Of a stretch of 64,000 nucleotides of DNA, positions 1-64,000 are shown one piece after another (within the stretch, counting starts at the first letter, position 1; each line of letters starts with the position of its first letter). Where the stretch lies: NCBI RefSeq assembly GCF_026210795.1, contig NC_089438.1, positions 5,194,218 through 5,258,217 of the forward strand, in the 5' to 3' direction. The position numbers and the translations under genes were made by a program. The notes below the pieces were generated by a model, which had not been told where the DNA came from, did no database searches, and saw only the letters and a program-made list of their open reading frames with translations. Source of the DNA: Rhizophagus irregularis. Taxonomy: Eukaryota; Glomeromycota; Glomeromycetes; Glomerales; Glomeraceae.

Positions 1-2
1 AA

Positions 3-3000
3 TATTTAAAAAAAGTTATTAATATAGAGGATACAAGTGAAACAGATAGTATATTTGATGATGATTCAATTTCAGAAACAGATTCGGAAGATAATGATAT
101 AATTATTGAACAAAAAGCATTTAAAAATTTAACACGATGTGTTATTATTGATAAGATCGAAGGCCATATTAAAAGATGTGAAAATTCAAAAAGTTTTCGA
201 ACATTATGGCAGCTTTGTGGTGTATATCAAATAGATGGGAAAAGCATTGTTGAAGCAGATGGTGTATTAGAACGGCTAGGCGTTTGTAGTTATCATTTTA
301 ACAATAATCAAAAAAATCTTCATGAGCCGGGCTTTAAACAATTAAAAGACACAAGTCGAAGTGTATTTTATCGAAGAAGATGTTCATTTTGTGAAAAACT
401 TTATTATTTTTTTACACGAGGCACAGGATGCGAGAAACATTCATGGAAGATAATTAAAAGGAATGTTCAAGTGGTCTGTAATGGCTAATTTAATTGTAGC
501 GCGTTAGAACCATACAATTCTTTATGTGAACGTGTTTTTGATAAAATTAAAAATCCTCAATATGTATATTGTAATTGTTATGAACATGAAGGAGGACATT
601 TTCACACTAGACCAGGAAGAGGTCGAGAAACACTATCATGTAAAAAAAGGGGAGACCATAAGGGGGATATAAAAAAAAACTTGAAAATGTTGGCCAATTG
701 GCTTCTACATGTCACAAATAATGAAAATTTTGAATATCAGAAAAATGTTCTTACGGTAATTTTGCCACAAATTAGTCCATTTTTTAATGCAAAAAATAAA
801 TCTACAATGGTATCACAACCAGACATATCTAATACACTCGATAAATCTCTATATTCTAATCACAGTGCTCCAAGTTATTTTATATTAAAAATAGTAATGA
901 AATTAAACCAAATTCCTATCGAATTTTAAGAAAAGGAGTTGAATGAGCTAAAATATAAAGAAATTGGCCGGGAAATGGAACAAAAACTATGGCAATCATA
1001 TAAATGTCTTAAAAAATATATAAATAACTTACAAATTCCAGAAAGTCTTAATGATTATATTAGTGTATTTCCCGGGTCTTTACCGAATTTTTTTGAGTCC
1101 ATACTTACAACAATATTGGAAAGAAAGACCGCAGAATCCAACCAAAAATGACTCCTAAAAGAAAAATCATTAAAGGAATTAGATTCGCAAAAAATCAACC
1201 ATCTTCTTTCTTTATTAATTTCAGCTTTAATTAATTTTACATTTCCATACCTAAATTTGTGGCTACCGAATGTATTAGCTTCATTATGCCGATAACCAAA
1301 ATTATTATCTTCATTGCATGACCTTTTAACCAAATGTTCTATTATTAGACATACGAATAGACATGAACGAAGATTGGAAAAAATACGGATGAAAAGTGCT
1401 GACCCTTCTAAATGCCTATTGACCAAAAAAAATGTTTTTAATTTAGCTGTGATTGATAATATCGATTTTAAAGAAAGAAGCTTTCAATTTGGAAATATCT
1501 ATGATGTAACTCGAGGTACATCACATGTTACGCTAAGAATGGTGTTTCAGTTTTCATTACCAGAAGTTATTGTTAAAAAATCAGAACCAATACGTAATCT
1601 AAATATTGATACACAAATCTTTGGAATATCACAAGAAATGCGCGATATTATTTTCAAAATAAATGAAATTTTTATAAGTTTGCTAGCATTCCGGTACAAT
1701 GAAAGACAAGAACTAGAATACAATAAGATTGATCTTACAGCAATAAATTCAGAAATATTAAGGTAAACAGAATTCGGCTGTAATCTTCTACCTCTAAACG
1801 TAGTCATATTAGAACCAAGTGGATCCCCAAATGATAATAACAAAATCTTACGTGCTACGGAAATGTATAGAAGAGATTTTTCTTTGGAGGAGAATGATTT
1901 TCTAGATATTTGTGCAGATGAGGCGATATTTAGACTATTAATTAAATGCCGCAATAAATCAGAAAATATACGGCCTATTCTTGGTCGTGGCGCACCTCAA
2001 AGGATATGATGAGTGCCTTGGTTACATTATTTTCAAGTTACGGAATATATGATTTGGCTACAGCTTTAGGTGTGAAATTTTTGGATAAATTTGCAGCTGT
2101 TATTGATTATCGATCTACAAGAAGGGTTTAGAACTAATCTGGGTTGCAGTTGGAGCAGCCATTAATATATACTTACAAAAAAGTAAGATTAAAATCGAAG
2201 AAATATTATCTTGTCCTGCAAATGAGAAAATATGCTTAAGAATATGGTACTTATATTATGAATGGTTTGCAATATGGAAAACTCATCTTACCGGAATACG
2301 CTGTGGAAATTATGAATTACAAAAATTTGGATTAGCAGCTTTTGCTCCACTTTTTCCTGCCACGAGAAAAAGCAATTATGCTACTTCTGTTACACATTTT
2401 CTTGCGAATTTAGAAAAATATCCACTGTTAGAAAAAAAACTTCATCTTTGTGCTTCTATAAATTTAGCAAGAGAAGGACATTATCCTGCTTTTGACAAAG
2501 CGTTAGAAACTCATAGTGTTGCTTATATTAAACAGAATATTACTAGAAATTCGTGTAATCAAGAAAACTTAGAGTTACAAATTAAAGCAACTCAAGAGGA
2601 AAGAAATCAAATAGATACATTATTAAATGAATTTTTGGGTACTTACACATATCAACACAAGGATCACAACACAAATAATCGTATTGAACCATTATGGAAA
2701 TTAGTGCATGATTTATTAGAAGCATTCGAAATGGATAATCCTATTAATTATGATCTTTTCAAGAAAAACTCTCCACCCCAATTGAATCAAGAAGGATTAA
2801 TAAAAATAAACTAAGCATATATGGATGGATTAAAGAGAATCAAAGAAATTTTTCGGCAAGAAGTAATAAAAACTGAGGCAATTAATACTAAAGGAAGAAG
2901 GGTATTGTCAGTAATGAAAACTAAAATTTCTGATTTATCAAAAAATAAAAAACCAAGAAAGAATACTGTGCCAAAAAATAATGGGAATCAATCATCTGGT

Positions 3001-3291
3001 GTATTGCCCATTCAATCTAACGAACAAGTTCTTCAGTCAGTTAAAGGTAATTTAAAAAGAGCAAGTATTGAATTAGACAATCAAAATGAGCCTCAACCAA
3101 AACGCCAAAGAATTAGAATTATAACAACTGAAGAAGAAAAACAAATCTTAAGTTGCTTGTTACAAAAGGAAACAATACCCACAGAAACTGAAATTAATGA
3201 AGTCTTAAGTAAACTATCACAAGAATGGAATATTCAGCGTGTTAAAAGGTATTGGAATAATAATATTAGGCATAAAAAGAAAAGTAAATAG
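3..3291 (+). pseudogene. Copy A of a repeat-family protein with Cys/His-rich N-terminus and homeodomain-like tail (5' end outside window)
   Basis: Frame 3 reads through from the window edge to about 1986 with stops at 486, 927, 1149, 1293 and 1764. A 1-nt loss near 1986 and another near 2128 shift the frame, and a further stop lies at 2812. The last part (2821-3291) is open. The N-terminal part has a C-x2-C knuckle and a second Cys/His cluster, suggesting metal binding. The middle is helical and has a short motif (APLFPA, then NYA) vaguely like transposon-linked DUF6589 proteins. The C-terminus ends in a recognition-helix-like motif, V-K-R-Y-W-N-N-N-I-R followed by HKKK, as in homeodomains. 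Copy B (15674-11112, minus) gives the unbroken reading at the two frameshifts and at stops 1764 and 2812. I infer a transposon-encoded protein. The exact family is unknown to me. Confidence 0.7.
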
Positions 3292-3715
3292 GTAATATCT
3301 TTTTTTCAAAGCAATAAAGTCAGGCTGTAATATTGAAAAAGTGTATTTCTATTACAAAAAGTGTTTTTACATATATAAAAAAAAATCTAGTGTGTAAACT
3401 AATTTTATAAGATAAAGTAGACGTAACTGGCACATCTTTTTACATATATTTTGGCTATTGTTGATATTTAACAGCTTGAAATTAAAAAGGATCTTGAGAA
3501 AAAAGACCAAAATAACAAAAAAAGTCTCGAATATTTTGAATTTCTATTTTAATTAGTTAATGTTCAAAAAAATGAATTTAATACCTAAAATGGAAGTCAG
3601 AAGTTGATTTTCTGTGATAAAATCATGACGTAACATTATGTTTGAATAAGTTAATATTGAATGAAGTTTAACGATTAATGTTACACAGAATTTTAACAAT
3701 TAGTAAATTGATTTG
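3292..3715 (+). repeat. 3' flank of copy A, shared in inverted orientation with 10677-11111
   Basis: No gene. The sequence after the stop of copy A matches the reverse complement of the stretch beside copy B almost base for base, for example the block around ATGTTACGTCATGATTTTAT on the copy B side. So the repeated element extends about 420 bp past its coding region. Similarity ends near 3715, where copy B runs into the 51-bp satellite instead. I take this as close to the element's terminus, although no clear terminal repeat is visible. Confidence 0.7.
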
Positions 3716-3739
3716 TCCGGTGATTGATAACTCTGTCAA

Positions 3740-4270
3740 TATTGATCCTAGAAAGACGATCTTACTACCATTCGATTCGTCTTGATGAGACGAATCTAAT
3801 GGTATATTATACATCGAAATCCAATCACTAGATCAATTTCCGAAATTAAAAAAATATTAAATGGTTTTTAAGTAGTAACTCCGTCAATATTGTTCGCAGA
3901 GAGATGAGCTTACCACCATTCGATTCGTCTCGATGAGGCGATTCCAACGAGCTATAAATCGTCTTTTTACGATCACTAGGTACTGAGAAATCTAGCAAAA
4001 TGTTAAATGGCGCAGTAAACGTAAATAAAGAAATATTATAATGCTGATGTTTAACATTTTGTTGAATAACTCGTCAGCCAGTGATCGGAAAAGGATAAAA
4101 CTTCGGTATAATGGTTGCCCATTGAAGATGATAGGACACAGACCCGAGATTAGTCTCATAAGAGGCAATGGGTGGTCTGGCCGTAAACACTTGCAAAGGA
4201 AAAGGATAAAACTACCACCATTCGATTCGTCTCAGTGAGACGATTCTAACAAGCTATGATATATCTTTGT
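3740..4270. repeat. Dispersed tandem repeat with CATTCGATTCGTCTC core
   Basis: Three degenerate units carry the core CCATTCGATTCGTCTC, then GATGAGACGATT, a GAGCTATAAATC-like stretch and CGATCACTAG. They lie near 3763, 3914 and 4211. The third unit is separated from the first two by an unrelated stretch at 4030-4195. The core contains a small imperfect palindrome (GTCTC..GAGAC). No coding content is supported; the open frame at 4041-4238 has no recognisable feature. Confidence 0.6.
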
Positions 4271-4329
4271 ACGATTATTAGATGCCAAGTTATTTAATAT
4301 ATTCTTTATATAACTGTGATTATAAACGG

Positions 4330-4490
4330 TTCTTTTTAATATAAGATTTTTGAGGATAGGTGTGATAGTGACTATAGATAGTTTGTGACTATATAGGATA
4401 GATTTTAATAATAAAGTGTTTTGAACATTCAACTGGTGTGACTATATAGTAGAATGTGACTATAACGGGAGTGACTATAGAGGAAGTTAA
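4330..4490. repeat. Short GTGACTATA direct repeats
   Basis: GTGACTATAG-like 9-10-mers recur about six times between 4360 and 4480. The rest of 4271-4640 is AT-rich and holds nothing else I can recognise. Confidence 0.5.
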
Positions 4491-4654
4491 CTGTATATGT
4501 AATATATAGTAATTTATTTATTAAAAAGTTTTTTTTGCAATTAACTTACTATATAGCAGTTCAATTTTAATGAATTTTTTTTTGTTTTGTAAAGCATAAA
4601 GAGGTCTACAAAACAAAAAAAAGTTTATTGTATTATAATATATATATATATATA

Positions 4655-5392
4655 AAGAGTCAGGAAAGCTATTATAAATGTCTCCACCGATTTCTTTTAA
4701 CACTATTTTTATGAATTTTAGTTGAGATTTGGTCGCTGTTTCAGGGAGATTGAACTTTTTTTGAAAGGTCATTATCCATAATAAAATCCATGAAAATTTA
4801 TCATCGATTGTTGTTTTTTCTTCCTTTTGATATGATTTAAAATCTGGTGGTGAATAATTTTCAAAAGTATCAGCAAAAGTTCTATCATCTGACTCATTGC
4901 CATCAGAAGAAGAAGAAGTATCGGTATATTGTTCATAATCAGATAGAATTGCTCAAATCTTCTGTTCCTGAATGTTTGAGCATAATTTGTGAGTGATTTG
5001 CGTAGCTTCTTGTACGGTTTCGAGGTAAAAAAATATATTCGTTTTTGTTGTATTCTGAAGTTGTCGAATTATCTTTTTCATTTAATGGAATTGTTGTCAA
5101 ATCTTCTTCAAAAGGAGTTATTACCAAAATTTCTTCATTTAATGGAAATATCAAAATATCTTCATTTATCAGATTTTCTTCTAATGAAGTTATTGTTGAA
5201 TCCTCTTCTTGATTAATTAGTAACAATGAAGCCAAACTACTATTAAGATTCGAGTCAGTTGTATTTTCTGCGGCTTCACGAAGCATTTTAGTTCGTAATA
5301 TAACCAGTTTTCCATTACATTTGTCATAATAACAAGGGACTTTGGTTCTTTTTTTGCTAAACCTTCTAGAAGATAGTCAGTTTGCTATCCTT
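4655..5392 (-). pseudogene. N-terminal fragment of a CACTA tnp2-type transposase
   Basis: Read on minus, this matches the start of the transposase at 23105-26380 in order: a C-x4-C knuckle (VPCYYDKCNGK, compared with VCNCPDCDGN), then an acidic, Ser-rich region, the motif FLPRNRTRSYAN (FLPRQRARKYTN in the longer copy), ENYSPP, FSWILLWIM, ETAT and finally FPDSLY. A frameshift separates the 5286-4939 open stretch from the next part. Homology stops at a TA microsatellite near 4640-4660, so the catalytic part is missing. The match is to a paralogue in this window, and the tnp2 identity follows from the longer copy. Confidence 0.7.
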
Positions 5393-5459
5393 TCTGAACC
5401 CATAATTTGATTAATTGATCTTTTTCTAGTTGTGTTTTATAAAATTTGATAAAGAATCG

Positions 5460-6340
5460 GTTATAATTAATATGTACTTTAAAATTTAACGAAATTTTAA
5501 CAAATGAAGTCAATTTTTCTCTTGAAATTAAAATTTTATGAAATTTTTTTTTTTAATTTAAAAATTTTGGTTATATTTGATCCATTAGTAATTAATTTAA
5601 TAAAAGTTTAATATCGAGATTTTGATTAATTAAATTTTCAATCATAAGAATTTTTTTAATTTGAAAATTTTGGTTAAATTTGATCTGTTAGTAATTAATT
5701 TGATAAAAGTTTAATTTTGAGATTTCGATTAATTAAATTTTCAATCATGAATTTTTTTTAATTTGAAAATTTCGGTTAAATTTGATCCGTTAGTAATTGA
5801 TTTAATAAAAGTTTAATTTTGAGATTTCGATTAATTAAATTTTCAATCATGAGAATTTTTTTTTTTAATTTAAAAATTTCGGTTAAATTTGATCCGTTAG
5901 TAATTGATTTGATAAAAGTAATAAAAGTCTAATTTCGATTAAACTTTTTTTAACGATTAATTAACTTTTAAATCAAATTTTGGTTTTATTTTTATCAAAT
6001 AGACTTTTTCTCAGAAAGCTTATTTTGAATTTTAAATTTTATAAAGCTCCATCAATTGAATTTTTTTTGCAAAAATAATTTTATTTTTTCGATAAATAAT
6101 TCTCGTAATTTTTATAAAATCTGCTTATAAAGCTCCATCAATCAAATTTTTTTCGCAAAAATAATTTTATTTTTTCAATAAACAATTCTCGTAATTTTTA
6201 TAAAACCTGCAATACATTTTTATATTGATCGTTAAACGTAACTTTTATATAAATCGAACAATATTTTTCGTCATTTTGAAAGAAAGTTCTACTTTATTTA
6301 CTAATTTTACTATTCTTCTGTTTATTAAAATTTACTATAA
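5460..6340. repeat. AT-rich tandem repeats
   Basis: About four copies of a roughly 120-bp unit (TTAATTAAATTTTCAATCAT .. GGTTAAATTTGATCCGTTAG) lie at about 5560-5935. Two copies of a roughly 90-bp unit (AAAGCTCCATCAAT .. ATTCTCGTAATTTTTATAAA) lie at about 6040-6210. No gene is visible. Confidence 0.6.
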
Positions 6341-6377
6341 AGAATGAAACGATCTGGAAAAAAGTGTCAAAAAAAAT

Positions 6378-6780
6378 TTGTCAAGAGTCTCACAAACAAA
6401 CTTCAGCACAGGAATCTGCAAGTTCCGATTCTCCCAAATAAACGTCAATATTGAAATAACAAGAATCTGCAGCTTCCGACTCTACCAAAACCCAAAAGTA
6501 AACGTCGAAACAACAGGAATCCATATCTTCTGGTTTTACCAGAACCCAAAAGCAAGCGTCAAAACAACAAGAATCTGCAGCTTCTGGCTCTACCAGAATC
6601 CAAAAGTAAGCGATGAAACAGCAAGAATCTGCAGCTTCTGGCTCTACCAAAATCTAAAAGCAAACGTCGAAATAGCAAGAATTCGCAGCTTCTGGCTTTA
6701 CCAAATTCCAAAAGCAAACGTTAATACCAGAAACTTCAGAAGATACACAAATCGAAATGCTAAAAATTGGCAAAAAAAAT
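6378..6780 (+). repeat. 63-bp minisatellite, possibly a decayed Gln/Ser-rich coding repeat
   Basis: About five units contain AATCTGCAGCTTCTGGCTCTACC, and the period of about 63 bp is divisible by three, so several frames stay open. One frame reads as a repeated QKQTSKQQESAASGST-like peptide in which several Gln codons have become TAA. It then runs into PETSEDTQIEMLKIGKKNGAK. That frame may be the original coding one. The fully open frame gives a peptide I do not recognise and probably reflects only the period. Confidence 0.45.
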
Positions 6781-6796
6781 GGCGCGAAAAGCAGTG

Positions 6797-6862
6797 GCTA
6801 TTTTTGGCTATTTTTGGCTATTTTTGGCTGTTTTTGGCTGTTTTTGGCTGTTTTTGGCTATT
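6797..6862. repeat. 11-bp tandem repeat (GGCTATTTTTG)
   Basis: Six consecutive GGCTATTTTTG/GGCTGTTTTTG units occur directly after the 63-bp repeats. This is a simple sequence with no coding call. Confidence 0.8.
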
Positions 6863-6983
6863 TGTGAATTAACCTATACTATTTGTAAATAGTTTATATA
6901 AATTTGCGAATAGTTTATGCAATTCTAGCCATTTTTTTTGCCTGTTTTTGGTTATTTAACGTGTGATAATGGGCCATTTCGTT

Positions 6984-7031
6984 TAGTGGTACCATCCAGC
7001 TTGTACTAACAAAGCAGGATAGTACCACCAA
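6984..7031. repeat. Short inverted repeat
   Basis: GTGGTACCATCC at the left pairs with GGATAGTACCAC at the right around a loop of about 20 bp. It could be a very small foldback element or a chance hairpin. Confidence 0.4.
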
Positions 7032-7169
7032 TTTGTAATATAACTGTACAAAGAGAACTAACTCTATTTACACGTACTTAACCTTATAGGAGTAATATCC
7101 ATCATCATAATAACGCCAGCATGCACCAAATTATTATACATCAGGAATTTAAATACGGCATAATATTCC

Positions 7170-8395
7170 GTAAGTTTACAAATTTTTGTAAAATTACGTA
7201 CATTTACGGCATAATATTCTGTAGATTTATGGATTTCCATAAATCTACGTAATTTTACGATTGAAATATTCCGAAATAATACGTGATCGTAAATGTTTTG
7301 AAGCATTACGGTTAAAATATTCCGTAATAATACGTGATCGAAAATGTTCTGAAGCATTACGATCAAAATATTCCGTAGAATTACGATATCGTAAATGTTT
7401 CGAAGTATTATAATCGAAATATTCCGTAATAATATGTGATCGTAAATGTTCTGAAGCATTACGATCAAAATATTCTGAAATAATTCATGATCGTAAATAT
7501 TCTGAAGCATTACGGTCAAAATATTCCGTAATAATACGTGATCGCAAATGTTTTGAAACATTACGATCAAAATATTCTGTAATAATACATGATCGTAAAT
7601 GTTCTGAAGCATTATGATCAATATATTCCAAAATAATTTGTGATCATAAATGTTCTGAAGCATTACGGTCAAAATATTCCGTAATAATACGTGATTGAAA
7701 ACAGTACAGTCAAAATATTCCATAATAATACGTGATCGTAAATGTTCCAAAGCATTACGATCAAAATATTCTGTAAAATTACGATATCATAAATGTTCTG
7801 AAGCATTATGATCGAAATATTCTGAAATAATTTGTGATCGTAAATGTTCCAAAGCATTACTATCAAAATATTCTGTAATAATACGTGATCACAAATGTTT
7901 CAAAGCATTACGATCAAAATATTCCGTAATAATACGTGATCAAAAATGTTCTGAAATATTACGATCGAAATATTCCGTAGAATTACAATATCGTAAATGT
8001 TCGAAGTATTACGGTCAAAATATTCTGTAATAATACGTGATCGTAAATGTTCTGAAATATTACGATCGAAATATTCTGTAGAATTATGATATCGCAATTG
8101 TTCTGAAGTATTACTATCAAAATATTCCGTAATAATACGTGATCAAAAATGTTTCAAAACATTACGATCGAAGTATTCTATAATAATACGTGATCGTAAA
8201 TGTTCTGAAGTATTACAATCGAAATATTCTGTAATAATACGTGATTGAAAATGTTCCAAAGCATTACGGTCAAAATATTCTGTAGAATTACGATATCGCA
8301 ATTATTCTGAAGTATTATGATCGAAATATTCTATAATAATGCGTGATCAAAAATGTTCTGAAGCATTATGGTCGAAATATTCCGTAATAATACGT
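7170..8395. repeat. 51-bp satellite, about 22 copies
   Basis: The unit is built from GATCGTAAATGTTCTGAAGC, ATTACGATCAAAATATTCC and GTAATAATACGT. Successive GATCG positions (7540, 7591) are 51 bp apart. Because 51 is a multiple of three, long frames such as 7750-7064 on minus stay open and encode a 17-residue repeat. I regard these as by-products. Copies differ mostly by single transitions. The array abuts the truncated transposase fragment at 8396, so it either replaced or truncated that gene's 5' part. Confidence 0.8.
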
Positions 8396-9630
8396 GATGT
8401 AATAAAGATTATCATATTTGTACTTGATGAACTTTACGCAATAGATAATGGTACATCATGTATAAAACTTATTAAATGTTATATTAAATTTATTAAAATG
8501 TATAAAACATCAAAAAAAGAAAAATTTAATGAAAGTGAATTGAAAAGTTTTGAGGTAATTAATTAATTTCAATTTAAGTATTAATAATGATAATTTTTTC
8601 TTATTAATTTTATAATTAATTTTGCAGTATGAAATAATTGATTGAACACAAAATTTTGTAAAATTGTTTAAAAACTTCTCTCCTAGCAATCTTCAATTAC
8701 CAAAACTTCACATGTGGCGGTATCACACTATTCATACAATCAAACGTTATGGATCACTTAATGGGTTAGCTACTAATACTTATGAGACTTTACATAAAAA
8801 TTGGGTTAAAAATCCATATAGAATGACCAATAAAAAAAATGTACTTGATCAAATATTAAAAACAGTAAGTTTTAACTAGTTTAAATTTTGTTTTATAATT
8901 AAAAAAAATATTTTTACTTATTATATTTTAATTTAGATTCGCCGATAAGAAATAATAACTAATGTAAAAAAAACACATGTTTCAAAATTAGAAACTATGA
9001 AATCATTATTATGGAAATTGCCGATTAGTGATCTACAAGCTCTTCGGGAAAAACTTGAACATGAAAATAGTGTAGATGAACTATGTATTGAAGGAATGCA
9101 TCACCTAATTAATTATTTAGATGCTTATTTGGATGATAAATCCAATGTTACTGAATGTGAAGATATTTATTTAAAAATTTATGCTACAGGAGTATTGTCA
9201 AATAATGAAATTATTTATGCTACTAGTAAATTTCACAATAATGCAAAATTTAGTGATATCGCAATAGCAATGGATAATGTTGATTATTTAACTGATGATG
9301 GATTGTGTTATGGTAAAGTAAGTTTATTTAATATTGCTTTAATATTAAAAATAATCTTTAATTTTAATAATTTAACATTTTTTAATTATTTAGATATTAA
9401 TGATAGCTGAAATTTTATTTCTTCCTAATTATTATCCTATTTTTCCTATTGTATTAGTGCATTGGTATGATTATTATTCAAAATGACATCCATTAAAATA
9501 TGGATGTCCTCATATGAAATTAGTAAATCAATATGATATAATACATTTTAATTCTATTGCAGGTTTAATACATATGATAAAGAAATTTGATCATGAAAAT
9601 GAATTTTTTGTAAACAAATTTCAATTTTAA
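8396..9630 (+). pseudogene. 3' part of a Plavaka-like (KDZ/CACTA-group) transposase gene
   Basis: Four exons match the end of the gene at 57936-61169: about 8396-8554 (ESELKSFE before GTAATT), 8628-8864 (PSNLQLPKLHMWRYH, then ETLHKNWVKNPYR), 8937-9317 (FSDIAIAMDNVDYL, DGLCYGK) and 9394-9630 (HWYDYYSK, FDHENEFF). The introns have GT..AG ends. In-frame stops lie in exons 2 (TGA near 8643), 3 (TAA near 8946) and 4. The N-terminal zinc finger and catalytic part are absent because a 51-bp satellite begins immediately upstream. The last exons here are better preserved than in the longer copy, so this fragment shows what the family C-terminus looks like. Confidence 0.75.
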
Positions 9631-9714
9631 AATAAATATATTAATTGTAAAATAATAATATAATAAATTTAAAGATAAAATTTATATAAAATTTTTAAAA
9701 TTAAAATTCAAGAA

Positions 9715-9872
9715 ATACTTAAGGATTTTTTATATAAGAATCCTTAAGGATCTATAAATTTATAGAATCCTTAAGGATATTTTACAAGTCAATAAGGATT
9801 TTTAAAGAATCCTTAAAATCACAGATCCTTAGGGATTCTGAAGCAATCTATAGAATCCTTAAGGATCCACGC
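9715..9872. repeat. Repeat built on AATCCTTAAGGAT palindromes
   Basis: The palindromic 13-mer AATCCTTAAGGAT and close variants occur about six times, separated by AT-rich spacers. The block is flanked by CTTAAGGATT on the left and AAGGATCC on the right. It may be a small foldback MITE, but I could not define a target duplication. Confidence 0.5.
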
Positions 9873-9949
9873 CCTAAAAAATTTACTGATGTATATGTTT
9901 ATTTAAAAGGTTTTATATATAATAAAGAGTTTTATTTAAAAAAAAAAAA

Positions 9950-10262
9950 ATTTAAAAGTCACATGATTCTATCCTGCTTTAACAGTTCTCCAAAAAAAGA
10001 AAATTTTCTTCTCATAAAAATAAAGGATTTTAGTTTTACAAGTATTCTTAAAAAGAAAATCTTTGCACTGATCATATAATTCTAGCTGATATTGCCAGGT
10101 TTAGCACTTTATCATGTAACATTACTTAAAATCTAAAAAAGGAATTTTGCTTTCACAAAAAATAGGGTAATTTTAGTTTCACGAATATTCCAAAAAAGGA
10201 AATTTTTATGCTAATCAAATAATTCTGGTCAGAATTAAAAATATTGCCTCTGTTGTAAAGCA
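9950..10262. repeat. Tandem duplication of about 140 bp
   Basis: Two diverged copies of TTTTAGTTTCAC .. ATTC.. AAAAAGGAAA .. CTGATCATATAATTCT .. GATATTGCC lie at about 10003-10100 and 10145-10258. No coding content. Confidence 0.5.
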
Positions 10263-10373
10263 ACAAGTCACAATTAGTTATTAATAAAATATGATCTTTA
10301 AAAGATAGTGTATAATGCAAATTCTATATTGTTCAAGATCCTAATAGATCATTGTTAATATGAATTAATATTA

Positions 10374-10666
10374 CTATGTATTTGTTAGTAATTAATAAAG
10401 AACATATAATATATTTTATTATTACTATGTATTTGTTAGTAATTAATAAAGAACATATAATATATTTTATTATTACTATGTATTTGTTAGTAATTAATAA
10501 AGAACATATAATATATTTTATTATTACTATGTATTTGTTAGTAATTAATAAAGAACATATAATATATTTTATTATTACTATGTATTTGTTAGTAATTAAT
10601 AAAGAATATATAATATATTTTATTATTACTATGTATTTGTTAGTAATTAATAAAGAACATATAATA
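10374..10666. repeat. 51-bp satellite, about six near-identical copies
   Basis: The unit starts ATGTATTTGTTAGTAATTAA and ends TATTTTATTATTACT, with a 51-bp period and almost no divergence, so the amplification is recent. Frames stay open on both strands only because the period is divisible by three. It sits exactly where the 3' flank of copy B ends. Confidence 0.9.
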
Positions 10667-12377
10667 TTAATCACCAGACAAATCCAGTTACACCAATTTA
10701 CTAATTGTTAAAATTCTGTGTAACATTAATCGTTAAACTTCATTCAATATTAACTTATTCAAACATAATGTTACGTCATGATTTTATCACAGAAAATCAA
10801 CTTCTGACTTCCATTTTAGGTATTAAATTCATTTTTTTGAACATTAACTAATTAAAATAGAAATTCAAAATATTCGAGACTTTTTTTGTTATTTTGGTCT
10901 TTTTTCTCAAGATCCTTTTTAATTTCAAGCTGTTAAATATCAACAATAGCCAAAATATATGTAAAAAGATGTGCCAGTTACGTTTATTTATCTTATAAAA
11001 TTAGTTTACACACTAGATTTTTTTTTATATATGTAAAAACACTTTTTGTAATAGAAATGCACTTTTTCAATATTACAGCCTGACTTTATTGCTTTGAAAA
11101 AAAAATATTACCTATTTACTTTTCTTTTTATGCCTAATATTATTATTCCAATACCTTTTAACACGCTGGATATTCCATTCTTGTGATAGTTTACTTAAGA
11201 CTTCATTAATTTCAGTTTCTGTGGGTATTGTTTCCTTTTGTAACAAGCAACTTAAGATTTGTTTTTCTTCTTCAGTTGTTATAATTCTAATTCTTTGGCG
11301 TTTTGGTTGAGACTCATTTTGATTGTCTAATTCAATACTCACTCTTTTTAAATTACCTTTAACTGACTGAAGAACTTGTTCGTTAGATTGAATGGGCATA
11401 CACCAGATGATTGATTCCCATTATTTTTTGGCACAGTATTCTTTCTTGGTTTTTTATTTTTTAATAAATCAGAAATTTTAGTTTTCATTACTGACAATAC
11501 CCTTTTTCCTTTAGTATTAATTGCCTCAGTTTTTATTACTTCTTGCCGAAAAATTTCTTTGATTCTCTTTAATCCATCCATATATGCTTGGTTTATTTTT
11601 ATTAATCCTTCTTGATTCAATTGGGGTGGAGAGTTTTTCTTGAAAAGATCATGATTAATAGAATTATCCATTTCGAATGCTTCTAATAAATCATGCACTA
11701 ATTTCCATAATGGTTCAATACGATTATTTGTGTTGCGATCCTTGTGTTGATATGAGTAAGTACCCAAAAATTCATTTAATAATGTATCTATTCGATTTCT
11801 TTCCTCTTGAGTTGCTTTAATTTGTAACTCTAAGTTTTCTTGATTACACGAATTTCCAGTAATATTCTGTTTAATATAAGCAACACCATGAGTTTCTAAC
11901 GCTTCGTCAAAAGCAGGATAATGTCCTTCTCTTGCTAAATTTATAGAAGCACAAAGATGAAGTTTTTTTTCTAACAGTGGATATTTTTCTAAATTCGCAA
12001 GAAAATGTGTAACAGAAGTAGCATAATTGCTTTTTCTCGCGGCAGGAAAAAGTGGAGCAAAAGCTGCTAATCCAAATTTTTGTAATTCATAATTTCCACA
12101 GTGTATTCCGGTAAGATGAGTTTTCCATATTGCAAACCATTCATAATATAAGTACCATATTCTTAAGCATATTTTCTCATTTGCAGGACAAGATAATATT
12201 TCTTCGATTTTAATCTTACTTTTTTGTAAGTATATATTAATGGCTGCTCCAACTGCAACCCAGATTAGTTCTAAAACCCTTCTTGTAGATCGACAGTCAA
12301 TAACAGCTGCAAATTTATCCAAAAATTTCACACCTAAAGTCGTAGTCAAATCATATATTCCGTAACTTGAAAATAAT

Positions 12378-15150
12378 CACTAGTCGAAAAAAGACCATTC
12401 GGCCTAAATTTGACCAGGTTGAATATAGGTCGAATGATGATGTAACATATGTCAAATTGAGGTCGAATTTTTGGGCGCATTTAGGGTGCCAATCGTCTCA
12501 AATTCGGAAAGAAAATTCGGCCATCACTACACTACCATTCGACCTAAATTTGACTAGGTTGAATTTAGGTTGAATTTAGGTCTAATAGTGGCGTCAAATT
12601 GAGTTCGGATGATTATTCGACACAAAATTTTGTCTCAATATTTATTTATTAATTTAGTTCAATTTCAAATTTATTAATTTATTAAAACACTTAAATATAC
12701 AGTACATGTATATTAGCATCTATCTAATGTATAAATAAAATAATTATACATAATTTCACAATCACATGATCGCATTTTGAAAAGAACGAATGTTAAAAGT
12801 CGTCTTACTATAACTAAAGAAAAAAAATAAAGTCCAAGTCCGATCTGAAATAAAAATTCGGAAAAACAAAACTTTAAAAAAAAAGTTTCAAAACGAACCG
12901 TTTTGAAACTTACTAATCGATCCTATCATCCGGGATAAGGAAGCCGAAACTACAAAATAAAATAATAAAAAAATTTTTTAAAAAAGTTTTTAAGTGAAAA
13001 CTTACCAATTCGATCCGGGAAGTGCGAAACTGTTGATTTCTACAAATTATAAGATAAAAAAAATCAATAAAAAAAATCAAAATTAATAATAAAAAAAAAA
13101 ACTTACCAATTCAAAGACGTTGATCTACACGTTCTACTAAAGAAATCTACCGAAGCTGAAGAAAATTCCAAGAAAACGTCTTACAAAAGTAAGAGATAGA
13201 GAAATGGCGGGAAATAACGAAAGAGGAGAGGGAAGGTGAGAGGGAAGAGAGAAAGAAAGCCCCGAAGTTCCTACAAAATAAAGAAATAGAAACGTTAATA
13301 CAGTATAACGTTTCTTTTTTTTAAAAAAAAGAACTACTAAGATTCGTAATACTTACAAATCTTAGTTCTTTTTCGTTCTTCAGAAGCCCACCAAAACCTA
13401 TAAAAAAAGAATAAGAACGGTTAGTAACCGTTCATAATAATTAGAATAAAAAAAAAGAAAAAAAAACTAAGATTCGTAATACGGAATACTTACGAATCTT
13501 AGTTTTTTCCGTTCTTCATTCTTCGGAAACTCACCCAAACGGACGAACCTATAAAAAAAAAGAAAGGAACGGTTAGTAAACCGTTCCAAAATAATAAAAA
13601 AAAACAAAAATTAAGATTCGTACTCGTATTTACGAATCTTGGTTTCAGAAGCCAACTGAACCTATAAAAATAAAAGAAAACAAACGGTTAGAAACCGTTC
13701 ATAATATTAAAAAAAAACCTAAGATTCGTAACGAACCTTAGTTCTCCTTTTCCCGATCCTCGGAAGCTCACAATATATAAAAAAAAGAAAGAATGGTTAG
13801 TAAACCATTCGTAATAATCAAAAATAAAAAAAAAGATTAAAGATTCGTACTTACGAATCTTTGGGTTTTCGTTCTTCAGAAGCCCACCCGATCCTAAAAA
13901 AAGAAAAAAACGGTTATTAGTAACCGTTTATATATTAAAAAAAAAACAAAAAAAATTAAACCAAGATTCGTACTTACTTACGAATCTTAGTTTCTTGGTT
14001 TTCCGTTCTTCGGAAGCCCACTCGATCCTAAAAAATAGAAAAGAACGGTTATTAGTAACCGTTCATAATATTTTTTTAAAAAAATAAAAAAAAATCCAAG
14101 ATTCTTACGAATCTTTGGAATTTTCCCATTCTTCGGAACACGGAAGCCCACCCGAATGGCCGAACCTAAAAAAAAAGTAAAAAAAGAACGGTTAGTAACC
14201 GTTCATATTAAATTAAAAAAAAATAATAAACCAAGTTTCGTACTTACGAAACTTGGTTTTTCCATACTTCGGAAGCCCACCCGAACGGCCGAATCTAAAA
14301 AAAAGTAATAAAAGAACGGTTAGTAACCGTTCATACTAAATTAAAAAAAAATAAATAAATAAACCAAGTTTCGTATTTACGAAACTTGGTTTCCATACTT
14401 CGGAAGCCCACCCGAACGGCCGAATCTAAAAAAAAAGTAATAAAAGAACGGTTAGTAACCTTTCATATACTAAATTAAAAAAAATAAACAAATAAACCAA
14501 GCTTCGTACTTACGAAACTTGGTTTTTCCATACTTCGGAAGCCCACCCGAACGGCTGAATCTAAAAAAAAAGTAATAAAAGAACGGTTAGTAACTGTTTA
14601 TACTAAATTAAAAAAATAAATAAATAAACCAAGTTTCGTACTTACGAAACTTGGTTTTTCCATACTTTGGAAGCCCATCCGAGCCTTTTAAATGGGCGTC
14701 TTGAATCTAAAAAAGAAAAAAACAAAACGTTAGTGAAACGTTTTGTTAAAAAAAGTAAAAATTTGAAGGTATATGTATACCTTCGAAAGAGATAAGTGAC
14801 GAAAGGAAAGGGGAAAGGGTAAGGAAGGGAAAAGCGAAGGAAGGGAAAGGAGAACGAAGGGAGGGAAAGGGGAAGAAGAGAAACTGGGACGAAGGAAAAG
14901 GGGAACGAAGGAAGGGAAAGGGCGAGTAGGGAAAGAAGAAAATTAAAAAAATTTAAAAAAGGATCATCCTTTTTTAAACTTTTATTTTAATACACGTATC
15001 GCATAACGCATAACGTTTGATTAACATAATTCAACTAGGTTGAATATATGTCTAATCGTAGATCTTTACTAGTTGAAGTCAAATTTTATTAATTCTAGTC
15101 GAATATAGGCCAAATTGTATTAAGGCCGAATATTCTTTTTTCGACTAGTG
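12378..15150. mobile_element. Non-autonomous CACTA element with 3-bp target duplication
   Basis: Ends are CACTAGTCGAAAAAAGA and its inverted partner TCTTTTTTCGACTAGTG. The 3-bp target AAT is present at 12375-12377 and 15151-15153. Copy A has the uninterrupted site (ATT at 2026-2028 on the other strand), which proves the boundaries. CACTA termini and 3-bp duplications define the EnSpm/CACTA superfamily. Near each end are diverged GGCCTAAATTTGAC/GTTGAATATAGGTC-type subterminal repeats. There is no transposase gene, so mobility would depend on an autonomous relative. The centre is a purine-rich stretch (14800-14940) plus the array described separately. Confidence 0.92.
13290..14765 (-). repeat. 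Array of intron-like, palindrome-bearing units inside the CACTA element
   Basis: Eleven or so units of about 105-135 bp. Read on minus, a unit has TTTTTTTAG, a spacer of about 45 nt (ATTCGGCCGTTCGGGTGGGC .. CTTCCGAAG), a palindrome containing CGTAAGTACG, an AT-rich stretch, a second palindrome GAACGGTTACTAACCGTTC and another T-run ending in TAG. So GTAAGT, TACTAAC and pyrimidine-tract plus AG occur in the order and spacing of a small intron. The second palindrome lies at about 13416, 13570, 13796, 13914, 14048, 14190, 14317, 14450 and 14584. Arm changes are matched in the partner arm (GATTCG/CGAATC in the first units, GTTTCG/CGAAAC in the last ones). Confidence 0.85.
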
Positions 15151-15674
15151 AATGTAACCAAGGCGCTCATCATATCCTTTGAGGTGTGCCACTGACCAAG
15201 AATAGGCCGTATATTTTCTGATTTATTGCGGCATTTAATTAATCGTCTAAATATCGCCTCATCTGCACAAATATCTAGAAAATCATTCTCCTCTAAAGAA
15301 AAATCTCTTCTATATATTTCCATAGCACGTAAGATTTCGTTATCATCATTTAGGGATCCACTTGGTTCTAGTATGACTACGTTTAGAGGTGGAAGATTAC
15401 AGCCGAATTCTGTTTGCCTTAATATTTCTGAATTTATTGCTGTAAGATCAATCTTATTGTATTCTAGTTCTTGTCTTTCATTGTACTGGAATGCCAGCAA
15501 ACTTATAAAAATTTCATTTATTTTGAAAATAATATCGCGCATTTTTTGTGATATTTCAAAGATTTGTGTATCAATATTTAGATCACGTATTGGTTCTGGT
15601 TTTTTAACAATAACTTCCGGTAATGAAAACTGAAACACCATTCTTAGCGTAGCATGTGATGTACCTCAAGTTAC

Positions 15675-18514
15675 CACTGGTCAAAATTGGTGCTATTGGG
15701 TACATATCGGGTACCTGATATGTGTATAATATATGTAATATATGTGTATGATATTTAACAATACTACACATATCGGGTACCTGATATGTGTAGTATAAAT
15801 GTAGAAAATCGGTGACACATCATGTAAACATCATATACACATCTTACACATATCGGGTAGTCAAATATCAGTGACATATCTTATAGATATCATACATTTA
15901 ACACACATATATCGGGTAGTAAAATATCAGTGATATATATTATAGATATCATACATTTAATACACACATATCGGGTAGTAAAATATCAGTGACATATCTT
16001 ATAGATATCATACATTTAATACACACATATCGGGTAGTAAAATATCAGTGATATATATTATAGATATCATACATTTAACACACATATATCGGGTAGTAAA
16101 ATATGTAAAATATTGGTAATATATATTTTTATTGTATACGTTTGACAATTTCATATTAAAACTAATAGATTTATATCTCTTTTTTATTTTAATTTGGGCT
16201 AAATGAAATTCAATTTTATTAAAATTTATAAATTTATTTACATAAAAGCAATAATACAAATCTTACACTATCTGCTACGTAAAATCAAATAAAGTTGAAC
16301 ATAATTATACTATGTAATATGTTAAGTTCTACTGAAAGTAGCAATGATAATAAAATTACCTCTTTGCTTGTTTTGTTATATCTGTTTATTATTTAAAAGA
16401 AATATCAGTGAAAATATTAGTAAGTATATTAATTAATAGGAGAAAATAAAATAGAAATGTTAATAAAAACGTTAGTGGTAAATATAGAAAATATTAGTAA
16501 AAATGTTAGTAGGAAGAAAGAAAAGTTAGTAAAATAGAAAATGTTAATAGGAGAATGTTAATAAAAACATGTTAGTAGTATTTAATATTAATAGAAAATG
16601 TTAAGTGGTAGAAAACATTAGTGAGAAAAAAGAAAAAAAGTATTAGAACGTCAATAGAAAATGTATATATAAAAAGAAAAAAACAAGCATAATGAAAATA
16701 TACCTTTATGTTTATTTCTAAATATAAAAATAAAAAAAAAATATATTAATATTATTTCATAATAACTAAGTAACGAGTTTGTTTTAAATAAAAAGTTTAA
16801 GAGAAAGGGCTTTTACGAAAGAAAAAAAAAATAAACAAAGTGCGAAATATAAATACCGAAATCATGTGATCAATCGCCTGATTACAATAACAAATTCTGA
16901 TTGGGCCATGGATTTTAACCAGATTATTATAATTAATAAAAAAAATGCATTTATACTATTTATACTAGAATTACACTGCAAGTTAAACTCTTTATCGCTT
17001 TAAATAATACAAAACCCTACTTAAATATACCAATTAGTCACAAATCGGGTACTTATTGGTAGCCTATTTGTCACCTATCATGCATACCAGTCAACATGGT
17101 AAATCACTGATTTTTCATAATATCAAATAATAAATATTTATTTAGAAACTCCAAGAACCTACAAAAAGAAAAAAAAGTAATGTTACTAAGGAAAAAAAAT
17201 AAACGTGAAACTCCCCTTTCCCATTTACCTTTCACTAAAGTCCAGTTCGTATAATTCGTCCGGCGTTCCTACAATAAAAGAAAAAAATGTAACATTAGTA
17301 ATGTTACTAAAAGAAGTAAATTTCTCTTCCATTAATACCTTCACTCAAAAGTCCGGTTCGTAATTTCATCTGGCTTTCCTACAAAAAGAAAAAAGAAACA
17401 TTAGAAACGTTTCTTATTTAACACACATGACACACTACACCCACCCAACTTACATCAAGTGTAAGTCCACTTTCTAAGAGTCTGGCATCCTAGTCCTACA
17501 AAAAAACAAAGAAAGAAACGTTAGTACGTTTCTTTAATATTCAAAAAACCAATTCCCCTCCCCTATTCCTAACATTATCCAAGTCCGGATTCGTTTTCAA
17601 GAGTCCAGCGCCCTACCCTACAAAAAAATAAAGAAAGCAACGTAAGTACGTTTCTTTATATAATATTAAAAAAACATTTCCCCCTCTTCCCATTCCTTAC
17701 ATTATCCAAGTCCGGGTTCGCTTTCAAGAGTCTAGCGTCCTAGTTCTATAAAAAAAATTAAGAAAGAAACGTTAAAAACGTTTCTTTAATATTAACCCTT
17801 TCTCTTTCCTTACACACATTCCAAGTCCAGGTTCGTTTTCAAGAGTCCGGCATCCTAGTTCTATAAAAAAAAAGAAAGAAACATTAAAAACGTTTCTTAA
17901 TTACAGTAAAACACATAATCCCAGTCTCCTTCTCCCACATTACCTTTATTGGTTCGACGGTTCGTCCTGGTCTTCAAGGTCCGGCATTCTACAAAAAATA
18001 GGAGTCCGACCTACAAAAAAAAAATAAAAAATGAAATATTTTTTTTTTAAGTATTGATTTTTATTAGATTATCAACGATTAATAAATGATTGGATCCTAA
18101 CTGAAACTTCAGGTAATTTTGCGAAACTCTAGTTTTGGCAAGCAATCCTAGATCGAATATTACACGGATGACTGGATTGACCAGATTGATCAGATAATCT
18201 GGTCAAATCCTATTTTTTTTTATTTTTTTTTTTTAAAAAAAAAATATTTTTTATTCTCCTTCGGTCTTCCCCTTTGGAATTCGGCTTAAACAGCTTAGGA
18301 CGTTCGTTTTTCTAAGGGAACACCTCCCTGGAACTGGATTTCGGCTTGAAGGTAAGTTAGGAGGAGGGAATTTTGTTTCTTTTTTGTTTTTATTTATTTA
18401 TTTATTTTTCTAACGTTTCTCTTTATTCTTTTTTGTAGACTTCGGCTTCTTGGATTATTTGGGATATTGGGTAAGTGTGTGGGGGTGGGTTCTTTTGGAA
18501 TTTACTTTGAAGAA
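15675..18514. mobile_element. Left part of a CACTG-ended non-autonomous element (copy 2a)
   Basis: Begins CACTGGTCAAAATTGGTGC at the break in copy B and is nearly identical to the element at 42938-47299 over most of its length. It ends where another CACTA-type terminus starts (18515), so its right arm is absent. Segments: TATC/GGGTA tandem repeats (15700-16120), an AT-rich middle (16130-17100), a minus-oriented intron-like array (17160-18010), and the start of the plus-oriented array (18250-18514). The tandem repeats near the left end have a period of about 60 bp, with one more copy than in 2b. No coding region is supported. Confidence 0.8.
17160..18010 (-). repeat. Intron-like unit array, minus orientation, in element 2a
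   Basis: About seven units of roughly 110-125 bp. On minus each has a palindrome such as AAACGTACTAACGTT, then a T-run ending in GTAG (plus strand CTACAAAAAA..), then about 45 nt including a variant of GACTCTTGAAAACGAA..CCGGACTTGG. GTAAG-type donors follow in several units. The plus strand shows GTTAGTA at about 17520 and close variants elsewhere. The orientation is opposite to the array in the right half of the same element family. Confidence 0.7.
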
Positions 18515-18664
18515 CACTGGTCGAAATAGTCCAAATCGGCTAGAAATCAGATGTCCGATTTTAGGCCGAATTTGGTGATAAAGATGGCCGATTTATTAAT
18601 TTAGGCAAAGTTCCGATTGGCAGGCCGATCGAAGCCGATCAGAATATCCAAATTGTATCTGAAT

Positions 18665-19160
18665 TGCTTAGTATTTTTGATCCGAATTGTTTAAAAAAAT
18701 ATATTCATAAATTTACCGAATTGCAGTGAATTTATTCTGAATTATGATAAATTTTGATAAATTGCGATAAATTTTAATCTGAATTGCAGTAAATTTTATT
18801 CTGAATTGCAGTAAATTTTAATCTGAATTGCAGTAAATTTTCTATTCTGAATTGCGGTAAATTTTTTATTCTGAATTGCGGTAAATTTTATTCTGAATTG
18901 CAGTAAATTTTCTATTCTGAATTGCGGTAAATTTTATTCTGAATTGCGGTAAATTTATTCTGAATTGCGGTAAAAATTTAATAAATTGCGGTTAATTTAT
19001 TCTGAATTGCGGTAAAAATTTAATGAATTGCGGTTAATTTTATTCTGAATTGCGTCTGAATTGCAGTAAATTTTATTCTGAATTATGGTATATTTGCAGT
19101 AAATTTTATTCTGAATTGCGGTAAATTTGCAGTAAATTTATTTCGAATTGTAATTAATTT
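18665..19160. repeat. Left subterminal repeats of the CACTA element
   Basis: About 17 copies of a 20-25-bp unit (TTCTGAATTGCGGTAAATTT and variants) follow the left terminus. Subterminal arrays of this kind are the binding sites of accessory proteins in plant CACTA elements; that role is inferred here. Confidence 0.85.
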
Positions 19161-19293
19161 TTTTCTGAATTAAGACAAATTTATTTTGAATTATGGAAAA
19201 TTCTAATACTAATAATTTGGAATATTAATTACATATATATATAGATTTTTGACGAAAAAAAGAAAGTTTTCTACCAAATTAATTCAGATTCGT

Positions 19294-21693
19294 TCATTGC
19301 GCATCATCCATATGTAAATTAGAATCTGAATTATTATGATTGTCGCCGACCGTTGATTTTGATGGGTTTTCTTCTCCTTCCTTGTTATGGTCTTCATTAT
19401 TTTCGGTGGTGTTGCCAGTTGCTGGTGTTGTCCCTTTACTAACTTCTTCTTCTTCTTCATCATATTCAGTGATTAAACCCTGATCGATATTAGTATCGAA
19501 TATTAAATCTTGTTGTTGTATGATATAAAACCATTCGGGAGCATTCGACAGATGTGGTCGGTCGTATTTTTGTACCTCGTTGTCGTATCTACGTTCGCGT
19601 ATTAATTTCGACTTATTTGACGAGTATACATCGAGTACATTTCGTAGCAAATTTTTAAGCTGAAGAAACAATAAAATATAAAAATTAAATCCAGCGATTC
19701 GTCTGAAAAATCAAGATTCAGAAGTTCTAACCTCATCAGATCTCCACGAATAGTCGTAAATAGCGATTATGGACTTTGTTGGGTCTTCTTCGTCTGTCTC
19801 GCTTATTTCTGGAGAATGAAATAAGCGATTGGATAACATCTTTAGTAATCTACGCTTATCATATTTTGTTATCCGTTCATCGTCAAAACTATATAATCTC
19901 TTTGCCGCCTTAATTCGGCGGATTTTCTTCTAAAATACGTTATAATTTGAATAAAATTCAATACATAATCAGAATAAAATTCAGCATAATAATTATAAAT
20001 CATTACTAACGTCATGTACTCGATTGTTTGAGTGCACCCGGTGTTTATTTTCGTCAGCTTTTCCCCTATCCATTAATCTTTGATGAGAACGACGAGACTT
20101 GTGGAGACAACCCAACCATTTTGTAAGTTGCTTATTCGAAGCGGGAAAACACGGAGCAAGGGCTGAACGCAATTCAAGGACTAGCTTACGACGAATCTTG
20201 AGATTTTTCGCGCTATTGAACGTTTCATTGTAATCTAGTCCTCGAGTTTCATCGATGGTTTTCAAAATAGACTTCATTTCAGCCTAAATATAACAATCAA
20301 ATAATGATAACTGGTACTTAATTACTCAATACTGCAATTTTAAATAACTGAATCAGACAAATAAAATTAATATACCCTAGCTTCTTTTTCGTCGTACTCA
20401 TCATTATTGTTAGAACCAGACCGTTCTTCCTCCGATTCTTCCTCGTATCGCTCAGACTTTTTTGTCTTAATTCTTTTTTGACGTTTTGCCAGCTGTTCGA
20501 GATCCGTCTGTTTATGAATGGCTTTAGGCAGACGGATTCTCAAATACCTGTTTAAGCTTTTGCGTAGATCGTCATTCTCGTCTGCAAAGGCCTCGTTTAT
20601 TCGAGTCAAAAAACGATTTTCGTCGAATAATCGGTTATTTTCGCATTGAAGCTTTGCATTCTCTACTTGTACTTCTTCAATTTGTTTCTTTAATTTTAGA
20701 TTTTCTAAATAAAGAATTTTATTAATAGTAATATTTTTTTACAAATAATTCTGAATTTATACGAATGAAGTCAAAATCGTACCTGCTTCTAAATCAGTAT
20801 CGTCATCATCGATCATTTTTTCATTACCTTGATCGTCTTTAACCACTAATACGAATTTTTGTGGAATTCGAATATTCCCATATCGTTTTTTCATTTCCGA
20901 TAACAACTCTTGTTGATCTATAAAAATTATTAATTATCGTACATGTCAATCAGCAATTTTCCAAAATTCAATTACCTTTAGGAATATTTGGCGGTTCAAT
21001 TTCTATAACCTCATCGTCAGACTCTTCTTGAGTCGGCTTAGTCGACTTTGCAGATTTGAGGATCGACTTGATGGGTGACGATTTGCTAGTTGACTTATTG
21101 GTTTTATCAATCGTCTCATTCGGATTACTTTCTTCTTCTGTTCTTTTCCATTGACGATTAGATCCTTCGTCAGGTGTTTCTTCTTGAAACCTTTGCTGCT
21201 TTTGTTTGTTTGACTTGGTGAGTGACGATTTGCTAGTCAACTTATTGGTTTTGTCACTCGTCTCATTCGGATCACTTTCTTCTTCCGCTCTTTCCCGTTG
21301 ACGATTAGATCCTTTGCTCAGTGTTTCTTCTTGAAACCTTTGCTGCTTTTGTTTGTTTGACTTGGTGGGTGACGATTTGCTAGTCGACTTATTGGTTTTG
21401 TCACTCGTCTCATTCAGATTACTTTCTTCTTCCGTTCTTCCCCGTTGACGATTAGATCCTTTGTCAGGTGTTTCTTCTTGAAACCTTTGCTGCTTTTATT
21501 TGTTTGACTTGGTGGGTGACGATTTGCTAGTCGACTTATTGGTCTTGTCACTCGTCTCATTCAGATTACTTTCTTCTTCCGTTCTTCTCCGTTGACGATT
21601 AGATCTTTTGTCAGGTGTTTCTTCTTGAAACATCTGTTGCTTTTGTTTGTTATTTTTTTTATTGTTTTTTTTATTATTGCTATTATTTGACAT
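19294..21693 (-). CDS. Six-exon CACTA accessory protein (TnpA-like role), one nonsense codon
   Basis: Exons on minus: 21693-20976, 20917-20783, 20704-20376, 20283-20011, 19929-19732, 19659-19294. All introns are GT..AG and the codon phases join without conflict to give about 672 residues. The N-terminus is Asn/Lys-rich. Then come four tandem copies of a roughly 44-residue unit (QKQQRFQEETPD.., NETSDKTNKSTSKSS). A coiled coil (ENLKLKKQIEEVQVENAKL) and a basic segment follow, then a region with APCFPASNKQLTKWLGCLHK. The C-terminal tail is acidic. One TAA at 21498-21496 interrupts the first repeat, where the sister repeats have CAA. The start at 21693 begins MSNNSNN; an upstream in-frame ATG exists at 21747. 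Position and architecture suggest a DNA-binding partner of the transposase; I recognise no named domain. Confidence 0.72.
20985..21640 (-). repeat. About 130-bp tandem repeats within the accessory gene
   Basis: Four copies encode QKQQRFQEETPD..SNRQ..RTEEESN.NETSDKTNKSTSKSSPTKS with few differences, mostly synonymous or conservative. The repeat encodes alternating basic and acidic patches. Length variation between element copies would be expected. Confidence 0.85.
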
Positions 21694-21779
21694 TTTATAT
21701 TCACTCAATATTCGTTTAAAAAATCGAAGCGGGTTCAATATCGTCATATCGTCCTATTTATAAATTTAAAAATCATCAA

Positions 21780-22605
21780 TTAATTAATAAGAAAATCGTT
21801 AGCGTTCTACTGCGTTGATTTCTCGATTGAAAAATCAACTATAAATCATAATTAAAAAAGATAAATCAATTAATTAATAAGAAAATCGTTAGCGTCCTGC
21901 GTTGATTTCTCGATTGAAAAATCAATTATAAATCATAATTAAAAAAGACAAATAAATTAAAATTACGAAAATCGTTAGCATTCTACTGCGTTGATTTCTC
22001 GATTGAAAAATCAACTATAAATCATAATTAAAAAAAACAAATCAATTAATTAAAATTAAGAAAATCATTAGGGCAGTGACATTTATTACGTAATATTTTA
22101 GGGGGTGGGAGGGTATTTAAAGGTCATATAACATATAAGTGTAACGTAAGATTTTTCATATTACATGGGGGTGGGGGAGTATGGGCTTATAGTAAATGGA
22201 TATTACGTAATAAATGTCACTGCCCTTAGCGTCCTATTGCGTTGATTTCTCGATTGAAAAATCAACTATAAATCATAATTAAAAAATCAAATCAATTAAT
22301 TAAAATTAAGAAAATCGTTAGCGTCCTACTGCGTTGAATTCTTGATTGGAAAATCAACTATAAATCATAATTAAAAAAAACAAATCAATTAATTAAAATT
22401 AAGAAAATCGTTAGCGTCCTACTGCATTGATTTCTCGATTGAAAAATCAACTATAAATCATAATTAAAAAAGACAAATCAATTAATTAATAAGAAAATCG
22501 TTAGCGTCCTGCGTTGATTTCTCGATTGAAAAATCAATTATAAATCATAATTAAAAAAGACAAATAAATTAAAATTACGAAAATCGTTAGCATTCTACTG
22601 CGTTA
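21780..22605. repeat. Central tandem repeat between the two divergent CACTA genes
   Basis: Seven or eight units of about 90 bp contain AATCGTTAGCGTCC, GCGTTGATTTCTCGATTG and AAAAATCAACTATAAATCAT. TTGATTTCTCGATTGAAAAATCAA forms an imperfect palindrome in each unit. The block separates the start of the minus gene (21693) from that of the plus gene (about 23105), so it probably contains or borders the bidirectional promoter. A MITE is inserted in it at 22071. Confidence 0.75.
22071..22225. mobile_element. Tourist/PIF-Harbinger-like MITE (155 bp) with TTA duplication
   Basis: Ends are GGGCAGTGACATTTATTACG and its inverted partner, extending about 25 bp. The target TTA is present at 22068-22070 and 22226-22228. 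The neighbouring tandem units show the empty site (AATCGTTAGCGTCC). A 3-bp TTA duplication with GGG-starting ends is characteristic of PIF/Harbinger MITEs. There is no coding capacity. Confidence 0.85.
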
Positions 22606-23104
22606 AAATTTGATATACTTTAATGCGGCAAGTTATACTTTGTCGAAATTTGCAGTAAAATCAAAAATATATTGTTATTATAGCAATACCACTTCGATTA
22701 ATACAAAATTGTTACTTTTCAACTTTCACTAAAATTTACAGTTTCTTTTGATAAGGTTTGTTTGGCATCCGAAAATGATAAAGGGATGATAAAGTGATTA
22801 TCTTGTAAATAAAAGTTATTTTAAAATAAAATAAGCTTTTTATTTTAAAAATAAGCTTTTTATTGTAAAATAAGCTTAAATCATATTGCAATTTTTAAAA
22901 GTATATTAATTAGAAAATTCACAAATTTATTATATAAAATTGCCAAATTTGCGAAAAAAAATATTAAATCCTAAAAAATTATTGAAATAATCATAGAAGC
23001 CAGGATTACATTAATTATACATACAAATTATACAAATTTTGTGTTATTCCAAATTTTATAAAAATCGGCCTTTTTACAAATTTGGATTTTGCCAAACTTA
23101 TTAA

Positions 23105-26100
23105 ACTTATTCAAATACTAAACAAATAAGCAGAAAAAGGTCAGTCTCTAGTATACTTGACGATCTTGATGATGAAGAATCACCTTCAAATCAGCCATCT
23201 TCTACTCGTAGAAATAGATCAATTTCTGGTATAATAAACGAAGAAATAGTATCTTCTGCTAGACCAACAAGTAATAAAAGAAAACTAGTAGTTTGTAATT
23301 GTCCTGATTGTGATGGCAACTTGGTGGATTCTCGCACAAAAGAAATTCACGATTCTAGACATCATGAATACCAAGATTCGCAAGGTACAATTTCGTCTCA
23401 AGTTCGTCAACTTGAAATAGGTGAAACATCAATACCCGCTTCAGCTGGACGAATGATTGACGAATCTATTAGACAAGAATCGGAAAAATCAGATAACAGT
23501 AATCAAGATGATGTTGATGATGAACATCAAGATGTCGAATTTAACTTCTTACCTCGACAACGTGCAAGAAAGTATACAAATCGTCCAGAAATTTTAGAAG
23601 ATCCAGAAGATTCATCATCATCCGAATATACTACAGAGGAAGATATCTACAGTGATACATTGTCTATAGGCAGTGAATCAGATAATGATCCAATTTCTGG
23701 AATTTCTGAAATTTTTGAAGACTATTCACCACCTAGTTATGAACCATTTCAAAACCCACCATATTTAGAATCGAATTATGATCGATTTTTATGGATTTTA
23801 CTTTGGATAATGAACTTTTAAACAAGATTCAATATCGCAGAGACAGCTACTGAGACTCTAATAAAATTTATGAAATTGGCCCTGTGCGAGTTCAGTAGTG
23901 ACGATTTTAATGATTTCCCAGATTCGCTTTACTTAACAAGAAAGAAGCTTGGATTAAATGACCAATTTCATAGTTTTGTACCTTGTCCGAAATGTCACAA
24001 ATTGTATAAAAAAGAGGAAGTGGTAGATTTCAAACAAGAGGACAATCCTGCTATAATGAAATGTCAACACATAGAATTTTCCAATTCTTCAGTTCGCAGA
24101 TCACGTCTTTGCAATACGGCATTGTCTGAAAAAATTAGCGCATCGACAAATCGAACAATAATACGACCTAATTTAATGTATCCATTTGCTGAAATCAATC
24201 AACAACTTGCCACTATGTTTTGTCGGCCTGGGTTTGAAAATTCTCTCCGACATTGGGCTAATCGGTCGAATTTTGATAATATTTTAACCGATATATATGA
24301 TGGGCAAGTGTGGAAGAATTTTAAAGAATCGGACAATGAAGATTTGCCAAATTTTTTCAGAAGCGAAGTGGCCGATTCTCATCTTGGCTTGATGCTGAAT
24401 CTTGATTGATTTCAGCCATATGATAGTACCATTTATAGTATCGGTGTCATATACGCCGCTATATGCAATTTGCCACGTGATATCTGATTTAGACGTGAAA
24501 ATTTATTGACTCTTGGCATTTTACCTGGACCAAAGGAGGTCAGCCTACATAAAGTGAACCACTATTTAGCACCAATAGTTAACGAATTGGAAACACTCTG
24601 GGCTGGATTAACACTAAATCGTACTTATGAATGCGAAAATGGAAAGAGAGTTCGTGGCGCTTTAATCTTAGTATCATGTGACATTCCCGCCGCAAGAAAA
24701 ATTTGCGGTCATGTTTCTGCCTTAGTTTCATGTCACAGGTGTGAGAAAAAAGCAAATTATGAAAATGGGCAGCATAATTTTGCTGGAATGGATGATGTAG
24801 GGTATTCTGCTCGAGATTTGAATGAGCACTGGCAAAACGCATTAGGTTGGCGAAGATGCAACTCAGACGCTGCTAGAAAGCGCTTCGTCAAAGAAACTGG
24901 CGTTAGATGGTCTGAATTGTTGCATCTATCATATTTCGACCCTATTAGATTTATTACAGTCGATCCAATGCATTGCTTATTTCTGGGCATTGCGAAGTGG
25001 ATAGTAAAACGAATTTGGATCGATGGGGGTATTTTGATACCAAATTCTTTGAACAAAATTCAGAAAAAGATGGACGAGTTTCAGATACCATCCGATTTGG
25101 TCGAATTCCAGAAAAAATTCATAGTGGAGAGGGATTCACCAATTTTACGGCCGATCAGTGGCGAATATTCTTTACAATTTATTCAACTGTATCACTTTAG
25201 GAACACCTTTCAGACGTAGATAGAAGAATCCTGAATCATTTTGTCAGAGTTTGTTCGATTTTGGTAAATCGGATTCTAGAATCTAATTTGGTGGATGAAG
25301 CCCATAGAAGTCTTATCGAAATAGTCAAGCTCATTGAGAATCACCACGGCAGAGATAAGATCACACCGAATCTTCATCTTTCTCTGCATTTGCGTGATTG
25401 CTCATCTGATTATGGACCATTATATGCGTTCTGGTGTTTCTCTTTCGAACGTATGAACGGTATTTTAGGTAAATATCCGTTAACGATTTTTTAACGATTT
25501 TAACAATTTCAATATTAGCTTATAATTTATTGATTTCGCACTTTTAGGTTCGTTACCAAACAGCAACAGGAAAATTGAGTCTGAACTTATGCGTCGATTA
25601 ATGTTTGATAAACAAATCAAAAATATCATAAGTTCAGGTATCGAAGTAAAAGGTCTTGAATTGCTAAACAGTCAGCGTACTATCGGGTCCCTTTCAGTTA
25701 CTGATGAATTTTCGTTAGATGAGATGCATCGATTTTGGCTGAATTCACAAAATATTAAAGATTCACAGATTTCTGGCAAAGAAGGCTTCCCAGGTGAATT
25801 TCTTAAGCTGGTATCTCATAATATACTACTTTCAAGTGAAATGTTAAATTTAATGGTCGAATATTACAATGTGACTTACGAATCATTTGGATTTCAGAGG
25901 CCTCTTGTAGAAGGTTTAGATAACGATATAATAATTAGGGTCAAAATTAACTAATTCAGAAGGTGTCGGATTAGTTCAGAAGTCTTTGGATCGTCATTAT
26001 CGTTAAGACATGTAAAAAGTTTGTACGTCTTAGCGAAATTTATTACGGATGATGAAGATGTCGACACCTACCCAGGTCAAATTCAGTATTATTTTACTCA

Positions 26101-26380
26101 CGTAGTAGACTTTCCGGATGGTCCCGTCGAACATTTTCTAGCATACGTTCGTTGATATAAACACACAAATTCAACCAATATTCGATACTATTTCAGCAGT
26201 GATGAAATTTGTAATGTTGAGTTGTGGAATACCGAATTTTATCCAATAAGTCATGATTGTATAATACCTGTGCATCATATTTTAGGTAGATTTGTACCAG
26301 TAAGTTACCAAATCTCAAACCGGCAAAATGCAAGAGAGTATTTAGCCGTAAATCCAATTAGTAGAAAATACCAATTATAA
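23105..26380 (+). pseudogene. CACTA tnp2-type transposase, decayed
   Basis: Almost the whole gene lies in frame 2. Domains in order: a Cys knuckle (CNCPDCDGNLVDSRT.. with a following His), an acidic Ser-rich region, FLPRQRARKYTN, a second zinc-type motif (CPKCHKLYKK .. CQH), the tnp2 core (LGILPGPKEV; CDIPAARKICGH; CHRCEKKANY; FDPIRFITVDPMHCLFLGI, with the conserved DxMH), then the C-terminal DUF4218-like block (TPNLHLSLHL .. YGPLYAFWCFSFERMNGILG) and a tail. A 79-nt GT..AG intron lies at 25469-25547. Breaks are stops at 23819, 24407, 24485, 25198, 25952 and 26153, and a 1-nt frameshift near 25098. No ATG is evident upstream of the open frame. It would catalyse cut-and-paste transposition of CACTA elements if intact. 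Confidence 0.85.
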
Positions 26381-26499
26381 ACTTATAAGTTTTAGACATA
26401 AATTTATAATAAATTGAGTAATTGACTATAAATTTGGTGTTGATTTTTCCGAATTTCTGAATTTTAATGACAAATCATGTTTTTCAAAAGTTAATTTTG

Positions 26500-27290
26500 A
26501 TGACTTTTTTTGTATCAATCAGCCGTCAATCAAATATAATGATTTTTTGCCGAATTTTTATTGAATTTTTATTGAATTTTTATTGAATTATCAATTTTCC
26601 ATAAATCGGAAGTACATATTTGAATATTGGGTAAATTTTAGGTTGATTTATCATTTTGTCTGATTTTTTTTTGATTTCAACCAGCATCAATCAGCCGTCA
26701 ATTAAATATGATGATTTTTTTGCCAAATTTTTATCAAATTTTTATCAAATTTTTATTGAATTGTTAATTTTCCATAAATCTGAAGTATCATATTTGAATA
26801 TTGGGTAAATTTTAGGTTGATTTGCCATTTTGTCCAATTTTTTTTTTGATTTCAACCAGCATCAATCAGCCGTCAATCAAATATAATGATTTTTTGCCAA
26901 ATTTTTATTGAATATTTATTGAATTTTTATTGAATTGTCAATTTTCCATAAATCAGAAGTACATATTTGAATATTGGGCAAATTTTAGGTTGATTTGACA
27001 TTTTGTCAGATTTTTTTTTGATTTCAACCAGCATCAATCAGCCGTCAATCAAATATAATGATTTTTTGCCAAATTTTTATTGAATTTTTATCAAATTTTT
27101 ATTGAATTGTCAATTTTCCATAAATCAGAAGTACATATTTGAATATTGGGCAAATTTTAGGTTGATTTGCCATTTGTCTGATTTTTTTTTGATTTCAACT
27201 AGCATCAATCAGCCGTCAATCAAATATGATGATTTTTTTCTGGATTTTCATTAAATTGTCCAATTGGCATCAATCAGATGTGCCAATTTG
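26500..27290. repeat. Right subterminal repeats of the CACTA element (about 172 bp x 5)
   Basis: The units contain CATCAATCAGCCGTCAATCA, AATATAATGATTTTTTGCC, ATTGAATTGTCAATTTTCCA and TTTGAATATTGGGTAAATTT. They lie between the transposase stop and the right terminus. The unit differs from the left subterminal repeat, so the two ends carry unlike arrays. Confidence 0.85.
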
Positions 27291-27432
27291 TAATGTCAGT
27301 CGATTTTGGTCTGATTTTTAGCTGATTTTCCATATGTCCGATTTTTTTGATTTTAACCAGTGGCATGAATTATATATTAAATTAACGTCATGGAGAATGT
27401 TGGCATTTTTATACTTTTTTTATGATATTTTA

Positions 27433-28261
27433 GAACATATAACACAGTTGAGTAAGTTTTTCCAAAAATGAAATTTAAGATTTTCCGATATAGATTTAAT
27501 GATACAAGCCATGATTAATTCTATTCAAAAAGAGTATTTAATGGAAGATCAGTCACAAAAATTCGGATATAATGTTCAAAGATTTATCGATGAAACTAAT
27601 CCATTTGGAAATAATTCAGTTGAATACATGGGTCATAACCTTTCCTTTACTGAGCAAGATTATGATGAATTCTTAATGGACGTATATAGCTATTCAACAA
27701 GTATTCTTTCTGAATTGCAACAACGATTCCCTAATAGATCGTTATTTACTTCTATGAAAATATTAAATCCACAAGAATGGCCAAAAAACTCTCAAGATTT
27801 ACTATTTTTTGGAGATGATGAATTAGAAAATTTATTAGAGTATTATGAACATCTGAATATTCATGATAATGTATGTTCAAAGCTCACCACTCTTTGATGT
27901 TAATAAATGTAGGCAAGAATGGGCGGGATTTAAATTAGTCGTTAGCAATAATCTTTCTTCTAAAGATATAGATATAATTCTTCCTCTATTAATTCAAGAT
28001 TATAATGATACATTTCCAAATATCATCAAATTAATTCAATTGGTATATTGTATTCCCTTTTCAAGTGTAGAATGTGAATGTGGTTTTAGTAGACAAAATC
28101 AAATTAAAACTAAAAGCAGAAACTCCTTGACAACAGATACCTTAGACAGGTTGATGTGTATCTCTTTAGAAGGGCTGGAGAGTTCAAAATTTAACTATAA
28201 TCGTGCATATACCATTTGGAGTAATCAAAGAGACATATTGGCGTTGAGAAATAATTCATAG
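27433..28261 (+). pseudogene. hAT transposase, C-terminal half
   Basis: The frame opens with QLSKFFQK and FSDIDLMIQAMINSIQKEY, continues to about 27870, then shifts by one to finish at 28261. The last part has the hAT dimerisation signature (VECECGFSRQNQIKTKSRNSL..LDRLMCISLEG), closest in style to ZNF862/TTF-like hAT proteins. A TGA interrupts it at 27469. The N-terminal zinc finger and most of the catalytic RNase H fold are missing. It lies immediately right of the CACTA terminus at 27362, so the 5' part may have been removed when the neighbouring element ended there. 28262-28667 downstream is AT-rich with nothing recognisable. Confidence 0.75.
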
Positions 28262-28675
28262 TTTCTATTAACCAAATAATGAATAAAAGAGTAATAGATT
28301 GTTGTTAACAATTCACCATAAAATTTGTTTAATGTACCCACTTATAGTGACAACAGTATGTCTAAACTTTTTTTCTTTAGTAATAAATATTTTTCGGTAT
28401 AGTACATTGTCATGAAACTTTAAATTTTGCTGTTTTTTATTGCTTTAATTATTTGGCTTAGAAGTTAAAAAAATATAAATAAAATTTCCGGCATTGTCAA
28501 AATTTACTGGAAATCTGTTGTGTTACGTCCGAAAAAATTCTGAGTTTAAATAATTTTACCAGATTTATTGAAAACTAATCGGAAAATCTGGCAAAATTTC
28601 AATAGATTTTGTGCTCTGAACTGTATATAATAAAAAAGTATTTTATTAAATAAATATGACTCATATTGCATAAAT

Positions 28676-29898
28676 TAGTGTTTCGATCCGTTGCCGGGTT
28701 CAACCGGATAAACCCGGATAATTTTTTTTTTTAGGTATCTGGATAATTACGGTTTTTACCCGGATAAATATCCGGATAAAAAATGGTCGGATTGACCCGA
28801 AATCCGGATAAAAAATAAAAAAAAATTTTTTAAAAATTTAAATCATAACATTTCATATATTTTCAGATGAGTTAAAATATTATATATGATTACTTTAAAT
28901 ATTTTTTTTATTGTTTTAATTATTCGTTAACCACAAGGAAAAATTTTAAGTTATGTCACAAGATTTGTCACATAATTTGAATTTAATATATTAAATTCGC
29001 GGCATTTATTATTGATTTGTTTTCAGATATAATGTGTTCTGTGGGTGGTGTTATTCCATGCTTAACAACAGATCCATCATATTTATAACTTTTTGTACAT
29101 TTTCTCCATTATCTGATATAAACTGACAATATGCACGTATTTCTCCATTTTCACTTTGTTTTCTAACAAAATATTCCCATACCCAACTCACTTTTGTTTG
29201 TGGTTTAGTCATTGTAGTAGTTAGTTTAAAGGGATTTGGATTATTTGATATTTGACTTGTTAATTCAAGTATAGTTAACTTATTTTACTAGCACTTATCA
29301 TCCTTTATTTTCCAAGTGTCCTAGATAATTTTTAGGTCATCCTCTTTTTAGTATTAGAGTAATTTCTGTAACTTCATCACTGGACTCTTCATTTTCACTT
29401 AGAGTAATATAATCTTGAACGTTACTGTTTTCCATAATTTTATGAATTATTTTCCACTATTCAAAAATATGTTTCAAGTGAAATTACAAAAAAATCCAAG
29501 AAAATGATTACAGTATTTATTTATTTTGGTTAGGGCTTAGGACTACATTAACTAACTGTACTTAAATTTATAAATAAAAAAATAAATGCTATAAATAAAT
29601 TTTTATATCAATCCCACGAAATTTAATTGTCATAAATTTAATAAATGCCACGAATTTAGTAGTTAATTAAATGCCATATATTTAATTAATTAAATAATGC
29701 CACATTAAATTAAATGAATGCCACGAATTTTATTTATTAAAAATGATCTACAGTAAAAAAAATTTAAATAATTTTATCCGGATTTCGGTTTCTACCCGGA
29801 TATATCTGGATTTTTATCCGAGTCGGATAATCCGGATAGAAACCAGATATTTTTTTTAATTTATCCGGATGACGGTTTCTGCCCGGATCGAAACACTA
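28676..29898. mobile_element. hAT deletion derivative with 8-bp target duplication
   Basis: Perfect 15-bp inverted ends TAGTGTTTCGATCCG are flanked by GCATAAAT at 28668-28675 and 29899-29906. Eight-base duplications are typical of hAT elements. Subterminal regions are rich in CCGGATAA/TTATCCGG repeats. The interior keeps only the start of a transposase gene on minus (29212-29051) and some degenerate coding on 29280-29450. The element is therefore non-autonomous. Confidence 0.9.
29051..29212 (-). pseudogene. BED zinc-finger remnant of a hAT transposase
   Basis: A 53-residue frame on minus starts MTKPQTKVSWVWEYF and continues to AYCQF. The S-x-V-W-x-Y-F pattern followed about 20 residues later by a single Cys is how BED fingers begin. 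The second Cys and the His pair are lost, because the frame ends after MMDLLLSME. It is the only recognisable gene part of the surrounding hAT element. Confidence 0.6.
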
Positions 29899-29906
29899 GC
29901 ATAAAT

Positions 29907-32017
29907 AGAATCATAATTTAATATTTTTATATTAATCTAGAACAGACTAATATTCCATATATGTAATATATTTTCTGTAACATTTAATAGATTTAAATAT
30001 TTTTTAATACTTTTTTTTTTATTTACAGTAAATGTTTCCAATAAGTTATAAGCTATATACAATACAATCATAAAATAAAATCAATAAAATTAAATAATTT
30101 AAAATAATAATAATAATAAAAGTAAAACTACCAAAAATTCTAACATAAAATAAATAATCATATAAATATTATATTAAATCAATTAATCATTACCCAAATC
30201 AAATTCCTATATTAAAATAATAAAGTGATGATAAAGGTTTATAAATTCAAGGCAATAAAATGTACTTTTTGATATACAATTGAAGATGAAAGTGCATTAG
30301 GACTAAAGAGTCTTGAAAATATTATTAAGGAAAAATGTGAATGGGAGTATATATCATTTGTGTAGTAAAATTAAGGCCATCTAAAACAATAATTTCATCC
30401 TCTGTGATTACAAATCTGTTAGTACAGCAGGTCTTAAAGTTTCAATTATGATTAAGAAAATGTTTGTCTTGAACTGTAATATTACACAATTATTTCCATT
30501 TGATAATACATTTACATCTGTCTTTTCATAAATAGTTTTTGAAAAAAATAATGGTTTGCATTAGAATTTTAAATTCTAATTTACACTATCAGCTTGTGAT
30601 AGTTTAAGATTTTTCTTCAAGTGGGAGATTGCTGCTATATTGATCTTTCCCTGCATGGTGTTAGAAAGTAAGCTAGTATATTCAAATAAGTCCAGTGAAA
30701 TGCCAAGAAATAAGTATATGATGCATAATCTAATATGAGGAGGTAGTTTTTGAAATTCATTAGTGTTATTAAGGAAATAAATAAGTTCAGATCTAAAATA
30801 AGTTCTAAAATCCACTATTTGTGTACAAGTTGATAAATGATGTGTGGTTTTTTCATATATAAAATAAAATTAGCATTTAAGGTTGATATATAGAGTAGGT
30901 TTTCTTTGCTTTAAACACATGGTTATAAGTAGTTGATTATGAAGATGTTATCACCGATTTGGTCTGAAGTGATAACTAACGTCAGAGATGTTAAAGTGAA
31001 CAGTCGTGACAAAAAGGCCAAGTAATAAAATGATAAGTGTTTTGATAATATTGTGATCAAATATAAGAGTATTACTAATAATTCTCAGTAGAAAATTAAT
31101 AATGATGGTAAACAATGTAAGAGTTTCTTAAGATAGAAATCTATCAAACAAATAATAACAAACACAAAGGTAAAACAAATAAAACACGCAAAAAGTTTAC
31201 TACAAAGAAAAACTAACAACAAATCATACAAAAACACAATACTTCAGATAATACAATCTAAACTCACTGTTAGATTACCCAGGTGTTAACAACCTTTATT
31301 CAAAAGAAAATATTGCTCTATATATGTTTACATTTGCACACATGACAGTTTAAACTTATCAATATTATCCTATTATACTAATATGATTAATCAATCAATT
31401 GTCCTTTTTTCATTGCAATTATCTGTAGAAACCTTCCTATTGATATTTCGTATAAGTTCTATGTGTCTATATAATTCATCAACTATGTAAAGTTCAAGAA
31501 ACTTCTCTAGCTAAACTAATAAAGCAATTTTCTAAGGTTATAATAATTAAACTGATACTTATAATTGAATACTCATGAGTCAAAAGTACTAATAATACTA
31601 AAAGTGGTTAATTAATGTAAATAACTAATAAAACTAAATTATATTATAAGTAATGTTTCATATTGTAATAAACTCAGCCATAATCATAGGATTTCTGCGT
31701 ACTATATCATGTGACTTGTTCGATCTTCAACTATTTTCATGGGCAACCCTAACAATAATCTTTGATTAATTCTATCTTAAGCAAAAATTTTGGTAACAAA
31801 GAGCTTTGATAATAAATGACTAAAGGCTATTGTGTTTAGTAAAAGTACATTTAAAATTTGACTTGTTTAATAGTAAATCAAATTGGTTGGCAACATAAAA
31901 TCTCTTTTTGTTTAGTCTACGTAGTGTTCTTTCCTTCAATACTTACTTTTAGAAATAAATGAACAAGCTCAACTTCTATTGTCATGTTAGTTGTAAGCTT
32001 CTGATTCCCATAATAAC
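29907..32017. other. AT-rich stretch without recognised genes
   Basis: No transposon end, repeat array or known domain is visible. The longest candidate is a 79-residue frame on minus (30815-30576) beginning MDFRTYFRSEL, with one hydrophobic stretch and no motif I recognise. It may be a remnant of a gene whose other parts (30240-30540) have lost their frame. Confidence 0.5.
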
Positions 32018-32612
32018 TTGGATATCATCTTCATCTATCAACTTCGAAGTCACATCTTGTATAAAATCTTAGGCTATTATATAATCGTGAAAAATTTTAG
32101 TTTTCTTTGGGTAGTATTTGAAATGTTACTTCTGGTATCGTTTCTCCCAATGATTGTGAATTGCTTTGTTAGCTTCAGTTTCTACAAAATCATTGGGGTC
32201 TTCAAGGGATATATTAGAAGTATTTTGAGAAGTTGAATGCTTGTTCTGATTTCAGCATGAAAGTGCTGACTTATGCAAAAACTTCTTCTCCCCTGTTTCT
32301 CTGTCTCATCATATCATTTACCTTTTTCTTACTCACTGAGACTAAGAATTCATCAGTCTTCCTATTCTCTAACGATTTATTAGATGTACTAGGCTGTGTT
32401 GCAACATTAACAATAACTTGCTCCTGCTTGATTTTTCTAACATTACAATTGAGTTCTGCAATGAGTTTAGCCTTTTCTTTATCACTCTGCTCTAATTTTG
32501 CAAGTCTGGCTTCATTCTCCTTCATAGCCTGCTTTAGTTTAGCATTTTTAACTTTAACCTTGGCATTTTCAGCCTTAATCTCAGCATTCTCAACTAGAAG
32601 CTTGATGACGCG
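32018..32612 (-). pseudogene. Fragment of a Rhizophagus-type coiled-coil repeat protein
   Basis: On minus, 32612-32271 reads RVIKLLVENAEIKAENAKVK, then LKQAMKENEARLAKLEQSDKE, a Ser-rich linker, and SLENRKTDEFLVSVSKKKVN before a basic end. The ENAEIKAENAK heptads make a coiled coil. The DEFL..KKKV..RQR motif is one I associate with abundant, poorly characterised proteins of this genus. After the stop at 32271, further related sequence continues in another frame (SLEDPNDFVETEANKAIH) to about 32018, so the C-terminus is frameshifted. No ATG precedes the open part. Function unknown. Confidence 0.55.
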
Positions 32613-32699
32613 TTATTTTAATAAATCAAATTCAGATTGCATATTTGATAATAACTTTCATATAGAACACAATTATTTAAAATGCATTTTTACCTAAGT

Positions 32700-33565
32700 G
32701 GGACTTTAGGTCTCACCTTTTTTTATTTACTAATACATCTCTATATCCCATGAAAAATATACTTAATACAATGTATAACATTTTCAGCTTGAATTCTTTA
32801 TTGATACAGTAAATAAATTACATGATTTGATAATACATAGACTTTTTTTACAATGTGAAATGGTAGGCATTTCTATACTAATGCCTACAGACCCACACCA
32901 TCATCCAAACTATCTATACTAATATAATATCCCAACATTAATCCGATTTCATTTGTCCTTAACATCGATATTCTAGATAGAACAAAAATGGTCATCAGTT
33001 ATGCAGAGCCAGAAATAAATTAACAGTATTGACCTTAGTAGAACTCACCAAAAGTTTATGTTCCCCTAACAAAAAAAATAGATATTAGCTTTGTAAGCTC
33101 TGAGTCACTTCCTTGTAAATGTACAGTCATAACATACAGTATCTTTGTTTGCGTAATGTCTTCCCAACTGGGAATTATTTTGATTGGCACTCTCATGTGA
33201 CATCATGACATGTGGCTGATTTTTGATTGATAAATTTTTTTAATTTTTTTCGATTTTGTATTTGGTCCTTGACACATTGCTGACTCTGTTCGTAATATTA
33301 CTGACTCACAGTTCGTAGTAATTAGTCAACAACCGTTTATGAAAATATATATATATATGACATATAATCAAAATGTCAAGCTATTCTTCGCTATCTCGAG
33401 TACTTTCGCCGTTCCGGGTACAAACTAAATTCGAGGAAAATTCCCTACCTGCCAGTCCAGCGTTAAATCCAAAAAGGTCTTTATTTTATATTACTGAAAA
33501 TTAATTTTTTGAGCCTTATTTTTATTTTAACTCTCGATTTTCGCAATTACAGATATACCGAAATT
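32700..33565 (+). promoter_or_regulatory. Upstream region of the Crinkler gene
   Basis: Mostly AT-rich with no repeat array or element end. GC content rises at 33380-33480. A possible 5'-UTR intron runs from about 33477 (GTCTTT) to 33550 (TTACAG) just before the ATG at 33566, but the donor is weak. A TATATATATA run lies near 33349. No defined promoter element can be assigned. Confidence 0.3.
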
Positions 33566-36500
33566 ATGTTAGGTTGTATTGTTTTAGGCGAAAAGAACGC
33601 ATTTCCTGTCGATTTCGATACAGGCAAGACCATAGGACATCTCAAGGGAGCCATCAAGGAGAAGAAAAGTGTGGCCTTTTGCAATACTGACGCAAACGAT
33701 CTGAAATTATGGAAAGTCAACATTCCTGAAAGCAAGAAACAAGAGATATATGAAGGAATCGACATCAAAGTAAAGTTCGGAGGTGAGGAGCTGGACAGTG
33801 ACCTCAAAACAATTGGACATGTTTTCGAAGAACAACCTCCTAGTGAGCACATCCACATCCTTGTGCAACTGCCAACGCCCGCCACCACTGGTAAGTGTCT
33901 CCCAATGGTTTACCTCTCGAACAAGAAATTCGCAGTAACAAAATATCGAGTTTGTTCTGATCTCTTTTTTTCGCGTTAAAGTAGGTCCCTCTCATCAAGG
34001 CGTTCCACAAGGTACGGTATCTCTAGTTAAATTTCCTGTGTTGTCTTAGTCTTTGTATTCTGGCCTGCCATTATTGATACATATAGGTTACTTGTACCGT
34101 ATCTATTTGTTAATACACTGTGCTTTCTTATTGTTTACAAAACATAGTGACGTCGATCGAAGATGCCATGAAAAAGATTTTGGAGGGAATTCATAAACAA
34201 ATGGACGTAGACAATGTAGACAATAATAAGCCCAAGCCCATGGCTCTAAAACAACGTGACCTTAAGCAAGCTATTGATGTGATTGACAGGAATTTTTGTA
34301 ATTCCTTAGATAAACAAAAAGCTATAAAAAAAGAAACTCCCACGGCAAAGACAAACTATCGAATCCTTTTATGCGGTGGGGCACCTGGCATAGGTAACTT
34401 TCATACATTCTCTTGTATGTTTTTACTGCAGATAAAGCGGTTTTAGCCTTCTAATTAACAAATTCAAACTATAATTCACTAGGAAAGACACGTTATGGAG
34501 TTGAATTGTTTAATTGTCTCGACAAAGAATGGAAGATATCAAAAGGCCAAAAGCCTTACATGCTTTACATGCTTTTTGATTTCACTAATGGTTATGCTTT
34601 AGATGAGTATGAAATCCAGGGGGATATTAAAATTGCATCAGAAATCATTCTTGGATTGCGGTTGGCGTACCACTATTTGGTCCACAAAAAATATGTGATG
34701 AGTTTTACAGTGTTCCGTACGAAATCCAATGAATATAAGCAATGTTTCAGATTGAGTAATGTCCTCTTATACATCCACAACCTTGAACATGAAAGTCTGA
34801 TTCAACGTGGCAAGCATCTTTTCATTTTTCTTCAAATTGATGAATTTCAGCTAATTTTCAAAGAGCGAAATGGGGGGGAAAAATTATTTAAGCAGTTAAT
34901 GTATACCCTTGGGCATCATATGGCCGGAGAAATTCCTGAAGTATTTGTGCAGACTCTACTTTCAGGTACAGCACCACAGGATGCAATACGAGCAATGGAA
35001 CCTACAATGTATTCTATTGAACCTCTTGACCTTCCACTGCTTTCCTTGGAGTCACGCCTTGAAATAATGAGGGAATTTGCAACAAATCATGGTGTTTCTG
35101 ATTGTGTATGGGTACCAAAAGTTTGGATACATCAATTACTTCTTGATACAGGTGGTCTTCCACGTGCTTTGGAGTATCTTTTTGCAGAATTTTTCGGGCA
35201 AGATTTTACAAGGGTTAAGGAATTTTTCGAAGATCTTGAAAAAAAGAAACTAATCCCATCGACAATCTACACCAGCGTCTCAAAAGATATTGATACAGCA
35301 TATAAAATCAAACCTTATGCTAGAGAACATAAAATGCTCATATACGAGCTTGTTTACAGAAATATTATGGAAATCGAATCAGATATATCTGATGTACTGC
35401 AAGATGGTGACCACCGTATAAAATTGGAACATCTAGAACGTGATAGGCACTTGATATTAAGGAGATCGGAAGAGGAAGATAAAGTTCAAATTGATATACC
35501 ATACTTCTTTATGTATCATTATGCCAGTGTCCTTGGAGTTTTCACGGAACATCTAAACCATGCATTTTTACCTGACGAAATTTGGTCGTGGCAAAATTGG
35601 GAAAAATTTATCGCGGATTTTATAACTTCACGCATCAATATGATTGATGTGCTGAACAAAGAAAAATTATTAAAACTTGGAAATTTCTTTCGTGGTTCAG
35701 GTAGCAATGTTACACTGGGCCAGTTGATCAATTTCGGGTCTGTTGAAATCTATGAATTAAACCATCAATTTCCATGCCTGAACCTTTCTGCGAAAAAGGG
35801 AAAAACTGCTGTGTTAAAGCCGGGTTACATTATGATCAATGGTTATTCGGCACCATTTGCAGATATCTTTTTTTTAGTAGATGAACCTGATCCCATTCTT
35901 ATTGCTATTCAATGCAGATTGAGAAAAAATCTTCTTAATCTGAAAACAATCGAAGATGAGCATAAGAGAAATGCAAATATTTCTCATAAAATGGAAGAAA
36001 AGGCCAGAAAACTGAAGAACGATAGCAAAATAGCGAGCAGAGAGAAGAAAGAGGAGTTACGAAAAGAAGCAGAGAAATATACGCAACTTGGTAACCTTTT
36101 GAGTAAATACCGTGTCATTACTATTTTTGTTACTACTCAGCGGTTTAATGAGGAATTAGAACGCATTCCTAATGATTGTATTCTGATTCATCAAGAAAAG
36201 TTTGATACTTTCTTCGGACCTGTATTTTCTTCTCGTACCAAGTTTGTAATGACCAGAGATTCAAATCCAAATTTGAGTACTGCAAGTCAATTGACGTCAA
36301 GATATAAAGCAATTAGTCAAGATATAGGGGAAAGAATTGAACAAACTAGAAAGAGAAGGATTTTTAGGTCACATGAAGAGTTCTGTGAAGAATTTAAAGA
36401 ATTAGCTGATGTTAATGAGCTCCGAGATGATTTTATCTACTACCCATACCCTCCATATATAGAACCCTTTGAACATTCAAACAAGAGAACACGCGTTTAA
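33566..36500 (+). CDS. Crinkler (CRN) family effector: Ubl-like header, P-loop NTPase, nuclease-like C-terminus
   Basis: Four exons, 33566-33890, 33985-34011, 34148-34393 and 34483-36500, join in frame to 871 residues. The start is ATG 33566 (MLGCIVLGEKNAFPVDF). Residues 1-108 form the ubiquitin-like CRN header (IGHLKGAIKEKK). Residues about 194-202 are a Walker A motif (GGAPGIGKT), its last Gly codon split by intron 3. Walker B is LFIFLQIDE near 312-320. Near 655-680, FADIFFLVDE..AIQCR resembles the restriction-endonuclease-type core of CRN toxin domains, with QCR where Q-x-K is usual. A charged helical segment and basic clusters (RKRR, KRTR) follow. Known CRNs of this layout act in host or recipient nuclei. 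There is no signal peptide, as is usual for the family. The gene is intact although flanked by dead transposons. Confidence 0.88.
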
Positions 36501-36770
36501 GATAAAAATAATATCTTTGATTTTCTTCTACAGTATTTGATTTCATTGTTAGAATTATTGTTAATATTTATGAATAATATTGCTCTTTATCATATTACAT
36601 CACGCACATATATTCACATATATACATAAAAAGACTTGTAGTTTTATTTTAATAATAAAGTATTACATGCGCTATATCATGCAAATATAAAACTCAATAC
36701 AGTATAACAGCGTAATCATGTAGCATTTAAATAACTGATATAACAAGTTAAATGAGGTGTTACTTAAACC
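36501..36770. other. 3' flank of the Crinkler gene
   Basis: AT-rich, with AATAAAG near 36653 as a possible polyadenylation signal. Nothing else is recognised before the MULE terminal repeat. Confidence 0.4.
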
Positions 36771-36870
36771 TGTATGGTATGGTTTTTTATGTATGTACTG
36801 TATGGTATGTATGGTTTTACGCAGTATGGATTTCAATCTATATATGCAAATCCATACAGACTTGCAATAA
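36771..36870. repeat. Left terminal inverted repeat of the MULE
   Basis: TGTATGGTATGGTTTTTTAT at the outer end and GTATGTATGGTTTTAC further in are repeated in inverted orientation at 50078-50045 and 48714-48665. Related GTATGTATGATTCAT blocks also lie internally at 37310-37420. Confidence 0.75.
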
Positions 36871-37011
36871 ACCATACATGTATGAATTTTTAGCATACAA
36901 AAAATAATAATACATGACAATCAATACATGATCATAACAAATAGTATCTTAAAATAAACATGATATAACAATTTTATTTATTAAATCAAAATAAAAAAAA
37001 TTAATTTTCTA

Positions 37012-37250
37012 ATGCTTTGCGTAGCTTTATATTTTCTAATTCAAGTTTTTCAACTTCTGCTAAAGCTCTACGATTTGCTGTTTGCCTTTCAGCTAATTGC
37101 ATTTTTCGTTCTTCAATTTAAATTGTATCAATCTCAAATGAATTATGTTCTTGATCATCACCATCAATTTTATTTTTTTTTGTTCTTACATTATCAATTG
37201 TTATTGTTGACTTTCTTTTGTTCTTGGTTTTTCTTGGTTAGTTATTTCTG
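37012..37250 (-). pseudogene. Second, degenerate copy of the MULE C-terminal tail
   Basis: Minus-strand reading gives IEERKMQLAERQTANRRALA, then EVEKLELENIKLRKALEN and a stop, preceded by a stop-interrupted acidic/Lys-rich stretch. It parallels the tail at 37826-37539 (DIEERKIALKKRELQICVQ .. ARKALAKAEA). Two tails in tandem suggest a partial duplication of the 3' end of the gene. Both are short coiled coils. Confidence 0.5.
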
Positions 37251-38928
37251 GTATTTCAGAAAGTTATGTAGTATGATTGAGAATTTCTGTATAGTATGGT
37301 TAGAATGATTTACGTATGTATAATTTTAAAGTAGTATGTATGATTCATATTTATACATACATACTTAGATTACTATATAAAAAAAAATCATAGTATGTAT
37401 GATTCATTTTTTTATTATTATTCTATACTACTAAAATTTAAATTTTAAGAAATTATAAATTTTATTTATATTACTTTAATACAAATTATATTTGATGTTA
37501 TTTTTTAAAGTAATCCTAATGACTTCTTTTTTTCTAAATTAATTAGCTCCATTTGCTTCAGCTTTGGCAAGTGCCTTTCTGGCTGCAGCCTCTTGAACAC
37601 AAATCTGAAGTTCACGCTTCTTAAGGGCTATTTTTCTCTCTTCTATATCAAAATCAATATTTTCAGTATTATTTTCAGTAATTTTGCATTGTTTAGAATT
37701 TCTAGTTGATGCAAATTGTCCTTTTCTTTTTGGTTGTAAACTTTCAGCTTTAATATTGGTTGAATTAACCAATATTGGCTTGTTTTTACCATTTCTTGTA
37801 CCTAAATTTTTTAATGATAATATCATTATTAATTTTTAACTTTTTTTTTAATATATTTAGCTTATCAAATGCAAAAATACCTTTACGTGTAATTGCCTTA
37901 GAAATTTTTTTGACTCTCCATTATCACGTCTTGAATAGAGAACACCAAATTTATTTTCAATTTCCATTATTTTTAAAGCTTTTTGATCAACTTTACATCT
38001 TCTAATGATATTAAAAAATAAAGAAAATAACTGATTAAAATGCTAAATATAAAATATTCAAATTAGAGTTAAATTTAAATACCTAATTATTGCAGTTAAC
38101 AATTTAAGATGCTTTCCTTTTCAATTAGCTAATGTATGAGCAGCTTCTGCTACATTGGTATTATTTGCACTGCTTGCCCATATTTCAGGATCTATTTTTG
38201 ATGCATTTAAATTTAATGAGGCAAGAATATATGGCTGGCGGTAATAACAAATCCATTTTAAATTTTACATAAAAATTTGATTAATACTGTAAAGTAATAA
38301 ATATAATAATAATAATATAATACCTTTAATTTTTGATTCTTCTAATTGTTCCAATGTATAAAATATTTTTTCAAGTTCACCAATTGATGGTGCTGTAGGG
38401 ATATTTAAAATTAAATTTAGAGTTTCAGAGGAGAATTTTTTGCTCTTGCATTACTAAATATAAAATTTTGTTAATATTTTTTAACAAAATTTAACCATTA
38501 ATTATTTTATAATAAATTTACCATTCAAAATAGACAACTCATGATTTAAAAATATATTGTAAATGTGTTTTCCAATCCTTGTGTGTGTCTTTACTTTGTA
38601 GAATAAGGTCCAATCCTTTTGCCTGAATAGGATCAAGATCTCCAATAATACATTCAATTCCATTTCCATCTATATGCCTAAATTTGACAGCCTGTCCAGT
38701 TAGATTCTTGATTACATTAAAAAGATCAGTAAAAAGTTGTTGATAGCCTTCTGCTGTGGTAACATTAGTATATACATGTACATAGGAAAGAACTGTATAT
38801 AAATAAATAAATAAGATTTTGTAAAATATATAAATACCTAAATTTAATAAACAATATTAATAAAACTTACTTAGTTTATGTTCAGTATTATATGAATTTA
38901 TTTCAAATTCGTTTATATTTCCTTTGAC

Positions 38929-39172
38929 TAAGGTTGCTTGCCGAAACCTAGGGGTTTAGGCAAGATGGCGTTTCACTGAAAAGCGAAATTCTGCCAAAAC
39001 TATATTAAAATTATATTAAAAAAACTGCGAAACTTTAGAGAAAGATGAAACTGCTAAAACTTATTATAAATGCCAAAACTGCTGAAACTCTGCCAAAACT
39101 ATAATAAATCTATAGTAAAATTTTGACGAAACTAATCATAGAATTTTGAAAAGGTTTAGACAAGCAACCTTA
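38929..39172. mobile_element. hAT-type MITE, 244 bp, copy 1
   Basis: Ends TAAGGTTGCTTG and CAAGCAACCTTA. The flanks CCTTTGAC (38921-38928) and CTTTTGAC (39173-39180) match at 7 of 8 positions. It interrupts the MULE transposase just after the first catalytic Asp region. The interior repeats GCCAAAACT-like words. Copy 2 at 42120 has the same length. Confidence 0.88.
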
Positions 39173-39694
39173 CTTTTGACCCTTTTAAATGTTAAGTCAA
39201 TTTGAATTGATCCAAGTTGATGGATTAATTTGGCTTGATCCTTAAGCATATAAACAAAAATAACAAGTTCATTAGGGTAAATATCTAAAATAAAATTAAC
39301 AATCAATTAGCTTTAAATGTATATTTAAAATATCTATAATAATTTTTACTTACTCATAGTATGTACATAATTGTGAAGTTTTAATTGTTTAGTTTATATA
39401 CTATAGATAACACTAAGCATTTTCTGACCGAATGGATAGATGTTTTTGTAAGTTTTCCTAAACAAGATATCGCAATTTGTTAATATTATTAAGCGATGCA
39501 TGAATTTCTGATAATGTCTCTACTTTGAAATTAGCTTTTAGTAAATTCCTTAAATTGATTTTACTATTTATTAATAAAAAATCTTAACATATGGGCTGAT
39601 TTGTCTACTCTGCATTAAAAAGATTCTCCTCTGCAATTTTGCGGATTTTATTCAGAGTTATTGATTGATTTTCACAATTTTTGTTACTCAAAAT

Positions 39695-41000
39695 TAGAGC
39701 TCCGAATTTGACCTGACAGATCAGGTGACCCGACGGGTTGACCTGAAAAATTCAGGTCAGGTAGCAGATTTAATGACCCGATCTCAGGTCAGGTCAGTCA
39801 CAGCCAGGTACCTAACCTGACCCATTGACCTGACATATTTTGGTCAAAAATAAGACGTTTCAGCATTTATTATATATAAAAAAATGCCAAACTGACCTGA
39901 ATCTGATGTTTTTTCATTAAAAATAATTACAAAAACGTCTTTTTTTATTAAAAACATCGGGTTCGATTAAAGAAACAAAAAAAAATGTTTCTTTATTAAA
40001 AAACATCGAACCTGACATTTTTTATTAAAAGAAATAAAAAAAAATTATTTCTTTAATTAAAAAATGTCTAACCTGACGTTTTTTATTAAAAGAAATAAAA
40101 AAAATTATTTCTTTAATTAAAAAATGTCTAACCTGACGTTTTTTATTAAAAGAAACAAAAAAAAATGTTTCTTTAATTAAAAGATGTCGGGTTTGATATT
40201 TTTTCATTAAAAGAAACAAAAAAAAATATTTCTTAAATTAAAAATGTTGGGTTTGGCGTTTTTTCATTAAAAGAAACAAAAAAAGTTTCTTTAATTAAAA
40301 AATGTCGGGTTTAACATTTTTTCATTAAAAGAAACAAAAAAAATGTTTCTTTAATTAAAAAACGTCGGGTTTAATGTTTTTTCATTAAAAGAAACAAAAA
40401 AATGTTTCTTTAATTAAAAAACGTTGGGTTTGACATTTTTTCATTAAAAAGAAACAAAAAAAATGTTTCTTTAATTAAAAAACGTTGGGTTTGACATTTT
40501 TTCATTAAAAGAAACAAAAAAAATGTTTCTTTATTAAAAAATGTCGAACCTGACATTTTTTATTAAAAGAAACAAAGAAAACGTTTCTTTAATTAAAAAA
40601 CGTTGAACCTGACATTTTTTATTAAAAGAAACAAAAGAAAACGTTTCTTTAATTAAAAAACGTCGAACCTGATATTTTTTATTAAAAGAAACAAAAGAAA
40701 ATGTTTCTTTAATTAAAAAATATCGAACCTGACGTTTTTATTAAAAGAAACAAAAAAAAATTGTTTCTTTAATTTAAAAACGTCAGGTCCGACGTTTTTC
40801 ATTAGAAGAAACAAAAAAAAGACATTTTGGTGTAATAAAAAGTGCCGAAACGTTTTTTTGACCCAAAATATATCAGGTCAATGGGTCGGGTCAGGTATCT
40901 GAACTGACCCGTGATATTCGGTCAGGTCACCAAATTCATGACTTACCTTGGGTCGGGTCAAGTCAATTATCCGACCCGATTTAACCCATTCAGAACTTTA
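39695..41000. mobile_element. Hairpin-filled non-autonomous hAT element
   Basis: The ends TAGAGCTCCGAAT and, inverted, TAAAGTTCTGAAT are flanked by CTCAAAAT at 39687-39694 and 41001-41008. Subterminal parts are crowded with GGTCAGGT/ACCTGACC words. The middle (39900-40850) is about 15 units of roughly 60 bp, each foldable: AAAGAAAC .. GTTTCTTT nested in GACATTTTT .. AAAAATGTC. There is no coding sequence. It lies in the MULE gene. A shorter relative sits at 52980-53812. Confidence 0.9.
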
Positions 41001-41344
41001 CTCAAAATTGTTTTGTAATACCAAAAAATCATCTGATTAATGATCACTTGACTAAATAATAAGTTAAACAAAAATTTACATTTGCGAAACTTAAATTATT
41101 AAATATAAAAGAGCTGTGAAAAATCCCATTTCACTAATAAAAAACCCATTTCTCATATATATGGAATTTTTAACATATATTATTAAAAAGTAAGTATATT
41201 TTAATAAAATATAAAGTAAAATAAAAATTTATATAGCCTTAGTAGCTATAAATGTTTATAAAAGTATAATAAAAATATCATATAAAAGATGATATCATAA
41301 TAGATATTTTCAAACAATAAAATAATTATTTTATGTCAGAGTTT

Positions 41345-41690
41345 GTATTACCATCTTTAAACGCAAATATATCAAGATTAACTGATCCGTTTTCTATAAT
41401 TTTAGGCTCGTTGGAAAGCCCTTGTTCTGGACTTTATAGGCGAAAAAAGAGCTTGCCGATTGAATCATTAGATCCGGAGATATTTACGTTTAAAGTTGAG
41501 GTATGAATTTTTTAACATGCTTAAATGCAAATATCTTGGGATCCACTGATCCATTTTTTATAAATTTAGGCTCTTTGGAAAGCCTTTGATCTGGTCTATA
41601 TGAACGAAAAAAGAGCTTGCCAATTGGATTACTGGATCTGAAGATATTTACGTTTTAAGTTAAGATACAAATTTTTAACATATATAGTAA
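41345..41690. repeat. Tandem duplication of about 165 bp
   Basis: Two copies share GGCTC(G/T)TTGGAAAGCC, CGAAAAAAGAGCTTGCC and GATATTTACGTTT, beginning near 41352 and 41523, at about 85% identity by eye. It sits within the remains of the MULE gene and is not coding in an obvious frame. Confidence 0.75.
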
Positions 41691-42119
41691 GTACTAAGAA
41701 TTATATTAATTTAAAAGAAATATTTACCAAATTATAGTATAATAACACTAAATAAAAATTTTTTAATACTCATTCCCAATTTACTGTATATTATATAGTA
41801 TTTTGTATAATAAAAATGTAATAAAATTAATATTTTAATTAAAGGTAGACAAATCAGCTCATATGAAGAGTTAAATATGTTACAATTAAAATTACCAGAA
41901 GTAATTGACCCTACAGTTACTGATCAATGGCATTCTTTTTAATATCTTGAAGGTCATCTTTGATTCCATCAGAAATTCTTTCTGGTGGAGGAGGAGGATG
42001 ATTATGTATTCCTTTACATATGATTATAATGCAGGGACATTGGTTTAAATTATATAGGGTTAAAAGAGTAAATTGTACTTTACAAGTTCTTTCCTTAATA
42101 TTTCCTCTAACTATATGAC

Positions 42120-42363
42120 TAAGGTTGCTTGCCAAAACCTAGGGGTTTAGGCAAGATGGCGTTTCGCCGAAAAGTGAAATTCTGCCAAAACTATATTAGA
42201 GTTATATTAAAAAACTGGCAAAACTTTGGAGAAAGGCAAAACTGCCAAAACTTATTATAAATGCCAAAACTGCCAAAACTCTGCTAAAACTATAATAAAT
42301 CTATAGTAAAATTTTGACAAAACTAATCGTAGGATTTTGAAGAGGTTTAGACAAGCAACCTTA
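42120..42363. mobile_element. hAT-type MITE, 244 bp, copy 2
   Basis: Same ends and length as the copy at 38929, in the same orientation, flanked by a perfect 8-bp duplication TATATGAC (42112-42119 and 42364-42371). It interrupts the zinc-motif exon of the MULE transposase. Confidence 0.92.
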
Positions 42364-44349
42364 TATATGACTATCAGAATTAATATGTGTTTTTTCTAAA
42401 AAAAATTGTTTAATTAATTAAAGTTTAAAAGATGCAACTAAATTAACTGAATATTAATAAAAACAAATTATATTACCACATAATTTTTGTTTTGAGCTTC
42501 TTGAGCTAATTGTTGTGCAATATTTTAATAGTTTCCTTTCTTCCTATTATTAATAGTAAGGAAATATTATTAATTATTAAAATAATATTGCATAATATAC
42601 AATATAAATTAAGACTCATTATTACAATATTGCTATTTAACAAATCACGTAATAAAGGAATATCATAAGTTGCAGGATCAACTTTTATATATCGATGGTA
42701 TTTATCATTTAGTTTATATTTATCACAACCAATAATATAATTAGAAGTAGATGTTTGATAGTTCTTTAGATTGATTAATTTTGGCTTGTCAGAACAAAAT
42801 ATACCATTTTGTTTAAATTTACATTTAGATTCCATACTTCCAAGATATAGTTTATTATGATTTAAAGTAATTATTAAATAAAATTAATTATCATTTAACT
42901 TTTGTAACTTACACATAAAATGCACTATTGCAACTTACACTGGTCAAAATTGGTGCTATTGGGTACATATCAGGTACCTGATATGTGTATAATATATGTA
43001 ATATATGTGTATGATATTTAACAATACTACACATATCGGGTACCTGATATGTGTAGTATAAATGTAGAAAATCGGTGACACATCATGTAAACATCATATA
43101 CACATCTTACACATATCGGGTAGTCAAATATCAGTGACATATTTTATAGATATCATACATTTAACACGCATATCGGGTAGTAAAATATCAGTGACATATC
43201 TTATAGATATCATACATTTAACACACACATATCGGGTAGTAAAATATCAGTGATATATATTATAGATATCATACATTTAACACACATATATCGGGTAGTA
43301 AAATATGTAAAATATTGGTAATATATATTTTTATTGTATACGTTTGACAATTTCATATTAAAACTAATAGATTTATATCTCTTTTTTATTTTAATTTGGG
43401 CTAAATGAAATTCAATTTTATTAAAATTTATAAATTTATTTACATAAAAGCAATAATACAAATCTTACACTATCTGCTACGTAAAATCAAATAAAGTTGA
43501 ACATAATTATACTATGTAATATGTTAAGTTCTACCGAAAGTAGCAATGATAATAAAATTACCTCTTTGCTTGTTTTGTTATATCTATTTATTATTTAAAA
43601 GAAATATCAGTGAAAATATTAGTAAGTATATTAATTAATAGGAGAAAATAAAATAGAAATGTTAATAAAAACGTTAGTGGTAAATATAGAAAATATTAGT
43701 AAAAATGTTAGTAGGAAGAAAGAAAAGTTAGTAAAATAGAAAATGTTAATAGGAGAATGTTAATAAAAACATGTTAGTAGTATTTAATATTAATAGAAAA
43801 TGTTAAGTGGTAGAAAACATTAGTGAGAGAAAAGAAAAAAAGTATTAAAACGTCAATAGAAAATGTATATATAAAAAGAAAAAAACAAGCATAATGAAAA
43901 TATACCTTTATGTTTATTTCTAAATATAAAAATAAAAATAAAAATATATTAATATTATTTCATAATAACTAAGTAAAGAGTTTGTTTTAAATAAAAAGTT
44001 TAAGAGAAAGGGCTTTTACGAAAGAAAAAAAAAATAAACAAAGTGCGAAATATAAATACCGAAATCATGTGATCAATCGCCTGATTACAATAACAAATTC
44101 TGATTGGGCCATGGATTTTAACCGAATTATTATAATTAATAAAAAAAATGCATTTATACTATTTATACTAGAATTACACTGCAAGTTAAACTCTTTATCG
44201 CTTTAAATAATACAAAACTCTACTTAAATATACCAATTAATCACAAATTGGGTACCTATCGGTAGCCTATTTGTCACCTATCATGCATACCAGTCAACAT
44301 GGTAAATCACTGATTTTTCGTAATATTAAATAATAAATATTTATTTAGA

Positions 44350-45190
44350 AACTCCAAGAACCTACAAAAGAAAAAAAAAGTAATGTTACTAAGGAAAAAA
44401 AAATAAACGTGAAACTCCCCTTTCCCATTTACCTTTCACTAAAGTCCAGTTCATATAATTCGTCCAGCGTTCCTACAATAAAAGAAAAAAATGTAACGTT
44501 AGTAACGTTACTAAAAGAAGTAAATTTTTCTTCCATTAATACTTTCACTCAAAAGTCCGGTTCGTAATTTCGTCTGGCTTTCCTACAAAAAAAAAAAGAA
44601 ACGTTAAAGAAACGTTTCTTATTTAACACACATGACACACTACACCCACCCAACTTACATCAAGTGTAAGTTCACTTCATCAGGAAGTCACGGGAAAAAT
44701 ATTCATCAAATGTACATCGGTCACTTGATGTATATCATAAAGAAACGCTGAACATCGGACCCTGCAATGTACTACCGACGTCACAACATTTGATGTTTAT
44801 CGCCAAATTAAAGATGTTCATCACCTGTACATTACGATTAATTAACACATTTATTAATGATATTAAAATACATGCGTTATTTATTATTATACTATCATTA
44901 TACTATACAAATGTATTATTAACTAATTAATATAATATCTATGGCTATTTTAAATCTATATAATATGTTAAATACTAGATAAAAATTGATTTCCAAAATA
45001 AACCTATAAAGAAAAAAATGAAAATGTTAATAAAACTTTTCGTTAAAAATAAAAAAAAAGTAAAATTTGAAGGGATATATATACCTTCGAAATAGGATCC
45101 AGTCGCGTCTTGGACCTACAAAAGAAAAAAAAATGAAACCGTTAGTAAAAACGTTTCGTTAGAAAAAATAAAAATTTGAAGGTACTGTAT
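44350..45190 (-). repeat. Intron-like array, minus orientation, in element 2b
   Basis: Units carry, on minus, palindromes such as GTAACGTTACTAACGTTAC (near 44505) followed by a T-run and GTAG. The first units match element 2a. At 44672 the sequence switches to a different stretch (GTACATCGGTCACTTGATGT) without units, then two more unit-like blocks follow near 45000-45180. Confidence 0.65.
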
Positions 45191-45389
45191 AGTAGATCGG
45201 ATATTACACAGATGACTGGATTGACCAGATTGATCAGATAATCTGGTCAAATCCTATTTTTTTTTATTTTTTTTTTAAAAAAAAATATTTTTTATTCTCC
45301 TTCGGTCTTTCCCTTTGGAATTCGGCTTAAACGGCTTAGGACGTTCGTTTTTCTAAGGGAACACCTTCCTGGAACTGGATTTCGGCTTG

Positions 45390-46330
45390 AAGGTAAGTTA
45401 GGAGGAGGGAATTTCGTTTCTTTTTTGTTTTTATTTATTTATTTATTTTTCTAACGTTTCTCTTTATTCTTTTTTGTAGACTTCGGCTTCTTGGATTATT
45501 TGGGATATTGAGTAAGTATGTGGGGGTGGGTTTTTTGGAATTTACTTTGAAGAAACGTACTTTAACGTTTTTTTATTATTTTTTGTAGATTTTGTCTTTC
45601 CGGGTTCTTTGTAAGTGTGTGGGGGTGGGTTCTTTTGGAATTTACTTTGAAGAAACGTACTAACGTTTCTTTTTTTATTATTTTTTGTAGATTTCGTCTT
45701 TCCGGATTCTTTATAAGTGTGTGGGGGTGGGTTTTTTCAGAATTTACTTTGAAGAAACGTACTAACGTTTCCTTTTTTATTCTTTATTGTAGATTTCGGC
45801 TTCCTGGATTATTTGGGATATTGGGTAAATGTGTGGGAGTTCTTTCAGAATTTACTTTGAAGAAACATATTAACGTTTCTTTTTATTCTTTTTTTGTAGA
45901 TTTTGTCTTCCCGGGTTCTTTGTAAGTGTGTGGGTGAGTTTTTTCAGAATTTACTTTGAAGAAACATACTAACGTTTCTTTTTTTATTTTTTTTTGTAGA
46001 TTTTGTCTTCCCGGGTTCTTTGTAAGTGTGTGGGTTGGGTTTTTTCGGAATTTACTTTGAAGAAATGTACTAACGTTTCTTTTTTTATTCTTTACAATTG
46101 TAGATTTCGGATTCTTGGATTATTTAGGATATTGGGTAAGTATGTGAGGGTGGGTTCTTTTGGAATTTACTTTGAAGAAACGTACTAACGTTTCTTTTTT
46201 TATTCTTTTTTGTAGATTTCAGCTTTCTGGATTATTTGGGATATTGGGTAAATGTGTAGGGAGTTTCAGAATTTACTTTGAAAAAAGCATACTAATGTTT
46301 CTTTTTTATTGGGATATGAGTAGTGTGTGG
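45390..46330 (+). repeat. Intron-like array, plus orientation, in element 2b
   Basis: About eight units. The clearest is 45611-45690: GTAAGTGTGTGG at the start, TACTAAC at 45658-45664 within GAAACGTACTAACGTTTC, and TTTTTTGTAG at the end, 80 nt long, with 27 nt from the branch-like A to the AG. The pieces between are 22-32 nt (ATTTCGTCTTTCCGGATTC type). Further GTAAG donors lie at 45922, 46022 and 46136, and TACTAAC at 45760, 45967, 46068 and 46183. An initial unit at 45390-45479 has GTAAGTTAGG, CTAACG and TTTTTTGTAG. The frames open here (45617-45925, 46003-46188) are not credible genes. Confidence 0.85.
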
Positions 46331-46592
46331 GGTGGGTTTACTTTAAACAAACATAATAATTTTATTTTGGTTCAAATTAATAAATAATTTCATATTACTA
46401 TATAATAAACTATAAACTAATGAATATATTATGGCTTGAATTAAAATCTGAAAAAAAAAATTCGGTATAATAATAAAAAAATTATCAGATTGAACGGATT
46501 CAATCCCAATTTTCTGATGGATTTCGGGGCATACCTATACTGTACTGTAGGTTATATATATGACATACTATGCTGAAACATTTCACTTTTCA

Positions 46593-47299
46593 CCGATATA
46601 TAGATGCCCGATATATAACCAATAGCATAGATTTTGACCAGTGTGTATCGGTGATATATTGGGTACCCGATGAGGACCCCGAGCAATATATATATAGGTA
46701 ACAAGAATGGTCAAAATTTTTATAATAGCTCTACGCAAGGTTTTTATTAAGATAAATAAGCAAACTCAACATGTGACTTCACAAATTGCCCAAAAATAAG
46801 CAATCTAACCATATGACTTTATAATATTATATTTTACAAAAATTATTTGATTAAATTTTCTCGCATTTATGATTTACAATTTCACTTTTTTCAATAGTAA
46901 TATCATCTTAGCTAAAATATCCGTCTTAAATTTTTTTTCATCTTATTAGTATAATACCATCGCTTATATAGTTAAATGTTATATAATGCATTATTAAATA
47001 ATTCCAAATTTACTCAAAAAATAAGCAATTGTAATATATGACTTTTCAAAAATTCTGTGAAAATAAGCAAATGAAAAATATGACATTGGCAAAAAATATC
47101 ATTAATTTTACGCAAATCTAACCTCTAACTGTGGCTAAAATAGCATGTGACTAAGCAAACGATATTGTTACCTATACATATATTGCTCGGGATCCTACCC
47201 GATGTGTATCCGATATATGTAACTGCCCGATATATATCCAATTTATTACCGATATATAGGTGTCCAATATATACCCGATAGTATAGATTTTGACCAGTG
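46593..47299. repeat. Duplicated right terminus with inverted arms between
   Basis: Two copies of ACCGATATATAG..TAGATTTTGACCAGTG end at 46643 and 47299. Between them, GAGCAATATATATATAGGTA (near 46681) is inverted at TACCTATACATATATTGCTC (ending near 47188), with similar outer arms (TATCGG, CCCGATG). Only the outer copy has the TTA duplication. This looks like a nested foldback or a terminus gained by recombination. The interior is AT-rich without genes. Confidence 0.6.
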
Positions 47300-48276
47300 T
47301 TATACATACGTATAGGTCTTTGATTTTTTTTGTCTCAACATGTTTATTCTTACTGATTTTTTGCCAAAATTCTGAATCAAAGTCTACTTCATTATGGCTT
47401 ATATTAATAATTTCAGGATTGATAAATTCACAGTGCTTGATTCCCATACAGTTTCTTTCTTCTTTATTAACGCTAATATTACCAAAGAATGGACAGTTCT
47501 TAATTGAACTTTGACCACCTCCACCTAAGGAATATTGAATCTGAAGAAAAATTTATTTGTATTATATTTAATAATTTTAATAGAATTAATAAAGCTGCAG
47601 ATTAATAAATGATAATTACTTACATTTTTCAAACAGTCTCTTGGATTCTTCCAACCTGTAATATTATATACTGTGGATATTCTGAAGTTTTTGGATATTC
47701 AATTGGTATAGTGGCATAATGAACTTCTTGTACATGTGTCTTTCTTGAAAATATTGCAATTGAATCTTCTTTTTCATCACTTATATCAGTATCTTTATCA
47801 CTTTCAATAGTATTACTATCACTTTCAACTTGATATTCCTTTAAGAAAGCCAAAAGAAAATTAATTTATTAAATTGAAAAACTTAGCCTCATATATTTTA
47901 CTTACAGGATCTAACTCAATATAATTAATATCAAGTTCTTCTATGTCTGAAAGATCTATTTTCTCACTCATTTTTATTATTTTGGATAGGAATATTTTTC
48001 ACCAATAGAAAAAAAAATTTTTTCATGTGATTATAAGCCACAATAGAAAGTATTTTTTGTGTTATATCTGATGTTATTGTTTATTACATGTGTTTCATTG
48101 TATCACATAAAATATTTTAATATGATATTTATTGTGTCACATAGTATAATATTATCTTAGTATGGTAATTTGTCTTATCATACATACTAAATTTATAAAT
48201 CATATTATACTGATTTACTATATACCCAGTTATTTTACTCATTACTGTTTTTTCTATTATTAAATTAAAGTTTTAA

Positions 48277-48348
48277 TTATTCAGATATTGTTTCATCATC
48301 AGATATTATTTCAATATCTGAAAGAATAAATGGGTTGACTTTAGACAT
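48277..48348 (-). pseudogene. Possible duplicate first exon of the MULE gene
   Basis: A 23-residue minus-strand frame, MSKVNPFILSDIEIISDDE, resembles the first exon at 47971-47906 (MSEKIDLSDIEELDINY) and lies directly upstream. It could be a duplicated or alternative first exon, or chance. The rest of 47972-48660 is AT-rich with nothing recognised. Confidence 0.35.
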
Positions 48349-48714
48349 AATCAAAAAATAGTAAAGAAAAAGAAAAAGCGTGTTTACACGTAATTCAAGT
48401 GCTAAAGAAAAAGAAAAGCAAATAATATATATTTACGCATTTGCATTTCTTTAATTTATATTTAGAAATATATTAATTAGTTTATAGATAAAGAAAATAA
48501 AGAAAACAGTCAATTTTGGAAATGTTTTTGCATGGTTAATGTAATATAAATACTAAAATTAGTCAATATGAGTTATTTATAAATTTCCAAATAAATCTTC
48601 ATTACAAAAAAAATTTAATAATATATAAATGAGAACCAATAAAATTTATCTCCTCAATTATATATGCATTTGTATTCAAAACCATACTATGTAAAACCAT
48701 ACATACCATATAGT

Positions 48715-50044
48715 TAAGGATGGTGCCGCAAATATATAATTGCAAAATAATTGCGATTTACAGTATTGCAGAACATTGCAGATTTTTAAATCTAAAAATT
48801 CACAGATCCACAAATCTGCAATTATCTGCAATCCTACAAATATTCTGCAAATCTGCAAATATCCAAAGTATCGCAATTCAATTGCAAAATATTTGCAGGA
48901 TTGCGGAATATTTGCAGATTTGCGGAATGTCCACAAAAAAAACTAATGTTTTTTTTAATGAAATATAATTTTTTAATTTAACTAATAAAAAATATATTTC
49001 CTTTTATTATTAATTATAAAAAAAAATCATTTTTCATTAACAAAATTTAAAAAAAAATGATTTTATTTTTTAGAAAAAGATGGATCAGTAATTGGAAAAA
49101 ACTGCCAGAAACGGCATTTTCTCCTATAATAACTGCAAAAAAAATATCAGAACTAATAGTTCTGGCAATTTTAATAAAAAAAAATAAAAAAAAATGCCAG
49201 AAATAATAGTTTTGGCGTTTTTATAAAAAATTAAAAAAAAACGCTGAAATCAATAGTTCTGGCATTTTTATATAAAAAAAAAATAAAAATTGAAACTTCA
49301 GAACCAATAGTTCTGGCATTTTAATAAAAAAAAGTCAAAAAAAAATGCCAGAACCTATAGTTCTGGCATTTTTATATAAAAATTTAAAAAAAACGTTGAA
49401 ACTCATAGTTCTAGCATTTTTATATAAAAAAAATTAAAAGAAAATGCCAGAACCATAGTTCTGACGTTTTTATATAAAAAAAAATTAAAAAAATGCTAAA
49501 ACTATAGTTCTAGTGTTTTTATATAAAAAAATCAAAAGAAAATGCCAGAACTATATAGTTCTGGCATTTTTACATAAAAAAATTAAAGAAAATGTCAGAA
49601 CCATAGTTCTGGCATTTTTATATAAAAAAATCAAAAGAAAACGCCAGAACTATAGTTCTAGCATTTTTATATAAGAAAAAATCAAAAAAAAGTGTCGGAA
49701 TCATAGTTCCAGCATTTTTTATATAAAAAAAAATTAAAAGAAAATGCCAGAACTTATAGTTCCAGCATTTTTATATAAAAAAATAAAAGAAAATGCCAGA
49801 ACTATGAGTTCTGGTATTTTTATATAAAAAAAATTAAAAGAAAATGCTGAAACTCATAGTTCTGGCATTTTTATATAAAAAAATTAAAAGAAAACTCTGG
49901 AACTCATAGTTCTGACATTTTTATAACTGACAGTTATAGGCAGCCAATTAGAATTGCAAAATTGTGAACTACTAACCGCAATTCAACTTACTTCAAAATT
50001 TGCAATATTGCAAATTTTGAAAATCATTTGTGAACTCATCCTTA
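48715..50044. mobile_element. Hairpin-filled non-autonomous hAT element in the right MULE terminal repeat
   Basis: The ends TAAGGATG and CATCCTTA are flanked by CATATAGT (48707-48714) and CATACAGT (50045-50052), 7 of 8 matching. Subterminal parts are full of GCAAAT/ATTTGC words (48725-48925, 49960-50030). The middle (49090-49925) is about 14 units of roughly 60 bp, each a palindrome of the type TGCCAGAACTATAGTTCTGG plus an AT-rich TTTTTATATAAAAAAA spacer. There is no coding sequence. Confidence 0.88.
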
Positions 50045-50078
50045 CATACAGTGCATACATAAAAAACTATACCATACA

Positions 50079-50522
50079 TAATTGCTATATATCCAGTTAA
50101 ATGCATTTATTTTTTTTTGCATAATACACCGTAAAATTAAAAATAAATAGCAACATGGGCGAAATCTTTATCAATAAAGTGAGAGAAAAAAAAATTGATG
50201 CTAGAAAAGCGAAATGAAACAAATTTAAACTTCTTCAGGAAAGGAACCATCCATTATTTCCTCATCCACTAATGATTTCCTGCAACCAAAATCGAAGTTA
50301 GACGAACTATTCGTTATTGGCGCTAGTTAAGAACATTATCATTTCGTTAATACCCAAGAAATCCTGTCAGTTCACAATAAAAATCATGTGTACATGAACA
50401 ATTGTTTACGCTGATCACTTTTGCCAAAAAAATTTTTTTATTATTATATGCGAAAAATAAATATAAAGGTTCAGAACTTTGCTCATGATACATGACGTCT
50501 ATGTTAAAACCTATTTATCTGA
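50079..50522. other. Short unique stretch with a possible 3' exon remnant
   Basis: On minus, about 50325-50230 reads NSSSNFDFGCRKSLVDEEIM and then DGSFPEEV before a stop, with coding-like composition but no start and no known family. Otherwise AT-rich with nothing recognised. Confidence 0.3.
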
Positions 50523-50928
50523 CACTAGTTGAATGATGTCAAATCGGAGACCAATCAGATGACCGAATTCCATTTGATTGGTCCCTATTTTTTAAAAAAT
50601 TTTCATCAATCGGTAAACCCGATTGCTGCTAAAAGATGGTGCAAAAGAAGGATACTCAGGTACCAATCGGAATATCAATAGAGTACAATCGGGTATTAAT
50701 CATAGTTACCAATAGAATATTTACTATTTAACATATCAATATACCAATTTATAGCTTTTTGATAAATTTATAACAATAAGAAATCTTCTGATTGCCATAC
50801 ATTTTTATTTAAAAATTTACAAAAATTTATGATTTTATTTAAAATATTTAAAATATTTAATATACTAAAAAATCGGTTTTATTGAAATACCGATATTGCT
50901 AAAATTGTTATTTATATAATTTGACTAC

Positions 50929-51256
50929 TCCACTATTTGCTGCTGATATTATTATATTCAGAGGAAACAATACTAACAACTCTTTTATTTTTATTTTGAT
51001 CTTCTTCTTCGTCTTCCTGATTTTCGTCAAGTTCTTCTTGATTTTCGTCAACTTCTTCTTGATTTTCTTCAACTTCTTCTTGATTTTCTTCAACTTCTTC
51101 TTGATTTTCATTAACTTCTTGATTTTCGTCAACAATTTCTTGATTTTCATCTTCTCCAGCCTGATTATCTTCTTTCGGTGGATTCTAGTTTTCGTCAGCT
51201 TTTTCTGGAAGAAAGCATTTATTTTCACTATATTTCTCGATAAGCTGTTTTAGGGA
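50929..51256 (-). pseudogene. Acidic C-terminal exon of a CACTA accessory protein
   Basis: After a plausible acceptor (CTACAATAG), the minus frame reads SLKQLIEKYSENKCFLPEKADEN, a stop, then EDENQEIVDENQEVNENQEE-type repeats and KRVVSIVSSEYNNISSK. The start resembles the last exon of the accessory gene at 19659 (LKNLLRNVLDVYSSNK), and both end in acidic tails. The Lys-rich frame on the same strand is a shadow of the Glu/Asn/Gln repeat. Confidence 0.5.
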
Positions 51257-51459
51257 TCTATTGTAGCCATCTTTAGTCTATCATGGGGCATTACACGGTC
51301 GAGGAAAGAACCATTGTCCAAAATTCAAAAAATGCAAATTCCCCATTTTTCTGGAAAATGGTGGGAAATTGTGGAAAATGCTACATTACGCTGAGCAATT
51401 TTTTGGAATAGCATTGTTACAACATTGTCTGATTTAGCAAATCTTATGAAATTTTGGGA

Positions 51460-52140
51460 AAATGCTACATTACACCTCAAATGTAACATTTCGTAACATT
51501 GTTATAACATTGTTAATTAAATCAAATTTTGCTTTTTTTTGTCAAATGGTGCATTTTTATGAAAATTCCGCATTTTGCCACCAATGTAATATCATTGTAA
51601 CAACATTTCATAACATTGTTATAACATTGTCAATTAAAATCAAATTTTGCTTTTTTTTTGTCAAATATTCTGATTTTCTGCCAAATGGTGCATTTTTACG
51701 AAAATTTCGCATTTTGCCACCAATATAATATCATTGTAACAACATTTCATAACATTGTTATAACATTGTCAATTAAAATCAAATTTTGCTTTTTTTTTGT
51801 CAAATATTCCGATTTTCTGCCAAATGGTGCATTTTTACGAAAATTCCGCATTTTGCCACCAATATAATATCATTGTAATAACATTTCATAACATTGTTAT
51901 AACATTGTCAATTAAAATCAAATTTTGCTTTTTTTTTGTCAAATATTCCAATTTTCTGCCAAATGGTACATTTTTTATGAAATTCTACATTTTGCCACCA
52001 ATGTAATATCATTGTAACAACATTTCATAACATTGTTATAACATTGTCAATTAAAATCAAATTTTGCTTTTTTTTTTGTCAAATATTCCAATTTTCTGCC
52101 AAATGGTACATTTTTTATGAAAATTCCGCATTTTTTAGCA
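51460..52140. repeat. 139-bp tandem repeat (about 4.5 copies)
   Basis: The units carry AACATTTCATAACATTGTTA, TAACATTGTCAATTAAAATC, TCAAATATTCCGATTTTCTG and CCAAATGGTGCATTTTTACG. The period, from repeated ATTGTCAATTAAAATC words near 51633, 51772, 51911 and 52050, is 139 bp. It is probably a subterminal array of a CACTA element. The flanks (51300-51460, 52140-52390) hold related degenerate words, and no gene. Confidence 0.8.
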
Positions 52141-52391
52141 AATTTCATGCAAATTTCATGTTTTTTTGGTCAAATGTTACATTTTTCGTTAAAATGTTAT
52201 TTTTTTCGACACTTTTTTTGCAAAATGTACATTTGTTAACATTTTCTAGAAAGATGTAACATTTTATCAAAAAATTAGATCATTTACTAAAAAAATGCGA
52301 CATTATTTACTGAATATTGAATAATTTGATATAATAATCAGATAATTTTGCAAAAAAAAAAAATTATTTATTATGGTAAATTTAAATGTGA

Positions 52392-54485
52392 AATCTTCTA
52401 TTTAACGATAAAATGGCCAAGTATTCAGTACGTTTGTATTTAAATTTTGCTGGAATAAATCTACCTAATATGTGATGAACCAGAATTATACTATCAACCG
52501 AAGAATTAAAAAACTCCTTTTTCCAAAGTTTGGATCATTCGTAAAATCATCAGAATCTTCGCTGGAAAAAAAAATCTGATGTTTGCGGTCGCAGCGGGTT
52601 TATACCAATTCACAAAAGCCAAATAATGTTCCGTCGGACCATTCGGAAGATGAACTGTATGTTTGAAATAGAATTGTACCTGGCCGGAATATGTGTCTAT
52701 ATTATACTTTTCGTCAAAATGACAAAATACTAATTAAATTTATTTTGACAGACGTAATGTATTTTGACAGACGTAATTAATTTATAGTAATTTTATAATA
52801 AATAGTGAATTGGTCCGTTCCCGAAATACGACGTAATTAATTAGCGGAGAAGTATAGTCTATATCATTTCCACGTTGTTCTATAAAACGTGCTAAAATAT
52901 AAGAGCTTCTAATATACCTTTTGGATAATATTGACCCAAAATATTCTGCACCGATGCGCAATCTGCCACATTGTGTGATTAGAGCTCCGAATGGGTCAAG
53001 TCAGGTCAGATTAATTGATAAACCTGATCTAAAATTTTTTTTCAGGTCGGGTCAAGTCAGGTTATATCAGGTTGTCTGTTTGACCTGACCTGACCTGAAA
53101 CCTGAAAAATTTCAGGACTATTTTTATTAAAGTATTGAAAAAAAAACAGTACAAAACTTTTTTTTTTTAATATAATATTATGAAAAAAAACGTTTTTGCA
53201 ATGTTTTTTATTAAAATATTGAAAAAAAATATTGCAAAACGTTTTTTTTAATATAACATTATGAAAAAAATGTTTTCGCAACGTTATTATTGAAATATCA
53301 AAAAGAAAAGGTTACGAAACATTTTTTTAATATAATATTATGAAAAAACGTTTTCGCAACATTTTTTCTCAAAATATTGCGATTCAACATTTTTATATTA
53401 AAATCATATAAAAAAGTGAATCCCAATACTGCAATTCACTTTTTTATAATGATTTTGTATAAAAAAAGTAAGTTGTGGTATTGCGATTCACTTTTTTATA
53501 TTGATTTTGTATAAAAAAAGTGAGTTGCGGTATTGCGATTCACTTTTTTATATTGATTCTATATAAAAAAGTGAATTGCAATATCGCAACTCACTTTTAT
53601 TATATAAAATCAATATAAAAAAGTGAATCGCAATACTACAACTCACTTTTATTATATAGTAGAATAAATAGTTTCAGGTCAACAGGTCAATCAGGTCAGG
53701 CCAATCTTCATATTCTGATTCCTGAATTTTTTTAAAAATCTCATATTCGACCTGAATTTCAGGTCAGGTCAGATCAGGTTACCTGAATTTGGCTGACCTG
53801 TTTGGAGCTCTATGTGTGATACTTCCAGTTACAGCAATGTAATTTTCGGTTGATAAAGAAGAATCTAACTGTGGTCGGCTAAAATTATATTCTTCATAAG
53901 CGCGATTGTAGTAATCAACTAGTAAATCCAAAATATCATCCGGTAATATGACATTCAATTTTATCGGACTTAAAAGTTCTTCAGAATATTCCTCTGTTTC
54001 TGTTGCCCACCAGAAACTAGCTTTTCAGATACGCTCCAAAACGCTGTAATTTCTCACTTTCGAGAGATTCATTTTCGTTATCGTCAGTTGTATCATTATT
54101 TAAATCAAGTATTTGAAAAATGGCCTGATAATTTAAAGCCAATGTATTGAATCTTCGTTCAATTTGAGAACTCTGCATCATAAATCGCATAATTTCCAGT
54201 TCAATTTTTTGTCTACTATTAGGTAAACTCCCTGTATAATTATAAAATCGTAAGTAATAATTCTGAATAATTTGAATAATATTATTGTAAATACCAACCA
54301 AGAATTCCATTCATCCTTTCAAAGGAGAAACACCAAAATGAGTAAAGAGAACCATAATCTTTACAACATTTGTTCAAGTATAATGAAAGATGTAAATTTG
54401 GTGTTATTGAAACTTCTCTGTAATTCGTTTCGATAAGTTTCAAAATTTCAATTAAATGTTCATGTGCGTCATCTAAATTTTTGAG
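52392..54485 (-). pseudogene. C-terminal part of a CACTA tnp2-type transposase
   Basis: On minus: AHEHLIEILKLIETNYREV, ITPNLHLSLYLNKCCKDYGS, FWCFSFERMNGILG, a short intron, then SLPNSRQKIELEIMRFMM, a gap, CGRLRIGAEYFGSILS, RSSYILARFIEQ, DTYSGQVQFYFKHTVHLPNG, EHYLAFVNWYKPAA and VHHILGRFIPAKF. The order matches 25300-26380 on plus. A hAT element (52980-53812) splits it and several stops are present. The catalytic part is missing: upstream of 54485 an unrelated GC-richer sequence begins. Confidence 0.75.
52980..53812. mobile_element. Hairpin-filled non-autonomous hAT element (833 bp)
   Basis: The ends TAGAGCTCCGAAT and GTTTGGAGCTCTA are flanked by a perfect 8-bp duplication TGTGTGAT (52972-52979 and 53813-53820). 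Subterminal GGTCAGGT words match the element at 39695, so they belong to one family. The middle has foldable units of other sequence: CGTTTTTGCAA types and then AAAGTGAATTGCAATA .. CAACTCACTTTT. Confidence 0.93.
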
Positions 54486-55260
54486 TCGTCGGGCTGGATG
54501 TGAGAGGTGCAAGCACCACCCACCTCTGGGTCTATGACCTGTCGCAGTACCTATTGGCCCTCACAGGCTCAGGCATCCCCCGTCATATCTACCACCTATG
54601 GCCACAGTGGCATGGCTACACACTACTTTTCAACTCCTTTTTTTTTCTCCATTTTTTCTTATATATAAAACTACTATGACCACTATGACCACTATGACCA
54701 GACTACTAAAAAGTAGATAAAAACACGAATAAAGCCAAAATCAGACAGAATATCCGGTCATAGTACTGGTCATTGAAAAATTCGAAAAACTTATGATAAT
54801 ACTATGGCCACCTTAGGTTGTACCTCTCGGGCTTCAAAATCGATTCAAGCTATGACCACCCTTTATCTACTTACATACCAACTCGACCACCAAACCTACG
54901 ACCACCAAACTACGACCACCAAACTACGACTACTGACCACCTGAACTATAACCACCGAACTACGACCACCTGAACTAGCGCCCATGGACCTTGGCCTGTG
55001 CCCATGACCGCTATTTATCTACTTACCCGGCAGCCATACCGCTGACCGCCTCCACAGACGCCAACTACGACCACCCTTTATCTACTTACCTGGTAATACC
55101 TAAACTACGACCGCCGAACTATGACCACTGAACTATGATCACCGAACTATGACCACCGAACTATGACCGCCAAATTATGATCACCAAATTATGACCACTG
55201 AACTATAATTACCCTTTATCTACTTACCTGCATCAGGAGTTAAAACAAGGCGTGGATCTG
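54486..55260. other. GC-richer patch with CTACGACCACC minisatellite
   Basis: 54490-54640 is a sharply bounded GC-rich block (GGTGCAAGCACCACCCACC; CCTCACAGGCTCAGGCATCC) unlike anything else in the window. It is followed by tandem ACTATGACC words and, to 55230, GACCACC(G/A)AACTA repeats interspersed with four CTTTATCTACTTACC words. No convincing reading frame. No recognisable Pol III boxes, although a SINE-like origin would fit its composition. Confidence 0.45.
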
Positions 55261-55299
55261 CAAAATTTTACGTCTTTAAAAAATTACGCAAATTTACAC

Positions 55300-55620
55300 C
55301 ACCTACGGGGTATACGGGTGTACAAAAATAGTGAATAACCTTAATAATAAGAATTTTCGCATTTTTTTTAAAATAAAATTTTACGTATCTTTTTATCAAT
55401 GAGAATTTATATATGTTTTCAATAATAAAGATTCACGTATTTTTTCAATAATAAAAATTTTCGCGCTTCTTTTAAAATAAAAATTTTCATATTTTTTCAA
55501 TAATAAAAACTTTCGCATTTTTTAATAATGAAATTTTTTACATTTATTTAATAATAAAATTTTACATCTTTTCGTTGCATTTCTTTACTAATAAAATTTA
55601 TATTCTATTACAAACAATTA
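55300..55620. repeat. AT-rich minisatellite
   Basis: A 25-30-bp word, AATAATAAAAATTTTCGCAT with variants, recurs about nine times. No coding content. It precedes the 3' end of the gene at 55641. Confidence 0.6.
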
Positions 55621-55640
55621 TGAATTGAACAGTAAAATAA

Positions 55641-57306
55641 CTACTCAAATAATCTCGCGTCATCATCATCTTCAGAAATTTCTTCAACATTATCATTATA
55701 ATTAGTCATTTCTCTTGATCCTTCCTGAATTTCCGAAATATCACTTTCTTTTGGAAATGTATTTTCATTTAATAATACCTACCAAAGTAACAAATTAATG
55801 ATAATTCCGATCATCATTTCTATAGATTTAAATTATAAACATACCAAGAAAATAGATGATCGTTGCTTAATGGCGTCTTCTGTGCATCTTATTTCGTCAC
55901 TATGTGGATTTAAAACAATACAACAGACGGCAAGAGCAAATGAAATTATTGAAGGTGTTAAACAATTTTCCTTGGATTCTTTTGGCATTGCCTTCATAAT
56001 AATTCCATTAATTACGAAAAGTCCAGTATTGTCTACTTTCCACAAATTCGCGTATGCTTCTGTAACACAAGGACTTTTTTTCCAATCAGTAATTTTTGCA
56101 CCCAAATTTGTTTTAATTTCCGGAATATTGCATGTTTTAAAAAGTGTAGCTCTTATTTCTTTTGCGAGTATACCTCGACGATTTTTCATCTTGTCGAGAC
56201 ACTAGTATATTATCAAATAAATAACAAGATTAATATTCATAAAAATTATTATATTAAAGACTTTAAAAATAACACTTACGATAGGCATAAATTCAGAGTA
56301 AAATCGAGAATCCCAACGATGTCTCCCAATATCATTAATATATCCCTTAGACCCTTTTTCAATATATACCTCAAGATATTCCTTGAATAATTCTGGAATG
56401 GGGTATAAGGATTTCTTTTGTATTTTTTTAGTAATCGTTACAATACCTTTCTGTTAAAAAAAGTTCAAATGTTGTCAAAAATATTTACAAATCTAGGATC
56501 AAAAACAACATTTACTTTAAAAAAAGTGGGTGATAAAGATTCTTCACAATGTATTTTTAAAAGTATTTGTTTTATATCTTCAAGTCTCTTTTCTTGTTTC
56601 AATTGGTTTTTCCATAAAACTTTATTTTGATTGTTTAATTTTTCAAGAAACTTTATGGGAATTATATAGTATTCTTCTTTTTCACTTTCTATTTAAGTGG
56701 AAAATGTAAATCTTAAAAATATACATTCAAATTTTGGAAGTACGCACCAGTAGTTTTTTTAGCTTTTGGCATTAAATTATCAGTATCATTTTTTCTATAT
56801 TTTCTTGGAGTTTCTGATTCATTCTCCTTGGATACATCACTACTATCTTCTTCCTCCTCATTGGTAACCTTTTTTTTATCAGGAACTTCATTAAGGGGTT
56901 GTTAAAGAAATGAAATTAATATGCAAAAATAATTAGCATTTTATAGTACACAAATTAATTATATATCTACATATATAAAATTGATTTTACCATGAATTTG
57001 TTAATCGTGAATTTCATGGTTTTGAAGACTTTCTTGATGATCATCTTGACTATTTCTTTCAGGATTATCCTGACAAACTTTTCAATAATTGTGAGAAAGT
57101 TTATTACTTAATTCCACTAGCCACAGTTTAATAATTCTTTGTTTATTTTGCAGTAAAGAAATTATCATTAATAAAAAATTTTAAATACCATCATTAAATT
57201 GCCTTTGACTTCTAAGACTTCTAAGAGGTACACGAGTAGTTTGAGTTATTGAATTGGTTTTTCTTCCCTTTCCTCTTTTTTTACTAGATCTTTCCATATC
57301 TGCCAT
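55641..57306 (-). CDS. Unknown multi-exon gene, divergent from the Plavaka-like transposase
   Basis: Exons with GT..AG borders and agreeing phases on minus: to 56748, 56688-56516, 56450-56280, 56201-55845 and 55778-55641. They encode an acidic/Lys-rich part (DKKKVTNEEEEDSSD), EKEEYYIIPIKFLEKLNNQ, a segment with YPIPELFKEYLEVYIEKGS and GRHRWDSRFYSEFMP, then RRGILAKEIRATLFKTCNIP, WKKSPCVTEAYANLWKVDN and CCIVLNPHSDEIRC, and an acidic end (NVEEISEDDDDARLFE). The proposed first exons (57306-57189, MADMERSSKKRGKGRK; about 57069-57000) do not join in phase and the exon near 56905 lacks a clear acceptor. So the 5' part is mis-modelled or decayed. I do not recognise the family. Its place 630 bp from a divergent transposase suggests an element accessory gene. 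Confidence 0.55.
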
Positions 57307-57935
57307 GATTATTTTTAATAGTTGTATTGTAAAAAAAGGTTATTAAATGAAAAACAGAGAATTAAATAGGGATGGAAAGAAGATTTAAAATAACTTTACT
57401 GTATTTATATGATCATGAGTTTATTAATAGCTTACTAATAAGTTTAATTGAAGTACTAATAAGTTTAATTGAAGCATATTTATACATCATTTTGACCTCA
57501 TTTTGCATCTCTGTGTAACCCTTATTTTAATTTGTATACTGTATAATAATTTTATGAATATGATTGCTAAAGTTCACCGGTAGTGATAGCATTATAATGT
57601 ACTTTCAACCAGAATTAAAAAATCTAATAAAATACTGGCCAGTATTACATCATATTGATGACCAACACCACTGGTGATGTTTAGCAATATCCTAATTTTA
57701 TTATGATACAAATTAATATATATGAATTTCAGTTTAATATTTAATCTATGTACTATTATTAAATGACTGTACTGTATTAAATAATTATGATATCATTACT
57801 GACAATTATATCATTTATATTATATAATTGCACTATATAGTTATTTCTTCCAGTTATTATTAAATATTTATGTAACATTATAAAATTATACTTTTCAAGT
57901 TACTTTTTTAAAATTGGTTCTAATTTCAATATACC
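57307..57935. promoter_or_regulatory. Divergent intergenic region
   Basis: 629 bp of AT-rich sequence between two ATGs pointing apart. Short direct repeats AATAAGTTTAATTGAAG occur near 57440 and 57460. An imperfect inverted pair, CACCGGTAGTG near 57586 and CACCACTGGTG near 57666, could be a small foldback. It presumably carries both promoters. Confidence 0.4.
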
Positions 57936-60562
57936 ATGAGTTTACATTGCCCTTTTGAAGGATGTGATCGAAACTTTGCAAAGCAACAAGCACTATTACA
58001 GCATATTCAGCATCAACACTGTTTTGTAGAAAATGAACTAAGTAGTACTATAAATGATCATAGTATAAATTTTCTTCATTTTCAAGAAGAAGAATTATTT
58101 AAAAGTTCAAAAATACCTAAGGTGAGTTTAAAAAATGCACTTAATCATAATACAATTGACAATTCATATTAATTACATCATATATAATTAAGGAATCAGA
58201 AAATGTATCAGAAATACAGGAAATTTTTAATTTTTCCTTATTTCAAGAAATTGACAATACTCAAGAAAATATGGATAATACAAAAAATGTTGAGGAAATT
58301 ATAAATATTTCAGATGATGATGATACTGAACTAACTGAAGAGATTATGAACAATCCAAGTGATAATAATGGTAAAGAATTCATGAATATTTTGGATAATA
58401 CTGAACTAATTGAAGAAATTATAAATGATATGAGTGATAGTGATGGTGAAGAATTTATGAATATTTCAGATAGTGATATTGATTCAGTTGATTCAGAAGA
58501 TTTTCATGGAGCCAGTTTTGAAGATGCAGTAAATGCAACTCTTGATATTAATATTTCACAATGGCCCAATGAAATTTATAAAGAATTTGCAGAAATTTGT
58601 ATTAATAATAATTTATCAAATCAAACTACTGATTCATTTATTCGATTTTTTAACAAAAATGCAAATATAAAAAATTCACCTTTACCAAAGAATTCCAGAG
58701 AAATGCATAAATTTATAGATTCAATGGTGGCACCTAATCTTGATTTTAAAGAGAAAAATATAATAATTTTTGAAGGTGTTACATATACTCTTTATTATCG
58801 TCCAATAATAAAAACCATTAAAGCGCTTCTTCAAAAAAAAGATGTAATGAAAGATTTTGTATTCCAATTTGAAAAAAAACAAAAAATGAATATAGTAAGT
58901 AATTAATTTTTTATTAATAAATAAATGCAATTCTTTAATCTAATTTTATATATTTGCAGGATGGAAGTCATTCACAAATTTTTGCTGAACAGTATAATTG
59001 TAATTGGTGGCAAAAAGCAGAATCTAAATTAAAAATTGGAAATAAAATTTTATCAATTATTTTGTATTCTGATGCAACACTTTATGATAACTTAGGAAAA
59101 ATTCATCAGCATCCAGTTTTTCTTACTTTAGGAAATATTCCTTCTTGGGAAAGAAATAAAAAAGATGCTAAAGTAATATTAGGGTATATGTCAATTCTCC
59201 AAAGTAAAAACAAAGCAACTGATTATTTTTGCCAAATTACACGTAAAATAGAAATGCGGTGTTGGAGTATTATACTTCGTCCTATTTTAGAACTTGAAGA
59301 AATGGAGTTTACAATAAACAATACACAAGTTACATTTTTTCCAAGAATATCTGTATTTATTGCAGATATGTTAGAAGCAAATGCAATTACATGCACTTAC
59401 AAATCAGCTATTTGCAAGATGTCGTATCCAAACTGTACTGTACTTGTTGAAAATTTAAATAATATGAATCTTTCAAAAGAAGACATAATTTTACGAACAC
59501 CTGAATCAATGGCTTTTGTTATTCAAAATAAAGAAGCTCATGATTATTCAATTCATAATCAAAAAAATATCTTTTGGAACTTTAGGTAAATTTATTTAAA
59601 CTTCAATAAATATATTTTAAATCAATAATAATATCAATTTTTTTCTAATTTATAAGGGAACTAAATATTTATGAGTTAGTTTTACCTGATAGAATGCACC
59701 ATTTGGATTTAGGACTCTTTAAGTATATGTTAGATTATACACAGATTCTTTTAACTGAACAATGTGGAAATTGGGTAATTGAAGAGTTTAATAACCGGTT
59801 AGCAGCAATTCCCAAGTTTCCTGGATTGAAAATTTTTAATAATGGAATTGCTACTGTACAAACAGCAGATGAATACCGAATGGTAATGAAAGTAATTATT
59901 TCAGTAATTGATGGTATATTTGATGACAAAGATTCATATGTTAAAGAACGTAAATTTAAAAGTAAAAATATATATATATCATCAACTCAACTTGCTTTAG
60001 TATATTTTTTCTTTATTCGTATGTATTTAATGAGTCGTAAAGAAGAATTCTTAGAAGAAGATCTAAATGAATTTGAGGTAAAATAGTATTCAAATATTTT
60101 TTACAAATGAGCTATTATTTATAATTGAATATTTTTAATATTTGTAGAATTTAATTACAATATGGAGCTGTGAGTTTGTAAATGTTTTTGCTAGATTTAA
60201 TCCTAGTAATTTACGTCTACCAAAATTACATTCTTGGAGATATCATGTTATTTCTGCAATTTGTCAATTTGATGCAATTAATGGATATACCAGTGAAACT
60301 TATAAGACCTTACATAAGTTTTATGTTAAAAATCCTTATCGGAAAAGTAATAAAAAAGAAGTTATGAATCAAATTTTAAATAGGGTATGATATTTTGTTT
60401 TTATAATTAAAATTAAATAGAAGTTTTGTTTATTTAATTCAAGAATAATACATACTATGATAGATTCGACAAAAAGCCTTAACAGAAACTATAAAAAAAA
60501 CTAAAACTAGAGTAAAAGGAAAACTATCGGATATACTTTATAATATGTTTCTCCTTATTTGA
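57936..60562 (+). CDS. Plavaka-like transposase (C2H2 finger, CACTA/KDZ group)
   Basis: Six exons, 57936-58121, 58193-58894, 58960-59585, 59657-60077, 60148-60384 and 60464-60562, have GT..AG introns and agreeing phases and give 756 residues. The start MSLHCPFEGCDRNF carries a C2H2 finger (C5, C10, H23, H28). Next comes a long acidic region, then SWILRP-like and ILYSDATLYDNLGK and HPVFLTLGNIPSW motifs, CTYKSAICKM, and LPDRMHHLDLGLFKYML, the family's counterpart of the tnp2 DxMH block. Exon 5 holds PSNLRLPKLHSWRYH and KTLHKFYVKNPYRKSN. The frame stops at 60560. The fragment at 8396-9630 shows that family members continue about 230 residues further, and a decayed version of that part follows here. 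So the gene is open but probably truncated. Confidence 0.75.
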
Positions 60563-61169
60563 GAACCATTCAGAAATTTTTCAGCAATTTGAAATAACGA
60601 ATCCTCTTTGCAAGCAGCTGAGGATGGAAAATCTACATTTCTTCTTAACAAGCTTTTTATAGATAATATGTCTATAACTTCTTTTAGATAAAGACAAATG
60701 TTTTATACAACTATATAAAAGTGCAACATTAGTATCAATGGATATTATTCGTGCAGATCCAATCTTATAATAATATCCCATGGTTTAGTGATGTTGCTAT
60801 TGTAATGGAAGAAACGAGCTGTTAATTATATTACAGATTAAGGTGCATGTTTTGGAAAGGTTGGTAATAGTTTAAAAATTACTATTTTTTTAATATTATA
60901 TATCGTATATTTATTATTTTATTAAATTTTATATTAGGTATTATTATTAGGAAACGTAATTATTAATAATAATTAAAGCATATAATACATTTAGCTTTGC
61001 AATGGTAAAATGGTATGATTATTGCAAGCAGGATAATGAAGATATAGAAATTTATGAATATTATCGGTTATTAATGTTAAAAAGTTATGACATAGTACCC
61101 AATTTAGATTACATGGCACGGTGTTCGTATTATCTGCGAAGATTTACGCCAAAGAAAATGAATTTTTGA
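60563..61169 (+). pseudogene. Decayed C-terminal end of the Plavaka-like transposase
   Basis: Coding remnants parallel 9100-9630: NNIPWFSDVAIVMEE, then ITD-stop-GACFGK, an intron-like break, and FSFAMVKWYDYCKQDNEDIE to RRFTPKKMNF with a TGA at 61167. Several frameshifts and stops. They were presumably part of the same reading frame before the stop at 60560. Confidence 0.6.
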
Positions 61170-61254
61170 TGAATAGAAATATTTTAAATTGTATATATAT
61201 TATCATTTCTTGGTTCAAATATTTAGTATTATATATTGTACTAATAAAGTTTTA

Positions 61255-61790
61255 AAATGATAATTATATTAAGCGTAAGTTATACAAAATAGTATATTTA
61301 CGAATATTTTTAGTAAAGTGAGTTATCAAAATGCCATTTAAGTAAAATTTGTGCGAATTTTTTAAAATAAAAATTATCGAGACTATATTTAAGTGTAAGT
61401 TATACGAAATAGTATATTTACGAATATTTTTAGTAAAGTGAGTTATCGAAAAACCTACCCCGTTTAAGTAAAATTTATATAAAATTTAACGCCAAGAATT
61501 ATTGAAATTTATATATTTAAGTGTAAGTTATACAAAATAGTATATTTACAAATATTTTTAGTAAAGTGAGTTATCGAAATTACCGTTTAAGTAAAATTTA
61601 TACGAAATTTCTAATATAATAATTATCGGAAGTATATATTTAAGTGTAAGTTATACGAAATGGTATATTTACGAATATTTTTAGTAAAGTGAGTTATCGA
61701 AATTAAATTTAAGTAAAATTTATGCGAATTTTTAAAATAAAAATTATTGAGACTATATTTTTAAGTGTACGTTATACGAATCGTAAATGC
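61255..61790. repeat. About 115-bp tandem repeat downstream of the Plavaka-like gene
   Basis: Five units share TTAAGTGTAAGTTATACGAA, TAGTATATTTACGAATATTT and TTAGTAAAGTGAGTTATCG. Likely the subterminal array of the element containing the transposase. A possible terminus with CAGTG ends at 61907, but I found no matching left end. Confidence 0.75.
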
Positions 61791-62622
61791 AAGATTTTTT
61801 CGAAGATGTAAATTTTCGAGTATATACGTATTTGATGATTCTGCGCTATTCTTTGCGTGATTTAGCACTCTGATGTGCATACAGCTGACGTATGATCACC
61901 GCACAGTGGCCACTTTTTATCTCTTACTGCCGAATACGACACGCCTATGACTATGACCCACGAACCTATCGCGCCAACTACCGCATCGAAAAAAATAAGT
62001 AATTGAACAATGGAGTATACGACGACGATTCAGATGATAAAGAATACTTTTAGAAGGCAGTCTAATCCGTCTTCTCTTCTTTGCCTCTTTAAGACGTTTA
62101 TCATCGCTGTTTACACGTGTCATCGAAATCCAGATTTTCTGTTCAAGTTTTGCATTACCGATTATAAACGTATCCGATGTCTTTTAGTCGCATGCTTTTC
62201 CTATGTCTTCCCCGGGACTTTTTTTGTTTTCTACGTCTACTTGGTAAAAGTATTCTTATCATTACACTGTATAATCACGAGTACAGCATAAACGTCTCAT
62301 TTGTGATCATATCTTGTATTTCTTCTAGATCTCCGGCTTCCCCATTTTTACCTTTAGACAGTAAAATCGTGTCATCTTAAGTGAAGTCGTCTTTCTTTTA
62401 ATTTGTCGTAATATGTCGCGATTAGAGAATTACTACAGAAATCTCTGACGGTCATCGGATCTTAGTAAATTTAAAAAGTAAGCCACTCTGACCTATCACA
62501 AAAAGCCCAGAAAGTCGACGAACGGCACAAGTAATTGTATGGAAACCCAAGTGCGGCAACGTCGAGCAGAATCTTGCAGAAATGCCGGTTGCCCGCAAAG
62601 TTTCGCACTATTTTCTCGTAGT
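61791..62622. other. GC-richer subterminal stretch without recognised genes
   Basis: Composition changes to near-balanced, with many CG dinucleotides. Frames at 62010-62291 (plus) and 62123-61917 (minus) overlap each other and show no motif. Nothing else seen. Confidence 0.4.
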
Positions 62623-62650
62623 GGTTAGGGTTAGGGTTAGGGTTAGAGTT
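62623..62650. repeat. Interstitial telomeric repeat
   Basis: Four consecutive GGTTAG units, then degenerate GTTAGAGTTAATGTTAGATTAGG, lie about 0.95 kb inside the terminal array, in the same orientation. Confidence 0.9.
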
Positions 62651-63590
62651 AATGTTAGATTAGGCGATTTGTAAAATTTTTTGAGTAAAAAAATGCAAAG
62701 AAAAAAACAGAATTTGAACAAGCGACGTCGTTCGGCCAACTTACGTGAACTACGCGTCGTGTTCGCGTTCTCCTATTTATACTTACGACAAATCGATGAA
62801 ACTTATAATTTTGAATCTTTTAAAATAAAACCCAAGATCCATACATGTGGACTTTATTCTGCAGCACAAAAATCGTATGATTTCAAAAAGGTGGCATGCC
62901 ATTCATTGTATCGAAATACGCGTAAAAGTTAATTAAACTTCTGAAACGTTATGGAACGCGAAAGCTGAGTCAAAACTATCGAGGTAAACGCGAACGTTAC
63001 GTTAAGGAAAGTTTCGTATGGAAACTATTAAACTTAAGCTTGGAAGTATTAAAAAATACTTTTGAAACTGTGCTTGCAAAAACTTCGTTGTAGGAATGAA
63101 ACTTGGTGTCGCTTGTAGCATGACCGCGGTTTCAGCAATTTTAAATAATTAATACAAAAAGTGAAAATGGTGGAATCGATTAAGGAATCCGGCAAACTCC
63201 AAATTTATAACGGCTAAATATTTATCCGAAACCGGTGTAATATTTATCCGAAATCACGTGAAAATGCGCCATGCAGATCGTTTGTGTCAACTTTAACTGA
63301 CTGTTACTTCAGGTGGGAGAGATCGTTTGACAATTATTACGTGATTTGGAGTAACCAATGTAAAACGAGCCAGTCGTGCAAAGTGCGGCAGCTGGCCTTC
63401 TGATAACATAGCCACATACTGCGCACCGCAATTTTTTGGGCTGGTTAGGGTTAGCAAATACTGCGCTTTTGGCCAAATTTATATCCTTATGTTTGATCGT
63501 ATGATCGTACGGATAAACTTTTGATTGGCAAACTGGCTTAGGGTTAGAGCGCGTGACAGAAGCGGAAAAACTTTTGATTGGTCCGCCCAC
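62651..63590. other. Subtelomeric unique region
   Basis: CG-containing sequence with few repeats. One frame (62681-62932, plus; basic start QRKKQNLNKRRRSANLREL, 83 residues from a TTG, or 78 from ATG 62693) has no recognised domain and could be a remnant. Isolated GGTTAGGGTTAG words occur near 63443 and 63539. A duplicated AACTTTTGATTGG..CTTAGGGTTAG block lies at 63515-63548 and 63567-63600. Confidence 0.5.
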
Positions 63591-63766
63591 TTAGGGTTAG
63601 GGTTAGGGTTAGGGTTAGGGTTAGGGTTAGGGTTAGGGTTAGGGTTAGGGTTAGGGTTAGGGTTAGGGTTAGGGTTAGGGTTAGGGTTAGGGTTAGGGTT
63701 AGGGTTAGGGTTAGGGTTAGGGTTAGGGTTAGGGTTAGGGTTAGGGTTAGGGTTAGGGTTAGGGTT
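63591..63766 (+). repeat. Telomere array, (TTAGGG) x about 29
   Basis: An uninterrupted TTAGGG hexamer run with the G-rich strand running 5' to 3' toward the window end, as expected for the right end of a chromosome. The Leu/Gly and Arg/Val repeat frames that cross it are artefacts of the hexamer. Confidence 0.97.
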
Positions 63767-64000
63767 CAGGGTTTGGGTGAGTTAGGGTTGGGTTCCAGGG
63801 TTAGGGGTTAGACTGGTTAGGGTTAGGGTCTAGCAGGTTAGGGACAAATTCTAAGGGTTGGGGATTTCAGGGTGGGGTTAGGGAATTCAGAGTTCTAAGG
63901 ACATAAGGTTAAGGGTTACAGGTTGGGTTGGGGTTGGGTTGAGGGTTGAGGGTTGAGGGTTAGGGACAGGGTTAGGGTTAGGGGTTAGGGTTAGGAGGTT
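63767..64000 (+). repeat. Degenerate telomere-like tail
   Basis: TTAGGG-related words are mixed with GGGTTGGG, TTCAGGG, GTTGAGGG and short non-telomeric inserts up to the end of the window. Irregular units outside a perfect block are unusual for a real chromosome tip and may reflect uncorrected read ends. Confidence 0.85.

Follow-up and report, generated by a model that had tools for sequence, protein, structure and literature searches.

Why should the arm of a DNA transposon consist of what look like complete introns, set one behind the other? The first-pass annotation had described such an arrangement in the 64-kb window of the Rhizophagus irregularis genome (the window being the whole stretch of DNA analysed here), with about eight uniform units separated by short exon-like pieces. 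When the stretch 45393-46323 was analyzed, eight intron-like units and a decayed ninth were observed:

45393..45479, plus strand, intron-like unit 1 (GTAAGT, CTAAC)
45512..45588, plus strand, intron-like unit 2 (GTAAGT, TTAAC)
45611..45690, plus strand, intron-like unit 3 (GTAAGT, TACTAAC, TTTTTTGTAG; RNAfold z -3.4)
45713..45792, plus strand, intron-like unit 4 (donor broken: ATAAGT)
45825..45899, plus strand, intron-like unit 5 (GTAAAT, TTAAC)
45922..45999, plus strand, intron-like unit 6 (RNAfold z -2.0; branch hairpin absent from the best fold)
46022..46103, plus strand, intron-like unit 7
46136..46215, plus strand, intron-like unit 8 (RNAfold z -3.5)
46248..46323, plus strand, decayed ninth unit (GTAAAT start)

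The pieces between the units measure, in order, 32, 22, 22, 32, 22, 22, 32 and 32 nt, and the branch adenosine is located about 24-31 nt before the unit end. The array with its eight units and its 22- and 32-nt spacers is therefore real, but its signals are slightly less uniform than had been stated: the exact GTAAGT start is present in 6 of 9 units, exact TACTAAC in 5 of 9 and the exact TTTTTTGTAG end in 6 of 9. Folding z-scores (RNAfold) of eight units ranged from -2.0 to -6.1, with the branch hairpin missing from some of the best folds.

The introns of the Crinkler gene in the same window had been called far less canonical than these units. TACTAAC is indeed absent from both the Crinkler (33467-36500) and the Tnp2 (23105-26200) regions of the window; the weaker canonicity itself was judged by reading the sequence only. 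The Crinkler N-terminal domain was detected at 33467-33979 (E-value 2.5e-24).

Carrier elements of the arrays

The arrays sit in TSD-bounded elements of two superfamilies, CACTA (elements A and B) and hAT (element H and a transposase-bearing hAT-like element). The array described above belongs to element A, which has the following parts and a partial second copy:

42938..47299, element A, CACTG-ended, non-autonomous, 4362 bp, with CACTGGTCAAAAT at both termini and TSD TTA/TTA
42935..42937, TSD TTA, left of A
47300..47302, TSD TTA, right of A
42938..43400, left end of A with 5 copies of CCGATAT
46331..47299, right end of A with 5 copies of CCGATAT
45195..46539, plus strand, captured hAT-like array element H in A (from BLAST of free H, L018:3569-5765, against the window)
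45004..45084, minus strand, intron-like unit near the centre of A, resembling the first intron region of B
44583..44658, minus strand, left-arm intron-like unit of A (RNAfold z -2.0)
44473..44542, minus strand, left-arm intron-like unit of A with branch hairpin GTAACGTTACTAACGTTAC (RNAfold z -3.6)
44362..44432, minus strand, left-arm intron-like unit of A in which the scripted scan found no YTAAY
15675..18514, partial second copy of A (copy 1), with a minus-strand array of 7 units at 17943-17159

Elements A and B possess CACTR terminal inverted repeats, a 3-bp TSD and a short motif repeated near both ends, features that they share with the CACTA / En-Spm (CMC) transposons. They differ from these in their interior, which holds an exon-intron array where transposase genes would stand, and in that the splice signals are internal and not terminal. 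The motif CCGATAT of A has no copy in 43401-46330 and is thus found outside the array stretch only. No frame of at least 120 aa lies wholly within 12378-15150 or 42938-47299, so that no Tnp2-type transposase of their own was found in A or B and both are considered non-autonomous; their edges are overlapped by host frames only (frames of at least 120 aa). A search that demanded a TSD gave four copies of A, at L010, L012, L014 and L017, with TSDs CTT, TCA, TAA and TAG.

As the left units of A are on the minus strand, its arrays read outward from the centre. When the left-arm array was compared with the element end, its orientation was reversed in L012, L024, L027 and L029, and this opposite orientation points to array modules that were flipped; L011 holds the array without the end. 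Several of the seven units in the partial copy of A are absent from the other copy. On the minus strand of 43600-43860, dense YTAAY followed by T-rich runs was seen by eye, possibly the remnants of decayed units. At 18515-27362, a CACTG-ended element of larger size may be present, containing a weak Tnp2 match (24488-25219). Its termini and those of A are alike over about 13 bp, and its flanking triplets mismatch.

Inside A, element H lacks its left end up to H position 125, and its right end is recognisable at 46539; neither that left end nor a duplication of H is visible in A. Because the H match starts at H position 125 in A and at four loci (L010, L014, L017 and L019), the simplest reading is a single capture of a truncated H, which would afterwards have moved together with A. 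Free H, as found at L018, has a length of 2197 bp, TAGAGGTATGCTCC termini and an exact 8-bp TSD, and is flanked by the reverse-transcriptase and endonuclease frames of a LINE. The Pfam scan of L018 covered frames that are outside or almost wholly outside the element. The TSDs of H agree at 8/8 positions in L018, 8/8 in L022 and 7/8 in L023. With its 8-bp duplications and its TAGAGG termini, which we take to be hAT-like, H resembles the hAT transposons, from which it differs by carrying an array of intron-like units.

Exact 8-bp TSDs were also observed in 3 of 3 elements at L015, L020 and L021, which carry an array related to that of H on the strand opposite to the element's frames. One of these frames, in L015, matches DUF659, a region known from hAT transposases; this match and the 8-bp duplications are the likeness of the L015-type element to hAT transposons. 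The homology of the arrays was computed to H for L015. One array type is common to CACTA-type and hAT-type transposons. The description of the locus as a CACTG-element arm was half correct: the array is inside a CACTA-like element with a TTA duplication, but it lies in a truncated hAT-like element there. An arm specific to CACTA is not supported, a related array being present in a transposase-bearing hAT-like element. Element boundaries could be placed for 10 of the 20 array loci fetched, with ends of the CACTA type in 4 (L010, L012, L014 and L017) and of the hAT type in 6 (L015, L020, L021, L018, L022 and L023). Other transposon-related regions in the window include a hAT dimerisation region (27857-28261; E-value 5.4e-11) and a Plavaka transposase fragment (58939-59589; E-value 4.4e-20).

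The second CACTA family of the window, element B, has its own array:

12378..15150, minus strand, element B, CACTAG-ended, 2773 bp (recognised by termini, TSD AAT and a paralogous empty site)
12375..12377, TSD AAT, left of B
15151..15153, TSD AAT, right of B
1506..3729, paralogous host-gene segment without B (empty site)
12950..14780, minus strand, B array
14780-14707, 14645-14561, 14513-14426, 14380-14295, 14247-14166, 14108-14028 and 13981-13894, minus strand, B introns, first part
13633-13549, 13493-13398, 13356-13271, 13106-13040 and 13005-12950, minus strand, B introns after two decayed units

The end motif of B is present in 7 and 2 copies at the two ends, with none in the array stretch. 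At least 163 genomic matches to B were obtained (40 of 560 candidates scored), and the matches listed correspond to about 39 separate loci by eye. Boundary pairs were recorded irrespective of the presence of a TSD, and an exact 3-bp TSD was found in 6 of 6 pairs from the seven copies examined, L033 giving no pair. In a self-comparison, the repeat units of B and the A right array showed no similarity to each other; similarity did appear between the first B intron region and units close to the centre of A. Judged from these comparisons, B is a CACTA family unrelated to A, with an independent array of the same plan.

Occurrence of the plan in the window and the genome

The intron-like plan occurs far above chance, is confined to transposons in this window and recurs across the genome. 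The strict pattern GTAAG..ACTAAC..T4+..YAG was found 7 times in the 64-kb window, in all cases inside A and B, compared with simulation means of 0.065 (200 first-order Markov sequences) and 0.035 (200 third-order Markov sequences). At 17 places in the window, a hairpin contains a branch-like site that is preceded by a donor-like site and followed by a T-run and AG; 16 of these places are inside A, its partial copy or B (30 simulations: mean 3.2, maximum 7). When the 20 tandem arrays of at least 200 bp in the window were screened, a looser form of the plan was present in 4 and absent in 16. These four belong to A, to its partial copy or to B, and in each of them the plan is confined to a single strand. 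Two long tandem arrays with palindromic units (39969-40820 and 49137-49923) are without the intron plan and provide a useful contrast.

In the whole genome (146.7 Mb, 32 contigs), TACTAAC..TTTTTTGTAG gave 139 matches, compared with 2 for the reversed control. Among the 100 of these 139 matches that were listed, 66 are within 1500 bp of another and 34 are isolated.

Conservation of splice signals and stems

Ten copies of B with 12 introns were compared. All ten were used in the core-nucleotide count and for the stems, and six distant copies in the matched control for splice dinucleotides and branch. The two decayed units are not part of the B intron list; the intron near 12912 was also left out of the substitution and matched-control counts and was included, with a shifted start, in a separate listing of B introns. 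Changes at GT, AG and branch T/A affected 15 of 338 sites in the six distant copies, compared with 1056 of 8179 other sites; the four close copies showed a weak excess (core changes 7/272 vs 389/6775, P 0.02). Splice GT/AG in the six distant copies were changed in 13 of 226 cases, compared with 241 of 1411 for non-CpG GT/AG away from splice sites (P 2.5e-6), P values in these comparisons being overstated as the copies share ancestry. The branch YTAAY was changed in 5 of 278 cases in the same copies, compared with 63 of 390 for other YTAAY. Between the units of B, identity was 0.90 at the donor, 0.94 at the acceptor and 0.85 at the branch, compared with 0.69 in both the intron middle and the exons.

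In the left array of A (nine loci), GT/AG were changed in 6 of 188 cases vs 135 of 1098 in the control (P 6.8e-5). The plain count of the 5-letter branch was unfavourable (20/185 changed vs 0/145 in the control). These 20 changes consist of 14 pyrimidine exchanges at position 5 (the last), five changes at position 3 and one at position 1, and the branch T and branch A were changed in 0 of 38 and 0 of 37 cases, respectively. In the right array of A, the donor was no better conserved than the intron middle (0.887 vs 0.886). A set of 31 A/H units, restricted to matches spanning query position <=18 to >=106, had splice sites changed in 6 of 186 cases vs 236 of 2277 other intron sites, with the donor GT changed in 5 of 62; exon ends, changed in 6 of 279 cases, were as conserved as the splice sites. 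By these substitution counts, B and the left array of A show the constraint on donor, branch and acceptor that is expected of spliceosomal introns; in the A right array and in H this constraint is weak or missing. The earlier view that the units look like real introns is supported: GT, AG and branch nucleotides are kept above matched controls in B and A's left array.

The stems of B were also compared in the ten copies. Compensatory double changes numbered 43, compared with a mean of 5.5 and a maximum of 16 in 1000 partner shuffles; the other changes were 11 double pair-breaking, 72 single pair-keeping and 118 single pair-breaking. Among 11 units within B, the donor helix was 96.9 % paired and the branch helix 68.2 % on the same alignment. 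Covariation of the helices between these units was seen in 9 both-side-changed cells (3.6 in shuffles) and in 3 such pairs (2.4 in shuffles), the latter not unusual. A strong hairpin over a donor, as in B, would as a rule hinder splicing, which counts against the explanation proposed below.

Covarying stems are also in favour of an alternative in which the units are palindromic repeats acting at the DNA level, as transposase-binding or hairpin-forming sites, with the splice signals being incidental. Subterminal repeats of plant CACTA elements can form stem-loops according to the cited part of PMC4219821, and other tandem arrays of the window have palindromic units (consensus units, by eye). 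We nevertheless consider this alternative improbable. The repeated motifs at the two ends of A and of B are distinct from the units and missing from the array stretches; the acceptor AGs are conserved though they are outside the hairpins; the plan is lacking in those 16 of the 20 tandem arrays; and the left array does not keep one orientation to the element end in all copies. The candidate role of the arrays as end repeats for transposase binding was disfavoured, as the end motifs of A and B lie outside them.

Coding potential of the exon-like pieces

If the units are removed, the exon-like pieces could form a protein-coding repeat gene built of many tiny exons. When the exons of A were joined (216 nt), 0, 0 and 2 stops were found in the three frames, compared with a shuffle mean of 8.2 (P 0.0025), but this shuffle test is anti-conservative because the exons are repeats. 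The joined exons of B also contain a long open frame, and one frame is stop-free across the four close B copies. However, the stops counted in six B copies showed no significant deficit relative to neutral simulation (P 0.11 to 0.97); the aligned exon lengths of two distant copies (270 and 402 nt vs 342 nt) make their stop counts rough. The exon lengths of the arrays are mostly not multiples of 3, which shifts the frame, and a Pfam scan gave no matching family up to E 0.1. Nothing reached gathering scores in the Rfam scan. The pieces between the units therefore seem to be non-coding, with reading frames under no significant constraint in these counts, and we give the protein-coding alternative a low probability.

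Distribution of units and effect on host genes

The array had been linked to introner-like behaviour, in which single units insert into genes as new introns. Near-identical, spliceable-looking units in many copies are in agreement with such behaviour, and fungal introner-like elements have also been described as symmetrical or structured (PMC8469720, cited in part). When one 80-bp unit was used as query, 192 genomic matches were obtained; the 150 of these 192 that were listed form 29 clusters with a median spacing of 111 bp. Among the matches listed, 148 of 150 belong to 27 clusters of at least two. The other two clusters were read and contain two units (L060, by eye) and two complete units with a cut third (L061), so that all 29 hold at least two units.

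Of the 34 isolated branch/acceptor places mentioned above, 23 were read: 9 hold at least two hairpin units on the same strand, 7 hold one and 7 none. None of these 23 resembled a unit in a long coding exon, the longest downstream open frame having 49 codons, although the flanks read were short. A search of the genome for single units as introns in unrelated genes, which had been suggested, thus found none among the places examined. In addition, the termini and TSDs of A, B and H are well outside the introns, and so the element ends are not the intron ends as would be required of introners. The introner reading was dropped on account of the clustering of the unit matches listed, and we regard it as very unlikely.

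A further suggestion was that splicing masks the insertion by cutting the element out of the transcripts of the host gene. Correct splicing is possible for a host intron that harbours a plant CACTA element, as reported in the cited part of PMC4219821. Against this, the host frame at B meets a stop 31 nt into the element, about 370 nt ahead of the first clear donor. The right array of A and its host gene lie on opposite strands, and likewise the array element in L018 and the LINE that it interrupts. The array exons would, moreover, stay in the mRNA. On the basis of the stops and the orientation in B, A and L018, masking of the insertion was rejected, and it has hardly any probability in our view.

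On contig C30, the duplicate of the partial A copy (L061) stops at the same junction as the copy in the window, and L061 is longer by exactly one exon-intron unit (by eye); this one-unit difference indicates that unit number changes between near-identical copies. An apparent segmental duplication relates window positions ~12300-46330 to ~4300-46700 of C30 (G000); within the initial 47 kb of this contig, A, its partial copy and B are matched at high identity (99 % for the left end of A, 97 % for B). Processed copies lacking the introns, which would have argued for splicing, were looked for with two exon-junction patterns, allowing up to 3 mismatches, and none was found.

Proposed explanation and relation to known systems

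We propose, as the probable explanation, a predicted spliced and probably non-coding exon-intron array that is carried and exchanged as transposon cargo. It would be part of a transcription unit carried by DNA transposons and would consist of tandem repeats of a short exon and a small spliceosomal intron, in which a hairpin usually encloses the branch site and, in B, the donor too. The array would be transcribed, its units removed by the spliceosome and its spliced product non-coding, while unit number may be altered by unequal exchange or slippage. That the signals appear to be kept by selection and the intervening pieces are apparently non-coding suggests that being spliced may be useful to the element itself.

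The most speculative step is that efficient splicing might make the RNA of the element look normally processed and so reduce silencing by small RNAs or methylation. As a tentative extension, for which we claim much less than for the cargo array, a splicing-dependent non-coding module built of structured spliceosomal introns would be exchanged between unrelated DNA transposon superfamilies, with splicing as the selected cargo that shields the RNA or the locus of its carrier from RNA-based silencing. In Cryptococcus, stalled splicing can reportedly trigger RNA interference against transposons. CMC-EnSpm elements are expressed during spore development of Rhizophagus, and CMC-EnSpm, Plavaka and hAT families in colonised roots (PMC8647823, PMC11075540; both cited in part). 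DNA methylation and small RNAs have been reported at transposon loci (PMC8647823, cited part).

Introners and fungal introner-like elements are repeated intron sequences, as are the units described here (PMC9860276, PMC4457414; cited in part). Introners spread through genes, and many are consistent with DNA transposition (PMC9860276, cited part). They are introns inserted in genes, whereas the units of the present arrays follow one another within transposons, and no single unit was found in a gene among the places examined. The internally symmetrical stwintrons, proliferating fungal introns with inverted repeats, are similar to the units; unlike the arrays, they are integrated seamlessly in genes without TSDs (PMC8469720, cited part). 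The soybean TgmR* and Spm-suppressible alleles also combine a CACTA element with splicing, but there it is the host intron holding the element that is spliced, and an intron array is not mentioned in the cited part of PMC4219821. No description of a transposon-borne intron array was found in the open literature as covered by titles and the starts of abstracts, bioRxiv preprints being outside this scope.

If the explanation is true, transposons can be selected for being spliced without coding for anything, and the arrays would be a natural system for studying how splicing lets RNA surveillance distinguish self from transposon. It would also address the origin of ready-made introns outside genes and the passage of cargo between transposon superfamilies. 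For annotation, such arrays can give false multi-exon gene models.

Similar DNA was found neither in plasmids nor in viral contigs. A 21-base match to the branch hairpin of A was observed at L001:978-998, the contig having been assigned to an alphaproteobacterial bin. Intron-like repeat families of different sequence were also observed at L040, L042, L043, L051 and L052, some of them with a palindromic donor or branch (by eye).
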